DNA of 64,000 nucleotides from contig NZ_CP117439.1 of the NCBI RefSeq assembly GCF_030687575.1, positions 310,001 to 374,000 on the forward strand, given 5' to 3'. The notes under the pieces are model-generated. The model was not told where the DNA came from, did no database searches, and worked only from the letters and a program-made list of their open reading frames with translations. Shown piece by piece: positions 1 to 64,000 of this stretch. Origin of the DNA: Pseudomonas sp. FP2309. GTDB lineage: Bacteria; Pseudomonadota; Gammaproteobacteria; Pseudomonadales; Pseudomonadaceae. The position numbers and the translations under genes were made by a program. Each line of letters begins with the position of its first letter. The stretch's first letter is position 1.

Positions 1-113
1 CTGGTCAGCCATGCCTGTGCGACGCTGATCAGCGCGCCCCAGCCGCCGGCCGCCCCTTTGTAAGGCTTGTAACGCGGGGTTGGGGTTTGGTCGGCTTGAT
101 GATGATTGCTCAC
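1..113 (-). CDS. FdhF/YdeP-type molybdopterin oxidoreductase alpha subunit, N-terminal fragment
   Basis: The first 37 codons of a gene running off the left edge on the minus strand. It begins with GTG (111-113) and overlaps the fdhD stop by four bases (GTGA). The readable residues start VSNHHQADQ and contain YKGAAGGWGAL, which resembles the N-terminus of the FdhF/YdeP family of formate dehydrogenase-like, molybdenum-dependent oxidoreductases. The coupling to fdhD, whose product activates such enzymes, supports this. No ATG lies in frame near the overlap, so the GTG start is favoured. The catalytic part is outside the window, so substrate and function cannot be judged. Confidence 0.7.
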   Translation of the reverse strand, partial: MSNHHQADQTPTPRYKPYKGAAGGWGALISVAQAWLT

Positions 114-949
114 GGCTGGTTCTCCATCGCAGGGCTGTAGACCCGCGGCGCACTTCGGTGCGGCAGGTGGATGAGATTGAGGTTATGTCGGCGGGCCCAT
201 TGCAGGGCCAGGCCGGTGGGCGACGACAGGCTGACCAGGGTCTGGATGCCCGCGCGCAGGACTTTCTGGATCAATTCAAGGCTGCAGCGGCTGGTGACAA
301 TTGCCAAGCCACCGTCGGTGGGGATCTTTTGGCGGATCAGCGCACCGATCAATTTATCCAGTGCGTTATGCCGGCCGATGTCTTCGCGACCCAGCAGTAA
401 TTCGCCTTGGCTGTTCATAAATACCGCCGCATGCACCGCACCGCTGTGCTGGCCCAGGGGCTGGAACGCGCTGATGCGCTGGCGCAGGCCGTCGAGCCAC
501 GCCGCAGGCGGCAATGGCGCGCCGGGCAGCACTTGCAGGTCGGGCAGGGCCTGTTCCACCGCCTCCACGCCGCACAGGCCGCAGCCGCTGGTACCGGCCA
601 GTTGGCGGCGTTGCTGCTTGAGGTTCCAGAAGGCGCGGCTGGAAATCTGCACCTGAGCGTACTGGGTCGAGCCAGATCCGCTGAGTTTCAGATCATAAAT
701 GTCGCTGACGTCGGTGATGATGCCGCTGCCGATGCTGAAACCAACGATGAAGTCTTCCAGGTCCGTCGGCGTCACCAACATGACTGCCTGGCTGATGTCG
801 TTGTAGGCAATCGCCAACGCCACCTCTTCCGCCAACGCAGTGCTGGCGACGTCCGTGTGTTCGAGATTGCAATACTGATAGCTCTGGCTGGCGGCGGGCG
901 CGGGCGTTTCGAGAGCGGGCGCCGCGCAGACTGGGCGCTTGGCGTTCAT
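110..949 (-). CDS. fdhD: Formate dehydrogenase accessory sulfurtransferase FdhD
   Basis: The 279-residue product matches FdhD in length and pattern. FdhD takes sulfur from a cysteine desulfurase and transfers it to the molybdenum cofactor of formate dehydrogenase, making the enzyme active in the cytoplasm. The conserved CxxC cysteines are seen at C123 and C126 in TSGCGLCGVEA. The motif ELLLGREDIGRHNALDK is also typical of the family. It is translationally coupled (GTGA overlap) to the downstream oxidoreductase gene, its probable client. The first 25 residues are poorly conserved in character, so the exact start is less sure than the gene. Confidence 0.93.
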   Translation of the reverse strand: MNAKRPVCAAPALETPAPAASQSYQYCNLEHTDVASTALAEEVALAIAYNDISQAVMLVTPTDLEDFIVGFSIGSGIITDVSDIYDLKLSGSGSTQYAQVQISSRAFWNLKQQRRQLAGTSGCGLCGVEAVEQALPDLQVLPGAPLPPAAWLDGLRQRISAFQPLGQHSGAVHAAVFMNSQGELLLGREDIGRHNALDKLIGALIRQKIPTDGGLAIVTSRCSLELIQKVLRAGIQTLVSLSSPTGLALQWARRHNLNLIHLPHRSAPRVYSPAMENQP

Positions 950-1044
950 GGGGCAGTCACCGACGGATTGATCAGTGTTTAGACTAGGCGCGACAAAGCG
1001 TCGCGTCTAATTGCCAGTACTGATCTGCCGATAGATGACGTCGA

Positions 1045-1932
1045 TCAAGACTCTGTTTGCGATTTCTGATACAGCGCAAAACACGCCTCGGCCAGCGCCG
1101 AACGCGGCGCACTGCGCCGCATGATCAAGCCCAGGCGCGCCAGGGTGTGGGCGTCTTCGATCGGTTGCAGGCGCAGGTGCTCGGTGAGCGCGTCCAGGCC
1201 ACCGTCAAGCGGCATCACCGCGCAACATAAACCGCCGTGCACGGCTTGTAACAACTGATGGACGGCATCGGTTTGCAGCAACGGTTGCGGGGTGAGCCCA
1301 CGGCTGTGGAAGTTGTGGTCGATGGACTGGCGAAAGTGCATGCCGCTGGTGAGCATGCCCAGGGGCAGTTCTATCAAGGCTTCCCAGCTCAATGGCGTGT
1401 CGCCAAAGCTGAAAAAACGTTGATCGTAGAGCAGGCCCATACGGGTTTCACCCAAGGCCAGCGAGTCGAAGCGTTCGTTGTCCAGACGCTCCAGGTAAGA
1501 CACGCCCAGATCCAGGCGATTACTCGCCAACTGCTCAAGAATCTGCTCGGAGCTGAGGGCCGACAGCTCGAAGCGCAGGCTTGGGTGTTCTTTGTGCAAC
1601 TGTTGCATCAGCGCCAAGGGATCGAAGCTCGACAGCGGCACCACGCCCAGGCGCAAGGTGCCCACCAGGTTGCCGCGACACGCGGCCGCCTCGGCCTGTA
1701 AACCGTCATAGGCCGCCAGCACCGTGCGTGCCCAGGCCAGCACGCGCTCGCCGGGGGCCGTGAAACCCTCGAAACGCTGGCCGCGATTGACCAGCGGCAG
1801 GTCCAACTCTTCTTCAAGGCTGCGCAGGCGCATCGACAGCGTGGGCTGGGTGATATGGCAGCGCGCCGCGGCCTGGCCGAAGTGGCGGGTTTCGTCGAGG
1901 GCGATCAGGAATTTCAGCTGTTTGATGTCCAT
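1045..1932 (-). CDS. LysR-family transcriptional regulator
   Basis: A 295-residue protein with the standard LysR layout. Residues 1-60 form the winged helix-turn-helix (MDIKQLKFLIALDETRHFGQ, then HITQPTLSMRLRSLEEEL), followed by a linker helix and a periplasmic-binding-protein-like effector domain from about residue 90. Gene orientation is the same as fdhD and the oxidoreductase 95 bases further on, so regulation of the formate dehydrogenase-like genes is plausible, but no operator could be identified. The effector is unknown. The start ATG is the only one consistent with the family N-terminus. Confidence 0.88.
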   Translation of the reverse strand: MDIKQLKFLIALDETRHFGQAAARCHITQPTLSMRLRSLEEELDLPLVNRGQRFEGFTAPGERVLAWARTVLAAYDGLQAEAAACRGNLVGTLRLGVVPLSSFDPLALMQQLHKEHPSLRFELSALSSEQILEQLASNRLDLGVSYLERLDNERFDSLALGETRMGLLYDQRFFSFGDTPLSWEALIELPLGMLTSGMHFRQSIDHNFHSRGLTPQPLLQTDAVHQLLQAVHGGLCCAVMPLDGGLDALTEHLRLQPIEDAHTLARLGLIMRRSAPRSALAEACFALYQKSQTES

Positions 1933-2064
1933 CTTCGCTCCAGGGCTTATTCCAATGGCGTGGGGATTCTAGCGCGTTTGGGTCTTTTGCCGGTCCGGAA
2001 CCAGACTCCTTGAGACTGGTCTAGTCTTGGGCATCTGGAATTCAACTACCAAGGAGAGTGCACC

Positions 2065-2505
2065 ATGAGTCTTTTTAGCTTTGTGAAGGAAGCCGGCGAG
2101 AAGTTGATCGATCTGTTGACGCCGGGTAATGCGAATGCGGGTGAGCAGTTGAAGGAACACGTCGCCAAGGTGGGTCTGGGGAGTCCGAATGTGCAGACCA
2201 CTGTAGATGGCGACACGGTGACCGTGACCGGTGAAGTCGCCACCCAGGAAGAGAAAGAGAAGATTCTGCTGGCGCTGGGCAATATTGCCGGGGTGGCCAG
2301 CGTGGATGACCGGATCACCGTAACCGGCCCGGCCGTTGTCGCTGCCCGTTTCGTCGTGGTGAAAAAGGGCGACACCCTGAGCGCAATTTCCCTTGCGGTG
2401 TATGGCAACGCCAACCAGTACAACAAAATCTTCGAGGCCAACAAGCCGCTGTTGTCGCACCCGGACAAAATCTACCCAGGGCAGACGCTGCGCATTCCTG
2501 AGTAA
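2065..2505 (+). CDS. kbp: BON and LysM domain protein, Kbp/YgaU family
   Basis: A 146-residue soluble protein with a BON domain (about residues 25-90) and a C-terminal LysM domain (about 95-145: VVVKKGDTLSAISLAVYG ... YPGQTLRIPE). Length and order match E. coli Kbp (YgaU), a cytoplasmic potassium-binding protein that responds to osmotic and envelope stress. No signal peptide is visible, which agrees with Kbp rather than a secreted LysM hydrolase. An AAGGAG ribosome site lies 9 bases before the ATG. A palindromic terminator follows. The K+ role is taken from the family, not read from this sequence. Confidence 0.88.
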   Translation: MSLFSFVKEAGEKLIDLLTPGNANAGEQLKEHVAKVGLGSPNVQTTVDGDTVTVTGEVATQEEKEKILLALGNIAGVASVDDRITVTGPAVVAARFVVVKKGDTLSAISLAVYGNANQYNKIFEANKPLLSHPDKIYPGQTLRIPE

Positions 2506-2514
2506 AACGAAAAA

Positions 2515-2544
2515 ATGCGGGAGCGGGCAAGCTCGCTCCCGCAT
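2515..2544. terminator. Bidirectional hairpin between kbp and yrfG (REP-like palindrome)
   Basis: ATGCGGGAGCG at 2515-2525 pairs perfectly with CGCTCCCGCAT at 2534-2544 around an 8-base loop. An A-run lies on the left side and the genes converge here, so it can end transcription from both. The GGGAGC core is shared with other intergenic palindromes of this window. Confidence 0.7.
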
Positions 2545-2549
2545 GGCGT

Positions 2550-3212
2550 TCAGAGTCCGGTCATTAAATCTCGGTAATTGTCGACCGCCGCAAACTCCGC
2601 CGTTTCCTTCGCCCCCTTCTTGCTGTCCGGCTCTTTCACGGCCAGCAGATGCGCCACACCAAAATCCCGCGCACTGCGCAAAATCGGCAAGGTGTCGTCG
2701 ATAAACAGGCTGCGCGACGGTTCAAAGCCCGTGTCGGCTTGCAAGGCATCCCAGAATTGCGGGTTTTCCTTGGCGAAACCGTAGTCGTGGGAACTGATCA
2801 TACGTTCGAAGTACGGTGCCAGTTCGATGCGTTCCATCTTCAAAGACAGTGAATCACGGTGGGCGTTGGTGATCAGAATAACGCGTTTACCGGCCTGTTT
2901 GATCGCCGCAAGGAAGGTATCGGCGTCCGGGCGCAAGGCGATCAAGTGCGCGGTTTCCAGCTTGAGTTCACGCACCGGGATCTTCAGTTCCGCACTCCAG
3001 AAGTCCAGGCAATACCATTGCAACTGGCCGGCGTTACGCTCGAACAGTGGCAGCAACTCCATCTCGGCCATGGCCCGGCTCACACCGTGCAACTCGGCGT
3101 AACGCTGGGGCAGGTGTTCCATCCAGAAATGGTTGTCGTAGTGCAGGTCGAGCAGGGTGCCGTCCATGTCCAGCAGGACAGTATCGATGGCGTGCCAGGG
3201 CAAAGAGGGCAT
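2550..3212 (-). CDS. yrfG: GMP/IMP nucleotidase YrfG, HAD superfamily
   Basis: A 220-residue HAD hydrolase. Motif I is LLDMDGTLLD near residue 14, with the nucleophile and acid-base aspartates. Motif II is the LITNAHR threonine near residue 115. The late acidic motif is LFIDDTLPILRSA. The overall sequence fits YrfG, which dephosphorylates GMP and IMP. It is divergent from nudE and cysQ, another nucleotide-hydrolysing pair, an arrangement common in Pseudomonas and supporting the assignment. Confidence 0.88.
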   Translation of the reverse strand: MPSLPWHAIDTVLLDMDGTLLDLHYDNHFWMEHLPQRYAELHGVSRAMAEMELLPLFERNAGQLQWYCLDFWSAELKIPVRELKLETAHLIALRPDADTFLAAIKQAGKRVILITNAHRDSLSLKMERIELAPYFERMISSHDYGFAKENPQFWDALQADTGFEPSRSLFIDDTLPILRSARDFGVAHLLAVKEPDSKKGAKETAEFAAVDNYRDLMTGL

Positions 3213-3299
3213 GGGGTGTTCTCATGTAAGTAAAGATATCCGACACAGACAATCGGAAAAGCCACGGTATAGTAACCCGATCACGCCAAGGAGCCGCTT

Positions 3300-3866
3300 A
3301 TGCGCCAGAAACCCACCGTCCTCGCCCGCGAAATAGTCGCCAGTAGCCGTTTGTTCCGCGTGGAGGAAGTGCAATTGCGCTTTTCCAATGGCGTTGAACG
3401 GACCTACGAACGCCTCGTGGGGCGCGGTGCCGGTTACGGCGCGGTGATGATTGTGGCGATGGTGGACGAAGACCACGCGCTGCTGGTGGAAGAGTATTGC
3501 GGCGGCACCGATGAATATGAGTTGTCCCTGCCCAAGGGCCTGATCGAGCCTGGCGAAGACGTGCTCGCGGCGGCAGATCGCGAACTCAAGGAAGAGGCCG
3601 GTTATGGCGCGCGGCAGTTGGAGCACATCACCGAGCTGTCGCTGTCCCCCGGTTATATGAGCCAGAAAATCCAGGTGGTGCTGGCCACCGACCTCTACGA
3701 AGAACGGCTGGAGGGCGATGAGCCCGAGCCGATGCGCGTGGAGAAGGTCAACCTGCGTGAGCTGTCGCAGTTGGCACAAAACGAACAATTCAGTGAGGGC
3801 CGTGCCCTGGCGGCGTTGTACCTGGTACGAGACCTGTTGATCCAGCGTGGAGCGTTCAGCGCATGA
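3300..3866 (+). CDS. nudE: ADP-ribose/ADP-compound hydrolase NudE (Nudix)
   Basis: A 188-residue Nudix hydrolase. The Nudix box is intact at about residues 80-102 (GLIEPGEDVLAAADRELKEE, then AGY), following GX5EX7REUXEEXGU. Family members cleave ADP-ribose, NADH and Ap3A to AMP and a second phosphate product. The stop overlaps the cysQ start by four bases (ATGA), so the two are co-translated. NudE yields AMP-type products and CysQ removes pAp, so both act in salvage of adenine nucleotide by-products. Confidence 0.9.
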   Translation: MRQKPTVLAREIVASSRLFRVEEVQLRFSNGVERTYERLVGRGAGYGAVMIVAMVDEDHALLVEEYCGGTDEYELSLPKGLIEPGEDVLAAADRELKEEAGYGARQLEHITELSLSPGYMSQKIQVVLATDLYEERLEGDEPEPMRVEKVNLRELSQLAQNEQFSEGRALAALYLVRDLLIQRGAFSA

Positions 3867-4699
3867 GTGAACTGTTTTTAGGCCACCCGTTTATCGCCCC
3901 CGTGATCGAGCTGGCTCGCCAGGCAGGCGACGTTATCCTGCCGTATTGGCGCGCCGATGTGGCCGTGACCTCCAAGGCGGACGATTCGCCAGTGACGGCA
4001 GCCGACCTGGCCGCTCACCATCTGATCCTGGCCGGCTTGACCGCGCTTGACCCGAGCATCCCGGTACTGTCCGAAGAAGACGCCGATATCGACCAGAGCG
4101 TGCGCGCCGGTTGGACGCGTTGGTGGTTGGTCGACCCGCTGGATGGCACCAAGGAATTTATTGCCGGCAGTGAAGAGTTCACCGTCAATATTGCCCTGAT
4201 CGAACAAGGGCGCGTGGTGTTCGGCGTGGTGTCGATGCCTACCAGCGGTCGTTGCTATTTCGGCGGCGCAGGTCTGGGCGCGTGGCGCTCCGATGTAAAC
4301 GAAGCGCCCAGGCAGATCCAGGTGCGTGAGGCGCCGGCGGCGGGTGAGGCGTTTACCGTGGTTGCCAGCCGTCGGCACAGCAGCCCCGAGCAGGAAAGCC
4401 TGTTGAGCGGTTTGAGCGCAGGGTTGGGCGAATTGAAGCTGGCGAACATCGGCAGTTCGCTGAAATTCTGCCTGTTGGCCGAAGGCAGCGCCGATTGCTA
4501 CCCGCGCCTGGCTCCGACCTCGCAATGGGATACGGCTGCGGCCCAGGGTGTGCTGGAAGGTGCGGGGGGAGAGGTGCTGGAATTGAGCGGTGAGCCGTTC
4601 AGTTACCCGGCGCGGGCGTCGTTGTTGAACCCGTTCTTCCTGGCGTTGCCGGCTAAAGCGCCGTGGCGTGAACGCCTGTTGACCCTGGCCCGGTCCTGA
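3863..4699 (+). CDS. cysQ: 3'(2'),5'-bisphosphate nucleotidase CysQ
   Basis: A 278-residue member of the inositol monophosphatase-like family. The metal-binding signature DPLDGTKEF is near residues 91-99, with upstream EE (LSEEDADID) and downstream WDTAAAQGVLEGAGG motifs. CysQ hydrolyses 3'-phosphoadenosine 5'-phosphate from sulfate assimilation to AMP. Adjacency and ATGA coupling to nudE support the name over a generic inositol phosphatase. Confidence 0.92.
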   Translation: MSELFLGHPFIAPVIELARQAGDVILPYWRADVAVTSKADDSPVTAADLAAHHLILAGLTALDPSIPVLSEEDADIDQSVRAGWTRWWLVDPLDGTKEFIAGSEEFTVNIALIEQGRVVFGVVSMPTSGRCYFGGAGLGAWRSDVNEAPRQIQVREAPAAGEAFTVVASRRHSSPEQESLLSGLSAGLGELKLANIGSSLKFCLLAEGSADCYPRLAPTSQWDTAAAQGVLEGAGGEVLELSGEPFSYPARASLLNPFFLALPAKAPWRERLLTLARS

Positions 4700-4716
4700 C
4701 CTCTCTAGCGATTCAA

Positions 4717-4744
4717 TGTGGGAGCCGGCCAGTCGGCTCTCACA
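4717..4744. terminator. Hairpin between cysQ and the thioesterase gene
   Basis: TGTGGGAGCCG (4717-4727) pairs with CGGCTCTCACA (4734-4744), one mismatch, between convergent genes. It begins with the TGTGGGAGC core found at 16612 and 60358. No T-run follows, so it may be a REP-like element acting as a weak terminator. Confidence 0.5.
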
Positions 4745-4765
4745 CCTGGCCATGTGCCTGGGTTT

Positions 4766-5251
4766 TCAGCGGTGCAGCACATACTGGCCGGTAAATGTCA
4801 CTGCCCGCTCATCGCGGCCCTCATTCACAATCCACGTCTCCAGCGCCAATCGCGCCCGCCCGTAGCGCCTGTACGTCGCCAGAAAACGCTTCCACACCTT
4901 CTCCTCCGGCGCCGCGCAAATGGCGGTTGCATCCTGTGTGACCGGCAGCGGATAACTGATCTGCCCCTCCTGAATCACGATATGCCCGTCCTCGATCCCT
5001 TCTTCGCGCAATTGCAGGTGCAGCCAGCCCCAGCCCGCCAGTACCGCACCACAGTAGAGACTGCCGCCGAACATGGTGCTCTTGTGGTTGATGTTGGCGT
5101 CCAGCGGCAGGTGCAGGCGCAACTGCCCGTTCTGCCAGTCGAGCACCTTGAGGCCCATGTCACGGGTCAGCGGGATGTCATGGTGGAGGATGGATTCCAG
5201 GTAACGGCTGTCGCGGCTCATGGGGGCCTCTGGGTGGGTGGGCGGGGTCAT
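4766..5251 (-). CDS. Hot-dog fold thioesterase (YiiD C-terminal type)
   Basis: A 161-residue protein resembling the thioesterase domain found at the C-terminus of E. coli YiiD (hot-dog fold). Recognisable parts are NINHKSTMFGGSLYCGAVLAG and the final VTFTGQYVLHR strand. The substrate is unknown. The ATG at 5251 overlaps the dctD stop by four bases. A second in-frame ATG at 5221 (MSRDSRYLE) has CAGAGG upstream and leaves out ten low-complexity residues; it may be the true start. Linkage to dctD looks positional rather than functional. Confidence 0.8.
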   Translation of the reverse strand: MTPPTHPEAPMSRDSRYLESILHHDIPLTRDMGLKVLDWQNGQLRLHLPLDANINHKSTMFGGSLYCGAVLAGWGWLHLQLREEGIEDGHIVIQEGQISYPLPVTQDATAICAAPEEKVWKRFLATYRRYGRARLALETWIVNEGRDERAVTFTGQYVLHR

Positions 5252-6624
5252 TCGTCGTCAGCGCTTTGATTGGCGAAGTTCAGGCCGTGCTTGCGCAGTT
5301 TGTCGTGCAAGGTCTTACGCGGCACGCCCAGAGCTTCGGCAAGACTGCGCATGGAACTGTGGGGGCGGGTCAGTTCGGCGGCGATCAGGCTTTTTTCGAA
5401 TTGCTCGACTTGTTCACTCAAGCCGCCCGGTGTGGAGGTGAGCACGCTGCTGGTTGGGTTGTCCGGCGTGCTGTCCAGTGCCAGTTCCAGGCCCAGAGCA
5501 AAGCGCTCGGCGGCGTTCTGCAGTTCACGCACGTTGCCCGGCCAGCTATAACGCAACAACAAGGCGCGCTGGCCCGGCTGCAGCTCGTGCAGCGGCAAGC
5601 CGTGGCGGCTGCTGGCTTCGTCGGCGAAGTGCTGGAACAGCATCAACGCATCTTCGCCACGCTCGCGCAGCGGCGGAATGCGCAGCGGTGCAACATTGAG
5701 GCGGTAATACAAGTCGGCGCGAAAACGGCCCTGATCGGCGGACTGGCGCAGGTCTTCCTTGGTGGCGGCGATGATGCGGATGTCCAGCGGGATCAACTGA
5801 TTACCGCCCAGGCGCTCCACCACGCGCTCCTGCAACAGCCGTAGCAACTTGACCTGCACGTCCAGGCTCATGCTTTCGATTTCATCGAGGAACAGCGTGC
5901 CGCCGTTGGCGAACTCGAACTTGCCGATGCGCCGTTTCTGCGCGCCGGTAAACGCTCCGGGTTCGTGGCCGAACAGTTCGCTCTCCACCACCGATTCGGC
6001 CAAGGCACCCGCGTTGATCGCCACAAACGGGCCACTGCGGCGGCTCGACAGGTCGTGCAGGGCACGGGCGACCACCTCTTTGCCGGCCCCGGTTTCGCCA
6101 AGGATCAGCACGTCGGCCTTGGTCGCCGCCAGGGCGCCGATCTGCTCGCGCAGGCGCAGCATTTGCGGCGAGTGCCCCACCAGGCGCGTACTCAGTTGCT
6201 GGCGGTCGCTGAGGGCCAGGCGCAGGCTGCGGTTGTCCAGCACCAGACGGCGCAAGGCCAGGGCGCGGCGCACGCTGTCGAGCAGCGAATCGCTGGCAAA
6301 GGGCTTTTCGAGGAAGTCATAGGCGCCGGCGCGCATGGCTTGCACTGCCAGCGGCACGTCGCCGTGGCCGGTGATCAGCAGCACCGGCAGGTCCGGGTCC
6401 TGGCCGTGGAGTTCGGCCAGCAGCTCCAGGCCGTCCATGCCGGGCATGCGGATATCACTGACGACCACGCCGGGCCAGTCCCGCGACAGACGCGCGGTGA
6501 GGCCGGTGGCTTCGCCCAGGGGCAGCACTTTCAGCCCGGCCAGGTCCAGGGTCTGGCACAGCGCCTGACGCAGGTGTGGATCGTCGTCGATCAACACCAC
6601 CTGAATCTGGTTATCGATACTCAT
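5248..6624 (-). CDS. dctD: C4-dicarboxylate response regulator DctD (sigma-54 activator)
   Basis: A 458-residue NtrC-type regulator. The receiver domain (about 8-120) has acidic pocket LIDDD and phosphoacceptor D57 in VSDIRMPGMDG. The AAA+ domain (about 145-375) has Walker A GETGAGKE and the sigma-54 contact loop GAFTGA. A Fis-type HTH ends the protein (SLAEALGVPRKTLHDKL). The frame is open for 128 codons before MSIDNQ, but the ATG at 6622-6624 overlaps the dctB stop by four bases and begins the conserved receiver, so it is the start. With DctB it would activate sigma-54 promoters of dicarboxylate uptake genes; no dctA lies in this window. Confidence 0.92.
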   Translation of the reverse strand: MSIDNQIQVVLIDDDPHLRQALCQTLDLAGLKVLPLGEATGLTARLSRDWPGVVVSDIRMPGMDGLELLAELHGQDPDLPVLLITGHGDVPLAVQAMRAGAYDFLEKPFASDSLLDSVRRALALRRLVLDNRSLRLALSDRQQLSTRLVGHSPQMLRLREQIGALAATKADVLILGETGAGKEVVARALHDLSSRRSGPFVAINAGALAESVVESELFGHEPGAFTGAQKRRIGKFEFANGGTLFLDEIESMSLDVQVKLLRLLQERVVERLGGNQLIPLDIRIIAATKEDLRQSADQGRFRADLYYRLNVAPLRIPPLRERGEDALMLFQHFADEASSRHGLPLHELQPGQRALLLRYSWPGNVRELQNAAERFALGLELALDSTPDNPTSSVLTSTPGGLSEQVEQFEKSLIAAELTRPHSSMRSLAEALGVPRKTLHDKLRKHGLNFANQSADDE

Positions 6625-8429
6625 ACACTGCGGTCCTCGGACGGTTGCAGACTGACGCCCGGCGAGCCGGCACGCAATTTCAAGGTTAACAGCGCGCCGC
6701 CTTCCTTGTGGTTGGCAAACAGCAGTTCGCCACCAAAGGCGCGCATCAGGGTGTCGCAGATCGCCAGGCCCAGCCCCAGGCCCTGGGTTCGGGTCTTGGT
6801 GGTGTAGAAAGGCTCGCTGGCGCGGCCCAGTGCTTCCATGCAAAACCCCGGACCGTTGTCGCGAATGTACAGGTTGACGCCGTGTGCGGTGGTTTCGGCA
6901 CTCAGCCAGAGTTTGCGCGGTGGGCCTTTTTCGGTCAGCGCATCGAGGGCGTTGGCCAGCAGGTTGCCCAGCACCTGGCGCAGACGGGTTTCGCCGGCCT
7001 GTACCCACAGGGTGGCTTCCGGCAGGTCGCGGATCAGCTCCACTTCCATCGACCGCCGGCGCTTGGCCAGCAACGCCAGGGCATCGTCCAGGGCCGGTTG
7101 CAGCGCCACGCTTTCCGGCGCATGCCGGTCGCGGCGGGCGAAGGCGCGCAGGTGGGCGATGATCGACGCCATGCGCCCGGTCAGCTCACTGATGAGCTTG
7201 AGATTGCCCCGCGCATCAGCGGTGCGTTCATGGTCGAGCAGGATCTCGGCGTTTTCCGCATAGCTACGAATCGCCGCGAGGGGCTGGTTGAGTTCGTGGC
7301 TGATACTGGCCGACATGGTGCCCAGCGCCGACAGTTTTCCGGCCTGTACCAAATCGTCCTGGGCGCGCACCAGCTCCTGCTGGGCGTGCTCACGTTCCAG
7401 CACTTCCTGTTTCAGGCGTCGGTTGAGGCCCTCCAGGTCGCTGGTCCGTTCCACCACACGGGCTTCCAGTTCGCGGCGCGCCTTGGCTTCGAAGGCAATG
7501 CGGTCCAGGTAATGGCGGCGACGTTGCATCATCAGGCCCAGCAACAGCATCAACACCAACAGCGTGGCGCCACCCACGGCGACCACCGTGCGCACCGGAC
7601 GGCTGATCAGCGAGCGCGGGGCGAGGATTTCGACGTTCCAGCCGGTCTCGGCGATGGCGGTCGATTGGCGCAGCCAGGCGCTACTGCTGAGGCTCAGCGG
7701 TTGCGGGTCGCGGGTCGGGTAGGGCTGGATCGCGATGATCGCCTGGCGTTCTTCGGCGGTCAGCGGCCGGGTGGCGCGGAACCTCCATTGCGGGCGCGAC
7801 GTGAGGATCACCACGCCGTTGTGGTCGGTCACCAGCAGTTGTTCGGGGGTGTTGCCCCACAGGCTTTCGGTGTGGTCCAGGTCGACCTTGACCACCAGCA
7901 CGCCGATGATTTCATCGCCGTCGCGCACGGCGGCAGCAAAGAAGTAACCGCGTTTGGCCGACGTGGTGCCCAGGCCGAAAAAGCGTCCCAGGTGCCCGGC
8001 CATGGCTTCGCTGAAATACGGACGGAACGAGAAATTGCGTCCGACAAAGCTGTCCTGTTTATCCCAGTTCGAGGCGGCGAGGGTTTTGCCGGTGGTGTCC
8101 ATCAGGTACATCACCTCGACCCCGGCCTGGGCGGCAACGTCCTTGAGCAACTGGTTGGCGTTAGTCAGGTTGGTGCTGACGTGGGGCGCATCCAGCGCAG
8201 TGCGCAGGGCAGGCAAGTCACCGAGGATCTGCGGCAGCACTTCATAGCGGTGCAGCGTGCCCAGCAGGTTGGCCACGTACAGATCGAGGGTCTGGCGGTT
8301 CTGCCCTGCCAGCTCGCTGCGGTAGTAGCGCTCGGCCAAATGCTCCAGCGGCCACAGCAGCGGTGCCAGGCACAACGCCAAGAGGGCGAGGCTGCGCCAG
8401 CGGGGTCTTCGCGGGAGGGATGGAGTCAT
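6621..8429 (-). CDS. dctB: C4-dicarboxylate sensor histidine kinase DctB
   Basis: A 602-residue membrane kinase. An N-terminal membrane segment (about 14-30) is followed by a long periplasmic sensor of the double-Cache type, a second membrane segment (about 285-305), a coiled coil (EAKARRELEARVVERTSDLE), the HisKA box SHELNQPLAAIRSYAEN and an HATPase with N box, DNGPGF and GLGLGLAIC. This is the DctB layout: it senses succinate, fumarate and malate in the periplasm. It is coupled to dctD by an ATGA overlap. The position next to the rml operon is also seen in P. aeruginosa. Confidence 0.9.
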   Translation of the reverse strand: MTPSLPRRPRWRSLALLALCLAPLLWPLEHLAERYYRSELAGQNRQTLDLYVANLLGTLHRYEVLPQILGDLPALRTALDAPHVSTNLTNANQLLKDVAAQAGVEVMYLMDTTGKTLAASNWDKQDSFVGRNFSFRPYFSEAMAGHLGRFFGLGTTSAKRGYFFAAAVRDGDEIIGVLVVKVDLDHTESLWGNTPEQLLVTDHNGVVILTSRPQWRFRATRPLTAEERQAIIAIQPYPTRDPQPLSLSSSAWLRQSTAIAETGWNVEILAPRSLISRPVRTVVAVGGATLLVLMLLLGLMMQRRRHYLDRIAFEAKARRELEARVVERTSDLEGLNRRLKQEVLEREHAQQELVRAQDDLVQAGKLSALGTMSASISHELNQPLAAIRSYAENAEILLDHERTADARGNLKLISELTGRMASIIAHLRAFARRDRHAPESVALQPALDDALALLAKRRRSMEVELIRDLPEATLWVQAGETRLRQVLGNLLANALDALTEKGPPRKLWLSAETTAHGVNLYIRDNGPGFCMEALGRASEPFYTTKTRTQGLGLGLAICDTLMRAFGGELLFANHKEGGALLTLKLRAGSPGVSLQPSEDRSV

Positions 8430-8465
8430 GGGAGTCGTGCGCCTGTGGGAACAGACGCATTATGC

Positions 8466-9374
8466 CTAGTGCCGCTCGGCAAGACACTCGCGCAATGCGT
8501 CCTGCCACGGCGGTTGGCTGACCTGCCATTGCTGTTGCAGGCGACTGCAATTGAGGCGCGAGTTCAATGGGCGCCTGGCCGGTGTGGGGTAGGCACTGGA
8601 GGGGATCGCTTCCAGTTCAGCGCAAGCCTTGCCATCGGCGCGCAAATGCTCGGCAATCGCCTGGGCGAAACCAAACCACGAGGTTTCACCTCGGGCGGTC
8701 AGGTGATAGACGCCCCATTCCCCCGGCTTGCCGGCTTGCCAGCGTTCGATCAACGTGTGGGTGCTGCGGGCAATGGTCCCGGCCCAGGTCGGCGCGCCGA
8801 TCTGGTCGGCTACGATGCGCAGGTGCGGCTTTTCCTGCAGCAGGCGCTCCAGGGTCAGCAGGAAATTCTTGCCGTGATTGGAATACACCCAACTGGTGCG
8901 CAGGATCAGGTACGCGCCGCCCACCGCTGCAATCGCACGCTCGCCGGCCAGCTTGCTCCTGCCGTAGACGCCCAGCGGGTCGGGCATGTCAGCTTCGGTG
9001 TAGGGCGCAGGCTTGCTGCCGTCGAATACGTAGTCGGTGGAGTAGTGGATCAGCGGGATACCCAGCGCCTTGGCCTCTTCAGCCAGCACGCCGGGGGCGA
9101 TGGCGTTGATGGCGAAGGCGACGTCCGGTTCGCTTTCGGCGAGATCGACCGCCGTGTGGGCGGCGGCGTTGATGATCAGGTCCGGGTGGTGGGTGCGTAT
9201 TTGCTTGCGGATGTGCTCGGGGTTGGCCAGGTCCAGTTGGTCGCGGCCCAGGATGATCAATTCGCCAAGGCCATGAAGCTGCTGCTGCAGCGCGCGGGAG
9301 ACTTGGCCGTGTTGGCCGGTGATGAGGATTCTTAAAAGCCTAATCAAGGGAACAGGTCCGCGTCCTTCAGGCAT
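8466..9374 (-). CDS. rmlD: dTDP-4-dehydrorhamnose reductase RmlD
   Basis: A 302-residue short-chain dehydrogenase/reductase that performs the last NADPH-dependent step to dTDP-L-rhamnose. The nucleotide-binding GQHGQV motif and the catalytic YGRSK (YxxxK) are present. Start choice is uncertain. The ATG at 9374 overlaps rmlC by 31 bases and adds nine residues. A TTG at 9347 would overlap the rmlC stop by four bases (TTGA) and give a product starting close to the first beta strand, as in other RmlD proteins. Last gene of rmlB-A-C-D. Confidence 0.9.
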   Translation of the reverse strand: MPEGRGPVPLIRLLRILITGQHGQVSRALQQQLHGLGELIILGRDQLDLANPEHIRKQIRTHHPDLIINAAAHTAVDLAESEPDVAFAINAIAPGVLAEEAKALGIPLIHYSTDYVFDGSKPAPYTEADMPDPLGVYGRSKLAGERAIAAVGGAYLILRTSWVYSNHGKNFLLTLERLLQEKPHLRIVADQIGAPTWAGTIARSTHTLIERWQAGKPGEWGVYHLTARGETSWFGFAQAIAEHLRADGKACAELEAIPSSAYPTPARRPLNSRLNCSRLQQQWQVSQPPWQDALRECLAERH

Positions 9375-9889
9375 TTACCGACCTGGTCTTTGGCAGACAA
9401 GATCGGTGGGCCGTCCAGCTGCCAATCGATATTGAGCTCTGAATCGTCCCATCGAATGCACCGTTCTGCGGAGGGGGTGTAGTAATCCGTGGTTTTATAG
9501 AGAACCTCTGCATAGTCGCTGAGCACTAGAAAACCATGGGCAAAGCCAGGCGGAATCCACAGTTGACGGCTATTGCCAGCAGATAAGCGCACGCTTGCCC
9601 ATTTACCGAAACCGGATGAACCCTGACGGATATCCACCGCCACATCCAACACTTCACCGGCTGTTACTCGAACCAGCTTGCCTTGTGGGTGTTCGATTTG
9701 GTAGTGCAGGCCACGCAGCACACCTTTTTGGGAGCGTGAGTGGTTGTCTTGTACGAATGGCTGCTGCAGCCCAGCGATTTGTGCAAAATCTCTGGCATTG
9801 AAACTCTCGTAGAAAAAGCCGCGTTCATCGCCAAATACCTTCGGCTCGATGATCAATACACCGAGCAACTCAGTGGCGGATACATTCAT
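9344..9889 (-). CDS. rmlC: dTDP-4-dehydrorhamnose 3,5-epimerase RmlC
   Basis: A 181-residue cupin-fold epimerase of normal length. Family motifs are visible: [31 protein letters not shown] (catalytic histidine and basic pocket) and [15 protein letters not shown]. It converts dTDP-4-dehydro-6-deoxyglucose to the L-lyxo form for RmlD. Its start lies 20 bases inside the end of rmlA, so the genes are co-translated. Confidence 0.95.
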
Positions 9890-10763
9890 ATGGATTATCC
9901 CTTGCTAGGGTGAGCAAGTATTGACCATAACCGGTCTTGCCAAAATATTTTGCTCGTTCAAGTAAGTACTCGCGGTCAATCCAACGGTTCTGATAAGCAA
10001 TTTCTTCCAGACATGCCACTTTCAGGCCTTGGCGATGCTCAATGGTCTGCACGTAGAGGGAGGCTTCCAAAAGACTGTCGTGGGTACCTGTGTCGAGCCA
10101 AGCGAAGCCTCGACCAAATCGCTCCACTTGCAGATCGCCACGCTTTAGATAAGCGTTGTTGATGTCGGTAATTTCCAGCTCGCCGCGGTGTGAGGGTTTG
10201 ACCTCTTTGGCGATCTGGATCACGTCGTTGTCGTAGAAGTAAAGGCCGGTTACTGCGTAAGGCGATTTTGGTTTTAACGGCTTTTCTTCGATAGACAGAG
10301 CACGCCCCTCGCTATCGAAGTCGATTACACCAAAACGCTGGGGATCTTTGACCCAGTAGCCGAATACCGTGGCGCCCGAAGCCCGTTTTGCCGCGGCACG
10401 CAGTTGGTCGCCGAAATGCTGGCCATGGAAGATGTTGTCACCCAGGATCAAACACACAGGATCATCACCGATAAACTCTTCACCGATGATAAACGCCTGC
10501 GCCAATCCATCCGGAGATGGCTGTTCGGCATAGCTGAAACGTACGCCAAACTGGCTGCCATCTCCCAGCAAGTTTCGATATTGCGGCAAGTCCACCGGGG
10601 TGGAGATCACCAAGATGTCCCTGATTCCTGCCAGCATCAGCACCGAGATCGGATAGTAGATCATCGGCTTGTCATACACGGGCAGCAATTGCTTGGACAC
10701 ACCCAGGGTAATGGGGTGCAGGCGGGTGCCAGAGCCGCCTGCCAATACGATTCCCTTCATCAT
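9870..10763 (-). CDS. rmlA: Glucose-1-phosphate thymidylyltransferase RmlA
   Basis: A 297-residue nucleotidyltransferase. The N-terminal signature [14 protein letters not shown] and the sugar-binding EKPLKPKS and GELEITDIN motifs are those of RmlA, which makes dTDP-glucose from glucose 1-phosphate and dTTP and is inhibited by dTDP-rhamnose. It starts MMKG at the four-base overlap with the rmlB stop. AT content is slightly higher in rmlA-rmlC than in the flanks, often seen for surface-polysaccharide genes. Confidence 0.95.
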
Positions 10764-11842
10764 GCAATCAAATCCTTCAAGTCAGTGTTGCCCAAACGTT
10801 CACCCTGATAACTGCCGTCCTGAACCCTTCGGCACCATTCCAGATTATTGAGGTACCACTGCACAGTTTTGCGCAGGCCGGTCTCGAAGGTCTCTTTGGG
10901 AGCCCAACCTAATTCGCGTTCGATCTTGCTGGCATCAATCGCATAACGCTGATCGTGACCCGGGCGGTCCTTGACGAAGGTTATCAGGTCGATGAATTTT
11001 TCGACTCCCGCCGGACGTTGCGGTGCCAACTCTTCCAGCAGCCCGCAGATGCCCCGTACCACGTCAATGTTCTTTTGCTCGTTGTGGCCGCCGATGTTGT
11101 AGGTTTCGCCCACAACGCCTTCGGTTACAACTTTCAACAACGCACGTGCGTGGTCCTCTACGAACAGCCAGTCCCGAACCTGCAAGCCATCACCGTAGAC
11201 GGGTAGGGGCTTGCCCGCGAGGGCGTTGAGGATTACCAGCGGTATCAGCTTTTCGGGGAAGTGGAATGGTCCGTAGTTGTTCGAGCAATTTGTCAGCAGC
11301 ACCGGTAGGCCGTAGGTGCGTTGCCATGCGCGCACCAAGTGGTCAGAGGCTGCCTTACTTGCGGAATAGGGCGAACTGGGGGCGTAGGGCGTGGTTTCTG
11401 TGAACAGATCGTCTACGTCGTGGAGGTCACCATACACCTCGTCGGTGGAGATGTGATGAAAGCGAAACGCGCTCTTGGCCGGCTCTGCCAACTGATGCCA
11501 ATAGGCGCGCGTGGCCTCAAGCAAGCTATAAGTACCAACGATATTGGTCTGGATAAAGTCCGACGGACCATCAATCGAACGGTCGACGTGGGACTCGGCG
11601 GCCAGGTGCATGATCGCGTGGGGCTCGAAGCGCGTCAGCACCGCGCTGACGCTGGCCTGGTCGACGATATCGGCCTGGACGAACTCATAGCGGCTGTTGG
11701 ACGCGATGCCTGTCAGCGACTCCAGGTTGCCGGCGTAAGTGAGTTTGTCGAGGTTGAGCACTTCGTGTTCGGTGTGTTGAATCAGGTGACGGATCAACGC
11801 AGAACCGATAAAACCGGCGCCACCGGTGATGAGAATGCGCAT
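10760..11842 (-). CDS. rmlB: dTDP-glucose 4,6-dehydratase RmlB
   Basis: A 360-residue extended SDR enzyme. [19 protein letters not shown] carries the NAD-binding glycines; STDEVYGDL and [10 protein letters not shown] supply the catalytic T/D/E and YxxxK residues. It performs the second step, dTDP-glucose to the 4-keto-6-deoxy sugar. The frame is open for 15 more codons upstream, but those residues are not family-like and the fold begins at MRILITGG, so the ATG at 11840-11842 is chosen. First gene of the rmlBACD operon, whose product feeds LPS core and, in some strains, rhamnolipid synthesis. Confidence 0.94.
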
Positions 11843-11992
11843 GTCGGAGGGCCTTTTCTTTAGACGGACATCAAGCGAATGGAGCATAGCTTGAGTTGTG
11901 AAACCGGGCGGCGCAAGAGCGGAGTAGGTGGGGGTTGCTTAACCCTCGCAAACAATGGCGATATACACACCTAAAAAATCGAGGCTACTCCC

Positions 11993-14902
11993 ATGCCATT
12001 CGCCACATTGATCCACCGCGCCAGTCTACCCTGCCCGAAAGTAGGCGCCGAGCAGGCGGCTCAATGGCTGGCGCAGCATTACGGTCTCGCCGGCACGCTG
12101 CAATCACTGGGTAGCCAGCAAGACCTCAATTACAAAGTCGACAGCCCACACGGCCGGTTTGTGCTGAAAATCTGCCGGGGTGAATACGCCGCGTTGGAGT
12201 TGCAGGCCCAGCACGCGGCGCTTAACAGCTTGAACAGCTCGCAGGCCGTGCGCGTGCCCAACGTCATCCAGGCCCTGAGCGGCGAGGAGTTGTTGACGGT
12301 GAGCGTTGACGGCCAGGCCTTGCACCTGCGGCTGTTGGACTATGTCGACGGCGAGCCGTTGACCCATCTGCCTCACTTGGGGCGCGACGTGATTGCAGGG
12401 TTTGGCGACCTCTGCGGCCGTATGAGCCAGGCCTTGGCCGATTTCGAACACCCTGGCCTGGAGCGCACGCTGCAATGGGACCCACGCCATGCCCAGGCGC
12501 TGATCGTGCACCTGCTGAGCACATTGGAAAACCTGCCCCACCGCGCCGCGCTGGAACGCGCGGCCGAGCAGGTGCAAGCGCGCGTGCGTCCGCTGGCCGA
12601 CCGCCTGCCGCGGCAAGCCGTGCACATGGATATCACCGACGACAACGTGGTGTGGCAGCGCGATGCCCAGCGCCATTGGCACGTACAGGGTGTGATCGAT
12701 TTTGGCGATCTGGTGCACACCTGGCGGATTGCTGACCTGTCGGTGACCTGCGCGGCCTTGTTGCACCATGCCGAGGGTGACCCCTTTGCCATCTTGCCGG
12801 CCATCCAGGCCTGCCACGCGATTACCTCGTTGCAGCGCGAAGAATTGCAGGCGCTGTGGCCGCTGATTGTGGCGCGTGCCGCCGTGCTGGTGCTGAGCAG
12901 CGAACAGCAGCAGCGCCTGGATCCGGACAACGGCTACCTGCTGAAAAACGCGGCTCACGAATGGGAAATTTTCCACGTGGCGACGTCGGTGCCATTTGAG
13001 CTGATGGAAGCGGCCATTTTAAGCAGCGTTGGGCAGGCGCTGGGACCGATTGCCAGCCAGGACTTCGCCCCGTTGCTGCCTGGGCTGGTGGGGCGTGAGT
13101 TCGCGCTGATCGACTTGGGTGTGCTTAGCCCGCATTTTGAAGCGGGCAATTGGGAGTCGCCGGGCATCGATCACCGGTTATTGGATGAGGCGGCAGCGGT
13201 ACATGGCTTGGCGGCCAGCCGTTACGGGCAATACCGTTTATCGCGCACGCGCCCGGACAGCCCGACTGAGCCGGAGACGTTTGCACTTCATGTCGAACTG
13301 CATCTGCCCCATGGCACGGCGGTCGAAGCGCCGTTTGCCGGTACGTTGCGCCAGGACGCCGACGGCCTGCTGAGCGTGCAGGGCGTCGAGCTGAGCGTGC
13401 GTGTGTGGGGCGTGAAAACGCTGCTCAAGCCCGGTGCGTTGCTGGTAAAAGGGCAAATCGTGGGTGAGGTTCACGCACCGCTGAGGGTGCAATTGTGCCG
13501 CGCCGACCTGGAACCGCCGCTGTTTTGCACGCCGTCCCGCGCGGCGGCCTGGCAGGCCCTGTGTCCGTCGCCGGCGGACTTGCTTGGCCTGGCCTGTGAT
13601 GCTGAACCCGAACTTGATCCGCATGCCCTGTTGGCCCGCCGCGATGCCAGTTTTGCGCGTTCGCAGAAACACTATTACGTCGACCCGCCGCGCATCGAGC
13701 GCGGCTGGCGCAATCACTTGATCGACATGCAGGGCCGTTCCTATCTGGACATGCTCAACAACGTCGCAGTGCTGGGCCACGGCCACCCGCGCATGGCGGC
13801 GGTAGCGGCGCGCCAGTGGTCGCTGCTTAACACAAACTCGCGGTTTCACTATGCGGCGATCGCCGAATTTTCCGAGCGTTTGCTCGCGCTGGCGCCAGAG
13901 GGCATGGACCGCGTGTTCCTGGTCAACAGCGGCACCGAGGCCAACGACCTGGCCATTCGCCTGGCCTGGGCCTACAGCGGCGGGCGCGACATGCTCAGTG
14001 TGCTGGAGGCCTACCACGGCTGGTCGGTGGCGGCGGATGCGGTCTCCACCTCGATTGCCGACAACCCCCAGGCGCTGAGCAGCCGCCCGGACTGGGTGCA
14101 CCCGGTGACCGCGCCGAATACCTATCGCGGTGAATTTCGCGGGCACGACAGCGCGCCGGACTACGTGCGCAGCGTGGAACACAACCTGGCGAAAATCGCC
14201 GCGAGTAAACGCCAATTGGCGGGTTTCATCTGCGAGCCGGTGTATGGCAATGCGGGCGGCATCTCGCTGCCGCCGGGTTATTTGCAGCAGGTATACGGGC
14301 TGGTCCGCGCCGCGGGCGGTGTGTGTATCGCCGACGAGGTGCAAGTGGGCTACGGCCGCATGGGGCACTTTTTCTGGGGATTTGAGGAGCAGGGCGTCGT
14401 GCCCGACATCATTACCATGGCCAAGGGCATGGGCAACGGCCAGCCGTTGGGTGCGGTGATTACCCGCCGTGAAATCGCCGAAGCGCTGGAAGCCGAAGGG
14501 TATTTCTTCTCGTCATCGGGGGGCAGCCCGGTCAGTTGCCGGATCGGCATGGCGGTGCTGGATGTGATGGAAGAAGAAAAACTGTGGGAAAACGCCCAAG
14601 TGGTAGGCGGACATTTCAAGGCGCGGTTGGAAGCACTCATCGACCGTCACCCCTTGGTCGGCGCAGTGCACGGCTCCGGGTTCTACCTGGGGCTGGAACT
14701 GGTGCGCAACCGCCAAACGCTGGAGCCGGCCACCGAGGAAACCACATTGTTGTGCGATCGCCTGCGTGAACTGGGCATTTTCATGCAGCCCACCGGCGAT
14801 TATCTGAACATCCTTAAGATTAAGCCGCCGATGGTTACGTCTAAACGCAGCGTGGATTTCTTTGTCGACATGCTGTCGAAGGTGCTCGATGAACACTTGT
14901 AG
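11993..14902 (+). CDS. Phosphotransferase / M23-like / class III aminotransferase fusion
   Basis: A 969-residue three-part protein. Residues 1 to about 340 resemble the aminoglycoside/choline kinase-like family, with the catalytic loop QAVHMDITDDNVVW and the metal aspartate in VIDFGDLVHTW. Residues about 350-530 resemble a degenerate M23/duplicated-hybrid domain (LHLPHGTAVEAPFAG). Residues about 545-969 are a class III PLP aminotransferase, with SGTEANDLAIRLA, EPVYGNAGG, DEVQVGYGR and PLP lysine K811 in ITMAKGMGNG. The gene precedes agmatine deiminase on the same strand, 120 bases away, so a role in polyamine or amine catabolism is possible. The substrate cannot be read. The kinase-aminotransferase pairing recalls phospho-amine lyases, but this is only an analogy. 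Confidence 0.85.
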   Translation: MPFATLIHRASLPCPKVGAEQAAQWLAQHYGLAGTLQSLGSQQDLNYKVDSPHGRFVLKICRGEYAALELQAQHAALNSLNSSQAVRVPNVIQALSGEELLTVSVDGQALHLRLLDYVDGEPLTHLPHLGRDVIAGFGDLCGRMSQALADFEHPGLERTLQWDPRHAQALIVHLLSTLENLPHRAALERAAEQVQARVRPLADRLPRQAVHMDITDDNVVWQRDAQRHWHVQGVIDFGDLVHTWRIADLSVTCAALLHHAEGDPFAILPAIQACHAITSLQREELQALWPLIVARAAVLVLSSEQQQRLDPDNGYLLKNAAHEWEIFHVATSVPFELMEAAILSSVGQALGPIASQDFAPLLPGLVGREFALIDLGVLSPHFEAGNWESPGIDHRLLDEAAAVHGLAASRYGQYRLSRTRPDSPTEPETFALHVELHLPHGTAVEAPFAGTLRQDADGLLSVQGVELSVRVWGVKTLLKPGALLVKGQIVGEVHAPLRVQLCRADLEPPLFCTPSRAAAWQALCPSPADLLGLACDAEPELDPHALLARRDASFARSQKHYYVDPPRIERGWRNHLIDMQGRSYLDMLNNVAVLGHGHPRMAAVAARQWSLLNTNSRFHYAAIAEFSERLLALAPEGMDRVFLVNSGTEANDLAIRLAWAYSGGRDMLSVLEAYHGWSVAADAVSTSIADNPQALSSRPDWVHPVTAPNTYRGEFRGHDSAPDYVRSVEHNLAKIAASKRQLAGFICEPVYGNAGGISLPPGYLQQVYGLVRAAGGVCIADEVQVGYGRMGHFFWGFEEQGVVPDIITMAKGMGNGQPLGAVITRREIAEALEAEGYFFSSSGGSPVSCRIGMAVLDVMEEEKLWENAQVVGGHFKARLEALIDRHPLVGAVHGSGFYLGLELVRNRQTLEPATEETTLLCDRLRELGIFMQPTGDYLNILKIKPPMVTSKRSVDFFVDMLSKVLDEHL

Positions 14903-15022
14903 ATAATCGATTGTTATCGGTTATTGCCTGTCATATTTATCGATCACTCTTGTTGATCGCTTTTAAAGCCGATTTTTATCCGTTATAAAGTCGGCCTTAC
15001 CCCATTCGGAGTCCTGATCGCC

Positions 15023-16129
15023 ATGACCACCCTGCACAGCACCCCCCGCGCCGATGGCTTCCACATGCCCGCCGAATGGGCGCCACAGACCCAGACCTGG
15101 ATGGTGTGGCCCGAGCGCCCGGACAACTGGCGTCTGGGCGGCAAGCCGGCCCAGGCAGCGCATGTGGCGGTGGCCAAGGCCATTGCGCGTTTTGAGCCGG
15201 TGACGGTGGCGGTTTCCGCAGGCCAATACGAAAACGCTCGGGCCCGCCTGGATGTACCGAATATTCGCGTGGTGGAGATGTCCAGCGATGACGCCTGGGT
15301 ACGTGATACCGGCCCCACCTTTGTGATCAACAACAGCGGCGAAGTGCGCGGCGTGAACTGGGATTTCAACGCCTGGGGCGGGTTTGATGGTGGTCTTTAC
15401 TCGCCGTGGAACCGTGACGCGCAGGTGGGCGGCAAGATCCTCGAAATCGAACGCGCGCCGCGCTACCGCACCGAAGGTTTTGTGCTGGAAGGCGGTTCGA
15501 TCCACGTCGACGGCGAAGGCACCCTGATCACCACCGAAGAGTGCCTGCTTAACCGCAATCGCAACCCGCATCTGGACCGTGGGCAGATCGAAGCGGTGCT
15601 GAGCGACAATCTGGCTGTGGATAAGATCATCTGGCTGCCGGACGGCCTGTTCAACGACGAAACCGACGGCCATGTGGATAACTTTTGCTGCTACGTGCGC
15701 CCAGGTGAAGTATTGCTGGCGTGGACCGACGACCCGCAAGACCCCAACTACGCGCGCTGCCACGCCGCCATGGACGTACTGCAAAGCAGCACCGACGCCA
15801 AAGGACGCGCGTTCACGGTGCATAAAATGCCGATTCCGGGGCCGCTGTACGCCACTGAAGCAGAATGCGCAGGCGTCGACCCGGTGGACGGTTCCCAGGA
15901 ACGTAACCCGAGCGTGCGCCTGGCCGGTTCCTACGTGAACTTCCTGATCGTCAACGGTGGCATCATCGCGCCAAGTTTCGACGACCCGTTGGACAGCGAG
16001 GCCAAGGCCATCCTGCAGAACCTGTTCCCGCAGCACGAAGTGGTGATGGTGCCGGGCCGCGAACTGTTACTGGGTGGCGGCAATATTCACTGTCTGACCC
16101 AACAGCAGCCTGCCCCCCACAGAAACTGA
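15023..16129 (+). CDS. aguA: Agmatine deiminase AguA
   Basis: A 368-residue member of the guanidino-group-modifying (porphyromonas-type peptidyl-arginine deiminase) family. Conserved blocks are [44 protein letters not shown] and the catalytic cysteine C357 in [13 protein letters not shown]. The enzyme hydrolyses agmatine to N-carbamoylputrescine and ammonia in arginine decarboxylase-dependent putrescine synthesis. No aguB (N-carbamoylputrescine amidohydrolase) is in the window. CGGAG lies before the ATG and a strong terminator follows. Confidence 0.95.
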
Positions 16130-16201
16130 GTGCAGTTGTAACAGCACCTTTCGCGTAACCGCAGCGCTACTCGCTTTCAGCGCCCACAGCAAGCCCACAG
16201 C

Positions 16202-16235
16202 AAGCCCGCAGCCGAGCACGGTTGTGGGCTTTTTT
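16202..16235 (+). terminator. Rho-independent terminator after aguA
   Basis: AAGCCCGCAGC (16202-16212) pairs with GTTGTGGGCTT (16221-16231) with G-U allowance, followed by a T-run to 16235. It is preceded by two near-copies of AGCCCACAGC at 16177-16205. Confidence 0.8.
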
Positions 16236-16376
16236 GTGGGTGTACGCCTGTGAACAAGGGGCGTTGGCATAGCTCTTGTATCGATGATGGTCACAGTGGT
16301 TCAGGGTCATGACTGCGCAGTTTTGTCATAAACCTTGAGTAAGTTAGCCGCTCAAGCAGTAGGAGAGAGCGCTGAA

Positions 16377-16592
16377 ATGAATGCCAATACCACCCCGATG
16401 TATACGCGCGCCTTCCACCCTACGCGGGTCAATGGCGACGCGATCCACGCGCTTGGGCTCTGGTTGAAGGACCACGGGTCGCGGCAGGTCAGACGACAGC
16501 CGGATTGGCGCAGTGTGATGAGCGAACGCTACCCGCAGGGGCTGCTCAGCGAGGACGAACTGCAGGTTTTGTGTGACTTGATGCACACCTGA
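16377..16592 (+). CDS. Small conserved protein of unknown function
   Basis: Seventy-one residues starting MNANTTPMYTR and ending LCDLMHT. A GGAGAG ribosome site sits 9 bases before the ATG at 16377; an upstream in-frame start at 16335 has none, so the shorter form is chosen. The protein is basic in the middle (KDHGSRQVRRQPDW), soluble and without a signal peptide. It sits alone between two terminator hairpins. I recognise no domain. The clean ribosome site and codon use argue that it is real. Confidence 0.65.
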   Translation: MNANTTPMYTRAFHPTRVNGDAIHALGLWLKDHGSRQVRRQPDWRSVMSERYPQGLLSEDELQVLCDLMHT

Positions 16593-16611
16593 AGAGCACG
16601 ACGCTCAACGA

Positions 16612-16634
16612 TGTGGGAGCGGCCTGCTCCCACA
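16612..16634. terminator. Palindromic terminator between the small ORF and the TonB receptor gene
   Basis: TGTGGGAGC (16612-16620) and GCTCCCACA (16626-16634) form a perfect 9-bp stem with a 5-base loop between convergent genes. No T-run follows. The TGTGGGAGC core matches the hairpin at 4717. Confidence 0.6.
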
Positions 16635-16651
16635 CTCAATCGAGTCAGGCG

Positions 16652-18748
16652 CTAGAAACTGTAAGTGCCCGTTACCACCAGGTTACGCGGCTCCCCCGGC
16701 TGAATCTGCGCCACACTGGTGGCGGATTCGTAGTAAGTCTTATCGGCAATGTTGTTCAGCGCCGCCCGCACGTCCCATGCCTTATGGCGGAACCCGACCA
16801 ACGCATCCCAACTGCCATAACCCGGCAGGACCACGGTATTGAGGCTGTCGGCATAGCGGTCGCCCACCAGGGTCAAGCCGGTTTCGGCGTACCAGCCCAT
16901 TTCGGGTTTCCAGGTGATGAACAGACTGGCATTGCGCTTGGCCACGTCGCTGACGCGCTTGCCTTCAAAGCCGTTGGTGTCCTTTTCGACCTTGGCATCC
17001 TGCAGACCGACGCCGCCGCGTACGTACCAGTTGTCGACGATCTTGCCGGTGGCGGTGAGCTCGACGCCGCGTGAACGCTGCAGGCCGCTGAGCAGGGTGA
17101 TGGTGCGGTTCAAAGGGTCGCTGGTGCGGCGGTTGTAGAGTTCCAGTTCGTAGATTGCCAGGGTAGTGCTCAGGCGATCGTCGAACCAATCGCTTTTCAC
17201 GCCGATTTCCTTTTGCTTGGTCAGCTCGGGGCTCAGGTCGTTGACGCTGCCGGCGGCGTTCGGGGTGATGCCGATCAAGCCGCCACCCGCCGGGGAGAAG
17301 GTCTTGCTCCACGACGCATAGAACGAGTGATGTTCCAGCGGCGTCCAGACCAGGCCGAAGCGCGGGCTGGTGCTGTGGCTCTTAACGTCTTGCCGGGTGT
17401 TGAGCACCTTGTTGGTGGTGTCCACTTCGAAGCGGTCGTAACGCAGGCCGGCCAGCACTTGCCACTGGTCATTCAGGCGCAGTTGGTCTTGTACATAGAC
17501 CGCGCGGCTGTCGACTTCGGTGTGGTTATTGCTCGATACGCTCATCGGTCCGGTGTGGCTCAGGTTCCGGTTCGGCTGGTTGAGGTCCAGGCTCGGCACG
17601 GCCTGGCCGCCGCGGTTGGCGGGGGTGACGGGGGTGGCGGTGTAGAGCTTGGGATCGCGGCGCTGGTTACCCAGCTCAAGCCCGGTGAGCAGGCGGTGCT
17701 CCAGGCCGAAGGTCGTGAGGCCACCTTCGAGTTCGACGTTGTTGAAGACGTTGAGCGTGGTCAGGTCTTGCTGCCAGCGTTGGCGCGTGACGCGGTTGGT
17801 CGCAGGCGTGTAGGCGGTCACGTAGGTGTTGTCGAAATCGCTGTCGAGTTTGAACACACCGAGGGTCTGGCGCAGTTGCCAGTTGTCGTTGAGTTCATAG
17901 GCCAGCTTGGAGCGCAGCGACTGGGTTTTGTCGTCGATGTAGTCGCGGCTGTCACCGTAGGTGGTGCTGCGGCTCACGTCGGCCGGGCGACCGTTGACGC
18001 CAGGGATACCACGGTCGGGCGCGCGGTTGTAGCGGCTGTATTCGTATTGCATCAGCCAGTTGAGGTCCGGGGTGAGCTGCCAGCTCATGGACGGCGCAAA
18101 CAGTTGGCGACTGCCACTGACGTCATCGCGGAAACTGTTGTTGTCCTGGTTGCCCATGTTCAGGCGCAGGCTGATGTTATCGGTGGGGTCAGTGCTCAAG
18201 TCGGCATACAAGCTGCGCAAATCGTTGCTGCCACCCTGGGCTTCAATGCTCGACGCGCGCCCGGCCGTCGGTAGTTTGCTCACGCGGTTGACGATACCTC
18301 CCTGACCGCCTCGCCCGTACAGCACCGCTGCCGGCCCTTTGAGCACTTCGATGCGCTCGATGTTATGCAGGTCCCGCACGTACTGGCTGTCGTCGCGAAT
18401 GCCGTCCAGGTAAAAGTCGTTGCTCGCGTCAAAACCCCGGATGCGCAAACTGTCGAAGCGGGTGTCGGCGCCACTGCTCACGTTAGGAATACCGCGTAAG
18501 GCCTGGCCCAGGTCATTGATGCCATAGGCGCGCAGGCTTTCGGTCTTCACCGAGTCGATCGCCTGGGGCACGTAGCGCACCGGGGTGGCGGTGCGCGTCG
18601 CCGTGCTGGTTTGCTTGACGCGTGGGTCGTCTTCATCAGCCTCGGCGCTGATCGAGGTTTCAGGCAACGTGGTCGCCGCACAGGCAAAACCGGCAGACAG
18701 CAAAACAGAAAGCCCAAGGGTCGTGGGCGTCAGGCGAGGGGCAGACAT
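16652..18748 (-). CDS. TonB-dependent siderophore receptor, catecholate (Fiu/PiuA) type
   Basis: A 698-residue outer-membrane receptor. A signal peptide ends near residue 24 (AGFACA). The plug domain (about 50-160) contains VPQAIDSVK, SLRIRGFDASNDFYLDGIRDD and IEVLKGPAAVLYGRGGQGG; the beta barrel ends with the terminal phenylalanine (VTGTYSF) needed for outer-membrane insertion. The plug resembles E. coli Fiu and Pseudomonas PiuA, which import ferric catecholates. There is no N-terminal signalling domain, so regulation through a cell-surface sigma factor is unlikely. A candidate Fur box precedes it. Confidence 0.88.
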   Translation of the reverse strand: MSAPRLTPTTLGLSVLLSAGFACAATTLPETSISAEADEDDPRVKQTSTATRTATPVRYVPQAIDSVKTESLRAYGINDLGQALRGIPNVSSGADTRFDSLRIRGFDASNDFYLDGIRDDSQYVRDLHNIERIEVLKGPAAVLYGRGGQGGIVNRVSKLPTAGRASSIEAQGGSNDLRSLYADLSTDPTDNISLRLNMGNQDNNSFRDDVSGSRQLFAPSMSWQLTPDLNWLMQYEYSRYNRAPDRGIPGVNGRPADVSRSTTYGDSRDYIDDKTQSLRSKLAYELNDNWQLRQTLGVFKLDSDFDNTYVTAYTPATNRVTRQRWQQDLTTLNVFNNVELEGGLTTFGLEHRLLTGLELGNQRRDPKLYTATPVTPANRGGQAVPSLDLNQPNRNLSHTGPMSVSSNNHTEVDSRAVYVQDQLRLNDQWQVLAGLRYDRFEVDTTNKVLNTRQDVKSHSTSPRFGLVWTPLEHHSFYASWSKTFSPAGGGLIGITPNAAGSVNDLSPELTKQKEIGVKSDWFDDRLSTTLAIYELELYNRRTSDPLNRTITLLSGLQRSRGVELTATGKIVDNWYVRGGVGLQDAKVEKDTNGFEGKRVSDVAKRNASLFITWKPEMGWYAETGLTLVGDRYADSLNTVVLPGYGSWDALVGFRHKAWDVRAALNNIADKTYYESATSVAQIQPGEPRNLVVTGTYSF

Positions 18749-18787
18749 GGAGGAATGTATCCAGATGGTTTAGAAGGAAAACAGCGC

Positions 18788-18806
18788 GTTAATGGTAATG
18801 CTTTGC
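18788..18806 (-). promoter_or_regulatory. Candidate Fur box upstream of the siderophore receptor
   Basis: GTTAATGGTAATGCTTTGC matches 13 of 19 positions of the Fur consensus GATAATGATAATCATTATC. It lies 40 bases before the receptor start, a sensible place for iron-dependent repression. This is a consensus match by eye, not a scored model. Confidence 0.5.
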
Positions 18807-18961
18807 ATTTGCGCGCGTTATCTATTACCAAACGTATCGGCTTTGGAATATGTTGCTAAATGTGTTTTTTGTCGCTGGATGACAAGAATTTTTGTCGTTT
18901 TTAGGACGTCTGTAAGCCATTGCTTAGAATCAAATCGCCTAAATACAGACGATTCACGAAA

Positions 18962-18991
18962 TTGACACATAGTTCAGCGCGCGACTAGGAT
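18962..18991 (+). promoter_or_regulatory. Sigma-70-like promoter of a possible small RNA
   Basis: TTGACA at 18962-18967 is followed after 18 bases by TAGGAT at 18986-18991. Transcription would start near 18998 and reach the strong terminator at 19079 without an ORF. Confidence 0.5.
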
Positions 18992-18997
18992 TGCGCC

Positions 18998-19079
18998 CAA
19001 CGCCTGTGGCTAACCGCCATAACTCATCCAATAAAAAAAGGCCCGCGGCATGTTAAGTCGTCCGCGGGCCTTTTTTTTT
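18998..19079 (+). ncRNA. Possible free-standing small RNA (about 80 nt) or oprD-porin leader
   Basis: No gene lies between the receptor and the porin, yet a very strong terminator is present: AAAGGCCCGCGG (ending 19048) pairs with CCGCGGGCCTTT (from 19062), with a nine-base T-run ending at 19079. A TTGACA/TAGGAT promoter sits just upstream. The predicted RNA would have a 5' unstructured part, an A-rich stretch (AATAAAAAAAGG) and a terminator with a long U tail, as in Hfq-dependent RNAs. It might instead be a premature terminator in the leader of the porin gene 80 bases downstream. I do not recognise a named RNA. Confidence 0.5.
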
Positions 19080-19158
19080 GGAATAAGCCGATACCTAAAA
19101 GCGACACGGAGCCTGGTGTCACAGCGCGTACTCAACCAGGAATAAGGAATACAAGAAA

Positions 19159-20475
19159 ATGTTGAAGCAACGGATGAGTCTGATCGCTCTGGGGATTTTG
19201 AGCGCATCGACAGCCATGGCAAACGACCAGGAGCAATCCAAGGGTTTCGTTGAAGACAGCCACCTGAACATCGCTGCACGTAACGCCTATATCAGCCGCG
19301 ACTACAAAAACGGCAAACAAGACAAAGCCGAATGGGGTCAGGGCTTCATCGGCAAGTTCGAATCCGGCTTCACCCAGGGCACCGTGGGTGTGGGTGTGGA
19401 CGTGATCGGTCAATATGCTATTCGTCTGGACGGTGGCCAAGGCCGTGCCGGCGCGGGCGGTATCGACTTCTTCAAGCAGGGTAATGGCACCACCAACCCT
19501 GACGGCACGGCAAACCCTGGCTCGGCACCTCACGACCTGGCCAAAGGCGGCGCAGCTGTTAAGTTCCGCGTCTCCAACACCGTGCTCAAGTACGGCGACC
19601 AGTTCCCTAACGTACCGGTCCTGGCCTACGACAACTCTCGTCTGCTGTCCGAAACGTTCACCGGTACCTCGATCGTCTCCAAAGAGATCGCCGGCCTGCA
19701 ACTGGACGCCGGTCACTTCACCAAGGAAGCTCGCAAGAGCGCCGAAGGTACCGACAGCGGCCGTCTGAAAAGCATCGATTACGTGGGTGGTAGCTACAAG
19801 TTCACCGAAAGCCTGTCCGCCGCGCTGTACGCCTCCGACATGGAAGACGTGCTGAAAAAGCAATACGTCAACGTCAACTACGTGCTGGCCCTGCCAGAGA
19901 AGCAATCGCTGACCTTTGACTTCAACGGCTACAAAACCAAGCTCGACAAGCGCTTCGCCCTGGAAAACCAAGGCAGCGAAGACGCCCGCGACAACAAGAT
20001 CTGGAGCCTGGGCGCCACGTGGGCCGTTGGTCCGCACAGCTTCACCGTCGCTCACCAGCGCAGCACCGGCGACACCGGCTACCTGTACGGCGGCTACCGC
20101 AACGCCGGCGGCATCGGCGACGGCGGCAACACCATCCTGCTGGCCAACTCCTACTGGTCCGACTTCAACGGCAAGGACGAGCGCTCCTGGCAGGCGGGTT
20201 ATGGCCTGGACTTCAGCACCTTCGGCGTGCCTGGCCTGACCTACAACGTCGCCTACGTGCGCGGCACCAACATTGACGACGGTTCCAACCGTGGCAATGG
20301 CACCGAGCGCGAAATCTTCAACCAGTTCAAATACGTCGTTCAGAGCGGCCCGGCCAAAGACCTGAGCCTGCGTGCACGTGCGTCCTGGCTGCGGGTTTCC
20401 AGCAACGCCGACAAGTACAACGTGGGCGGAAACGAACTGCGTCTGTTCGCCGACTACCCGATCAACGTTTTCTGA
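19159..20475 (+). CDS. OprD-family outer-membrane porin
   Basis: A 438-residue porin. The signal peptide MLKQRMSLIALGILSASTAMA is cleaved before NDQEQSKGF. GFVEDSHLNIAARNAYISRDY and the repeated tyrosine/aspartate-rich strands are typical of the OprD family of 18-stranded specific porins. The chain ends in a terminal phenylalanine (FADYPINVF). The family imports amino acids, peptides and small carboxylates; which substrate this one uses cannot be read. A terminator is found on each side, so it is a single-gene unit, possibly regulated by the upstream leader. Confidence 0.9.
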   Translation: MLKQRMSLIALGILSASTAMANDQEQSKGFVEDSHLNIAARNAYISRDYKNGKQDKAEWGQGFIGKFESGFTQGTVGVGVDVIGQYAIRLDGGQGRAGAGGIDFFKQGNGTTNPDGTANPGSAPHDLAKGGAAVKFRVSNTVLKYGDQFPNVPVLAYDNSRLLSETFTGTSIVSKEIAGLQLDAGHFTKEARKSAEGTDSGRLKSIDYVGGSYKFTESLSAALYASDMEDVLKKQYVNVNYVLALPEKQSLTFDFNGYKTKLDKRFALENQGSEDARDNKIWSLGATWAVGPHSFTVAHQRSTGDTGYLYGGYRNAGGIGDGGNTILLANSYWSDFNGKDERSWQAGYGLDFSTFGVPGLTYNVAYVRGTNIDDGSNRGNGTEREIFNQFKYVVQSGPAKDLSLRARASWLRVSSNADKYNVGGNELRLFADYPINVF

Positions 20476-20508
20476 TTGATCGCAGGTCGCGCCTGATGCC
20501 AGGCGATA

Positions 20509-20537
20509 AAAAACCCCGACTGGTTCGGGGTTTTTTT
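20509..20537. terminator. Bidirectional terminator between porin and M48 protease genes
   Basis: AAAAAACCCCGA (20509-20520) and TCGGGGTTTTTT (20526-20537) form a perfect 12-bp stem with A- and T-runs, between convergent genes. Confidence 0.9.
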
Positions 20538-20548
20538 ATGACCGCCAA

Positions 20549-22678
20549 TCAGCCCTCGCGGTGCTGCAGAATTTTGCGGGCCTGGAACGCGTTAACGTAG
20601 TCGGTCATCAGCATCAGTCCCTCATACGGCTGGATTTTTTTGTCGGCGACGCACAACTGCGCCATCTGCAACAGCACTTGGCGTTTCTTCTTATTGACCC
20701 TGGCGCCCGGCACGCCAAATGCGGTTTTGCGCAACACGGGCAAAGGGGCCTCAGGGGTCAGCTCCACCGTCACCCAGACGCCTTGCATAAACTGCAGCGT
20801 GACATTGTCGATGTGCTCAATGGGCAACGGCTGCGCCAAGTTGGCGAACACAAAATGTTCCGGTGTCAGGCGCAACGCGATCTGTGGCGCGCGTTTGAAG
20901 CGACGCACCCCCAGCCAGAGAAAGATCAGCGCGATACCAGCAATCGCCGCACCGGCGCCGATGGCGGATAACGGCGTGCCTTTCATGCGCTCCGGCGCGA
21001 GCCAGGGTTGGGCCATGACCCACAGCCCCAGCAGCACGAAGGGAATCGACAGCAGCGCCATCAGCACGGCGCGTCGGCGGCCGCCTTCGTGAAACGCCTG
21101 CTCGCCCTGGGCCGATACGGCCATGGTCTCCAGCAGATGGGTGTGCGCAGTGTTTTCGGACACCGCCACGTCGATCAAGGCGCGAGACAACTGCTCGCGC
21201 AGTGCCTGCGGTGTGCGGAAGCAGGCATCGATGTGCGTGTTCGCCGCGTCGGCATCCACCGTGCGGGTGGCGCTGCGCAGGGCATCCTCCAGCGGCACGT
21301 TCAGCGCGCGCAGACGTTCGTCATTGGACGGGTGGGAATCGGTCGGGTGCGCTTGATGACTCTCCAGCGCTTCGGGCGGCAGTTGCAACTCACGTGTGCA
21401 CACCGTGGCGAGTACCGCGGCGGGCAGGTCCGTCGCCGTGGCGGCGTCACACAGCGCCAGCAGTGAGTCCTCGATGTGTGGGTGCAATACGGACACCCGC
21501 AACAACGCCGATGCCGCGGCGGCATGGCCAGCCAACCGCGCGCCGGCGGCATCCGCCAGCAATTCGCGCTCACGGCTCCAGTGGTTTACCGCGTGATCAA
21601 AGCGCTGCATGAAAAACACACCGAACATGAACAACGGCCGCATCAACTGCCCCTGAATAAAGCCGCTGCTCAGCGAGGTATCCAGCAGCGCCCCAAGGCT
21701 GCAATTGACCCCCTCGTAGATCGGCAAAAAGCGCAGGCTGTAGTCGGTGTCCTGCCCAGCAAAGTGCGCCAGTTCATGGCCGATCACTGCGTCGATTTCC
21801 TCACGGCTCAACAGGCCCAGGTACAGCAGCGGCACATGCAAGGTGCGTCCGTGCAGCAGCGTGTTCGCCGGTTGCACAATGGCTTCGCTGGAGGTCACGT
21901 AAAAACCTTGGGCCAGGCTCACCACGATATGCTCCGGAGGCAGCGCACCGAGCGAGCCCGCCAACGCATTCACCTGGCGCCACAACCCCGGCGCCTGCTC
22001 GGGCGTCACCACTTCACCGAACAACTCCAGCGGTTCGGGCGTGAACAGACGCAGCATCGGGCGCAGCTGTTTAAGCAACTGCCAGATCGAATACAGACAA
22101 AATGCGGCGATCACCCACAGCACCGCCATCAACTTGATTTCGCCGCTGGCCAGCCGGCCGATATGCCACATCGCCAAGCCTTCAAAACCCAGCGCCAACG
22201 CGACCGCCGCCGCCATCGCCACGCCATGGCTCACCAGCACATAGGGCAACAAACGGCTGCCCTGGGAAAACACCTGTAACAACATCTCTCGCGACTGCAG
22301 CGCCCGCCACGCCGCCCAGTACGTGCCGGCCAACGCCGCCACACCGATGAACGCCGCCAACAGCCCCAGACCGATCACCCATGGCGCCAGGGCTCGCATT
22401 GCACGGTTCACGTGGTGAGCGGTGGGCAGTTCGGCCTCGATTACTACCAGCCGGCTGAGCGCCAGATAGACGCTGATTTTTTCATCGACCAGTTGCACCT
22501 CAGCCGCCGGGTCCTTTGCCGCCAGTGCTTGGAGTCGCTGTTTAGCGATATCCACAGTGATGTGGTAATCGATCATCGCGGTGGTGGATTCGGCAGCCCG
22601 CTGCCGCTCCCAGACGCCGAGAGTGGCCAACAGCAGGGGGAAAATTACCAGCAGGCAGATCAGTTTCAGGGCGTTCAT
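20549..22678 (-). CDS. Membrane-anchored M48 family zinc metalloprotease
   Basis: A 709-residue protein with several membrane segments (N-terminal helix 4-21, a cluster at about 95-215, two at about 535-595). The zinc site HExxH is seen in IDAVIGHELAHFAGQD, with a downstream glutamate in ERELLADAAGARLAG as third ligand, as in HtpX/M48. It is much longer than HtpX (about 290 residues) and has an extra C-terminal membrane domain followed by a PH-like tail. A role in membrane-protein quality control is a family-level inference. It is flanked by a bidirectional terminator and has no operon partners. Confidence 0.85.
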   Translation of the reverse strand: MNALKLICLLVIFPLLLATLGVWERQRAAESTTAMIDYHITVDIAKQRLQALAAKDPAAEVQLVDEKISVYLALSRLVVIEAELPTAHHVNRAMRALAPWVIGLGLLAAFIGVAALAGTYWAAWRALQSREMLLQVFSQGSRLLPYVLVSHGVAMAAAVALALGFEGLAMWHIGRLASGEIKLMAVLWVIAAFCLYSIWQLLKQLRPMLRLFTPEPLELFGEVVTPEQAPGLWRQVNALAGSLGALPPEHIVVSLAQGFYVTSSEAIVQPANTLLHGRTLHVPLLYLGLLSREEIDAVIGHELAHFAGQDTDYSLRFLPIYEGVNCSLGALLDTSLSSGFIQGQLMRPLFMFGVFFMQRFDHAVNHWSRERELLADAAGARLAGHAAAASALLRVSVLHPHIEDSLLALCDAATATDLPAAVLATVCTRELQLPPEALESHQAHPTDSHPSNDERLRALNVPLEDALRSATRTVDADAANTHIDACFRTPQALREQLSRALIDVAVSENTAHTHLLETMAVSAQGEQAFHEGGRRRAVLMALLSIPFVLLGLWVMAQPWLAPERMKGTPLSAIGAGAAIAGIALIFLWLGVRRFKRAPQIALRLTPEHFVFANLAQPLPIEHIDNVTLQFMQGVWVTVELTPEAPLPVLRKTAFGVPGARVNKKKRQVLLQMAQLCVADKKIQPYEGLMLMTDYVNAFQARKILQHREG

Positions 22679-22846
22679 GGAAGTCCGTTCGCGACGCGGG
22701 GGTGTTGGTTATACCGAAAACGTCCGGGGCGCGGCAGCCCATTTTCTGATGCGCGGGTTCTGCGCTGGGGCGTTCCTATGCACATTGGGCAGGCTTTTAA
22801 CCCCCACATTCAAAGCGCAATACCCCGATCTCGACCGACTCAAAAC

Positions 22847-23476
22847 TTATGCCGGCCGCGACGTAAAAACCAAACGAACCGCAAGCAACACAAAGACAAA
22901 TGCCAGGCTGCGCGATTGCCACTTCGCGGACTCGCCTTTGTGGGACGCGTAAACCCGGATCATTCCCCCGATCAGGCCCAGCGCAACGTGGAAGATCGAC
23001 GCGATCAGTGTCAACACCAGCCCCAGCGTCACGATTTGCCGTGCGACCGCAGAACTGCCCGGAACGACGAACTGCGGCAAAAACACCATGAAAAACAGCA
23101 GCGCTTTCGGGTTGAGTAAAGAGTTCAGCATCGCGCGCATGAACACTGACATGAGCGAGGCCTGGATGGCGGCGTTCAGTGGAAGTCCGCTACGCACCCG
23201 AATGGCCTTCCACGCCATCCACAGCAGATAGAACGCGCCGGCCCAGCGGATCAGATCGAACGACGGTGGCCACTGCGCGATTGCGGCTGCGAGACCGGCA
23301 GCGGTGAGCGCGGTCAATACGAGGTCAGCGGCGCCAATGCCCAATGCAGCAACGACGCCGCCACGCCAGCCGTAGCTCGCTCCGTGCGCAATCACGAAGG
23401 CCATGTTGGGGCCGGGGGACATCAGCAACAGCAACACCGCCCCGGCAAACAGCAGGAGTGTCGACGGCTCTATCAT
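22847..23476 (-). CDS. LysE/RhtB-family amino-acid exporter
   Basis: A 209-residue inner-membrane protein with about six membrane helices and the family signature LLLMSPGPNMAFVIAHG near the N-terminus. Family members export lysine, threonine, homoserine or other small amines. Its ATG overlaps the stop of the VOC gene (ATGA). The divergent MocR-type regulator suggests that this pair is induced by an amine or amino compound. Confidence 0.88.
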   Translation of the reverse strand: MIEPSTLLLFAGAVLLLLMSPGPNMAFVIAHGASYGWRGGVVAALGIGAADLVLTALTAAGLAAAIAQWPPSFDLIRWAGAFYLLWMAWKAIRVRSGLPLNAAIQASLMSVFMRAMLNSLLNPKALLFFMVFLPQFVVPGSSAVARQIVTLGLVLTLIASIFHVALGLIGGMIRVYASHKGESAKWQSRSLAFVFVLLAVRLVFTSRPA

Positions 23477-23880
23477 GTGGGCTCCAGATCGCCGCGATAG
23501 ACGATGTGAAGCTTGTTGCCATCAGGGTCTCGCAGGTAGGCACCGTAGTAGCCCTCGCCATACCAGGGCCGCTCGCCCGGGCTGCCTTCATCAGTGCCAC
23601 CCTTCTCGATCCCTGCCGTGTAGGCCGCGCGTACGACGTCGGGCGTTTGAGCATGAAACGCGAGCATGCTGCCATTGCCCGGCGTGGCCGCAAGGCCATT
23701 ACGCGGTAAGTAGACATAGAATCTGGGCAGCGTGCGCACCGGATGGACCCAGCAAGCCGAGGCGGGGCCTCCATCCGGGGTCACCGCGCGGCGGATCAGC
23801 CCGAGTGGCGCAAGCACGGCGTCATAAAAAACCGATGCTCTTTCAAGGTCGGCGCATCCCACAGTAACGTGACTGAACAT
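23473..23880 (-). CDS. VOC (glyoxalase/bleomycin-resistance fold) protein
   Basis: A 135-residue single-module VOC protein. It begins MFSHVTVGCADLERASVFYD, with the first metal-ligand histidine at H4, and ends in the usual GYYGAYLRDPDGNKLHIVYRG strand with histidine and glutamate/aspartate positions. Substrates of this superfamily vary widely (glyoxal conjugates, antibiotics, small aldehydes). It is translationally coupled to the LysE-type exporter, so the two probably handle the same compound. Confidence 0.85.
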   Translation of the reverse strand: MFSHVTVGCADLERASVFYDAVLAPLGLIRRAVTPDGGPASACWVHPVRTLPRFYVYLPRNGLAATPGNGSMLAFHAQTPDVVRAAYTAGIEKGGTDEGSPGERPWYGEGYYGAYLRDPDGNKLHIVYRGDLEPT

Positions 23881-23986
23881 ATCTCAATCGATTCAACGCC
23901 ACTGGAGCTGTTACCTCCTGCGCGCCGAACTCGCCTCCTTGCTTTGTGTGGGATCGGAGCCTACGCTCGCCACTTGATACACACAA

Positions 23987-23997
23987 AGAATTGTTCT
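23987..23997. promoter_or_regulatory. Small palindrome in the divergent MocR / VOC-lysE promoter region
   Basis: AGAATTGTTCT is a palindrome (AGAA-ttg-TTCT) 12 bases before the regulator start and about 107 bases before the VOC start. It could be an operator for the MocR-type protein. The assignment rests only on symmetry and position. Confidence 0.25.
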
Positions 23998-24008
23998 AGA
24001 TACATTCA

Positions 24009-25331
24009 ATGACGATGCCACGGTACAAAACCATAGCTGACCAGGTCGCGGAAAATATTCGCAACGGACGTTTGCGCCCCGGAACCCAACTCCCGACGGT
24101 ACGCACATTGATGCGCGAGCATGGCATTGCGCTTGCGACCGCCGCTCGCGTCTACCGAACGTTGGAATCAATGGGCCTGGTGGTCGGTGAAATGGGGCGT
24201 GGCACCTTCGTGCGCGACACCTCTCTTCCACGCGATCTCGGTCTGCAACCGGCATACGGAGCTGGATTAATTGACCTGACCTTCAATAACCCAGCGGTTC
24301 CCGGGCAGGCAGAGATGCTGAGGCAGGCACTGCGCAACCTCGCATCCTCGGGCGATCTGGACGCCTTGCTGCATAACGCACCCCATGGCGGGCGTCCGCA
24401 TGAACGAGAAACTGCTGCGAAACACCTTCGCAACCGTGGCATTCGAGTCCCTGGATCGCAGGTGTTGATCGTCAATGGCGCGCAACAAGGGCTGGCGATG
24501 GCGATGATGGCGCTGCTCAAACCGGGCGAGGTGCTCGCGGTCGACGCGCTCACCTACCCGGGCATTAAAGCGCTAGCCGTGGCCCACTGTATTGAGCTTT
24601 TGCCCATCCCTTTGGCTGATGGCACGACCAACCTGGACGCGCTCGCGGCCAGTTGCAAGCAGCGTCCGGTACGCGCGTTTTATACGATGCCCTCCCTGCA
24701 CAACCCCCTGGGATCAATCATGCCGGCCGCAGACCGTAAGCGTTTGATCGCGCTGGCCGAGGAACACGATTTTGCGCTCATCGAGGACGGCGCCTATGCG
24801 TTCCTGGCCGAGCCGGCACCCAAGCCATTGTTCACGCTCGCACCGCATCGCACGATCTACGTTTCCGGCCTCTCGAAAAGCGTCGCCTCGGGCTTGCGAA
24901 TCGGATTTATCGCAGCGCCCCTGTCGCTTATCCCCGCGCTTGAGCAGGCCGTGCGAGCCTCCACATGGAGCTCGCCATCGATCACAGTCGAACTGGCGTG
25001 TCGCTGGATCGAAGAAGGCGTGGTGGATGACCTGGAAGAATTGAAACGCAAAGACGCCGCGAATCGCCAACGAATCGCCCGCCGCATTTTCGGCGGCATC
25101 AACCTGGTAGGGCATCCAAACGCCTACTTCCTTTGGCTGCCATTGCCCGAAGACATACGCGCCGAAAGCGTTGCTGCTGCATTGCGGCGCGACAACATTA
25201 TGGTGACGACAGCAGAGCCCTTTTCCGCAGCATCGAATGTGCCTAACGCGCTGCGCGTTGCGCTGGGGTCCATACCTGTTGAAACGCTCAAACTCGCGCT
25301 GACAAAAGTGAGAGTTGCCTGCGGCTATTAA
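24009..25331 (+). CDS. MocR-type regulator: GntR DNA-binding domain fused to PLP aminotransferase
   Basis: A 440-residue protein. Residues 1-75 form a GntR winged helix (DQVAENIRNGRLRPGTQLPT, TVRTLMREHGIALATAARVY). Residues about 95-440 form a fold-type I aminotransferase, with the PLP lysine in YVSGLSKSVASGLRIG. MocR proteins bind PLP or an amine adduct and usually regulate the divergent gene, here the VOC-LysE pair. A second ATG two codons later (MPRYKTI) could serve as start. No Shine-Dalgarno is evident before either, so the transcript may have a very short leader. Confidence 0.88.
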   Translation: MTMPRYKTIADQVAENIRNGRLRPGTQLPTVRTLMREHGIALATAARVYRTLESMGLVVGEMGRGTFVRDTSLPRDLGLQPAYGAGLIDLTFNNPAVPGQAEMLRQALRNLASSGDLDALLHNAPHGGRPHERETAAKHLRNRGIRVPGSQVLIVNGAQQGLAMAMMALLKPGEVLAVDALTYPGIKALAVAHCIELLPIPLADGTTNLDALAASCKQRPVRAFYTMPSLHNPLGSIMPAADRKRLIALAEEHDFALIEDGAYAFLAEPAPKPLFTLAPHRTIYVSGLSKSVASGLRIGFIAAPLSLIPALEQAVRASTWSSPSITVELACRWIEEGVVDDLEELKRKDAANRQRIARRIFGGINLVGHPNAYFLWLPLPEDIRAESVAAALRRDNIMVTTAEPFSAASNVPNALRVALGSIPVETLKLALTKVRVACGY

Positions 25332-25494
25332 GTTTGAATGCCTGTTGCTGAGCGGTTGGTCTTGAGATCGTTATTGCGAGCAGGTGTGGTGCGTACAGTG
25401 AATCGCCCCGGATTCTTTAGACACTGAGCGGCACGGGTTTGAGCTTCCGGCAGCAGGAAATTACAACCGCGGTTATCAGGCGAATCTTTCTCGG

Positions 25495-26595
25495 TTGGGT
25501 GCGCTCTCGCCCGTGGAGGCTGCTCAGATCGTACGTTTCCATCAGTTCGCAGACAGCGTTCGAGCTGATGTTACAACCGGTGGTGTCTTGGCTGCAGGGT
25601 GTGTCGATCACGCATCGTATGGAGAAACCGCCGGAATCCGCCGCAGCGTAGAACGACAATTCCCCGAACTCACTGGCGGCTATCACCTGCCACGCTTTGC
25701 CCGGGTTGTCGCCGTGGCCGACGCCCCTGCCGGCGCCGGTATTTGTGACGACTTCCGGCCGCGCTATGCGGTCGACATCGAGGTCATGGGACCAGATGGC
25801 GAGCCAGACACCAAGCTGCCGATCCTGGCCGGCGTGCCGTTGCCGCTGCCTACTGGCGGCGAAGAGATGGGTATCTATGCGTTCCCCGAGGAAGGCACCC
25901 AAGTTGTGGTGTGCTTTGCCTACGGTCTGCCGAATAAGCCATATATCCAAGCCATTTTGCCGCATGGCCTGAGCATGCCCAGAGTGCCGAAGGGGGATCA
26001 GGTGTGGCAGCACAGTGAGGCCTGCCAGCAGCGCGTCGACGCCGATGGCAATTGGCTGCGCCAAACGGACGGCAAGATTCTGGATAAGGCGATCGAGCGG
26101 GAAGTGGAGGCGATGGGCAACACTGAGCGGTACCAGAGCCATAACAGGACCGTGGACGACCACTCAACAGAGTCGGTGGGCGGCATCAAGACGCTTGAGG
26201 CCTTGGGCGCGCTCAAACTGCTGTCGGGCGGATCTGCAAGTCTGGCGGCGGTGGATGATCTACACCAAGCGACTGGGCGGGACTTGAACCTGGTGGTGGC
26301 GCAGAAGCACAACTCCACGGTGGGTGGCGACATGGAGGAAAGGATTCAGGGGCTGCGTAAGAGTGTGGCGTCGGTTAGTCAGCGTCTAATCGCGCCCAAA
26401 ACCTGGCTAGGATCCGAGGCGATTAACTTGTTACATATTATTAGTGAGTTACTGAGCTTGGTAGAGCAGATGAATAAAAGTCTAGCTAGCCATGTGCATG
26501 GGAATACACCGCTACCAAGTAATTCTCATGAGTTTTTTGATTGTTCATTGAAAGCTGCAAGTCTTCTGAATAAGCTAAAATCTATATCTGCTTGA
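25495..26595 (+). CDS. Phage baseplate/tail-spike protein, 5'-truncated prophage remnant
   Basis: A 366-residue frame from a TTG codon. The same frame is open back to 25402 (LPAAGNYNRGYQANLSR precedes the TTG) but holds no ATG, so the original start has been lost. The central part (FRPRYAVDIEVMGPDG ... GIYAFPEEGTQVVVCFAYG ... KPYIQAILPHG) resembles the OB-fold of myophage baseplate spike proteins (gpV/gp5-like), followed by a beta-helix-like region (LNLVVAQKHNSTVGGDMEER). No other tail genes are present, so it is not a working prophage. From about 26400 the base composition becomes AT-rich, as in the genes that follow, suggesting a replaced C-terminus. Confidence 0.65.
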   Translation: MGALSPVEAAQIVRFHQFADSVRADVTTGGVLAAGCVDHASYGETAGIRRSVERQFPELTGGYHLPRFARVVAVADAPAGAGICDDFRPRYAVDIEVMGPDGEPDTKLPILAGVPLPLPTGGEEMGIYAFPEEGTQVVVCFAYGLPNKPYIQAILPHGLSMPRVPKGDQVWQHSEACQQRVDADGNWLRQTDGKILDKAIEREVEAMGNTERYQSHNRTVDDHSTESVGGIKTLEALGALKLLSGGSASLAAVDDLHQATGRDLNLVVAQKHNSTVGGDMEERIQGLRKSVASVSQRLIAPKTWLGSEAINLLHIISELLSLVEQMNKSLASHVHGNTPLPSNSHEFFDCSLKAASLLNKLKSISA

Positions 26596-26644
26596 ATAGA
26601 AGTAGCGACTTGCAGCACTTTATGATTCCAAGATTAACCGTTTT

Positions 26645-27169
26645 TCAATGGTTGTCAGTTTTGAGGATCCACTCGTTGGGGACGTAAGCTGTACTACCTA
26701 TCAGGTCTAATAATCGATCACATTCTGTTGTTGGTGATACCCATATGAGTTCGCCAACGCTTCCTGAAAATTGACCGAGAATTTTAAAAACCGCACGTGC
26801 AGCATTGTCGTTGGATGCAATTATGCTTTTGATCGATAGCGCTGCATCAACTACATGCGCATCTTTCTGTGCAATAGCCTTCTGTGCATCTGTAACTTGA
26901 GATATTTCAATAAATTCGGATATATTTGATGTGGAAATTATATGGTCGATTTTTTTCTTGGCTGTCATTGAGGACTGCCACCTAGTGGAAAAAATAGATT
27001 TGTGTTGCTTCCACTCTTCTTTGAGTTTAGGGCAGAACACGGCTCTTGCGTCTGAGTTTAATATGGCCTGCAAAACACTGCGAGCACCTTTAGATACCGG
27101 ATGCTCTGATAATCCCGCAGCTCGAGCGACATCGGCGTCTACTACGAAGCTCTGGCATTTAATTTTCAT
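26645..27169 (-). CDS. PIN-like domain protein, partner of the upstream ATPase
   Basis: A 174-residue protein from ATG 27169, which overlaps the ATPase stop by 11 bases; GAGG lies 9 bases upstream. A longer TTG start at 27187 is less likely. The first strand FVVDADVARAAG carries D11/D13; E51/E52 (KLKEEWKQH), D103/D108 (KDAHVVDAAL) and D121 (IIASNDNAARAVF) give the acidic pattern and final 'SNDN' turn of PIN nucleases. I infer a metal-dependent RNase or DNase, with no family assigned. It differs from common VapC toxins in lacking a small antitoxin gene beside it; the partner is a large ATPase. AT-rich codon use suggests horizontal origin. Confidence 0.65.
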   Translation of the reverse strand: MKIKCQSFVVDADVARAAGLSEHPVSKGARSVLQAILNSDARAVFCPKLKEEWKQHKSIFSTRWQSSMTAKKKIDHIISTSNISEFIEISQVTDAQKAIAQKDAHVVDAALSIKSIIASNDNAARAVFKILGQFSGSVGELIWVSPTTECDRLLDLIGSTAYVPNEWILKTDNH

Positions 27170-28457
27170 TAATCGCGGCCTCTTCAACGGCGTCGAGATA
27201 TTCTTGCTCTACATCCAGAGCAACGCTGTCAAAATCTTCCGGCCAATCACCAAAAGCGCCAAACTTATCGAGCTTTGACTTCGTTATCTGTGTTTGTCCA
27301 GTTTCGGAGTCTTGTATGAACCAATTCAGGTTTACCAAATTGCCTTTAAGTAAATTCCTCGCTACTAAAATCTGAATTCCTCTTATCAGTATAGAGCTGT
27401 GAGTCTCGATGATTACATTCACGCCGCTCTCGTTGACAGCGCTTGCGATGATTTTTGAAAGTTCATATTGCGCGCGTGGATGTAGGTGAAGTTCAGGTTG
27501 CTCTATGTATACAACTTGTCCTCGCTTAGCTGTGAGTAATGCGACTAAGACGGGAAGTGTTTGTGATACTCCGAAACCAACATCAGCGATATTTACATAA
27601 TCAGATTTGGTATTGTTGCACCCTTTATGTCTGGATATCAGTATTTCAAGGCGCGTATCATTGATTATAGAAACGTCGATCGAGGTGGCCAGTCCTAAAT
27701 CTTTCAATTGCTGAATCAATGTGTTGAATTTTTTTTGAAGACCTCTAGTGTTTTTCCAACGGTGAATTATGCTGGCAACATATCGTTCAAAAGAGCCGGG
27801 AAATTTAGAGTCAGAAGATGCTACCTTATAAGATCTTTCTGGGTTTCCACGCAGTCCGGGGACATGAATCAAGTCGGAAGTTAGTTTTTTAAGACTTTCC
27901 GCAGGTAGTACGCCCGCCGAGAAAGGGGTGCGTTTGTTTGAGTGTAGTTTTATACCTAGAAAGCATCTATCTCTTATGACTTTCCATTCCAGTCCTTCAT
28001 AATGCTCCATTATTCTTTTAAATGGGCCGAAGTTGTCCATGTTTAGTATCGGCTCAATATCAGAAGATTTCATGCCGACCCGTATTTCGGAACCTTGATG
28101 AAAGTCTCCACCACTCATAGCCATCTTATCAATGGTTATGCCACGCCTAGCACTGAATTTATAAGAGGCTTTTACTGCTTTCTCGTTATCTGTCTCTAAT
28201 GTTACGCTAAATAACGAAGAGTTTGAGCCTGGCACTTTCGAAATTATTTCGCTAGAGTCTGTTAGTCTTACATTGGCGCCGTCTAATAGAAGGGAGCCCG
28301 AGTCAAACTCATTCTCAAGCGACTGCTTCATTAATAATAGTGGCTGCATAAAGCTGGACTTGCCTGAGCTATTAGCTCCAGCCAATATAGTCAAGCCACC
28401 TATCTGTATGGAGCGCGGCTCGGCTATGGATTTGTAACCTTCAATGGTGATTTTCAT
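27159..28457 (-). CDS. AAA (ABC-like) ATPase with DUF3696-like C-terminus, candidate defence protein
   Basis: A 432-residue ATPase of the SMC/OLD-like AAA_15/AAA_21 group. It has Walker A G27-S34 (GANSSGKS), the YxGxLR-like element HVPGLRGNPERSY (198-210), an ABC-type signature region DVGFGVSQTLP (292-302), Walker B VVYIEQPELHLHP (315-327) and the switch histidine H353 in IIETHSS. The C-terminal GAFGDWPEDFD (400-410) recalls the DUF3696 module. There is no TOPRIM domain, so it is not a full OLD nuclease. A consensus AAGGAGGTG ribosome site precedes the ATG. Coupled to the PIN-like gene, it probably forms a two-component ATPase-nuclease system; anti-phage function is inference. Confidence 0.8.
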   Translation of the reverse strand: MKITIEGYKSIAEPRSIQIGGLTILAGANSSGKSSFMQPLLLMKQSLENEFDSGSLLLDGANVRLTDSSEIISKVPGSNSSLFSVTLETDNEKAVKASYKFSARRGITIDKMAMSGGDFHQGSEIRVGMKSSDIEPILNMDNFGPFKRIMEHYEGLEWKVIRDRCFLGIKLHSNKRTPFSAGVLPAESLKKLTSDLIHVPGLRGNPERSYKVASSDSKFPGSFERYVASIIHRWKNTRGLQKKFNTLIQQLKDLGLATSIDVSIINDTRLEILISRHKGCNNTKSDYVNIADVGFGVSQTLPVLVALLTAKRGQVVYIEQPELHLHPRAQYELSKIIASAVNESGVNVIIETHSSILIRGIQILVARNLLKGNLVNLNWFIQDSETGQTQITKSKLDKFGAFGDWPEDFDSVALDVEQEYLDAVEEAAINEN

Positions 28458-29083
28458 CGCACCTCCTTGGAAATTTTCTCTTTATATCATTGGTTTGTGT
28501 AGGAAAGAAGTACCGTCTAATTTGGAACGCGTCGATTCTCGACTTGCTTAAGGGCGCGCGTTGATGGCCAAAGGTCTTATGCCCTGAGACGACGTTGCCT
28601 CGTTCGTTGGTATCTGGGTTTAGGAGTCCTCTCGTGAAGACTCCGAATTACAACTCCTTTCCTCGAATGGCATGCACGTTTCGGGTAGCGTATCTAGAAA
28701 AAATAGATGAAAAAGCACTTATCCCCCTCCCGCCGACGGGGTTTGTGTCCTTTTTTTGTGCAAAGTCGGAAGTAATGCAAACGAAGCTGCAGCCCAAGCG
28801 GGCCGTGGGGCTCTGCGGGTGATCGGCAATTTCACAGATTGCAAAGTTTTGAAGAGAAATGCAGCGCGGCTGCACAACAGTGCGATGGGTGTACTTCAAC
28901 AGCGGAAAGCTGAAGTCCCCGGCCCCATTGGGCGAAAAAATGAAAAACACCGTAATTCGTTGGTTTTCATTCTCGGATGGGCTCTTTTGAAGGCGCCTCG
29001 CTGATCAATGGCCGAAACGCGTTTCTGCTCTGGGGCCCCCGAATACTGTGGGCTGTAGCCAATGCGCCCCATTACATAGAGTT
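28458..29083. other. Gene-poor stretch upstream of the ATPase
   Basis: About 626 bases without an ORF that I can support. The ATPase promoter should lie at its left end. A short inverted repeat GGAGTC/GACTCC is seen near 28621-28643 and another, AATGAAAA/TTTTCATT, around 28937-28970. Composition shifts back from AT-rich to average GC along this stretch, so it may be a junction between two insertions. Confidence 0.5.
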
Positions 29084-29443
29084 TCACACCGATTCGGAGG
29101 CGGCCAAGCGAAGGTGGGGCAGCTCATTCAGCTTCTGCAGGCGCGTGAATTCATTCTGCACGACAGGGATCAGCAGGCGTTCCAGCGCGTCACGCAGCTT
29201 TGTTGCCTGCTCCTCGGTCAACTTTTTAACCGAGCCGGTCACGCTGCTGGCGCAGAGGACGTTGGCGGGGAGGATGCCCAACGCATCCATGGAACCGTCA
29301 ATGTAGCCGCCCAGGTATTCCTGCCGTTTGAACAGTACGGAGCTTTCAGGGGCTTCCTGGTAATCCCAATGAACCTCCCAGGTCGAACTGTTCTTCTTAA
29401 TTTCGATGATGGGTTCCGCTGCTTGGGACGCTGGCTTACGCAT
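29084..29443 (-). CDS. Small protein of unknown function (island gene)
   Basis: A 119-residue protein starting MRKPASQAAEPIIEIKK and preceded by AAAGGA at suitable spacing. It has a hydrophilic N-terminus, a compact middle (WEVHWDYQEAPESSVLFKRQ) and a helical, charged C-terminus (KLTEEQATKLRDALERLLIP). There is no signal peptide or membrane segment. I recognise no family. Its GC content is close to the chromosome's, unlike the ATPase/PIN pair. It lies immediately beside the CTGACA repeat block, whose leftmost repeats would lie in its promoter region. Confidence 0.6.
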   Translation of the reverse strand: MRKPASQAAEPIIEIKKNSSTWEVHWDYQEAPESSVLFKRQEYLGGYIDGSMDALGILPANVLCASSVTGSVKKLTEEQATKLRDALERLLIPVVQNEFTRLQKLNELPHLRLAASESV

Positions 29444-29518
29444 GCTTGCTTCCTTTGATCAGTGCGCGGCTGAGCATTCTGAGCATTAGCTTCGAGGCGT
29501 CCGCATTTATGTTTATTT

Positions 29519-29830
29519 AGGTTGACCCCCAAATCCCTGTCAGATCATGGATATCTGTCAGGGAGTGCCCTGCAGGCCCCGTGTTTACTGGGGTTCAGCT
29601 CTGACAGCGGGGTTGGATGTTTGTGTCAGTTTCTCCCTCTAAAATAAAAAGCCCTTGTAAATCAAGTGCTTGAAAACAGCAAATCTGACATTGCTGTTTT
29701 GTCAGGTTTTGACAGGTCGCTGACAGCTTTCTGACAGTGATGCAAAACGCTGAAAGGCTTGAAATACAAGGGTTATAGAGGAGATGAATATAAATCTGAC
29801 AAATCTGACAGGCTTTTAAGGGGTCAACCT
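29519..29830. repeat. CTGACA iteron-like cluster bounded by an 11-bp inverted repeat
   Basis: AGGTTGACCCC at 29519-29529 and its exact reverse complement GGGGTCAACCT at 29820-29830 enclose ten exact copies of CTGACA or TGTCAG (starting 29538, 29556, 29601, 29624, 29685, 29700, 29720, 29731, 29796, 29805) plus a one-off copy at 29710. About 0.1 copies would be expected by chance. A 10-bp perfect hairpin (29673-29682 with 29691-29700) carries one CTGACA in its loop. Such density suggests binding sites for a replication, excision or regulatory protein of a mobile element, but no such gene is present nearby. Confidence 0.75.
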
Positions 29831-30017
29831 TAATTTTTTTTCGCTTCGCATAAGGGGTGTTGGGTCATACGCGTACACATCGCAAAGGCTTTAAAACCTC
29901 GGACTCTCACACCGCGCTACTTCGACGTTTTGCCTTTCCTGCACCATTGATCCTGACGAACAATCGATGAGAAGAGTCCAATCTCATTGGTAGCTTGGGA
30001 CGCTTATGGCCTGCGAT
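29831..30017. other. Non-coding stretch after the repeat block
   Basis: Together with the repeat block this makes about 570 bases without a gene. An AT-rich run (TAATTTTTTTTCG) follows the right inverted repeat. Nothing else could be supported. Confidence 0.4.
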
Positions 30018-30836
30018 TCAGGAGGGGGAGTTGAAGGCACGATTTCTTCGATCCAAAATCACGGTAATGACGAATGCAAGCCCGAACAACGGAAGCATAA
30101 CGAAAACGGATGAGAATCCAGCATAGGCAAGCTCTCCGCTGGCCTTGCCTACGAAATAAACACCAGCGCTGAAAAGCGTAAATGTACTTAGGATTCTCTC
30201 AGATAACCCAAGCTTGATTGGCTTCGCAAAACCAGGTAGCGGGAGGAAAAACAGGTAGAGCCCTAGACTCAGTACGGATATGGCAGCGTAGAGAAACGCT
30301 ACCAGCGGTCTTGTTTTAACATTAGACACGTCTTCAAAAATGATATCCCGCACCCCGGAGATCCGAGCTTTCGCTGTCAGATCTAATGGGCCGGAGCTCA
30401 CCAGGGTAATTTTGACTTCATCGAGCGGGTTCGAAAGAAAGGGCATGACCTTCAGCTGATTATCATCAATTGATATTTTCACTGGAATATCAGGTGGCTC
30501 TGACCCTGTGATCTGCGCAGTGATCAGCTTCGCATCGTTAAGGGTGCGCACTTGGAGCGGTGTTTCGAAGCTGCCGGTCGGGATTGGCTTCGAACCGGTA
30601 TTGATGATTGCCAAGGAGTAGATGTAGGGATCTTCGACTTTGGTTCCATTCACGACTATCTGTAGATCGTGAATCTTGGAATCGGAAGGGAGCTCAAGAG
30701 AGGACGAGGCGGCGAGGCGAACTGTCAACGAATAAGCAGACAAGTCTGCCTTCCAGAAATAAACAGGTACTACGACGGCGGCGATCGCCAATACCGTAGT
30801 GAGGGCGAACTTCCAATCTAGAATTTTCCCTTTCAC
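30018..30836 (-). CDS. Membrane protein of unknown function next to tRNA-Thr
   Basis: A 272-residue protein with a GTG start and a strong GGGAGGAG ribosome site. It has an N-terminal membrane helix (about 11-27), an extracytoplasmic beta-rich domain (about 30-175, e.g. YIYSLAIINTGSKPIPTG) and three C-terminal membrane helices (about 180-200, 215-232, 240-262), ending in a short basic tail. No known family is recognised. It is the last gene before the tRNA and is probably island cargo. The layout, a single outer domain clamped between membrane helices, would suit a sensor or membrane effector, but nothing shows this directly. Confidence 0.7.
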   Translation of the reverse strand: MKGKILDWKFALTTVLAIAAVVVPVYFWKADLSAYSLTVRLAASSSLELPSDSKIHDLQIVVNGTKVEDPYIYSLAIINTGSKPIPTGSFETPLQVRTLNDAKLITAQITGSEPPDIPVKISIDDNQLKVMPFLSNPLDEVKITLVSSGPLDLTAKARISGVRDIIFEDVSNVKTRPLVAFLYAAISVLSLGLYLFFLPLPGFAKPIKLGLSERILSTFTLFSAGVYFVGKASGELAYAGFSSVFVMLPLFGLAFVITVILDRRNRAFNSPS

Positions 30837-30920
30837 TGCTCTCCTCCCTAGACGATCGCCTCGAAGGCATGAATGAGCGTTTCGCGCATGAGTTGTTACG
30901 TGGCTTGTTACGTATTACGC

Positions 30921-30953
30921 AAAAAACAAAGGCCTGCATCGCTGCAAGCCTTT
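30921..30953 (-). terminator. Terminator of tRNA-Thr
   Basis: On the minus strand, AAAGGCTTGCA (from 30953) pairs with TGCAGGCCTTT (ending 30928), one mismatch, followed by GTTTTTTG. It lies 10 bases beyond the tRNA 3' end, so island insertion has not removed it. Confidence 0.75.
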
Positions 30954-30962
30954 GATTTTAAA

Positions 30963-31038
<76 letters not shown>

Positions 31039-31052
31039 GTGTTAGGGCGACG

Positions 31053-31080
31053 ATTATAGCGACTGCCAGAGTTCTGTAAA
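31053..31080 (-). promoter_or_regulatory. Promoter of tRNA-Thr
   Basis: On the minus strand TTTACA (31075-31080) and a perfect TATAAT (31053-31058) are 16 bases apart, 15 bases before the mature tRNA 5' end. Confidence 0.7.
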
Positions 31081-31100
31081 CCCCTGAAATCTGACTATTT

Positions 31101-31124
31101 TTGCGAAAACCCAAGTTTTCGCAA
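31101..31124. terminator. Hairpin downstream of lapC
   Basis: TTGCGAAAAC (31101-31110) and GTTTTCGCAA (31115-31124) form a perfect 10-bp stem with a 4-base loop, 36 bases past the lapC stop and before the tRNA promoter. There is no clear T-run, so termination efficiency is uncertain. Confidence 0.5.
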
Positions 31125-31159
31125 ATCTCCCCGTATTTCCCTACGTCCTGCGCGAAAAA

Positions 31160-32536
31160 TCAACGCTCGTGCAATGCCTCGGCGCGGGATTTGATGATGG
31201 GTTTGAGCAGGTAGCTCAGGATGCTTTTCTTGCCGGTGATGATGTCCACCGAGGCGACCATGCCCGGGATGATCAGCAGGGGCTTCTCGTCGGTGCCCAG
31301 GTGGCTGCGGTCGGTGCGCAGTTTGATGACGTAGAAGGTGTTTTTCTTCTCTTCGTCCATCACGGTGTCGGCACCGATTGTTTCCAGCTTGCCTTTGAGG
31401 CCACCGTAGATGGTGTAGTCGTAGGCGGTGAATTTGATCATGGCCTCCTGGCCAGGGTGCAGGAAGGCGATGTCTTGTGGGCGGATCCGCGCTTCCACCA
31501 GCAGGGTGTCGTCCAGTGGGACCACTTCGGCCATGTCGCTGCCGGGCTGGATTACGCCGCCGACGGTGTTGACCAGCATCTGCTTGACGATGCCGCGCAC
31601 GGGGGAGGTGACCATGGTGCGGCTGACGCGGTCTTCCAGGCCCTTGGAGGTGGCCTGGGCCTTGCTCAGGTTGGTGCGTGCTTCGTTCAACTGGGCCAGG
31701 GCGTCGCTGCGGAACTTGCCGCGGGTCTCGTCGATTTTGCGCTGCACTTCGTTGATGGCGGCCTGGGCGCGGGGGATGGCCAGGGTGGTGCCGTCGAGCA
31801 TGCCGCGGGTTTCAACTTCCGAGCGTTTGAGGCGCAGCACTTCCACCGGCGAGATCGCACCTTGCTGTACCAGGGGTTCGGACATGCCGATTTCCTGGCG
31901 CAGCAGGTTCAGGCTGTTGCGGTACTGGTCCTGCTTGGAGCTGAATTCACGCAGTTCCTGCTGGCGTTGCAGCAGTTGCTGTTGCAGCCCGCCAATTTCG
32001 TCTGCCAGTTGCTGGCGGCGGCTCAGGTACAGCGATTCTTCGTTCGAAGCCTGGTTGGGCACGGCTTTGCGCGCGGCTTCGGTGATGTTCAGCGGGCGGT
32101 TATCGACTTCTGCACTGAGGCGCTCCACGCGCAGTTCCATGGCCACGCGGTCGGCTTCGGTTTCGCCGACGTTGGAGGCGAATCGCGTGTCGTCCAGGCG
32201 CACCAGCGGCGCACCGGCTTCGACGATCTGCCCTTCGTGCACATAGATCTGAGCGACGATGCCGCCTTCCAGGTTCTGGATTTTCTGGATGCGTGACGAT
32301 GGAATGGCCTTGCCTTCGCCCTTGGTGACTTCGTCGATGATCGCGAAATGTGCCCACAGCACCAGGAACACAAAGAAGCCGATCACGCCCCAGATGGTCA
32401 GGCGCACGATGCGCGGTGCGTCGTCGATCAGGGCCTTTTCGACTTCGGGCATAGGCTGGCCGTCGAGCGAGGCACTGCCTTTGAAGTAGCGGAAGATGAC
32501 GTCTTTCCAACGGCCTGGGCCGGACTTAAGCAACAC
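31160..32536 (-). CDS. lapC: Type I secretion membrane-fusion protein LapC (HlyD family)
   Basis: A 458-residue inner-membrane/periplasmic adaptor. One membrane helix (about 50-70, LTIWGVIGFFVFLVLWAHF) is followed by a lipoyl-like half motif (GGIVAQIYVHEGQIVEAGAPL), long coiled-coil helices (about 130-310) and the C-terminal beta barrel with RSHLGTDEKPLLIIPGMVASVDI, the HlyD family signature. It bridges LapB and LapE so that LapA can be exported in one step. The start overlaps the lapB stop by 11 bases. Confidence 0.93.
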   Translation of the reverse strand: MLLKSGPGRWKDVIFRYFKGSASLDGQPMPEVEKALIDDAPRIVRLTIWGVIGFFVFLVLWAHFAIIDEVTKGEGKAIPSSRIQKIQNLEGGIVAQIYVHEGQIVEAGAPLVRLDDTRFASNVGETEADRVAMELRVERLSAEVDNRPLNITEAARKAVPNQASNEESLYLSRRQQLADEIGGLQQQLLQRQQELREFSSKQDQYRNSLNLLRQEIGMSEPLVQQGAISPVEVLRLKRSEVETRGMLDGTTLAIPRAQAAINEVQRKIDETRGKFRSDALAQLNEARTNLSKAQATSKGLEDRVSRTMVTSPVRGIVKQMLVNTVGGVIQPGSDMAEVVPLDDTLLVEARIRPQDIAFLHPGQEAMIKFTAYDYTIYGGLKGKLETIGADTVMDEEKKNTFYVIKLRTDRSHLGTDEKPLLIIPGMVASVDIITGKKSILSYLLKPIIKSRAEALHER

Positions 32537-34679
32537 TGATCTGCCCCTTTTTCAGCGCTTCCATCACGGCCGCTTTTGGACCGTCTGCGAGGATCTGGCC
32601 ACGGTCGATCACCAGCAGGCGGTCTACCAGGCTCAGCAGCGAAGCACGGTGGGTGACAAGAATCACCGTCTTGTTTTCGATCACCGCCTGCAAGCGCTGT
32701 TTCAGGCGCTCTTCACCGGTGTTGTCCATGGCGCTGGTGGGTTCATCCAGCAGCAGAATGGGTGGGTTCAGCAGCAGCGCACGGGCGAGGGCGACGTTCT
32801 GGCGTTGGCCGCCGGAAAGGTTTTGCCCGCGCTCGCCCACTTGCAGTTCGTAGCCTTGGGGGTGCAGCCTGGCGAATTCGTGCACGCCGGCGAGTTCTGC
32901 CGCTTGCAGCACCATTTCGTCATCCACGTAGCGCGCACCCGACACGAGGTTGTCGCGCAAGGTGCCGGCCAGCAGTTGAATGTCCTGGGCCACGTAGCCG
33001 ATGTTATGGCGCAATTCGCTGACGTCGATCTGGCGGATGTCTACACCGTCCACCAGCAACGAGCCGGAGTCCGGCTGATACAGGCCCACCAGCAGTTTGG
33101 CCAGCGAGCTTTTGCCCGAGCCGCTGCGGCCGATGATGCCGATTTTCTCGCCGGGGCGAACAGTCAGGTTAATGCCGCGCAGTGCCAGGTTTTGCTGGTT
33201 CGGGTAGGTGAAGTCGACCTCGCGGAAAGCCATCGCGCCTTGCAGCGTTTTACGGCTGAGCGGGCGCTCGTCGAAGTTGCGCTCTTGCGGCAGCTCCATC
33301 ATCTGGTCCACCGAGACCATCGTCACCTTGGCTTGCTGGTAACGGGTCAGCAGGCCCGACAACTGGGCCAATGGGCCGAGTGCGCGGCCGCTGAGCATGT
33401 AGCACGCCACGAGGCCGCCCATGCTCAGGGTGCCGTCGATGATCTGGTACACGCCAAAGATGATCATCGCTACGCCGGCCACTTGCTGGATCAGCAACGT
33501 GATATTCATCGCCAGGCCGGACAGCACTTTGACTCGCAGTTCCAGGCGGCTGAGGGTGCCAATGGTTTGTTCCCACTGGTATTGGCGTTCGCTCTCGGCG
33601 TTGTTGACCTTCACCGCATCCAGCCCGGCGAGGGTTTCGATCAGGCTCGATTGCCGCTCGGCGCTCAGGGCCATGGTGCGCTCAAGTGTCGCGGTCAGCG
33701 GTTTTTGCAGGAAATGGCCGATACCCAGGGCCAGCGGGAACGCAACGATGGGAATCCACACCAGGTGGCCCCCCAGCAACGCGATCACGCCGAGGATGAT
33801 CAGGGTGAAGGGCAAATCGATCAGGCTGGTGAGGGTCAGGGACGTGAGGAAGTCGCGCATCCCCTGAAACTCGTGGATGTTGGAGGCATAGCTGCCGACG
33901 CGCGCCGGGCGCATTTTCATGGCCATGCCCACGATGCGCTCGAAGAGCGTCGCGGAAATGATCAGGTCGGTTTTTTTGCCCGCAAGGTCCAGGCACAGAC
34001 TGCGCATGCTCTTGAGCAACAGGTCGAACAGGTAGGCGCCGCAAATGCCGATGGCCAGCACCCACAGGGTGGCGGTGGCCTGGTTCGGGACCACGCGGTC
34101 GTACACGTTCATGACAAACAGCGGTGCGGCCAGCGCGATCAGGTTGATCACCAGGCTGGCGGCAATGGCGTCGGCGTACAGCCAGCGCGAACGCTTGAGG
34201 GTGTCTTTGAACCACGAGCGCGCGCGCGGGATCAGCGTGCCGCTGGTGACGTCAAATTTATGTTGCGGTTGGGCGAAGAAAACCCGGCCGCTGTAATCTT
34301 GACTCAGTAGTTCGCGGGTGACCTGAACTTCGCCGCCGTCGCTCTCGCTGAGCAGCAGACGGGCGGTATCACCCTCCCAGCCCAACAGCACCGCACAGCG
34401 GCCTTCCTTTAATAGCAGTAACGCCGGCAGGGCAATGGTTGGGATCTGCTCCAGCTTGCGCTGCAGCAAACGCCCCTGCAAACCCGCGCGGGCCGCTGCA
34501 CGGGGCAGCAGATCGGCGCTCAGGCGCTGCCCAGCCAGGGGCAGGCCCGTGGTGAGCATCGCCCGGCTCGCGGGTTTGTAATGCAGGGAACAGAGAGCCA
34601 ACAACCCGTCCAGCAACGGGTCGTCATGCTGAGCGCGCGGGTCGTGGTTGAGTTGCGCCAAACCTATTTCAGAATCCAA
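32526..34679 (-). CDS. lapB: Type I secretion ABC transporter LapB
   Basis: A 717-residue exporter half-transporter. Residues 1 to about 145 form a C39-like peptidase domain; no catalytic QxxxxxC motif is evident, as expected for transporters of RTX adhesins that are not processed during export. Six membrane helices occupy about 165-450. The ATPase domain has Walker A GRSGSGKSS, signature LSGGQRQ and Walker B ILLLDEPTSA. It powers LapA export through LapC and LapE. It is co-oriented with lapE, 45 bases downstream of it. Confidence 0.94.
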   Translation of the reverse strand: MDSEIGLAQLNHDPRAQHDDPLLDGLLALCSLHYKPASRAMLTTGLPLAGQRLSADLLPRAAARAGLQGRLLQRKLEQIPTIALPALLLLKEGRCAVLLGWEGDTARLLLSESDGGEVQVTRELLSQDYSGRVFFAQPQHKFDVTSGTLIPRARSWFKDTLKRSRWLYADAIAASLVINLIALAAPLFVMNVYDRVVPNQATATLWVLAIGICGAYLFDLLLKSMRSLCLDLAGKKTDLIISATLFERIVGMAMKMRPARVGSYASNIHEFQGMRDFLTSLTLTSLIDLPFTLIILGVIALLGGHLVWIPIVAFPLALGIGHFLQKPLTATLERTMALSAERQSSLIETLAGLDAVKVNNAESERQYQWEQTIGTLSRLELRVKVLSGLAMNITLLIQQVAGVAMIIFGVYQIIDGTLSMGGLVACYMLSGRALGPLAQLSGLLTRYQQAKVTMVSVDQMMELPQERNFDERPLSRKTLQGAMAFREVDFTYPNQQNLALRGINLTVRPGEKIGIIGRSGSGKSSLAKLLVGLYQPDSGSLLVDGVDIRQIDVSELRHNIGYVAQDIQLLAGTLRDNLVSGARYVDDEMVLQAAELAGVHEFARLHPQGYELQVGERGQNLSGGQRQNVALARALLLNPPILLLDEPTSAMDNTGEERLKQRLQAVIENKTVILVTHRASLLSLVDRLLVIDRGQILADGPKAAVMEALKKGQISVA

Positions 34680-34724
34680 GCTGACTCTCTCTTAAGCAGT
34701 TGAGTGGTCCAACGCCGTCAAGAA

Positions 34725-36077
34725 TCAGTTCATCCCTGGCAGGTTTACCGACGGTTTAACATCGTTCTGCACAACTGATGCCATCGGCGCCACAACGCCC
34801 TGACTTCTCAGCAGTTGGCCCATGTCGGCCTTGATGCGGTACTGCGTATAGATGTACAGGTTTTTGATCTGTGCAAGACGCTGCTGAGCGGTGAACAGTT
34901 CGTTCTCGCTGTCGAGCAGGTCAAGCAGGGTACGTTCGCCCAGGCTGAACTGCTGCTGGTACGAGGTACGCACTTTGGTGCTGCGGTCCACGTACTGCTG
35001 TGCAATCGGCACCTGCAGGCTGGCGTTGTTGTAGGCGTTCCACGCCAGGCCCAGCTCTTCGTTCAACTGGCGCAGGGCGTTGTTGCGGATATCCAGCGCC
35101 TGGGTGGCCTGGGAGGCCTTGGACTGCAGGCTGGCTTTGTCGCTGCCGCCGTTGTACAGGTTGAACTGCATGTTGAGCATGGCGGAATAACCATTGTCAT
35201 GGCCTTCTTCGCCGCCGATGTTGTTGTTCGCCGAGCGTTGCAGCACGGCGTCAAAGCGCGGGTAGAAGGTCGACTTGGCGGCTTCGTACTGCTTTTCGGC
35301 AGCAGCGATGTCCGACTCGGCAGAGCGCAGTACCGGGCTGTCCGCAATCATCTGACGACGTGCTTCATCCAGGCTGGCGGGCAGCGCGGTCACGATGCCC
35401 AGCGGCTTCTCAAGCTGATCGGGTTCTTTGCCGACAACACTCAGGAAGTTGGTGTTCGCGTCCGCCAGGTTGGTCTGCTCGGTGATCAGGTTGTTTTGCG
35501 CCTGGGCCAGTCGCGCTTCGGCCTGGTCCATGTCCGCCATTCGGCCGACGCCACGGCTAGTGCGCAGTTTGATCTGGTCAAAAATGCGTTCGTGACTTTT
35601 CAGGTTGTCTTCTGCCAGTTGCACCATCTCGCGACGGGTCAAGACATCCAGATAAACCTGGGCGACCGTCAGTGCGGTGCGCTCGGAGGTATTGAGCAGC
35701 GCGTAGCCACGGGAATTGGCGGTGGCTTGTTGGCGGCCGACTTCATTGACGGTGCCAAAGCCTTGGAACAAATTTTGCTGAAGGCGGATGCTCGACTCGC
35801 CGCGGTTCAAGGTCTTCCAGTCATGGCTGTTGCTGGCGGCGCGGGTCGAGGTGTTGTCGGAGCTTTCACGGCCATAACCGCCCAACAAGTCGATTTTTGG
35901 CAGGTAGCCGCCCTGGGCTTCGCGAACCTGATAGTCAGCGGCAATGCGCGCATTGATAGCGGCCTGGATCTCCGGATGATTTTCCACTGCGTCTTGCATC
36001 GCTTCGGGCAGGGTCTGAGCCTGGACGAAACTGGCGGCTAGAGCAAACGGCACAGCTTTAAGAAGGTGCAAACGCAT
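34725..36077 (-). CDS. lapE: TolC-like outer-membrane protein LapE
   Basis: A 450-residue TolC family channel. A signal peptide (MRLHLLKAVPFALAASFVQA) precedes QTLPEAMQDAVENHPEIQAA, the usual TolC start, and two TolC repeats of long helices follow. The frame is open upstream to 36149 but the signal peptide fixes the start at 36075-36077. It forms the exit pore for LapA. LapA molecules carrying the retention module are thought to stay threaded in this pore until cut by LapG. First gene of the lapE-lapB-lapC transcript, divergent from lapA. Confidence 0.93.
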   Translation of the reverse strand: MRLHLLKAVPFALAASFVQAQTLPEAMQDAVENHPEIQAAINARIAADYQVREAQGGYLPKIDLLGGYGRESSDNTSTRAASNSHDWKTLNRGESSIRLQQNLFQGFGTVNEVGRQQATANSRGYALLNTSERTALTVAQVYLDVLTRREMVQLAEDNLKSHERIFDQIKLRTSRGVGRMADMDQAEARLAQAQNNLITEQTNLADANTNFLSVVGKEPDQLEKPLGIVTALPASLDEARRQMIADSPVLRSAESDIAAAEKQYEAAKSTFYPRFDAVLQRSANNNIGGEEGHDNGYSAMLNMQFNLYNGGSDKASLQSKASQATQALDIRNNALRQLNEELGLAWNAYNNASLQVPIAQQYVDRSTKVRTSYQQQFSLGERTLLDLLDSENELFTAQQRLAQIKNLYIYTQYRIKADMGQLLRSQGVVAPMASVVQNDVKPSVNLPGMN

Positions 36078-36424
36078 TCTGATGTTTCCCCGGGGATTGG
36101 TTGCCTTAAAAAAACGCAACACATTTGGAATATTGCATTGTAGTGGCAACTCGAAATGCCCGTTTTTCTAGGGCGCCGAAGGGCGCAAACAGAAAGTCGC
36201 GAGGCCGCTTAAATATCAATGTGACATTACTGGGCGGATTGTTTAGGATGGCGTCCAATAGGTCAATACCTTGACGGAAAAGTAATTATCCCGAAAGAAC
36301 AACAAAATATTGACGCCAAAATATTTTCACAGCAGTTAAGTACTCCAGCTATTGAATCGGCACCAGGTAGCGGGCCGGTCTCCTTGATGGATACCCCCGA
36401 ACGGTAATACACGGAGAGTCTTTT

Positions 36425-39400
36425 ATGAGCAGCGTTGCGGTCGTCAAAAGCATTGTCGGTCAAGTGTTCGCAGTTTCCCCGGAAGGGATTCGTCGCCTGC
36501 TCGTAGAAGGGGATCGTCTATTCGCCGGGGAACAGGTCGATACCGGCGCATCGGGCGCCGTCTCTCTGGAGTTGGCCGACGGCCGTACCATCGATTTGGG
36601 GCGTGACACCCAGTGGAGCGCAAGCGCGCCTGACTCGGTCACCGACCTGAGCGCCGCCACTGCTCAAGCCGCACCGTCCGTCGCCGAACTGCAGCAAGCC
36701 ATCGCTGCCGGTGCCGACCCGACCCAAGACCTCGAAGCCACCGCGGCAGGCCCAACGGCTGCTGGTTCCGACGGTGCCGTCGGTGGCGGCCACAGCTTTG
36801 TCGTGCTGGAGGCCACCGCAGGCGCGGTTGACCCCACCATTGGCTACCCGACGACCGGCTTGAATGCCGGTGATGCAGTGAACAGTACCTTCACCGGCGC
36901 CAACAATAATGGCGTCGACCCGCGCAACGTCACCATCACCCTGACTGCCACGCCAACCATCACCGAAGCCGGTGGTGTTGTTGTCTATACGGTGTTTATC
37001 ACCCAGGCGCCGACCAGCGACCTCACCGTGACCTTGTCCAACGGCCTCTCTGTCGTGATCGCTGCCGGCCAGACCTCGGGTGCACTGAACGTCACGTTTG
37101 CTGGTAACGACACGCCTTACCTGGACGCCTCTTCGATTTCCGCCACCATTGCCGGCACCTCCGGCGGCGGCAACCTGATCATCACCACCGACCCGACGCC
37201 GGCGGTGACGCAGGTCAACGACACCATCGACACCACCACCGTCACACTGACTGCGACTGCATCGGTGGATGAGGGTGGCAAGATCGTCTACACCGCGACC
37301 GTGAACAACGCCGCGCAGACCGACGTCACCATCACGCTGTCCAACAACACCACTATCACCATCGAAGCCGGTAAAACCACGGGCACCGTCAGCGTCGATA
37401 CGCCGGCAAACCTGGCCGACGGCAAAGACCTGACCGTCAGCGCCACCATCACCGGTGCGAGCGGCGGTAACTACGAAAACCTGGCGATCAACCCGGAAGC
37501 CGCCACGACCACAGTGGTCGCTGTCGACGATCCGAGCGTGCTGGTCGCGGACACCAACACCGTTGTCGAGGATCAGGCCGCCACTGGCAACGTGCTGAGC
37601 AATGACAGCGACATCGACAACGTGCTGACCGTCGCGACGTTTACCGTCGACGGCAACACGTATGCCGCGGGCAAAGTCGCCGTTATCGAAGGTGTCGGCT
37701 CCATCACCATCGGTGCGGATGGCGCGTATGTGTTTAACCCGGCCAAGGATTTCAACGGTGAAGCGCCGCAGATCGGCTACACCACCAATACCGGTTCGAG
37801 CAGCACGCTGGACGTGACGGTGACGCCGGTCAACGATGCGCCGGTGGCTGAAGCCACTACTGCGACCGGTGCTGAAGACCCAAGCGTAGGCATCGCGGTC
37901 AAACTGTCCGCCACCGACGTGGACAGTCCGACGGACGTGAAATCGTTCACCGTCGGCACGCCAACCAACGGCACCTTCTACACCGACGCGGCGATGACCA
38001 AACCGGTGACCGGTTCCATTGACGCGGTCAACGGCGAAGCCACCGTTTACTTCAAACCGAACGAAAACTTCCACGGCACCGCGGACTTCACCTACACCGC
38101 GACCGACGGCGGCAACGCTGACGGCAGTAGCCCACTGACTTCGGCGCCAGCTAACGGCACCATCACCGTGACTGCGGTCAACGATGCGCCGGTGGCTGCG
38201 GAAACTGCTGCGACCGGTGCTGAAGACCCAAGCGTAGGCATCGCGGTCAAACTGTCCGCCACCGACGTAGACAGCCCGACGGACGTGAAATCCTTCACTG
38301 TCGGCACGCCTACCAATGGCACCTTCTACACCGACGCGGCGATGACCAAACCGGTGACCGGTTCCATTGATGCGGTCAACGGCGAAGCCACGGTTTACTT
38401 CAAACCGAACGCGGACTTCCACGGCACCGCGGACTTCACCTACACCGCGACCGACGGCGGCAACGCTGACGGCACCAACCCGCTGACCTCGGCGCCAGCC
38501 AGCGGCACCATCACCGTGACTGCGGTCAACGATGCGCCGGTGGCTGCGGAAACTGCTGCGACCGGTGCTGAAGACCCAAGCGTAGGGATCGCGGTCAAAC
38601 TGTCCGCCACCGACGTAGACAGCCCGACGGACGTGAAATCCTTCACTGTCGGCACGCCTACCAATGGCACCTTCTACACCGACGCGGCGATGACCAAACC
38701 GGTGACCGGTTCCATTGATGCGGTCAACGGCGAAGCCACGGTTTACTTCAAACCGAACGCGGACTTCAACGGCACCGCGAACTTCACCTACACCGCGACC
38801 GACGGCGGCAACGCTGACGGCAGCAGCCCGCTGACCTCGGCTCCAGCCAACGGCACCATCACCGTGACTGCGGTCAACGACGCGCCGGTGGCTGATGCCA
38901 CGACTGCGAGCGGTGCTGAAGATCCAAGCGTAGGCATCGAGGTCAAGCTGTCTGCCACCGACGTAGATGGCGTGGCGGACGTGAAATCCTTCACCGTCGG
39001 CACGCCTACCAATGGCACCTTCTACACCGACGCGGCGATGACCAAACCGGTGACCGGTTCCATTGATGCGGTCAACGGCGAAGCCACGGTTTACTTCAAG
39101 CCAAACGCGGACTTCAACGGCACGGCGAACTTCACCTACACCGCCACCGACGGCGGCAACGCTGACGGCAGTAGCCCGCTGACTTCGGCGCCAGCCAACG
39201 GCACCATCACCGTGACTGCGGTCAACGACGCGCCGGTGGCTGCGGAAACTGCTGCGACCGGTGCTGAAGACCCAAGCGTAGGCATCGCGGTCAAACTGTC
39301 CGCCACCGACGTAGACAGCCCGACGGACGTGAAATCGTTCACCGTCGGCACGCCAACCAACGGCACCTTCTACACCGACGCGGCGATGACCAAACCGGTG

Positions 39401-42400
39401 ACTGGTTCCATTGATGCGGTCAACGGCGAAGCGACTGTTTACTTCAAACCGAACGAAAACTTCCACGGCACCGCGGACTTCACCTACACCGCGACCGACG
39501 GCGGCAACGCTGACGGCACCAACCCGCTGACCTCGGCTCCAGCCAACGGCACCATCACCGTGACTGCGGTCAACGACGCGCCGGTGGCTGCGGAAACTGC
39601 TGCGACCGGTGCTGAAGACCCAAGCGTAGGCATCGCGGTCAAACTGTCCGCGACCGACGTAGACAGCCCGACGGACGTGAAATCGTTCACCGTCGGCACG
39701 CCAACCAACGGCACCTTCTACACCGATGCGGCGATGACCAAACCGGTGACCGGTTCCATTGACGCGGTCAACGGCGAAGCGACCGTTTACTTCAAACCGA
39801 ACGAAAACTTCCACGGCACCGCGGACTTCACCTACACCGCCACCGACGGCGGCCCGCTGACTTCGGCGCCAGCCAACGGCACCATCACCGTGACTGCGGT
39901 CAACGACGCGCCGGTGGCTGCGGAAACTGCTGCGACCGGTGCTGAAGATCCAAGCGTAGGCATCGCGGTCAAACTGTCCGCGACCGACGTAGACAGCCCG
40001 ACGGACGTGAAATCCTTCACTGTCGGCACGCCTACCAATGGCACCTTCTACACCGACGCGGCGATGACCAAACCGGTGACCGGTTCCATTGATGCGGTCA
40101 ACGGCGAAGCCACGGTTTACTTCAAACCGAACGCGGACTTCAACGGCACCGCGAACTTCACCTACACCGCGACCGACGGCGGCAACGCTGACGGCAGCAG
40201 CCCGCTGACCTCGGCTCCAGCCAACGGCACCATCACCGTGACTGCGGTCAACGACGCGCCGGTGGCTGATGCCACGACTGCGAGCGGTGCTGAAGATCCA
40301 AGCGTAGGCATCGAGGTCAAGCTGTCTGCCACCGACGTAGATGGCGTGGCGGACGTGAAATCCTTCACCGTCGGCACGCCAACCAATGGCACCTTCTACA
40401 CCGACGCGGCGATGACCAAACCGGTGACCGGTTCCATTGACGCGGTCAACGGCGAAGCCACGGTTTACTTCAAACCAAACGCGGACTTCCACGGCACCGC
40501 GGACTTCACCTACACCGCGACCGACGGCGGCAACGCTGACGGCACCAACCCGCTGACCTCGGCTCCAGCCAACGGCACCATCACCGTGACTGCGGTCAAC
40601 GACGCGCCGGTGGCTGATGCCACGACTGCGAGCGGTGCTGAAGATCCAAGCGTAGGCATCGAGGTCAAGCTGTCTGCCACCGACGTAGATGGCGTGGCGG
40701 ACGTGAAATCCTTCACCGTCGGCACGCCTACCAACGGCACCTTCTACACCGACGCGGCGATGACCAAACCGGTGACCGGTTCCATTGACGCGGTCAACGG
40801 CGAAGCCACCGTTTACTTCAAGCCAAACGAAAACTTCAACGGCACCGCGAACTTCACCTACACCGCGACCGACGGCGGTATTACTGGCAACGGCAGCCCG
40901 CTGACTTCGACCCCAGCCAACGGCACCATCACGGTGACTGCGGTCAACGACGCGCCAGTACTGGGCAACGCTTCGACCAACGCATTCGGCGACACCTACA
41001 TTGAAGGCAAGCCAGGCGGCTACGTGGCGGCGACCTTGACCGTCAGCGACGTCGACAACAGCACCCTGCAAAGCGCCAAAGTCACACTCGTCAACCACCT
41101 GGCAGACGATGTGCTGATCGCAGATGTCAGCAACACCAAAATTGCAGTCAGCTACGACAAAGCCACTGGCATCCTGACCCTGTCTGGTGAAGCCACCAAG
41201 GCGGAATACCAGGAAGTCCTGCGTTCGGTGCACTTCGCCAGCGAAAGCGAGAACCCGGACCCGGCCAATCGCACCCTGACCATCACCGTCAACGACGGTC
41301 AGCTGGATTCGGCACCCGTGACCTCTGTGGTGAACGTGGTTCCGGTGAACGATCCGCCTGAGGTCAAGTTCGACAGCACCACGTTCACTGAACAAAAAGA
41401 CGCGGTCGCGCTGGTCGAAAACCTGACCATCAAAGACGTCGACAACACCACCTTCAGCAAAGTCGTGGTCACCGTCGACAACCTGGCTTCGGGTGATGTG
41501 CTCAGCAATACCGACGTGCTCAAGGCCCTGGCCGTTGCCGGCATCACCATCACCCAGAGCGGCAGCGCCGCCGACGGGAAAATCGTCTACACCCTCACCA
41601 GCGACTCGGCGACCGGCAGCAGCGCCGCCGACTTCGTCAAGGTGGTTGAAGCCATCACCTTCCAGAGCCCGGGCGACAATCCTGTCGGCACTGATCGTAC
41701 CGTCACCATCGATGTGACTGACGTCGGCGGCGGCAACCTGGATCGCGAACCACCGGAAACCGGCAGCGCCACCGGCAAGGTCACTATCGACCTGTTCAAC
41801 GACGCGCCGATTGCATCGGCCGACAACACCACCGCCGATGAAGACCATACGGCCAAGATCGTGCTGGACGGCAAGGACGTGGACGGTACCGTCTCCAGCT
41901 TTGTCATTACTACCTTGCCGGAGAACGGCAAGCTGTACAGCGACGCCACGCTGCAAACCGAACTCAAAGTCGGCGATTCGGTGCCAGCGGGTGCCGACGG
42001 CAAGGCCGCGGTTTACTTCGCCCCGACCGGCGACTGGAGCGGCAAAACCGAACTGACCTTCACCGCGGTCGACAACGGCGGTAAATCGAGCACCGTAACC
42101 ACAACTGACATCACGATCGCGCCGGTTACCGACACCCCGCACCTGGGCCTGCTCGGCGGCGGCCCTGTGACCTCGATCAACTTCGACGGCGCCAACCTCA
42201 ATGGTTCGTGGGGCGACGTCGCGGTAGGTAATGCTAACAACCCGGCCGTCAATGGCACCCAGAGCACTCCGTGGCTCACGGGTAATGCCGACGGCCAAGT
42301 CGAAATCGGCCAAAGCAGCATCTACGGCGTAGAGACCCCAGGCAACAGCCAGGTCATCGAGCTTGAGAAAAACGCCGGCGACGACTCCAGCCTGTACACC

Positions 42401-45400
42401 ATCATCAAGGCGGAAGCTGGCACGGCGTACACCATCTCGGTCGACTACTCGCCGCGTGCGGGTGCCGAGAACAATTCGGTGATCGACGTATTCTGGGGCG
42501 GCGTCAAAGTCGGCACCCTGGACACCACCACCGTTGGCATGAAGACTTACACCTTCGTCGTGCCGGTCACCGCTGACGGCGATGCCAAGCTCGAATTCAA
42601 AGCCCCGGCTGGCGAGGCAAACAACTCGTTGGGCGGCGTGCTGGATAACATCAACGTCACCCAGGTGCTGAACACCGGCCTGGAAGACCATGCGATCAAG
42701 CTGTCGACCATCGACGCCTACGCCACCGACAAGGATGGCTCCGAGACGCTCAAGCTGGAAATCAGTGGCGTCCCGCTCAACGCGACCATCACCGATGGCA
42801 CGCCGGGTCACACCTTCACAGCGACAGCTGGCAATCAAAGCGTCGACATCAGCGACTGGAACAAGGCCACCCTGGTCTTCAACCCGGCGGAAAACGCCAA
42901 CGGCCTGGTGAACCTGACTGTCACTGCGACTGCGCAGGACGGCACCGCTGATCCGAAATCCGAGTCGATCAACCTGCCGATCAATGTGATTGCAGTGAAT
43001 GATGCACCGGAAGCCATGGCCACTACCGCGACCGGTTCCGAAGATCCGGCCCAGGGCATTGAGGTCAAACTTTCGGCTACTGATATCGATGGCGTGGAGA
43101 ACGTGAAATCGTTCACCGTCGGCACGTCGACCAACGGCACGTTCTACACCGACGCGGCCATGACCAAGCCAGTGACGGGCGCTATTGATGCCACCAATGG
43201 CGAAGCCACGGTGTACTTCAAGCCAAATGCGAACTTCCACGGCACCGCGGACTTCACCTACACCGCGACCGACAGCGGCAACGCTGACGGCAGCAACCCT
43301 CTGACTTCGGCGCCAGCCAACGGCACCATCACCGTGACTGCGGTCAACGACGCGCCGGTGGCTGCGGAAACTGCTGCGACCGGTGCTGAAGACCCAAGCG
43401 TAGGCATCGCGGTCAAGCTGTCCGCGACCGACGTAGACAGTCCGACGGACGTTAAATCGTTCACCGTCGGCACGCCTACCAACGGCACCTTCTACACCGA
43501 CGCGGCGATGACCAAACCGGTGACCGGTTCCATTGACGCGGTCAACGGCGAAGCCACGGTTTACTTCAAACCGAACGAAAACTTCCACGGCACCGCGGAT
43601 TTCACCTACACCGCCACCGACGGCGGCCTGCTGACTTCGGCGCCAGCCAACGGCACCATCACCGTGACTGCGGTCAACGACGCGCCGGTGGCTGCGGAAA
43701 CTGCTGCGACCGGTGCTGAAGACCCAAGTGTAGGCATCGCGGTCAAACTGTCCGCGACCGACGTAGACAGCCCGACGGACGTGAAATCCTTCACTGTCGG
43801 CACGCCTACCAACGGCACCTTCTACACCGACGCGGCGATGACCAAACCGGTGACCGGTTCCATTGACGCGGTCAACGGCGAAGCCACGGTTTACTTCAAA
43901 CCGAACGAAAACTTCCACGGCACTGCGGACTTCACTTACACCGCCACCGACGGCGGCAACGCTGACGGCAGTAGCCCACTGACTTCGGCGCCAGCTAACG
44001 GCACCATCACCGTGACTGCGGTCAACGATGCTCCGGTGGCTGAAGCCACTGCTGCGACCGGTGCTGAAGACCCAAGCGTAGGCATCGCGGTCAAACTGTC
44101 CGCCACCGACGTAGACAGTCCGACGGACGTTAAATCGTTCACCGTCGGCACGCCTACCAACGGCACCTTCTACACCGACGCGGCGATGACCAAACCGGTG
44201 ACTGGTTCCATTGACGCGGTCAACGGCGAAGCCACCGTTTACTTCAAGCCAAACGAAAACTTCAACGGCACCGCGAACTTCACCTACACCGCGACCGACG
44301 GCGGCAACGCTGACGGCAGTAGCCCACTGACTTCGGCGCCAGCTAACGGCACCATCACCGTGACTGCGGTCAACGATGCTCCGGTGGCTGAAGCCACTGC
44401 TGCGACCGGTGCTGAAGACCCAAGCGTAGGCATCGCGGTCAAGCTGTCCGCCACCGACGTAGACAGCCCGACGGACGTGAAATCGTTCACCGTCGGCACG
44501 CCAACCAACGGCACCTTCTACACCGACGCGGCGATGACCAAACCGGTGACCGGTTCCATTGATGCGGTCAACGGCGAAGCCACGGTTTACTTCAAACCGA
44601 ACGCGGACTTCAACGGCACGGCGAACTTCACTTACACCGCCACCGACGGCGGCAACGCTGACGGCACCAACCCGCTGACCTCGGCTCCAGCCAACGGCAC
44701 CATCAACGTGACCCCGGTCAACGATGCGCCGACTGCGAGCAATGGCCACATAGAAAGCAGCGAAGACACTTCAGTCGAGCTGAAATGGTCGACGTTCGGG
44801 GTCAATGATGTCGATTCCACGGACCTGAAAGTCGTCTTCACCAGCCTGCCCAGCGGTGCCATTGAGTACAAAGTCGACGGTGTTTGGGTCCAGCTCAACG
44901 CAGCTGATCTGAAAACCGATACGTCGCCGGGCAAGGCCTTCAGCCAGGCCGACTTCGACAATCACAATGTGCGTTACAGCCCAGCAGCCAACGAGTCGGG
45001 TGATAGCAGCTTCGGCAACACCGGCGTCGGTAACAAGCAGGGTGATTACACCGAGCTGAAGTTCCAGGCTACCGACGGCCAGCTCAACAGCGACACTCAA
45101 ACCATCACCGTGGATATCCACCCAGTGACGGACGTTCCTGTCGTGACGGTCGGCTCGTTCGGTGACGTGCCAACCGGCTTGACCATTCAAACCTGGACCG
45201 GCGGGAACCTGCCTGGTGCATTGGGTACGAACGGTAATGGTGTTGTTCAGTCCAGCGATTTGATCCGGGTCATCAACGCCCAAACCCCTGGCAGCGCAGC
45301 CTCCACGGGTGTGACCGCAAACGTGAGTAACGGTGATGTGGTGGAGCACACTGCGACCAAAGTCTCTGGCCTGATCTACCTCGAAGCCGGCAAGAGCTAC

Positions 45401-48400
45401 AGCTTCACCGGCAGCGCCGATGACAGCATGGCGGTTACCGTCGGCGGCAAGTTGGTGTCGACCGAGACCTGGAGCCAGGGCAGCGGGATTAACGCAACCC
45501 CGTTTACGCCGACAGAGTCGGGTTATTACACCCTCGACATCTATCACTACAACCAGGCCGGCCCGGGCAACTACGACGTCAATGTCTCGATCAACAACGG
45601 CCCGTCGATGGCGTTGGGCAGCAGCGGCGTGCAGACCTATACCAGCCTGGACGCGTTGAAAGCCGCCGGGGCGGTCTTTGACGATGCTCACGTGGTCAAC
45701 GGAGAAGGCTATTACACCGGCTACGTTTACAACCACGGCCTGGAAGACAGTGCGATCAAGATCAGCCCGATCACGACCACGTTTGTCGACAATGACCAGT
45801 CGGAATCGCACAAGGTAGAAATCAGCGGCCTGCCTGAAGGCGCTGTAATTACCGACGGCGCCACGGGCCACAGCTATACCTCGACGGGTGCGACCACCCA
45901 GTACGATGTCAGCAATTGGAACCTGGCTACCTTGACCGTTACTCCGGCCAAGGATGCGACGGCCAATTTCGATCTGACTGTGACGGCAACAGCCAAAGAG
46001 TTGAGCACGCAGGTTGAAGAAGTCACGACTGGCAAGGTGAGCGTCGTGGTCACTGCGGTCAACGATGCGCCAGTGGCGATCGTCACCACCGCGAGCGGTG
46101 CTGAAGACCCAAGTGTCGGGATCGCGGTCAAGCTGTCCGCCACCGATGTCGATGGTCTGGCCAACGTCAAGTCGTTCAACGTCGGCACGTCGAGCAATGG
46201 CACCTTCTATACCGATGCGGCCATGACCAAACCGGTGACCGGCGCTATTAACGCGGTCAACGGCGAAGCCACCGTGTACTTCAAGCCAAACGCGAACTTC
46301 AACGGCACGGCGAACTTCACCTACACCGCGACCGACAGCGGCAACGCTGACGGCAGCAACGTACTGACCTCGCCAGCGGCCAACGGCACCATCACCGTGA
46401 CTCCGGTCAACGACGCGCCGGTTGCAGCGGCGACAACCGCGACCGGTGCTGAAGACCCAAGCGTAGGTATCGCGGTCAAGCTGAGCGCAACTGACGTGGA
46501 TGGCCTGGCGAACGTGAAATCCTTCACCGTCGGCACGCCAACTAATGGCACGTTCTACACCGACGCAGCGATGACCAAAGCGGTGACCGGCGCTATTAAC
46601 GCGGTCAACGGCGAAGCCACCGTGTACTTCAAGCCAAACGCGAACTTCAACGGCACGGCGAACTTCACCTACACCGCCACCGACAGCGGCAACGCTGACG
46701 GCAGCAACGTACTGACCTCGCCAGCGGCCAACGGCACCATCACCGTGACTGCGGTCAACGACGCGCCGGTTGCAGCGGCGACTACCGCGACCGGTGCTGA
46801 AGACCCAAGTGTCGGGATCGCGGTCAAGCTGAGCGCAACTGACGTGGATGGCCTGGCGAACGTGAAATCCTTCACCGTCGGCACGCCAACTAATGGCACC
46901 TTCTACACCGACGCGGCCATGACCAAACCGGTGACCGGCGCTATTAACGCGGTCAACGGCGAAGCCACCGTGTACTTCAAGCCAAACGCGAACTTCAACG
47001 GCACGGCGAACTTCACCTACACCGCGACCGACAGCGGCAACGCTGACGGCAGCAACGTACTGACCTCGCCAGCGGCCAACGGCACCATCACCGTGACTGC
47101 GGTCAACGACGCGCCGGTTGCAGCGGCGACAACCGCGACCGGTGCTGAAGACCCAAGCGTAGGTATCGCGGTCAAGCTGAGCGCAACTGACGTGGATGGC
47201 CTGGCGAACGTGAAATCCTTCACCGTCGGCACGCCAACTAATGGCACCTTCTACACCGACGCGGCCATGACCAAACCGGTGACCGGCGCTATTAACGCGG
47301 TCAACGGCGAAGCCACCGTGTACTTCAAGCCAAACGCGAACTTCAACGGCACGGCGAACTTCACCTACACCGCGACCGACAGCGGCAACGCTAACGGCAG
47401 CAATCCGCTGACCTCGGCCCCGGCTAACGGCACCATCACCGTGACCTCGGTCAACGACGCGCCAACCCTGGACCTCAGCATCGCGGATGGTGGTGTGGCT
47501 ACCGGCTACAGCACCTCGTACACCGAACGCAGCACCACCGGTGTGGCGATTACCGGCAGCGTGGGCATCTCTGACATCGACAGCAACCAGATGCAAAGCG
47601 CGACCATCACCCTGAAAAACGCCAGTGCGGGCGATCAGCTCACCTCGAGCCTGGTGTCGGTGGGCGGCACCTATAAAGGCGTCACCGTGACCAGCGTCGG
47701 GACTGACGTCAGCGGCAAAATTGTGCTGACCCTGTCGGGTGCGGCGGATGCGGCCACCTACAAGACGTTGCTGGAGTCGTTCCAGTACTCCAGCACCAGC
47801 AAGTACCCGGCCCTGGGCGATCGCACCATCAATGTCTCGGTGACGGATAACGAAGGTAGCAACAGCCTGAGCTCGTCGGTGGCAACTACCACCATCACGG
47901 TCAAGTCCCAGGTCTACAACCCGGTGAACGAGGGCGGCGCTGCGGCAGACACCATCGACCTGGGCGCCAGCTCGGCCAACAACGTAGTAGTGGGCGACAA
48001 AGGTGGTATCACGACGCCGGGTACCAACTACAACATCGCGTTTATCGTCGACACCTCGGGCAGTATCGGCTCTTCGGCGATGAGTTCGATCAAGACCCAG
48101 CTCTCCAGCATTTTCGACACCTTGATCGCCAACGCGAAGCTGAGCGGTTCGGGTGTGGTGAAAGTGCTGCTGGTGGACTTCGATACCAGGGTTGAGTCGC
48201 AGGTCTCGGTCAACCTGGCCGATCAGGCTGCTGCCAAGGCTGCCTTGCAGGCGGTGTTGACTAACATGGCCTCCAATTCGTCCGACATGACCAACTACCA
48301 GGACGCCTTCGATGCTGCCACGGCCTGGTTCAAGAGCACTGACGCGACCAGTAATGCCGGCGCGAAAAACCTGACGTACTTCATTACCGACGGTGCGCCG

Positions 48401-49573
48401 AATGTGTACACGTCCATTCAAGGCAACCCTTCGCTGGGCTCAACCAGTTGGATTGGTGGTTCGAACGTTTCCTTCGACAGCCAGGTCAAGAGCTCCAATT
48501 ATGTCTTGGGTCAGACCACGCCGGTGACAGCCTCCATCTACGGCCGCACCGAAGTAATCGTCGATGGACAAGGCAAGGTCTATTCCTACGATGTCTGGGG
48601 CAGTCAGTCTTATGTGGGCACTGTGGTAGCCAATAGCAGCGGCGGTTTTGACGTTGCTTCGGTTTACCAGGACTCAAACACCGCCTTGTCCAACGCCAAG
48701 GGGGCCTACAACAGTTTGATCACAGCGGTTACGGGTGGGGTTGAGGTACAAGCCATCGGTCTGGGCAGAGATATCGATACCAACATGCTCCAGAAGTACT
48801 TCGACAGCGATAAAACGGTCAGCACGATCGACACCGCGAAGCTGGCGGACACCATTACCGGCCACACGGCCGATACCGGTGCCGACAACATTTCCGGCGG
48901 TTCGGGCAACGACATCCTGTTCGGTGACCTGATCAGCTACAAAGGCCAGGAAGGCAGTGCTGCGCTCAAGGCGTTCGCCGCAGAGAAGCTGTCCACCACG
49001 GTCGATCACGTCGACGACCGTACCTTGCATCAGTACATCACTGAGCACGTGCAGGACATCGGTGCATTGGCCAGCGCATCGAACATCTACGGCACCAAGG
49101 ATGGCGGCGACACCCTGATTGGTAACGCCGGCGATGACATCCTGTTCGGCCAGGGCGGTAACGACTCGCTTTCCGGTGGTGCGGGTAACGACATCCTGGT
49201 GGGCGGCAAGGGCAATGACATCCTCACCGGTGGCGCGGGTGCCGATACCTTTGTGTGGCTCAAAGGCGACACCAACACCGGCAGCGGCGCTGATCGCATC
49301 ATGGACTTCAAGCACAGCGAAGGCGACAAGCTGGACCTGTCTGACTTGCTGCAAGGCAACAACGACGGCAACCTGTCCAAGTACCTGCAATTGAACACCG
49401 ATTCGGCGGGGAACTCGACACTGAGCGTGAGCAGTACCGGCGCGTTCACCACGTCGGGTGGCGGTACGGCCGATGTCACGATCAAGGTCGATGGCGCGAA
49501 CTGGGGCAGCGGCAGCACCGCGATCAACAACCTGATCGCCGGTGGCGACCTGACCGTCAAGCACCACGACTGA
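36425..49573 (+). CDS. lapA: Giant biofilm adhesin LapA (type I secreted, RTX)
   Basis: A 4382-residue surface adhesin. Residues 1-105 are the retention module (MSSVAVVKSIVGQVFAVSPE). Two TAAG motifs follow at 106-109 and 111-114, the expected LapG cleavage region. Then come two Calx-beta-like modules (about 160-380), nine VCBS-type repeats, cadherin-like modules, a lectin-like domain (about 1915-2080), five more repeats, a PA14-like domain (about 2915-3060), four more repeats, a von Willebrand A domain with MIDAS D3876-TSGS (about 3860-4110), and RTX GGxGxDxLx nonapeptides (about 4150-4275) before the secretion signal. ACGGAGAG lies 8 bases before the ATG. It is exported by LapEBC and held at the surface while LapD, bound to c-di-GMP, restrains LapG. 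Confidence 0.96.
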   Translation: MSSVAVVKSIVGQVFAVSPEGIRRLLVEGDRLFAGEQVDTGASGAVSLELADGRTIDLGRDTQWSASAPDSVTDLSAATAQAAPSVAELQQAIAAGADPTQDLEATAAGPTAAGSDGAVGGGHSFVVLEATAGAVDPTIGYPTTGLNAGDAVNSTFTGANNNGVDPRNVTITLTATPTITEAGGVVVYTVFITQAPTSDLTVTLSNGLSVVIAAGQTSGALNVTFAGNDTPYLDASSISATIAGTSGGGNLIITTDPTPAVTQVNDTIDTTTVTLTATASVDEGGKIVYTATVNNAAQTDVTITLSNNTTITIEAGKTTGTVSVDTPANLADGKDLTVSATITGASGGNYENLAINPEAATTTVVAVDDPSVLVADTNTVVEDQAATGNVLSNDSDIDNVLTVATFTVDGNTYAAGKVAVIEGVGSITIGADGAYVFNPAKDFNGEAPQIGYTTNTGSSSTLDVTVTPVNDAPVAEATTATGAEDPSVGIAVKLSATDVDSPTDVKSFTVGTPTNGTFYTDAAMTKPVTGSIDAVNGEATVYFKPNENFHGTADFTYTATDGGNADGSSPLTSAPANGTITVTAVNDAPVAAETAATGAEDPSVGIAVKLSATDVDSPTDVKSFTVGTPTNGTFYTDAAMTKPVTGSIDAVNGEATVYFKPNADFHGTADFTYTATDGGNADGTNPLTSAPASGTITVTAVNDAPVAAETAATGAEDPSVGIAVKLSATDVDSPTDVKSFTVGTPTNGTFYTDAAMTKPVTGSIDAVNGEATVYFKPNADFNGTANFTYTATDGGNADGSSPLTSAPANGTITVTAVNDAPVADATTASGAEDPSVGIEVKLSATDVDGVADVKSFTVGTPTNGTFYTDAAMTKPVTGSIDAVNGEATVYFKPNADFNGTANFTYTATDGGNADGSSPLTSAPANGTITVTAVNDAPVAAETAATGAEDPSVGIAVKLSATDVDSPTDVKSFTVGTPTNGTFYTDAAMTKPVTGSIDAVNGEATVYFKPNENFHGTADFTYTATDGGNADGTNPLTSAPANGTITVTAVNDAPVAAETAATGAEDPSVGIAVKLSATDVDSPTDVKSFTVGTPTNGTFYTDAAMTKPVTGSIDAVNGEATVYFKPNENFHGTADFTYTATDGGPLTSAPANGTITVTAVNDAPVAAETAATGAEDPSVGIAVKLSATDVDSPTDVKSFTVGTPTNGTFYTDAAMTKPVTGSIDAVNGEATVYFKPNADFNGTANFTYTATDGGNADGSSPLTSAPANGTITVTAVNDAPVADATTASGAEDPSVGIEVKLSATDVDGVADVKSFTVGTPTNGTFYTDAAMTKPVTGSIDAVNGEATVYFKPNADFHGTADFTYTATDGGNADGTNPLTSAPANGTITVTAVNDAPVADATTASGAEDPSVGIEVKLSATDVDGVADVKSFTVGTPTNGTFYTDAAMTKPVTGSIDAVNGEATVYFKPNENFNGTANFTYTATDGGITGNGSPLTSTPANGTITVTAVNDAPVLGNASTNAFGDTYIEGKPGGYVAATLTVSDVDNSTLQSAKVTLVNHLADDVLIADVSNTKIAVSYDKATGILTLSGEATKAEYQEVLRSVHFASESENPDPANRTLTITVNDGQLDSAPVTSVVNVVPVNDPPEVKFDSTTFTEQKDAVALVENLTIKDVDNTTFSKVVVTVDNLASGDVLSNTDVLKALAVAGITITQSGSAADGKIVYTLTSDSATGSSAADFVKVVEAITFQSPGDNPVGTDRTVTIDVTDVGGGNLDREPPETGSATGKVTIDLFNDAPIASADNTTADEDHTAKIVLDGKDVDGTVSSFVITTLPENGKLYSDATLQTELKVGDSVPAGADGKAAVYFAPTGDWSGKTELTFTAVDNGGKSSTVTTTDITIAPVTDTPHLGLLGGGPVTSINFDGANLNGSWGDVAVGNANNPAVNGTQSTPWLTGNADGQVEIGQSSIYGVETPGNSQVIELEKNAGDDSSLYTIIKAEAGTAYTISVDYSPRAGAENNSVIDVFWGGVKVGTLDTTTVGMKTYTFVVPVTADGDAKLEFKAPAGEANNSLGGVLDNINVTQVLNTGLEDHAIKLSTIDAYATDKDGSETLKLEISGVPLNATITDGTPGHTFTATAGNQSVDISDWNKATLVFNPAENANGLVNLTVTATAQDGTADPKSESINLPINVIAVNDAPEAMATTATGSEDPAQGIEVKLSATDIDGVENVKSFTVGTSTNGTFYTDAAMTKPVTGAIDATNGEATVYFKPNANFHGTADFTYTATDSGNADGSNPLTSAPANGTITVTAVNDAPVAAETAATGAEDPSVGIAVKLSATDVDSPTDVKSFTVGTPTNGTFYTDAAMTKPVTGSIDAVNGEATVYFKPNENFHGTADFTYTATDGGLLTSAPANGTITVTAVNDAPVAAETAATGAEDPSVGIAVKLSATDVDSPTDVKSFTVGTPTNGTFYTDAAMTKPVTGSIDAVNGEATVYFKPNENFHGTADFTYTATDGGNADGSSPLTSAPANGTITVTAVNDAPVAEATAATGAEDPSVGIAVKLSATDVDSPTDVKSFTVGTPTNGTFYTDAAMTKPVTGSIDAVNGEATVYFKPNENFNGTANFTYTATDGGNADGSSPLTSAPANGTITVTAVNDAPVAEATAATGAEDPSVGIAVKLSATDVDSPTDVKSFTVGTPTNGTFYTDAAMTKPVTGSIDAVNGEATVYFKPNADFNGTANFTYTATDGGNADGTNPLTSAPANGTINVTPVNDAPTASNGHIESSEDTSVELKWSTFGVNDVDSTDLKVVFTSLPSGAIEYKVDGVWVQLNAADLKTDTSPGKAFSQADFDNHNVRYSPAANESGDSSFGNTGVGNKQGDYTELKFQATDGQLNSDTQTITVDIHPVTDVPVVTVGSFGDVPTGLTIQTWTGGNLPGALGTNGNGVVQSSDLIRVINAQTPGSAASTGVTANVSNGDVVEHTATKVSGLIYLEAGKSYSFTGSADDSMAVTVGGKLVSTETWSQGSGINATPFTPTESGYYTLDIYHYNQAGPGNYDVNVSINNGPSMALGSSGVQTYTSLDALKAAGAVFDDAHVVNGEGYYTGYVYNHGLEDSAIKISPITTTFVDNDQSESHKVEISGLPEGAVITDGATGHSYTSTGATTQYDVSNWNLATLTVTPAKDATANFDLTVTATAKELSTQVEEVTTGKVSVVVTAVNDAPVAIVTTASGAEDPSVGIAVKLSATDVDGLANVKSFNVGTSSNGTFYTDAAMTKPVTGAINAVNGEATVYFKPNANFNGTANFTYTATDSGNADGSNVLTSPAANGTITVTPVNDAPVAAATTATGAEDPSVGIAVKLSATDVDGLANVKSFTVGTPTNGTFYTDAAMTKAVTGAINAVNGEATVYFKPNANFNGTANFTYTATDSGNADGSNVLTSPAANGTITVTAVNDAPVAAATTATGAEDPSVGIAVKLSATDVDGLANVKSFTVGTPTNGTFYTDAAMTKPVTGAINAVNGEATVYFKPNANFNGTANFTYTATDSGNADGSNVLTSPAANGTITVTAVNDAPVAAATTATGAEDPSVGIAVKLSATDVDGLANVKSFTVGTPTNGTFYTDAAMTKPVTGAINAVNGEATVYFKPNANFNGTANFTYTATDSGNANGSNPLTSAPANGTITVTSVNDAPTLDLSIADGGVATGYSTSYTERSTTGVAITGSVGISDIDSNQMQSATITLKNASAGDQLTSSLVSVGGTYKGVTVTSVGTDVSGKIVLTLSGAADAATYKTLLESFQYSSTSKYPALGDRTINVSVTDNEGSNSLSSSVATTTITVKSQVYNPVNEGGAAADTIDLGASSANNVVVGDKGGITTPGTNYNIAFIVDTSGSIGSSAMSSIKTQLSSIFDTLIANAKLSGSGVVKVLLVDFDTRVESQVSVNLADQAAAKAALQAVLTNMASNSSDMTNYQDAFDAATAWFKSTDATSNAGAKNLTYFITDGAPNVYTSIQGNPSLGSTSWIGGSNVSFDSQVKSSNYVLGQTTPVTASIYGRTEVIVDGQGKVYSYDVWGSQSYVGTVVANSSGGFDVASVYQDSNTALSNAKGAYNSLITAVTGGVEVQAIGLGRDIDTNMLQKYFDSDKTVSTIDTAKLADTITGHTADTGADNISGGSGNDILFGDLISYKGQEGSAALKAFAAEKLSTTVDHVDDRTLHQYITEHVQDIGALASASNIYGTKDGGDTLIGNAGDDILFGQGGNDSLSGGAGNDILVGGKGNDILTGGAGADTFVWLKGDTNTGSGADRIMDFKHSEGDKLDLSDLLQGNNDGNLSKYLQLNTDSAGNSTLSVSSTGAFTTSGGGTADVTIKVDGANWGSGSTAINNLIAGGDLTVKHHD
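37832..40945 (+). repeat. lapA repeat block 1: nine tandem VCBS-type repeats
   Basis: Eight repeats of 348 bp and one of 330 bp (total 3114 bp), each starting NDAPVA and holding GAEDPSVGI, FTVGTPTNGTFYTDAAMTKP and NGEATVYFKPN. The short copy, at about 39500-39900, lacks six residues (NADGxx before PLTSAP). Two subtypes alternate, DVDSPTDVKSF and DVDGVADVKSF. Repeats 3-4 and 7-8 share the same subtype order, suggesting internal duplication. Confidence 0.95.
42998..44719 (+). repeat. lapA repeat block 2: five tandem VCBS-type repeats
   Basis: Four repeats of 348 bp and one of 330 bp (1722 bp). The first copy is the most diverged (GSEDPAQGIEV, DIDGVENVKSF); the others are close to block 1 copies, including a second six-residue deletion (GGLLTSAP). 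The block lies between the lectin-like and PA14-like domains. Confidence 0.95.
46061..47452 (+). repeat. lapA repeat block 3: four tandem VCBS-type repeats
   Basis: Exactly four 348-bp repeats (1392 bp), all of a distinct subtype (DVDGLANVKSF, VTGAINAVNGEA, LTSPAANG in most). Their homogeneity within the block and difference from blocks 1 and 2 indicate local, not protein-wide, sequence exchange. Confidence 0.95.
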
Positions 49574-49645
49574 TCACCAGCGGGGCGTCAATCTTTCGGG
49601 ATTGGCGCCCCCTTGGCATCGGCTTCGGGGAAATGTGTGTAATCT

Positions 49646-49682
49646 CTGCAGGAGCCGTGTGCGGCGCCTGCAGGGATTTTTT
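49646..49682 (+). terminator. Terminator after lapA
   Basis: CTGCAGGAGCCG (49646-49657) and CGGCGCCTGCAG (49662-49673) pair with one mismatch around TGTG, followed by a T-run at 49677-49682, 73 bases past the lapA stop. Confidence 0.75.
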
Positions 49683-49697
49683 ATTGGGAGAAGGCTG

Positions 49698-50036
49698 ATG
49701 TTCTACGTGCAACGCGATCAACACAACGCTTTGGTCCGCGTGGAGGCGCAGGCCTTCGATGGCGCCACCGAGACGCTACCGGCTGACCACCATGAGATTC
49801 AGGCGTGGTTTGCCGATGACGAGATCGAAACCAGCCTCAAGCAGCTCAAGAGCAGTGACCTTGAGATGATTCGAGTGCTCGATGACTTGATCCAGGTGTT
49901 GATCACCAAAAACGTGATGAGCATCACTGACTTGCCACCGGCGGCACAGACCAAGTTTCTGGAGCGTACCCACGCCCGGGCGGCGTTGGGCGGGTTGAGC
50001 GAACTGATCAATGACGATGAAACCGGTCTGATCTGA
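49698..50036 (+). CDS. Small conserved Pseudomonas protein of unknown function
   Basis: A 112-residue acidic soluble protein starting MFYVQRDQHNALVRVEAQAF, with GGGAGAAGG before the ATG. The frame extends upstream to 49602, but that part lies across the lapA terminator and lacks a ribosome site. The middle (LKSSDLEMIRVLDDLIQVLITKNVMSITDLPPAAQTKFLER) is helical. Relatives are sometimes labelled as tryptophan synthase beta-like, a name with no basis visible here. It sits between lapA and lapD, convergent with lapD. A role in adhesion is not shown. Confidence 0.75.
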   Translation: MFYVQRDQHNALVRVEAQAFDGATETLPADHHEIQAWFADDEIETSLKQLKSSDLEMIRVLDDLIQVLITKNVMSITDLPPAAQTKFLERTHARAALGGLSELINDDETGLI

Positions 50037-50091
50037 CGCGGCGCACCTCCTTCACGGCGAGACCGTCAAGGAGGCACGAGCATTCAACGCT

Positions 50092-52038
50092 TCACTTCCA
50101 GGGCGCTGGTTCACCGACCAGTTGGCCTTGCACCCCTTCGATACCCATCTCGCGGATCACCCGCAACTCACCCTCGGTTTCCACGCGCTCGGCAATCAAC
50201 GGCAAATCGATGCTGTGGGCGGCACGCTGGATCGCTTCGATGAAAAAGCGCTTGTGGCTTTCCTGATCAATGGCACGGATGTAGCTGCCGTCGACCTTCA
50301 GGTAAGCCAGGCCCAGGTTCGCCAGGTTGCCGATCATGCTGAAGCGCCCGCCAAAACGTTGCAGGCCCAGGCTGTAGCCCAGGCTGCGCATACGCCGGGT
50401 GAGGCGCTCCAGCTGGGTTTGCTCGGGCACTTGTTCTTCGCCGATCTCCAGGATCAGGCGCGGCCCCAGCGCCGGGTGTTGGGCCAGACGCTCGAATATG
50501 CGCTCCAGGGCCTGCGGGTCGTTCAAGGTGGCGGCCGAGAGGTTCAACGCTACCGATTGATCGTGCCCGGTAAGGTGTTTGATCACCAGGTCGAGCATCA
50601 GTTGGTCGAGCCGCGCGGTCCAGCCGAAGCGTTCCAGCCAGGGCAGGAAGCGCCCCGCCGCGATGGTCTGGTCCTGGCTGTCGAGCAGGCGTGACAGCAC
50701 CTTGTAATGCAGCACCTGCTGCGTGTCGCCGCTACTGACCACCGGTTGGAAAAACAAGCGGAAGCGGCCTTGCTTCAGGGCGTCGTCGAGCAAGGTGTGC
50801 CAACTGTGTGGATCGTCGCTGACCGTGCCTGCGGTCTGGTGGTCCAGGCACACCCAGGTTTGACCGCCGCTGGCTTCAGCCTGGGCCAATGCCTGGTCAG
50901 CGAGCATCAGCAGGTCGGCCGAGGCATCGCCGGGGTTGTACGGCGCCAGCCCGATGTAGGCCACGGTCGACATGTCGGTCGCCCCGGTTTCGTGCAGGCT
51001 TTGCAGGGTGCTTTCCAGGGCCTGGGCCAGTTGCAGGGCTTCGTCACGCACCAGGCCGGGGGCAAGCACCGCGAACTCGCCGCCACGGCTGCGGGTGATC
51101 AGGTTTTGGGTTTCGGGGTATTTGGCGCAGGTGCGCACCAGTTGCTGGCTGACGGCTTGCAGCAGTTGGTCGGTACGCTGGCCACCAAGGCGTTGGTTGA
51201 GACCGGCCAAGTCGTTGACGCGCAGCATCAACAGGTAGCCTGAACTGTGCTCCTCCAGATTACTGACCCGCGATTGCAGCTGCATTTCGAAATAACGACG
51301 GTTGGCCAGGCCGGTCAGGCTGTCCTGATAGGACTCCACACGCAGCTTCTCGCTGCGCTCGGTCTGCTCATGGAACAGCGCCTTGAGCTTCTCCACCATC
51401 TGGTTCATGGCCTGTACCACCCGGCGCAATTCAGGGGTGCGGGGCAGGTCGGGCAAGCTCAGGAACTCGCGACGAGCAATGGCGTGCGACTGCTCCACCA
51501 TATAGTCCAGCGGCTTGAGCTGACGGCGCAGCAACAGGGCGCCCAATACCGCGCTCACGGCACCGCAGACCAGCAGCCAGCCCAGGCTGCCGAGCGCGCT
51601 CTGCCACAGCTTGGCCAGGGCAAACATCGGGTGGCTGACCACCTCGACCCGTGCCGCCTGTTGCCAGCCACGGCTGACAATGGCATCGCCACCGGCTGGC
51701 GCCAGGCCGATCATTTTTACGAACCAGGCCGGTACGTTGCTCGCATCCGGCTCGGCGGCGCGTTCCACCAGCACTTGGTTATTGCTCAGGTCCACCACGC
51801 GGATGCTCGCGTAGTAGCCACTGTCGAAGATCGAGCTGACCATCAGTTCGGTCATCGCCGGGTCATCGATATTCGGAGTCAGCGACAGCGCCAACGCGGT
51901 GGCTGCGTCCTGGGCGTGGGAGCGCAGTTGGTTAACGTATTGGGTACGTGAACTTTCCAGGCTGACGATGAAGCTACCGCTGAACGCGACCACCAGGAAC
52001 ACGCAGATAGCGATCAGCAATTGTTTGAACAGTGACAT
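50092..52038 (-). CDS. lapD: c-di-GMP receptor LapD (degenerate GGDEF-EAL, inside-out signalling)
   Basis: A 648-residue inner-membrane protein. Membrane helix 1 (about 5-25), a periplasmic output domain (about 26-150, with the NVPAWFVKMIG segment), membrane helix 2 (about 152-172), a HAMP domain, a GGDEF-like domain with RGGEF, and an EAL domain in which EAL is replaced by KVL (HYKVLSRLL). These changes are those of LapD, which binds c-di-GMP through the inactive EAL domain and then sequesters LapG in the periplasm, protecting LapA. The stop-to-start gap to lapG is 11 bases; lapG comes first in the transcript. Confidence 0.95.
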   Translation of the reverse strand: MSLFKQLLIAICVFLVVAFSGSFIVSLESSRTQYVNQLRSHAQDAATALALSLTPNIDDPAMTELMVSSIFDSGYYASIRVVDLSNNQVLVERAAEPDASNVPAWFVKMIGLAPAGGDAIVSRGWQQAARVEVVSHPMFALAKLWQSALGSLGWLLVCGAVSAVLGALLLRRQLKPLDYMVEQSHAIARREFLSLPDLPRTPELRRVVQAMNQMVEKLKALFHEQTERSEKLRVESYQDSLTGLANRRYFEMQLQSRVSNLEEHSSGYLLMLRVNDLAGLNQRLGGQRTDQLLQAVSQQLVRTCAKYPETQNLITRSRGGEFAVLAPGLVRDEALQLAQALESTLQSLHETGATDMSTVAYIGLAPYNPGDASADLLMLADQALAQAEASGGQTWVCLDHQTAGTVSDDPHSWHTLLDDALKQGRFRLFFQPVVSSGDTQQVLHYKVLSRLLDSQDQTIAAGRFLPWLERFGWTARLDQLMLDLVIKHLTGHDQSVALNLSAATLNDPQALERIFERLAQHPALGPRLILEIGEEQVPEQTQLERLTRRMRSLGYSLGLQRFGGRFSMIGNLANLGLAYLKVDGSYIRAIDQESHKRFFIEAIQRAAHSIDLPLIAERVETEGELRVIREMGIEGVQGQLVGEPAPWK

Positions 52039-52049
52039 CGTAGCTCCTG

Positions 52050-52814
52050 TTAATTATCCGAACTGGCCGGAAACCCTTCAGCGGTCATTTTTTTCAAGAC
52101 ATCCTGCCAACGTGACAGACGCTTGGTGTCACCGACTTTTTTGTTGCCCGACGCACCGGGAAGCCATAACCCCTCGCCATTGAACGCATACACGGGCAGC
52201 AGGTCAGGACGTTGGCTGGCAGGGAGGATGGGGTCCATCAGGCTGTCCAGCACCAAGGGCATGGCCTCCGGGCTTGCATAGTAGGTCAGTACCATATGCG
52301 CCCGGTTCTGGCGCAAAGCCTTGACGTAGGTTATGCGCAGCTTCTCGGCCGGCACGCCCAAGTGCCGCAGGCTGAAGTATTTGGCGATGGCGTAGTCTTC
52401 ACAGTCGCCGGCGCCTTTCCAGAGGGATTGGATGGGGGTCGCCCAATAATCGATCTCGTGCCACAAGTCGATGTCTTCTTCGTAGCGCAACTGGCGGTTG
52501 AAGAACAAATTGACTGCTTTGAGTTGCTCGCTCTCGCTTATCTGCTTCTGGGTCGACAGCAGTTGCTGCCAGGCATCGATGCGCTGTCGCCCAGGGCCGA
52601 GCGGCCCGTAAAGCGATTCGGCGCGGCGACTGATCTGACTGAAATCCCAATCGGCGAGCAAATCGCCCAGCAGGCCGCCACCGAGCAGCAACGTGATGGC
52701 GACGCCGTACAGAATCCGCGGGAGTTTAAAGCGTATCGCCACTGCGATTACCAGAGCGTGCAGCATTGAGGGTGCGGCAATGGTGCGGTGATAGCGGGTA
52801 AAAAACAATGGCAC
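52050..52814 (-). CDS. lapG: Periplasmic cysteine protease LapG (DUF920, BTLCP)
   Basis: A 254-residue transglutaminase-like cysteine protease. The catalytic triad is C138 (GAGDCEDYAIAKY), H173 (RAHMVLTYYA) and D190 (PLVLDSL). Spacing of 35 and 17 residues equals that of characterised LapG proteins. A hydrophobic N-terminal segment (about 33-52) targets it to the periplasm. The start is GTG at 52814; an ATG at residue 17 is the alternative, but triad numbering fits the longer form better. It cuts LapA after the retention module when c-di-GMP is low, releasing the cell. Calcium dependence is known for the family. Confidence 0.93.
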   Translation of the reverse strand: MPLFFTRYHRTIAAPSMLHALVIAVAIRFKLPRILYGVAITLLLGGGLLGDLLADWDFSQISRRAESLYGPLGPGRQRIDAWQQLLSTQKQISESEQLKAVNLFFNRQLRYEEDIDLWHEIDYWATPIQSLWKGAGDCEDYAIAKYFSLRHLGVPAEKLRITYVKALRQNRAHMVLTYYASPEAMPLVLDSLMDPILPASQRPDLLPVYAFNGEGLWLPGASGNKKVGDTKRLSRWQDVLKKMTAEGFPASSDN

Positions 52815-53030
52815 GATGAAATCACCGCCAATGAACTGCGCTCAGCGTGAGTCAGAAATCTGACTATTTTCCGCTCGTCCGAAAGCGTTGTTGCAAATTC
52901 ATCAAAATAATGACACTTGCCGGGGGCTGTCACAGAATGATGACCCTCAAGCGCCTACAAAAAGACCTGCGGTGAAGCCTTATCGTGCTCACGTTCATGT
53001 CTTTGAATGGTGTCGTGAAGGAGCCCGGCC

Positions 53031-53990
53031 ATGAGCCGCACCGATGACCTATTTGCCGTGTCCGGCAAGCGCGTGTCCCGTGATTCCAACGGGAAAAAAG
53101 CTCGTCTGCACTTTTTCGGCACCGTCCCTTTCGATGATGGCACCCGCGCCAACGGGAAAGATCGGTCGCGCTTTGGTGGGCCATCGTCATACGTCAATGA
53201 ACTGCCCCAGACTCATGACTTGATCGCGCTGCGTCCGACGGTGGTCGCCTTGATATCCGTAAACGGTGGCGTGGGTCGCAGCACGCTTGCCACTGCGTTG
53301 AGCAGCGGCTTGCAGCGCCTTGGAGAGTCGGTGATTGCGCTGGACCTGGACCCCCGGAACGCCTTGCGTCGGCACTTTGGTGTGGACCCTGAGCGACCCG
53401 GCGTGGCGCTTAGCAGCCTGCTCAATGCGCCATGGGCAACGGGCCTGCAGTCGGGGTTTGCAGGTTGCCAAGTGCTGCCGTATGGCGATGCCGACACCCA
53501 GCAGCAGGAAAACCTGCAGCGTTGGCTCACGCGCGAGCCCAAATGGTTGGTGCGGCATCTGCTGGCGTTGGGGCTGAGCGAGGCCCACACGGTGATCGTC
53601 GATACGCCGGCCGGTAACAACGTTTATCTGCATCAAGCGTTGAGCGTGGCCGACATTGTGTTGGTGGTCGCTCAACCGGATGCCGCCTGCCTCGGCACCC
53701 TGGACCAATTGGATGCGCTGCTGGCGCCCCACCTTGAGCGTGAGCGTGCGCCCCGTTGTCACTTTGTGATCAATCAGTTGGATGAAAATTCGGCGTTCAA
53801 CCTGGACATGCTCGATGCATTCAAGCTGCGTCGGGGGAAATATCCGCTGGAGGTGGTGCACCGCGACCCGGCGATCAGCCAGGCGCTGGCCTTTGCCACG
53901 GACCCGCTGGATACCCTCGCGCCAAGCCAGGCAGCGGACGATATCAATGGGCTTTGCCGGCTATTGATCACACGTAAAAAAACCGTGTAA
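53031..53990 (+). CDS. BcsQ/YhjQ-type ParA-like ATPase, orphan
   Basis: A 319-residue MinD/ParA-superfamily protein resembling BcsQ (YhjQ, WssA) of cellulose operons. The phosphate loop is VNGGVGRST (77-85): both lysines of the deviant Walker A motif KGGxGKS/T are replaced (N78, R83). BcsQ proteins also vary here. Later motifs are LDLDPRNALRRHFG and VIVDTPAG. Residues 1-65 form a basic extension without known domain. AAGGAG precedes the ATG. No bcsA or bcsB follows; the next gene is convergent. Position beside lapDG suggests a polarity or biofilm role, but this is inference. Catalytic ATPase activity is doubtful. Confidence 0.8.
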   Translation: MSRTDDLFAVSGKRVSRDSNGKKARLHFFGTVPFDDGTRANGKDRSRFGGPSSYVNELPQTHDLIALRPTVVALISVNGGVGRSTLATALSSGLQRLGESVIALDLDPRNALRRHFGVDPERPGVALSSLLNAPWATGLQSGFAGCQVLPYGDADTQQQENLQRWLTREPKWLVRHLLALGLSEAHTVIVDTPAGNNVYLHQALSVADIVLVVAQPDAACLGTLDQLDALLAPHLERERAPRCHFVINQLDENSAFNLDMLDAFKLRRGKYPLEVVHRDPAISQALAFATDPLDTLAPSQAADDINGLCRLLITRKKTV

Positions 53991-54000
53991 AGCACGGTTT
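53980..54000. terminator. Hairpin overlapping the stop of the bcsQ-like gene
   Basis: AAACCGTG (53980-53987) and CACGGTTT (53993-54000) form a perfect 8-bp stem spanning the stop codon. The flanking A-run on the left could serve transcription from the right. The remaining bases to 54231 hold no gene that I can support. Confidence 0.55.
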
Positions 54001-54231
54001 ATACGCTTAACGCCAGATGCTTATGCACAATCGGCAGGTGCGGCCAGTCACGGAACAGCCATTTTGTGGAGTTGTTCTCATCACGCTGCAACTGCCTGTT
54101 TTGCGTGTGTTTTATTTTGTGAACAAAAAATGATCAGTCAGGCTTTTGGTCTGTAGCGCATATGGCTATGGGTTCTGTAAAGAATTCATCAACAGAGTTA
54201 TCCACAGGCTGGGGTGCGACAATTTTGCCCC

Positions 54232-55419
54232 TTAATCGCGCTCGGCAAGCACCATCAAGTTGCGCGGCGTCAAGGCCATCTCGCAGAAGCTGCCGACCTC
54301 AACCCTATAGCCGCGTTCGGCCAGGAACAGTGCCCGATCCAGTACCAGCCAAAGCTCCAGCGGGCGCCGAAACAGACCACGTACCAACTCCAGGTTCCTG
54401 ACCTCGGCCAGACGCCGCCAACCCTGTGCCTCCAGCGCAGGCCAGTCCTGTTCGCCTGTGGATAACCCTTTGAGGTCTGCCAACTCACGGCAGTAGTCGG
54501 CGAAGGACTTCGCCAGCCAAGCGGCGGGCAGGGAAGGCGTAGGCAGGTACTCGTCGCAGCCGCGTACCTGACGCTGCAACTGATCAAAACCCAAGCGACG
54601 GGCCATCGAGGTGTCCCGTTGCAGGCGCACGCGTTTACCTGCGGTGACGGTTTCGCTCAGCGGCAGGCCAAGGTCGTCGACCGACAGTTGCAAGGTTGAC
54701 GCACGGCCCGTCTCGGACAGCGCCTGGTAGGTGGCCGCATGGATGCGGTTGTAGCAGCAGGGCGCCAGTGCCAATTGCTTGCAGCCGGCGGCGCTGGCCA
54801 GCTGCAGCAGGCGCACGTGCAGGTCGCCGCAGGCATGCAGGGCGATCGGTGTGTGGTCGGCATTGATCGCCACATCTGCCATCACGTCTTGCAGGCGATG
54901 GGTGACGGGCAGGCCGTGGTGGTCGCTCAAGGCCTGGCCGGACGCGACCAGGCGCGGGTCGTATTCCAGGCAGGTGAGGTGTTGGCCGGTGTGCAGCAGA
55001 CGGCGGCCAAGGTGGCCCTTGCCGGCGCACCAGTCCAGCCAGTGGGTGGGCGTTTGCGCAAACTGCAGCGCGGCGCCGAAGGCTTCGATCTGTTGCCATT
55101 TGCGCCCGGGTACGTCGACGTTCAAGCGCTGCGCGGCGGGTGTCAGCGGCTGCGTCGGTAACTTATCCACAGCGCTCAGGCGCAGGGCTTCGGCGGCCAG
55201 CGCGGGGAAGGGCGCAGGGGCTTGCAGTTCATGGGGGCTGTTGTGGCTGGCTTCCGCCTCGGCCAACGAGCGTTGACGCAGCCAGCCGGCGAGCGCGGGA
55301 TGCTCGCGTTCCCAAGGCAGGTGTAGATGGGTAAAGGGCCGTGGTCGCCACAGCCCTTGGTGCTCGATCAGGAACGCATCCAGCGCCCGGAAACGCGCTT
55401 CAACGTCCCTGGCAGGCAT
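54232..55419 (-). CDS. SAM-dependent methyltransferase (Methyltransf_32/GSTCD-like)
   Basis: A 395-residue protein with a poorly conserved N-terminal region and a Rossmann methyltransferase core from about residue 140. The SAM motif is HWLDWCAGKGHLGRRLL; a downstream APCCYNRI motif (cysteine pair before tyrosine) is typical of the Methyltransf_32 group. The substrate is unknown. Its start lies 20 bases inside the hisM-type permease gene, so it is co-translated as the last gene of the ABC transporter operon. A functional link to amino-acid uptake is not obvious. Confidence 0.8.
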   Translation of the reverse strand: MPARDVEARFRALDAFLIEHQGLWRPRPFTHLHLPWEREHPALAGWLRQRSLAEAEASHNSPHELQAPAPFPALAAEALRLSAVDKLPTQPLTPAAQRLNVDVPGRKWQQIEAFGAALQFAQTPTHWLDWCAGKGHLGRRLLHTGQHLTCLEYDPRLVASGQALSDHHGLPVTHRLQDVMADVAINADHTPIALHACGDLHVRLLQLASAAGCKQLALAPCCYNRIHAATYQALSETGRASTLQLSVDDLGLPLSETVTAGKRVRLQRDTSMARRLGFDQLQRQVRGCDEYLPTPSLPAAWLAKSFADYCRELADLKGLSTGEQDWPALEAQGWRRLAEVRNLELVRGLFRRPLELWLVLDRALFLAERGYRVEVGSFCEMALTPRNLMVLAERD

Positions 55420-56089
55420 CGACGCGCAGCCAGCGTTCCAGCAGTTTGAAGCCTTGTACCAGAAGGTAGGAGATCAACAGGTAGAACACGCCGGCGGTGA
55501 AGAACATTTCTACCGTGAGGTAGTTGCGCGCAATGATCGTGCGGGCCATGCCGGTCAGTTCCAGCAGGGTCACGGTACTCGCCAGCGAGCTGGCTTTGAG
55601 CATCAGGATCACTTCGTTGCTGTAGGCCGGCAGCCCGATGCGCGCGGCGCGGGGCAGAATGATGTACAGCAGGGTCTTGGGCTTGGACATGCCCAGTGCG
55701 CGGGCCGCTTCGATCTCACCTGGCGGAATGGCCTGGATGGCGCCGCGCAGAATTTCGGCGATATACGCGGCGGTGTGCAGCGTCATGGTGGCCGTGGCAC
55801 ACCAGAACGGGTCGCGCAGGTAGGTCCACATGAAGCTTGAGCGGATGCTGTCGAATTGGGCCAGGCCGTAATAGACCAGGAACAACTGCACCAGCAGCGG
55901 CGTACCGCGAAAGAAAAAGATGTAGGCGTAGGGCAGGGAACGCACGTACCAGCGCTTGGACGAACGCGCGATACCCAAGGGGATGGCCAGGATCAGGCCG
56001 AGAATCACGGCGATGCCGACCAGCTCCAGGGTGAGGGTGGCACCTTGGATAAACTTCGGCAGCCACTTGATGATGACTTCCCATTCCAT
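55400..56089 (-). CDS. Basic amino-acid ABC transporter permease (HisM type)
   Basis: A 229-residue inner-membrane permease with about five helices and the His/Glu/Gln/Arg/opine family EAA loop (EIEAARALGMSKPKTLLYIILP). FFFRGTPLLVQLFLVYYG is the conserved N-terminal motif. Its first base coincides with the last base of the partner permease gene (shared base 56089). With the HisQ-type partner it forms the membrane channel. Confidence 0.9.
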   Translation of the reverse strand: MEWEVIIKWLPKFIQGATLTLELVGIAVILGLILAIPLGIARSSKRWYVRSLPYAYIFFFRGTPLLVQLFLVYYGLAQFDSIRSSFMWTYLRDPFWCATATMTLHTAAYIAEILRGAIQAIPPGEIEAARALGMSKPKTLLYIILPRAARIGLPAYSNEVILMLKASSLASTVTLLELTGMARTIIARNYLTVEMFFTAGVFYLLISYLLVQGFKLLERWLRVDACQGR

Positions 56090-56781
56090 TACGTCGTCCT
56101 CACGAAGCCGCGGGCGGCGCGTTTTTCCAGCAGGTGCATGGCAACCATCGACAGTGATGTCAGGCCCAGGTAAATGAGCGCGGCAACCATATAAAAGGTG
56201 AACGGCTGTTTGGTGACGGTAACGGCGATTTGCGCGTGGCGCATGATTTCTTCAAGGCCGATGACCGTGACCAGTGCGGTGTCTTTCATCAGGATCAGGA
56301 ACAGATTGCCCAGCCCCGGCAGGGCGATGCGCCACATCTGCGGCATGATCAGCCGGGTGAAGATGCGAAATTTCGACAGCCCCAATGCCACACCGGCTTC
56401 GCGGTGGCCTTTGGGAATGGAGATGATCGCCCCGCGCAGCACTTCCGTGGCATAGGCGCCGAAGCACAGCCCCAAGGCAATGACGCCCGCGGCGAAAGCG
56501 CTCAGGGACAGGTCGGGAATATTGAACAACTCACCCAGCCCGCGCATGGCGTTGATGGTGCCGAAGTAAATCAGCAACACCCACAACAGCTCCGGCGCAC
56601 CGCGAACGATGGTCGAATAAGTGCCGCCCAGCCATTGCAACGGCTTGTACGGCGAAGTCTTGGCCAAGGCACCGGCAAGGCCCAGCACCAGCCCCAGGCA
56701 CAGGGCCGTGAGCGCCAGTTTGACGGTCATCAGCGCACCCGCGGCAAGCGCGGGGCCGAATCCGTAGAGATCGAAATTCAT
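56089..56781 (-). CDS. Basic amino-acid ABC transporter permease (HisQ type)
   Basis: A 230-residue permease with the family motifs YSTIVRGAPELLWVLLIYFG and the EAA loop (GHREAGVALGLSKFRIFTRLIMP). It follows the binding-protein gene after a strong intercistronic hairpin. The transporter would import lysine, arginine, ornithine or histidine; exact preference is not readable. Confidence 0.9.
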   Translation of the reverse strand: MNFDLYGFGPALAAGALMTVKLALTALCLGLVLGLAGALAKTSPYKPLQWLGGTYSTIVRGAPELLWVLLIYFGTINAMRGLGELFNIPDLSLSAFAAGVIALGLCFGAYATEVLRGAIISIPKGHREAGVALGLSKFRIFTRLIMPQMWRIALPGLGNLFLILMKDTALVTVIGLEEIMRHAQIAVTVTKQPFTFYMVAALIYLGLTSLSMVAMHLLEKRAARGFVRTT

Positions 56782-56815
56782 GGTGTTTTCATATCGCGGC
56801 AGGCATTACAAAAAG

Positions 56816-56841
56816 CCGGCGCGCCCAAGGGGGCGCGCCGG
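56816..56841. terminator. Intercistronic hairpin between binding-protein and permease genes
   Basis: CCGGCGCGCCC (56816-56826) and GGGCGCGCCGG (56831-56841) form a perfect 11-bp GC stem around four bases. Read on the operon strand it is followed by TTTTT. It probably attenuates transcription into the permease genes and stabilises the binding-protein message, giving excess periplasmic protein. Confidence 0.75.
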
Positions 56842-56855
56842 GCATTTCGCTCAGA

Positions 56856-57608
56856 TCATTCGATGCTGAACGGGAAGTACTTGTCGTTGATTTTCTTGTA
56901 GGTGCCGTCTGCCTTGATCTCTGCCAGGGCTTTGTTCAGGCGCTCGCGCAGCGGATCGCCCTTGCGTACGGCGATACCGATCTTGTCGCTTTCTACTACC
57001 GGGTCGCCCTTGAACTCGTAGGCCGAACCGTCTTTGCTCTTGAGCCACTCGTATTGCACGTACTTGTCGGCCAGGATGCCGTCCAGGCGGCCGGACGTCA
57101 GGTCGAGGTAGGCATTTTCCTGGGTGTCATAGAGCTTGGCTTCGGTGTCCGGCAGCTTGTCTTCCAGGTAGCTCCCGGCCAGCGTGGCGCGCTGTGCGCC
57201 GATGACTTTGCCCTTCAGGTAACCGGCGTCGGTCTTGAAGTCTGCGGTGGCTTTAGGCGCGATGAACTGCAGCTTGTTGGAGTAGTACGGGTCGGTGAAG
57301 TCGACGGCCTGCTTGCGCTCGTCGGTGATCGACAGCGAGGACACCAGGAAGTCGAATTTCTTGGCGTTCAGGGCCGGGATGATGCCGTCCCAATCGGAGA
57401 CATACACTTCGCATTTTTCGACTTTCATCTTGGCGCACAGGGCGTCGCCGATGTCTTTGTCGAAGCCGACAACGTTGCCGCTGGCGTCTTTATTGTTGAA
57501 GGGCGGGTAGGCCGCTTCGATCCCCATTTTCAAGGTTTCTGCCATGGCCGTGGCGCTGAACGCCATCGAGACGGCCGCGGCCAGAAGGAATTTTTTATAG
57601 TTCTGCAT
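56856..57608 (-). CDS. Periplasmic Lys/Arg/Orn/His-binding protein (HisJ/ArgT type)
   Basis: A 250-residue solute-binding protein. The signal peptide MQNYKKFLLAAAVSMAFSA is cut after TAMA, leaving ETLKMGIEAAYPPFN, the classic start of the family. The signature GFDKDIGDALCAKMKVEKCE is present. The frame is open upstream to 57674, but the signal peptide fixes the start at 57608. It delivers basic amino acids to the HisQM-type permease. The gene lies between the ATPase gene and the permease genes. Confidence 0.92.
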   Translation of the reverse strand: MQNYKKFLLAAAVSMAFSATAMAETLKMGIEAAYPPFNNKDASGNVVGFDKDIGDALCAKMKVEKCEVYVSDWDGIIPALNAKKFDFLVSSLSITDERKQAVDFTDPYYSNKLQFIAPKATADFKTDAGYLKGKVIGAQRATLAGSYLEDKLPDTEAKLYDTQENAYLDLTSGRLDGILADKYVQYEWLKSKDGSAYEFKGDPVVESDKIGIAVRKGDPLRERLNKALAEIKADGTYKKINDKYFPFSIE

Positions 57609-57621
57609 GCATGTTGCTCCG

Positions 57622-58395
57622 TTAGCGGTTGCTGGACATGAATTGTTTGCAGCGCGCCGAAAGCGGGTTTTCAAACACCTGCTGTGGCGATCCTTGCTCT
57701 TCGATCAGGCCTTGGTGCAAGAACACCACCTCACTGGACACCTGACGGGCGAAGCCCATTTCGTGGGTGACCAGCAGCATGGTGCGGCCCTCTTCGGCCA
57801 GTGCGCGGATCACATTTAGTACTTCCTGAACCATTTCCGGGTCAAGGGCGGAAGTGGGCTCATCGAACAGGATGACCTTGGGCTGCATCGCCAGGGTGCG
57901 TGCGATGGCCGCCCGTTGTTGCTGGCCGCCGGACAGCTGCGCGGGATAGGCGTGGCGCTTGTCGGCGATGCCGACCTTGTCCAGCAGGGCTTCGGCCACT
58001 TCTATGGCCTCGGCCTTGCTCTGGCCGAGCACACGGCGGGGGGCCTCGATGATGTTGTCGAGGACGCTCATGTGCGGCCACAGGTTAAAGTTTTGAAACA
58101 CAAAACCGATTTCGCTGCGCAGGCGATTGATCTGCCTGCCGTCGGCGGCTATCAGCTCGCCGTTTTTCGCGGCCTTGAGCTTGAGGGCTTCGCCCGCCAC
58201 CAGGATCTCGCCCTGATGGGGGTTTTCCAGCAGGTTGATGCAGCGCAGGAACGTGGACTTGCCGGAACCGGAGGAACCCAGGATCGAGATCACATCGCCG
58301 TCGCGAGCGGTCAGCGAGATACCTTTGAGTACCTCAAGCTCACCATAGCGTTTATGCAAGTTGCGGATTTCAAGCGCGGGCGTGGCCTGGGCCAT
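57622..58395 (-). CDS. Basic amino-acid ABC transporter ATPase (HisP type)
   Basis: A 257-residue ABC ATPase. Walker [11 protein letters not shown] loop [10 protein letters not shown], signature [12 protein letters not shown] and Walker [15 protein letters not shown] are complete. It resembles HisP and the equivalent P. aeruginosa gene near rml/dct. It is the first gene of the hisP-J-Q-M-methyltransferase transcript. Confidence 0.92.
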
Positions 58396-58840
58396 GTGCG
58401 GTCCTCATTGTGTTCGGTGCGATCTGCGCTGTTGGGCGCCTTCCTGGCGAGGCGCCAAGCTAGCATAGCGTCCGGACGACACCAACAGCGCTGCGGACGG
58501 TAAACAGACGGTGTGCGGCAGGGTGTCGCATCGGCACAGCAGCGTGTCGCGCCATCAACAACCGAACAACCGTTTGAACCGGGGAAACCGCAGGCTTCGC
58601 GTAAAAAAGGGCGCGATGGTGCCAGCTTTGGCCGGGTGTTGGAAGGATTAAACGGGCAAACGGTACCTATCGGCACTTATAGGGAGCGTCACGCGCTTTG
58701 TGTGTGCGTTTTTGGTGCACAACTTCGTCTTGAATGTGAGTCGCACGGTAACGCTATAGCTAAATGCCATTGTTCTCAATGACTTGCGATCACTCTTGAA
58801 ATCTTCTACAGCCCGCGTCAACCGGGCTTTTGTAACATTT
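58396..58840. other. Divergent intergenic region between the ABC operon and the permease gene
   Basis: About 550 bases separate the two divergent genes, including the sigma-54 site described separately. A weak hairpin AGCCCG/CGGGCT followed by TTTT is seen at 58810-58831. Open frames here have no ribosome site or family resemblance. Its length leaves room for activator-binding sites. Confidence 0.4.
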
Positions 58841-58855
58841 TGGCGCAAATCTTGC
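58841..58855 (+). promoter_or_regulatory. Sigma-54 promoter of the GABA-permease-like gene
   Basis: TGGCGCAAATCTTGC has GG and GC separated by exactly ten bases, and matches the -24/-12 consensus TGGCAC-N5-TTGC at all but one key base. It lies about 95 bases before the gabP-like start, and indicates nitrogen- or inducer-controlled expression through an enhancer-binding protein. Confidence 0.7.
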
Positions 58856-58948
58856 GTAAAAAATAAAGAACGCCCTGTTGGTTTCTCTTCACGAGGCAGA
58901 ACCCAGGCCGGGCGGACCGTTTTCGCAATTCCTCGCAAAGGTGTGTCA

Positions 58949-60340
58949 ATGAGTAGTACGCAAAGCTCCAATGACCTCGAACAGGGGCTCAAACCGCGTC
59001 ACGTCACCATGCTGTCGATCGCCGGCGTTATTGGTGCCGGTTTGTTTGTCGGCTCCGGCCACGCGATTGCTGCCGCCGGCCCGGCCGTACTGCTGGCGTA
59101 TGCCGCTGCGGGTACGCTGGTGGTCTTGGTGATGCGCATGCTGGCCGAAATGGCCGTGGCATCGCCGGACACCGGTTCGTTCTCCACCTACGCCGACCGT
59201 GCGATCGGGCACTGGGCCGGGTTCACCATCGGCTGGTTGTACTGGTGGTTCTGGGTATTGGTAATTCCGTTGGAAGCCAACGCTGCCGCGACCATCCTCC
59301 ATGCCTGGTTTCCCGATGTGGCCATCTGGGCCTTTACCTTGGTCATCACCTTGTTGCTGACCGCCACCAACTTGTTCAGTGTGAAGAACTACGGCGAATT
59401 CGAGTTTTGGTTCGCGCTGATCAAAGTCGTGGCGATCGTGGGCTTTGTGATTCTTGGCCTGGCGGCGATTTTCGGCTTCCTGCCCACCAGCCAGGTCAGC
59501 GGCGTGTCGCACCTGTTCGACACCCAAGGCTTTATGCCTAACGGCATGGGCGCCGTATTGGCGGCCATTCTGACCACCATGTTTTCGTTCATGGGCACCG
59601 AGATCGTCACCATCGCGGCGGCCGAATCGAAGAACCCAGGCCAGCAAATCACCAAGGCCACTAACTCGGTGATCTGGCGGATTGGCTTGTTCTACTTGCT
59701 GTCGATCTTCATCGTCGTGTCCCTGGTGCCATGGAACGATCCGACCCTGGCGGCCGTAGGTTCGTACCAGACCGTGCTGGAGCGCATGGGCATTCCGAAT
59801 GCCAAGCTGATCGTCGACCTGGTGGTGTTGGTGGCTGTGACCAGTTGCCTTAACTCGGCGTTGTACACCGCGTCGCGCATGCTGTTCTCGCTGGGCCGTC
59901 GCGGTGACGCACCGGCCGTGGCCAAGCGCACCAATAAAAGCGGTACGCCTTATTGGGCGGTGCTGCTGTCCACCGGGGCTGCGTTCCTGGCGGTGTTTGC
60001 CAACTACGTGGCACCGGCGGCGGTGTTTGAGTTTCTGCTGGCCAGCTCCGGCGCCATTGCGTTGCTGGTGTACCTGGTGATCGCGGTGTCGCAACTGCGC
60101 ATGCGCCAGAAGCGCGCGGCGGCGGGCGAGAAGATCGTCTTCAAAATGTGGCTGTTTCCTGGCCTGACCTACGCGGTGATGGTGTTTATCGTGGGCACAC
60201 TGACCATCATGCTGTTCCAGGAGGCGCACCGCGTTGAGATCCTTGCGACCGGCGTGCTGAGCTTGCTGGTGGTGGTGGCGGGGCTGATTGTGTCGAGCCG
60301 TCGCAAGGCGCAGAGAGCAGGGGCTGCGGTCCTCAACTGA
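58949..60340 (+). CDS. gabP: APC-family amino-acid permease, GABA permease (GabP) type
   Basis: A 463-residue transporter with twelve membrane helices. GLKPRHVTMLSIAGVIGAGL is the AAT-subfamily start and matches GabP most closely; FWFALIKVVAIVGFVILG and SRMLFSLGRRGDAP are further family motifs. The frame is open upstream to 58784, but the protein fold begins at MSSTQSSND, with AAAGG eight bases before it. Import of 4-aminobutyrate or a related amino acid is likely; substrate choice within the family is not certain. The sigma-54 promoter fits a catabolic nitrogen-source transporter. Confidence 0.85.
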   Translation: MSSTQSSNDLEQGLKPRHVTMLSIAGVIGAGLFVGSGHAIAAAGPAVLLAYAAAGTLVVLVMRMLAEMAVASPDTGSFSTYADRAIGHWAGFTIGWLYWWFWVLVIPLEANAAATILHAWFPDVAIWAFTLVITLLLTATNLFSVKNYGEFEFWFALIKVVAIVGFVILGLAAIFGFLPTSQVSGVSHLFDTQGFMPNGMGAVLAAILTTMFSFMGTEIVTIAAAESKNPGQQITKATNSVIWRIGLFYLLSIFIVVSLVPWNDPTLAAVGSYQTVLERMGIPNAKLIVDLVVLVAVTSCLNSALYTASRMLFSLGRRGDAPAVAKRTNKSGTPYWAVLLSTGAAFLAVFANYVAPAAVFEFLLASSGAIALLVYLVIAVSQLRMRQKRAAAGEKIVFKMWLFPGLTYAVMVFIVGTLTIMLFQEAHRVEILATGVLSLLVVVAGLIVSSRRKAQRAGAAVLN

Positions 60341-60352
60341 CCCAGGGCGGTT

Positions 60353-60393
60353 AAAAATGTGGGAGGGGGCACGCGCCGCCTCCCACTTTTTTT
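60353..60393. terminator. Bidirectional terminator after the permease gene
   Basis: GTGGGAGG (60359-60366) pairs with CCTCCCAC (60379-60386), with A-rich left and T-run right flanks, between convergent genes. It shares the TGTGGGAG start with other palindromes in the window. Confidence 0.85.
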
Positions 60394-60396
60394 GCG

Positions 60397-60810
60397 TCAG
60401 TCTTGGGCGTCGGTGAGGGCCTGGGACGCCGCGACGTAATCTGCCTGGAACGCTGGTGACTCGATCCACGCCAGCGCCGCCGCTTCATCGTCGCTGTCGG
60501 TGGCCCACTGCCGATATTCGATCAGCACTGCCAGGATAAAGTCGGTGGCGGCTTCTTCGCCTTCCTGTTCCAGCACCAGCGCCAGCAGCGGGTGGGCCAG
60601 GAATGCGGCGCACAACGCTTGCTGGCTGGTTTCGCCGGCCTCACGCATTTCCACGAACAGTTCGGTCAAATCCACCGACTCAAGATCAATGCGGCTGTCA
60701 TCGCCGGCGAATGCGTCCGGCTTGGTGGCGACGGCACGTTGGGTGCGGTTTTGCTTGGCCTTGGTCTTTGCCCGCTGGGCACGTTTTTGCTGCTTGTTCG
60801 GCGAGGCCAT
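60397..60810 (-). CDS. Conserved small acidic protein of unknown function
   Basis: A 137-residue protein with a very basic N-terminus (KQQKRAQRAKTKAKQNRTQR), possibly nucleic-acid or ribosome binding, and an acidic helical remainder (LTELFVEMREAGETSQQAL, EQEGEEAATDFILAVLIEYRQWA). No domain is recognised. Codon use and the terminator after it support a real gene. It is divergent from the BASS transporter gene. Confidence 0.75.
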   Translation of the reverse strand: MASPNKQQKRAQRAKTKAKQNRTQRAVATKPDAFAGDDSRIDLESVDLTELFVEMREAGETSQQALCAAFLAHPLLALVLEQEGEEAATDFILAVLIEYRQWATDSDDEAAALAWIESPAFQADYVAASQALTDAQD

Positions 60811-61009
60811 GGGCTCAACGTCCTAAGGTTCTGGATCTGGGTGGGGTATTGAAGCGCAGGTCGGGGCAAATCCCAAGGGGTTCTTCGTGGTGGCTTGTGG
60901 CGTTGGTGCGCATTCGCCAGAAAATCCGCAGGCGCCAGGGTTGCACGGGTCGACCTTGGGTCGCCTTGCGCATAGGCTGGCGCCTTTGCGATTTTCTTGA
61001 GTGCTGCAC

Positions 61010-61975
61010 ATGACCCGCGACGCCCTTGAACACCACCAGATCCCGCTCTACTTCGTCGCTGTGCTTCTGGCCGCTATCGTTGGCCTGATGGCTCCCATAT
61101 TGGCTCATGCTCTCGGCTCACTGGTCACGCCCGCCATCGCGGTACTGATGTACGCCATGTTCCTGCAGATCCCTTTCCTGGATCTGCGTGATGGCTTGGG
61201 CAATAAGCGTTTCCTGGCGGCGTTGCTGCTGGCCAACTTCATTTTGGTGCCGCTGCTGGTAGCGGGGTTGACCCGTGGCCTGGAAGAGCGCCCGGCGTTG
61301 CTGGTGGGGGCGTTGCTGGTGTTGCTGACGCCGTGTATCGATTACGTGGTGGTGTTTACCCACCTGGGCAAGGGCGATTCGCGATTGATGCTGGCGGCCA
61401 CACCGCTGCTGTTGTTGCTGCAGTTGGCGCTGTTGCCGGTGTACCTGGGGTTCATGCTGGGCGCGCAGGCCGAGGTGGTGGTGACGGTTGGACCGTTCGT
61501 GGAGGCGTTTGTGTGGTTGATCGTGGTGCCGATGGTGCTGGCGGTGCTGACCACTTCCCTGGCGCGGCGCTCTTCTGTGATCAATGCATGGAACAGCGCC
61601 TGGGCCTGGCTGCCGGTACCGGCGATGGCAACGGTGTTGTTTGTGGTGATTGGCTCGCAGGTGACCTCGGTGGTGCGCGATATCGGCCTGTTGCTGCCGG
61701 TGATTCCGGTCTATCTGGGCTTTATCGTCTTGGCGCCGCTGGCGGGAATGCTCACAGCATGGATGTTCAGGCTACCGGCGCTCACGGCGCGGGCGGTGAC
61801 GTTCAGCGCATCGACGCGTAATTCGCTGGTGGTGTTGCCCCTGGCGCTGGCCCTGCCCGAAGACGTGCGGGGGTTGGCCGCCACGGCGGTGATCCTGCAA
61901 ACCTTGCTGGAATTGGTCGCCGAGTTGATCTACATCCGCCTTATCCCCGCACTGGTGTGGCCCGCGCGCCTCTGA
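61010..61975 (+). CDS. BASS-superfamily transporter (arsenite/bile-acid symporter-like)
   Basis: A 321-residue inner-membrane protein with about ten helices. YAMFLQIPFLDL, LLTPCIDYVVVFTHLGKGD and FSASTRNSLVVLPLALALP resemble the ACR3/BASS family, including the cysteine of the TPC motif that in ACR3 binds arsenite. No arsR or arsC is nearby, so arsenic resistance is not supported by context. The ATG at 61010 is chosen; GTG at 61001 would add three residues. No strong ribosome site precedes either. Confidence 0.8.
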   Translation: MTRDALEHHQIPLYFVAVLLAAIVGLMAPILAHALGSLVTPAIAVLMYAMFLQIPFLDLRDGLGNKRFLAALLLANFILVPLLVAGLTRGLEERPALLVGALLVLLTPCIDYVVVFTHLGKGDSRLMLAATPLLLLLQLALLPVYLGFMLGAQAEVVVTVGPFVEAFVWLIVVPMVLAVLTTSLARRSSVINAWNSAWAWLPVPAMATVLFVVIGSQVTSVVRDIGLLLPVIPVYLGFIVLAPLAGMLTAWMFRLPALTARAVTFSASTRNSLVVLPLALALPEDVRGLAATAVILQTLLELVAELIYIRLIPALVWPARL

Positions 61976-62061
61976 TTGCGTGAATCTTCAGGTCTGTTCA
62001 GGCGCTATTCAGGGGCGCGCTCGGCACCATAAGTCGGCGCCCCCACCTGACAGGTCAACCG

Positions 62062-63654
62062 ATGGATCACCGCAGCCGTTTTCGCCTGGAGTCCCTGGGC
62101 ATCTTTGTGTTTGCCTTGCTGCTGTTCACCTTGGGGATCTGGGATCAACAACCCCAAGGGTTTGACGGACGCTGGGCGTTGTTCCTGCAAGAAATGTTTC
62201 GCCATGGCGCGAGTTTTTTCCCGACAACCTACGGCCAGCCTTACGCGGATTACCCTGGCACGGCGACCTTCTTCAGCTTGGTGTTTGCCCGCCTGTTTGG
62301 CGCGCCCAATCACCTGGCGAACGTGCTGCCCACCGCGTTGGCGTCTGCCGGGGTGGTGGCGCTGATCTATCGCTTGCTGGTCGCGTCGAACCGGCAGTGG
62401 GCGTTGCTCACGGTGTTGCTGACCTTGCTCACCACCCAACTGCTGGAGAAGTCCCGCTCGGTATGCCTGGACCAGATGGTGGCGCTGCTCTGTATCGCCA
62501 GCTTCTATCTGCTGCACAGCGGCGGGCGCTGGCGGCAGCTTGCGGTGTTCCCGTTGTTCGTCCTGGGTTTTGCGATACGCGGGCCATTGGGGCTGATCGA
62601 GGTGTGCGGTGTGGCCTGCGTGTATTGGGCGTTGGGCAGGCCTGGGGAGCGACTCAAACAGGTGTTGGTCCACGGCATCGCTGGCTTGGTGTTGCTGGGC
62701 GCCTGTTGGTGGGTGCTGGTGAAACTGGCGCGTATCAGCGGTGGCGATGCATTCGCCGATGAGGTGTTCAGGATGCAAGTGGGCGGGCGCCTGGACGAAA
62801 CCGGCGAGCCGTTTTATTTCTATTTTCAGTTGAGCTTGTACCGCTATTTCCCGGTGGTGCCATTGGCGCTGGCCACCTTGATCGCCTTGCGTCATCGCTG
62901 GGCTGAACGCGGTGACGAGACCGTGCAGTTGGTGGTGCGTCTCGGCGCCTGCGGCTTGATGATCTTGCTTGGCTTGTCGGTGCCGCACTTCAAGCGGGCT
63001 TATTACATCTTGCCCATGGTGCCGATGTTTGCGGCTGTCGCCGCCTATGGGCTGCTCCAGGCGCAAGGCTGGCTCGTTGGCGTGCGCCGCTGCTACGAAG
63101 GCCTTGTCGCGGCGCTGCCGGCGTTGTGTGCGGTTGTAGTCTTTGTCTGTCGGCACAGCTGGCAAAAGCACGGTTACTGGCCAGACGTTTCGTTGCCGTT
63201 ATTGACGAGTGCGCTGGTGGTGTTGCAAGTGGCGGCGTTGCTCGCCTGGCGGCGGACGGCGCGGTTGGTGTGGCTGAGCCTGATCGCCTTGGCGGCGCAG
63301 TGGCTGCTGCTGGTGACAGTGATCGAGCCGGCCAAGGATCTGCAGTTCGATACCCGCGCGTTTGTCCGGCAGGTGGAAGCGTTGCGTCATGCGCAGCCGG
63401 GGCCCTTGGTGTTTATCAATCTGGGCCGCGATACCTGGGCGGTGCGCTACATGATGAACCTGGACCACGATGAGCAGCCGGTGTTTATCGGCAGTCACGA
63501 GCTTGAGCGGTTAGGCACAGTGCCGCGACCCGCCTGGGTAATTATGTCGCGCAAGGAGGGTGCGTTGCTGCACGGCACTGCGATGGAGTCGCTGGCACCT
63601 GCGTTCGAGGGGCGCTTGAACGACAACCCGTTGTGGGTGTTTTTACTCAAGTAG
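62062..63654 (+). CDS. ArnT/PMT-like polyprenyl-phosphate glycosyltransferase
   Basis: A 530-residue integral membrane protein of the GT-C fold. The first loop carries the acidic pair pattern FDGRWALFLQEMFRHG, followed by YGQPYADYPGTATFFSLVFARLFG, as in ArnT-like enzymes. About ten to twelve membrane helices precede a periplasmic C-terminal domain. Such enzymes transfer a sugar from undecaprenyl phosphate to lipid A or another glycan in the periplasm. The sugar and acceptor are unknown. No arn operon is adjacent, so polymyxin resistance should not be assumed. Confidence 0.8.
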   Translation: MDHRSRFRLESLGIFVFALLLFTLGIWDQQPQGFDGRWALFLQEMFRHGASFFPTTYGQPYADYPGTATFFSLVFARLFGAPNHLANVLPTALASAGVVALIYRLLVASNRQWALLTVLLTLLTTQLLEKSRSVCLDQMVALLCIASFYLLHSGGRWRQLAVFPLFVLGFAIRGPLGLIEVCGVACVYWALGRPGERLKQVLVHGIAGLVLLGACWWVLVKLARISGGDAFADEVFRMQVGGRLDETGEPFYFYFQLSLYRYFPVVPLALATLIALRHRWAERGDETVQLVVRLGACGLMILLGLSVPHFKRAYYILPMVPMFAAVAAYGLLQAQGWLVGVRRCYEGLVAALPALCAVVVFVCRHSWQKHGYWPDVSLPLLTSALVVLQVAALLAWRRTARLVWLSLIALAAQWLLLVTVIEPAKDLQFDTRAFVRQVEALRHAQPGPLVFINLGRDTWAVRYMMNLDHDEQPVFIGSHELERLGTVPRPAWVIMSRKEGALLHGTAMESLAPAFEGRLNDNPLWVFLLK

Positions 63655-63726
63655 GGGGTTGCGTGCGCGCAGATCCGGGGTGGCGTTAAGTGCTGCGGAT
63701 CTACGCCATAAATCGCAGGCAACAAA

Positions 63727-63747
63727 AAACCCGCACTGGGCGGGTTT
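63727..63747 (-). terminator. Terminator of tRNA-Phe
   Basis: AAACCCGC (63727-63734) and GCGGGTTT (63740-63747) form a perfect stem. Read on the minus strand, the T-run TTTTTTG follows, 45 bases beyond the tRNA 3' end. It can also serve the upstream + strand gene. Confidence 0.8.
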
Positions 63748-63791
63748 CTTGTGTGTTTCAGATGGCGTTTGCACCACCTGAAACTAATGAG

Positions 63792-63867
63792 TGGTGCCCA
63801 GAGACGGAATCGAACCGCCGACACGGGGATTTTCAATCCCCTGCTCTACCGACTGAGCTATCTGGGC
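63792..63867 (-). tRNA. tRNA-Phe (GAA)
   Basis: A 76-base tRNA on the minus strand, beginning GCCCAGATAGCTCAGTCGG and ending CTCTGGGCACCA with encoded CCA. The acceptor stem GCCCAGA pairs with TCTGGGC. The anticodon loop TTGAAAA gives GAA for phenylalanine. The T arm has GGTTCGATTCC. Confidence 0.96.
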
Positions 63868-63877
63868 AACGGGGCGC

Positions 63878-63906
63878 ATTAAACGGGTTTTTCAGGGGGG
63901 CGTCAA
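63878..63906 (-). promoter_or_regulatory. Promoter of tRNA-Phe
   Basis: On the minus strand TTGACG (63901-63906) and TTTAAT (63878-63883) are 17 bases apart, ten bases before the tRNA. A C-rich stretch between them and an A/T-rich upstream region (63907-63935) resembling an UP element fit a stable-RNA promoter. Confidence 0.7.
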
Positions 63907-64000
63907 GCAAGTTTTCAAAAAAAATTTAATTATTACCGTCGCTTACGTGTCGACCCCGGTTTTTGTTCAATTATTGAGCAGGTGGAACATAGCCGTCGGC

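Follow-up and report, generated by a model that had tools for sequence, protein, structure and literature searches.

The gene pair and its prophage setting

The window analyzed here (64,000 nucleotides of Pseudomonas sp. FP2309, NZ_CP117439.1, positions 310,001 to 374,000) lies within a single 5.66-Mb contig and has its nearest named DNA matches in Pseudomonas and Pseudomonas phages. On its minus strand it carries two overlapping genes. Gene A (27159-28457; 432 aa, ATG start), the first of the pair, encodes an OLD/Rad50-type ABC ATPase, and gene B (26645-27169; 174 aa, ATG start) encodes a PIN-fold protein, predicted to be a ribonuclease effector. The end of A and the start of B share 11 nt (27159-27169), and translational coupling is likely. 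The GC content is 45.7% at 26001-28000 and 48.7% at 28001-30000, compared with 55-67% in the remaining 2-kb bins of the window. An initial annotation of this DNA had described an AT-rich, overlapping gene pair on this strand, and its coordinates, strand, overlap and low GC content were all correct. A scan for promoters and terminators was uninformative (5 and 3 sites, with 4.6 and 1.9 expected by chance).

A decayed P2-like (Peduoviridae) prophage at a tRNA-Thr (tgt) carries the pair as cargo, near the end of the phage genome. The "accessory island" of the initial annotation is thus a P2-like prophage remnant. What is left of the prophage (25629-31017) comprises a baseplate gene, the cargo pair, the joined phage ends and an attachment segment. 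The P2-type baseplate gene (Phage_base_V; 25495-26595, plus strand, with phage homology from about 25629) is the last late gene of the prophage; its segment 25629-26401 has 86% DNA identity to a late gene at the end of phage UFJF_PfPro. The identity of the gene to phi3, where the relative of the UFJF_PfPro gene is annotated as baseplate, is 72%. Adjoining the pair are the joined ends of a P2-like phage record (28698-29915): 28698-28734 corresponds to the right end of the UFJF_PfPro record and 28725-29915 to its left end, at 94%. This junction is likely the cos region, with the matching block of phi3 about 250 bases inside the record end. An attachment-type segment (30893-31017), 93.6% identical to UFJF_PfPro 1860-1984, covers the 3' part of the tRNA-Thr gene (30963-31038, minus strand), the presumed integration target. 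The same tRNA-Thr was found in four of five related genomes compared, with different adjoining genes, and no second att copy stood out inside the window. Other parts of UFJF_PfPro gave no blastn match to the window, which therefore lacks the remaining structural genes of that phage as well as its replication and integrase genes; the tblastx part of the prophage comparison refers to the 60 matches listed.

After the same baseplate gene, phi3 carries HicBA (HicAB) on the opposite strand in the cargo slot, and UFJF_PfPro has a glycosyltransferase gene on the same strand after its late gene. According to the excerpted text of Rousset et al. (PMC9122126), P2-like phages carry anti-phage cargo beside cos.

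A 272-aa protein (30018-30836), membrane-like by eye, stands at the place of the UFJF_PfPro gene 1270-1836; PADLOC gave no match for it and Pfam none above cut-off, and it is perhaps another cargo gene. An AT-rich stretch with repeated tgtcag/ctgaca-type words (29480-29840), read by eye, adjoins a phage gene at 29084-29443 and may serve in regulation or replication. In a Pseudomonas metagenome-assembled genome (locus L002, span 4765-9813) about 3 kb separate the pair from a tRNA-Thr-like segment, window positions 30946-31062 corresponding to 4877-4765 of that locus. A related genome (L190, 13493-13557) holds a second copy of the tRNA-Thr 3' region, at 82% and about 10 kb from the tRNA gene, which resembles an att repeat around a different inserted element.

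The ATPase encoded by gene A

The product of A matches the Pfam families AAA_15 (92.5 bits, cut-off 32.1) and AAA_21 (86.1 bits, cut-off 27). Its description in the initial annotation as DUF3696-like was dropped as a label, because the score of 12.5 bits falls short of the DUF3696 cut-off of 22 and amounts to a weak resemblance only. Encoded on the minus strand are a Walker A motif (GANSSGKSS, residues 27-35 with K33; 28353-28379), an ABC signature region (DVGFGVSQ, residues 292-299; 27561-27584), a Walker B motif (VVYIEQPE, residues 315-322; 27492-27515) and a switch histidine (ETHS, residues 351-354; 27396-27407). Conservation was assessed in 87 A/B pairs, namely the pair of the window and 86 kept after pairs with A at or below 280 bits or B at or below 80 bits had been dropped. 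K33 is found in 84 of the 87, with three gaps, and S298, Q299, E322 and H353 are each present in all 87. The complete motif set originally reported, with K33 placed correctly, is present in A and near-invariant in these pairs. With these four motifs in an AAA_15/AAA_21 fold, A belongs to the OLD/RecF-type ABC ATPases, its Walker B reading EQPE.

Position 320 is glutamine in 84 and glutamate in 3 of the 87 pairs, a count that partly reflects search bias. We take this to be the position at which ABC ATPases usually carry the catalytic glutamate. As a family-specific mark EQPE is unusable, since it is shared by all 68 viral ATPases that fall outside the family (see below); these outsiders had been retrieved with the pattern QPE[LI]HLHP or G[DE]WPEDF, and YIEQPELH was one of six patterns in the genome scan.

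The predicted structure of A (AlphaFold2, pLDDT 89) has SMC/Rad50 heads and PtuA of Septu and retron-Eco7 among its structural neighbours. TOPRIM is absent among the eight Pfam families returned for the 432 aa of A at E 1, and A was not classed as an OLD nuclease of class 1 or 2, which is defined by a C-terminal TOPRIM in the same chain.

Protein B is a predicted PIN ribonuclease

The AlphaFold2 model of B (pLDDT 92), compared with known folds, shows a PIN protein, as the initial annotation had surmised from its acidic residues. The nearest solved folds are VapC, SMG6 and protein-only RNase P, which are RNases or toxins. The assignment rests on structure prediction because the score of B against Pfam PIN_3 (16.7 bits) is below the cut-off of 27. 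A Foldseek search of the PDB returned nothing at E 0.001 or better, the best match (0.0026) being a PIN protein, and in a sequence search against solved structures the best match (0.0054) was an uncharacterized protein (3eur), with VapC6 and Nob1 at 0.1. Among 22 relatives at E 0.1, two matched PIN_3 and three the PIN-like Zc3h12a NYN family, but LacI was also matched by three. A tblastn search with B gave no match in plasmid records or in phage records.

Four PIN acidic residues are encoded on the minus strand: D11 (27137-27139), placed correctly from the start, E52 (27014-27016), D103 (26861-26863) and D121 (26807-26809). They are kept in 85, 87, 84 and 83 of the 87 pairs, respectively, and by homology are the predicted active site of B.

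Pairing of A and B across genomes

When species genomes were scanned with A alone, 131 relatives were confirmed, and the best 80 of these were kept. Judged from record titles, these 80 of 131 come from Proteobacteria, Cyanobacteria, Acidobacteria, Planctomycetes, Actinobacteria, Chloroflexi, Poribacteria, Latescibacterota, methanogenic archaea and others. A B-like frame lies directly downstream of A in 76 of the 80 loci; three of the four B-less loci (L026, L072, L075) run into a contig end, and in the fourth (L051) B begins but is then interrupted. With start codons assigned by script, B starts between -38 and +15 nt from the stop of A in 74 of the 76 loci, and at +49 and +82 in the other two. 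The pair is thus more than a chance juxtaposition, because pairing, order and overlap recur in many phyla.

The viral contigs, from which the best 80 of 111 matches were kept, give the family a sharp boundary. Twelve ATPases reach 482-640 bits with the A profile, and B stands beside 11 of them; the exception (L085) lies at a contig edge. None of the remaining 68 exceeds 186 bits, and B was found at E 0.01 beside none of them, although one (L101) stops right after A. In the reverse direction, a search of 292 cyanobacterial genomes with B gave 11 matches, with A adjoining in 10 and the 11th being a fragment of B; three of these genomes (G490, G493, G494) had already contributed L007, L013 and L016 to the A-seeded set. 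Near-duplicate loci are present in these counts, e.g. L091/L092 and several Anabaena-type cyanobacteria.

Within the family, then, pairing of A and B is near-obligate, the reverse of an ATPase usually occurring without the second gene, and promiscuity of A in its choice of partner was rejected for the family as sampled (76/80, viral 11/12, cyanobacterial 10/11). The distance matrices of A and B are correlated (Mantel r 0.83, above every one of 2000 permutations), which common descent of linked genes explains as well as contact between the proteins does. Near its home the pair is rare: among 57 relatives, and again among 369 genomes of the class, it occurs in one, each time the window's own genome, and A was found in none of the 56 other relatives at E 1e-40. 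What emerges is a widespread ATPase/PIN family whose members are annotated mostly as "AAA family ATPase" and "hypothetical protein".

Gene B is broken more often than A in the loci sampled. An interrupted B lies beside an intact A in seven A-seeded loci (L005, L049, L051, L054, L061, L062 and L068, with L054 near a contig end) and in two of the B-seeded cyanobacterial set (L200, L207). No intact B without A was seen; eight of the 11 cyanobacterial matches are intact, and all eight have A. The A-seeded loci were found through A and are therefore biased towards intact A; the B-seeded set was not found through A, but is small. This pattern of decay is in keeping with a nuclease that brings costs or no benefit once its ATPase is lacking.

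Neighbourhood of relatives

Restriction-modification (R-M) genes lie immediately upstream of A, on the same strand, in 5 of 20 cases in which the upstream gene was scanned individually. These 20 were same-strand long frames chosen by eye, ten of them compared with Pfam and ten with PADLOC. Pfam identified HsdR (L012, L029), HsdS (L045) and a RE_endonuc-domain protein (L059), and PADLOC a type II methylase (L004) and a weaker type IV restriction match (L079). Among the matches listed, N6_Mtase occurs in the flanks of 5 of 32 loci (L012, L029, L045, L047, L081; selected by hand from coordinates), compared with 0.42 expected from 166 matches in 207 Mb that include pieces of single genes (Poisson 7e-5). 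L029 and L047, whose contig numbers do not agree with their record names, were matched by position, strand and gene cluster. Since the family was selected for this test post hoc, once seen, and two pairs of loci are alike (L012 and L029 are both Accumulibacter, and L047 and L081 have a similar arrangement), a fair count is three or four independent events.

In the viral loci, genes within about 1.1 kb of the pair encode an integrase (L087, L094, L095), the terminase small subunit (L091, L092) or tail fibres (L086). We also compared 118 neighbour proteins, part of 734 called by a simple longest-first rule, with PADLOC; no PADLOC family listed matches more than three of them, and families of an ordinary kind occur as often as those of defence. 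That many neighbours of the relatives are non-defence genes counts against a role in defence.

Comparison with known systems

In PADLOC 2.0, B matches no model even at E 1, and neither A nor B reaches a cut-off in NCBIfam; a match to an already named system, which would have contradicted the novelty proposed for the pair, was thus not obtained for B in the former or for either protein in the latter. Searches of an open-licence library found no paper naming the A/B family. The protein of PMC5490813 turned out to be of the PIN-PhoH kind and distinct from this one.

PARIS (AriA and AriB) resembles the pair in having two genes, an AAA_15/AAA_21 ATPase with a small separate nuclease, and in being phage or satellite cargo. 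The scores of A, 92.5 and 86.1 bits, exceed the PARIS thresholds given in the excerpt of PMC9122126 (AAA_15 32 or AAA_21 27). However, AriB is a DUF4435/TOPRIM protein and B a PIN protein without a DUF4435 match at E 1, and membership in PARIS was rejected. In PARIS the tRNase AriB is held and then released by the AriA ATPase, as the excerpt of PMC12409363 describes. Septu and retron-Eco7 PtuAB likewise combine an OLD-like ATPase, PtuA, with a separate nuclease, but PtuB is an HNH protein, while B is PIN by fold and has no HNH match; A scores 15.8 bits on the NCBIfam retron Ec78 PtuA model (cut-off 500), and Septu membership was also discarded. PrrC and RloC share the principle of an RNase under the control of an ABC ATPase, although their nuclease is a HEPN domain fused to the ATPase and B is a separate PIN protein; in the part of PMC3710099 available, a table places them often in R-M operons, whereas the text calls RloC unlinked to one.

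A precedent is in a 2026 paper (PMC12839542), which, in its excerpted text and citing earlier reports, describes OLD-ABC ATPases near BREX paired with HNH, PD-(D/E)XK or PIN nucleases. The BREX-adjacent OLD-ABC/PIN endoRNases belong to the same pairing class as A/B and were predicted from gene neighbourhoods; the comparison is by description, the excerpt containing neither sequences nor a family definition. The pairing had been proposed as undescribed, and this needs a qualifier because the OLD-ABC/PIN class is in print there. PIN effectors have been validated in other architectures, DS-3 and DS-5 (excerpt of PMC13092281).

Proposed function and alternative explanations

On balance, we think that the pair is probably a prophage-borne two-gene anti-phage module acting by abortive infection, in which A senses infection and controls the predicted RNase B. 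Computed observations behind this proposal are the kinds of protein, their near-obligate overlapping pairing and co-divergence, the conservation of acidic residues in B and of nucleotide-binding residues in A, the location among prophage cargo and, in some relatives, the linkage to R-M genes. For the mechanism we infer an A-B complex, RNase activity, an RNA target, phage sensing and an abortive outcome. A, an OLD/RecF-type ABC ATPase that itself has no nuclease domain, would as an ATP-bound oligomer serve as both sensor and scaffold and would control the predicted PIN-fold ribonuclease B. A phage trigger would cause A to free or activate B, which would cut cellular RNA, most likely tRNA or rRNA; translation would stop, and phage production would end at the cost of the cell. 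The anatomy of A and B parallels that of AriA and AriB as excerpted in PMC12409363. The initial annotation had envisaged a PIN nuclease effector restrained or activated by the ATPase; the PIN fold and the pairing hold up, and the anti-phage role is proposed from context.

A more specific version of this proposal we regard as tentative and rather doubtful: the pair may be an unnamed, near-obligate two-gene anti-phage system in which the EQPE ATPase, hydrolysing ATP slowly or not at all, would form an ATP-bound cage around a PIN RNase of an undescribed family, opened by a phage trigger. The B-type PIN family comprises 415 clusters. If this version is true, the pair would be a PIN counterpart of PARIS and Septu, present in bacteria, archaea and prophages.

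The main rival, which we consider unlikely though still a serious contender, is that the pair is a toxin-antitoxin or addiction module of the prophage, with B a VapC-like toxin held by A as antitoxin, selected for maintenance of the element and protecting against phage secondarily. In VapBC the controller gene comes first and the PIN gene second, overlapping, and the order of A and B is the same; phi3, moreover, carries HicAB in the same slot. The decay pattern also speaks for such a module: broken B with intact A recurs and lone intact B is lacking (8/8 cyanobacterial intact B have A), as expected if B is harmful without A. However, the broken-gene counts are small and the A-seeded loci favour intact A, and A sits in R-M operons in several genomes. 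Membership in VapBC itself was rejected, because B shares the VapC fold but has as its partner an ABC ATPase of 432 aa in which Walker A, signature and switch histidine are intact, and no small DNA-binding antitoxin of the VapB type. The roles in abortive infection and as toxin-antitoxin are not mutually exclusive.

Less probable again is a defence system in which B cuts DNA or phage-specific RNA, so that phage nucleic acid is restricted and the host survives. PIN-fold and FEN-type nucleases belong to a common fold class, A resembles the DNA-handling Rad50/SMC heads and relatives are linked to R-M genes, but the nearest solved folds of B are, as noted, RNases or toxins.

Another reading, very improbable in our estimation, makes the pair a divergent branch of Menshen that kept NsnB and exchanged the other genes for a PIN effector. 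The top PADLOC match of A is indeed Menshen NsnB (198.7 bits, residues 2-409; PADLOC output states no cut-off). In the excerpt of PMC10952713, Menshen consists of a DUF262 gene and a nuclease predicted to be of the OLD type. Its partners have no PADLOC match in B (at E 1) or in the two other window neighbours scanned, and membership was rejected, NsnA and NsnC not being found beside A. Among the 118 neighbours of relatives, NsnA and NsnC are likewise absent from the 25 families listed out of 160 matched, and the gap on the A profile between the viral family ATPases (482-640 bits) and the other 68 (at most 186) also argues against a branch of this kind. Very improbable, too, is a housekeeping or regulatory RNA-processing pair outside defence, carried by prophages by happenstance: unremarkable families do make up many of the 118 neighbours, but the patchy spread, the prophage cargo position, the R-M linkage and the repeated decay of B run counter to it.

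If the pair does serve in defence, as we favour, PIN would join TOPRIM, HNH and HEPN as an effector under the control of OLD-type or related ABC ATPases, and the idea of interchangeable ATPase phage sensors with swappable effectors would become directly testable. The pair, two genes of about 1.8 kb, is easily cloned and tested.

Other features of the window

Beyond the prophage remnant, a single frame of 4382 aa (36425-49573) contains three arrays of tandem repeats, each with a unit of 348 bp (116 aa) and with 9.1, 4.7 and 4.1 copies, respectively. It is perhaps a giant secreted adhesin. Near it, the translations at 31160-34679 have the look of an HlyD-type and an ABC-type exporter.
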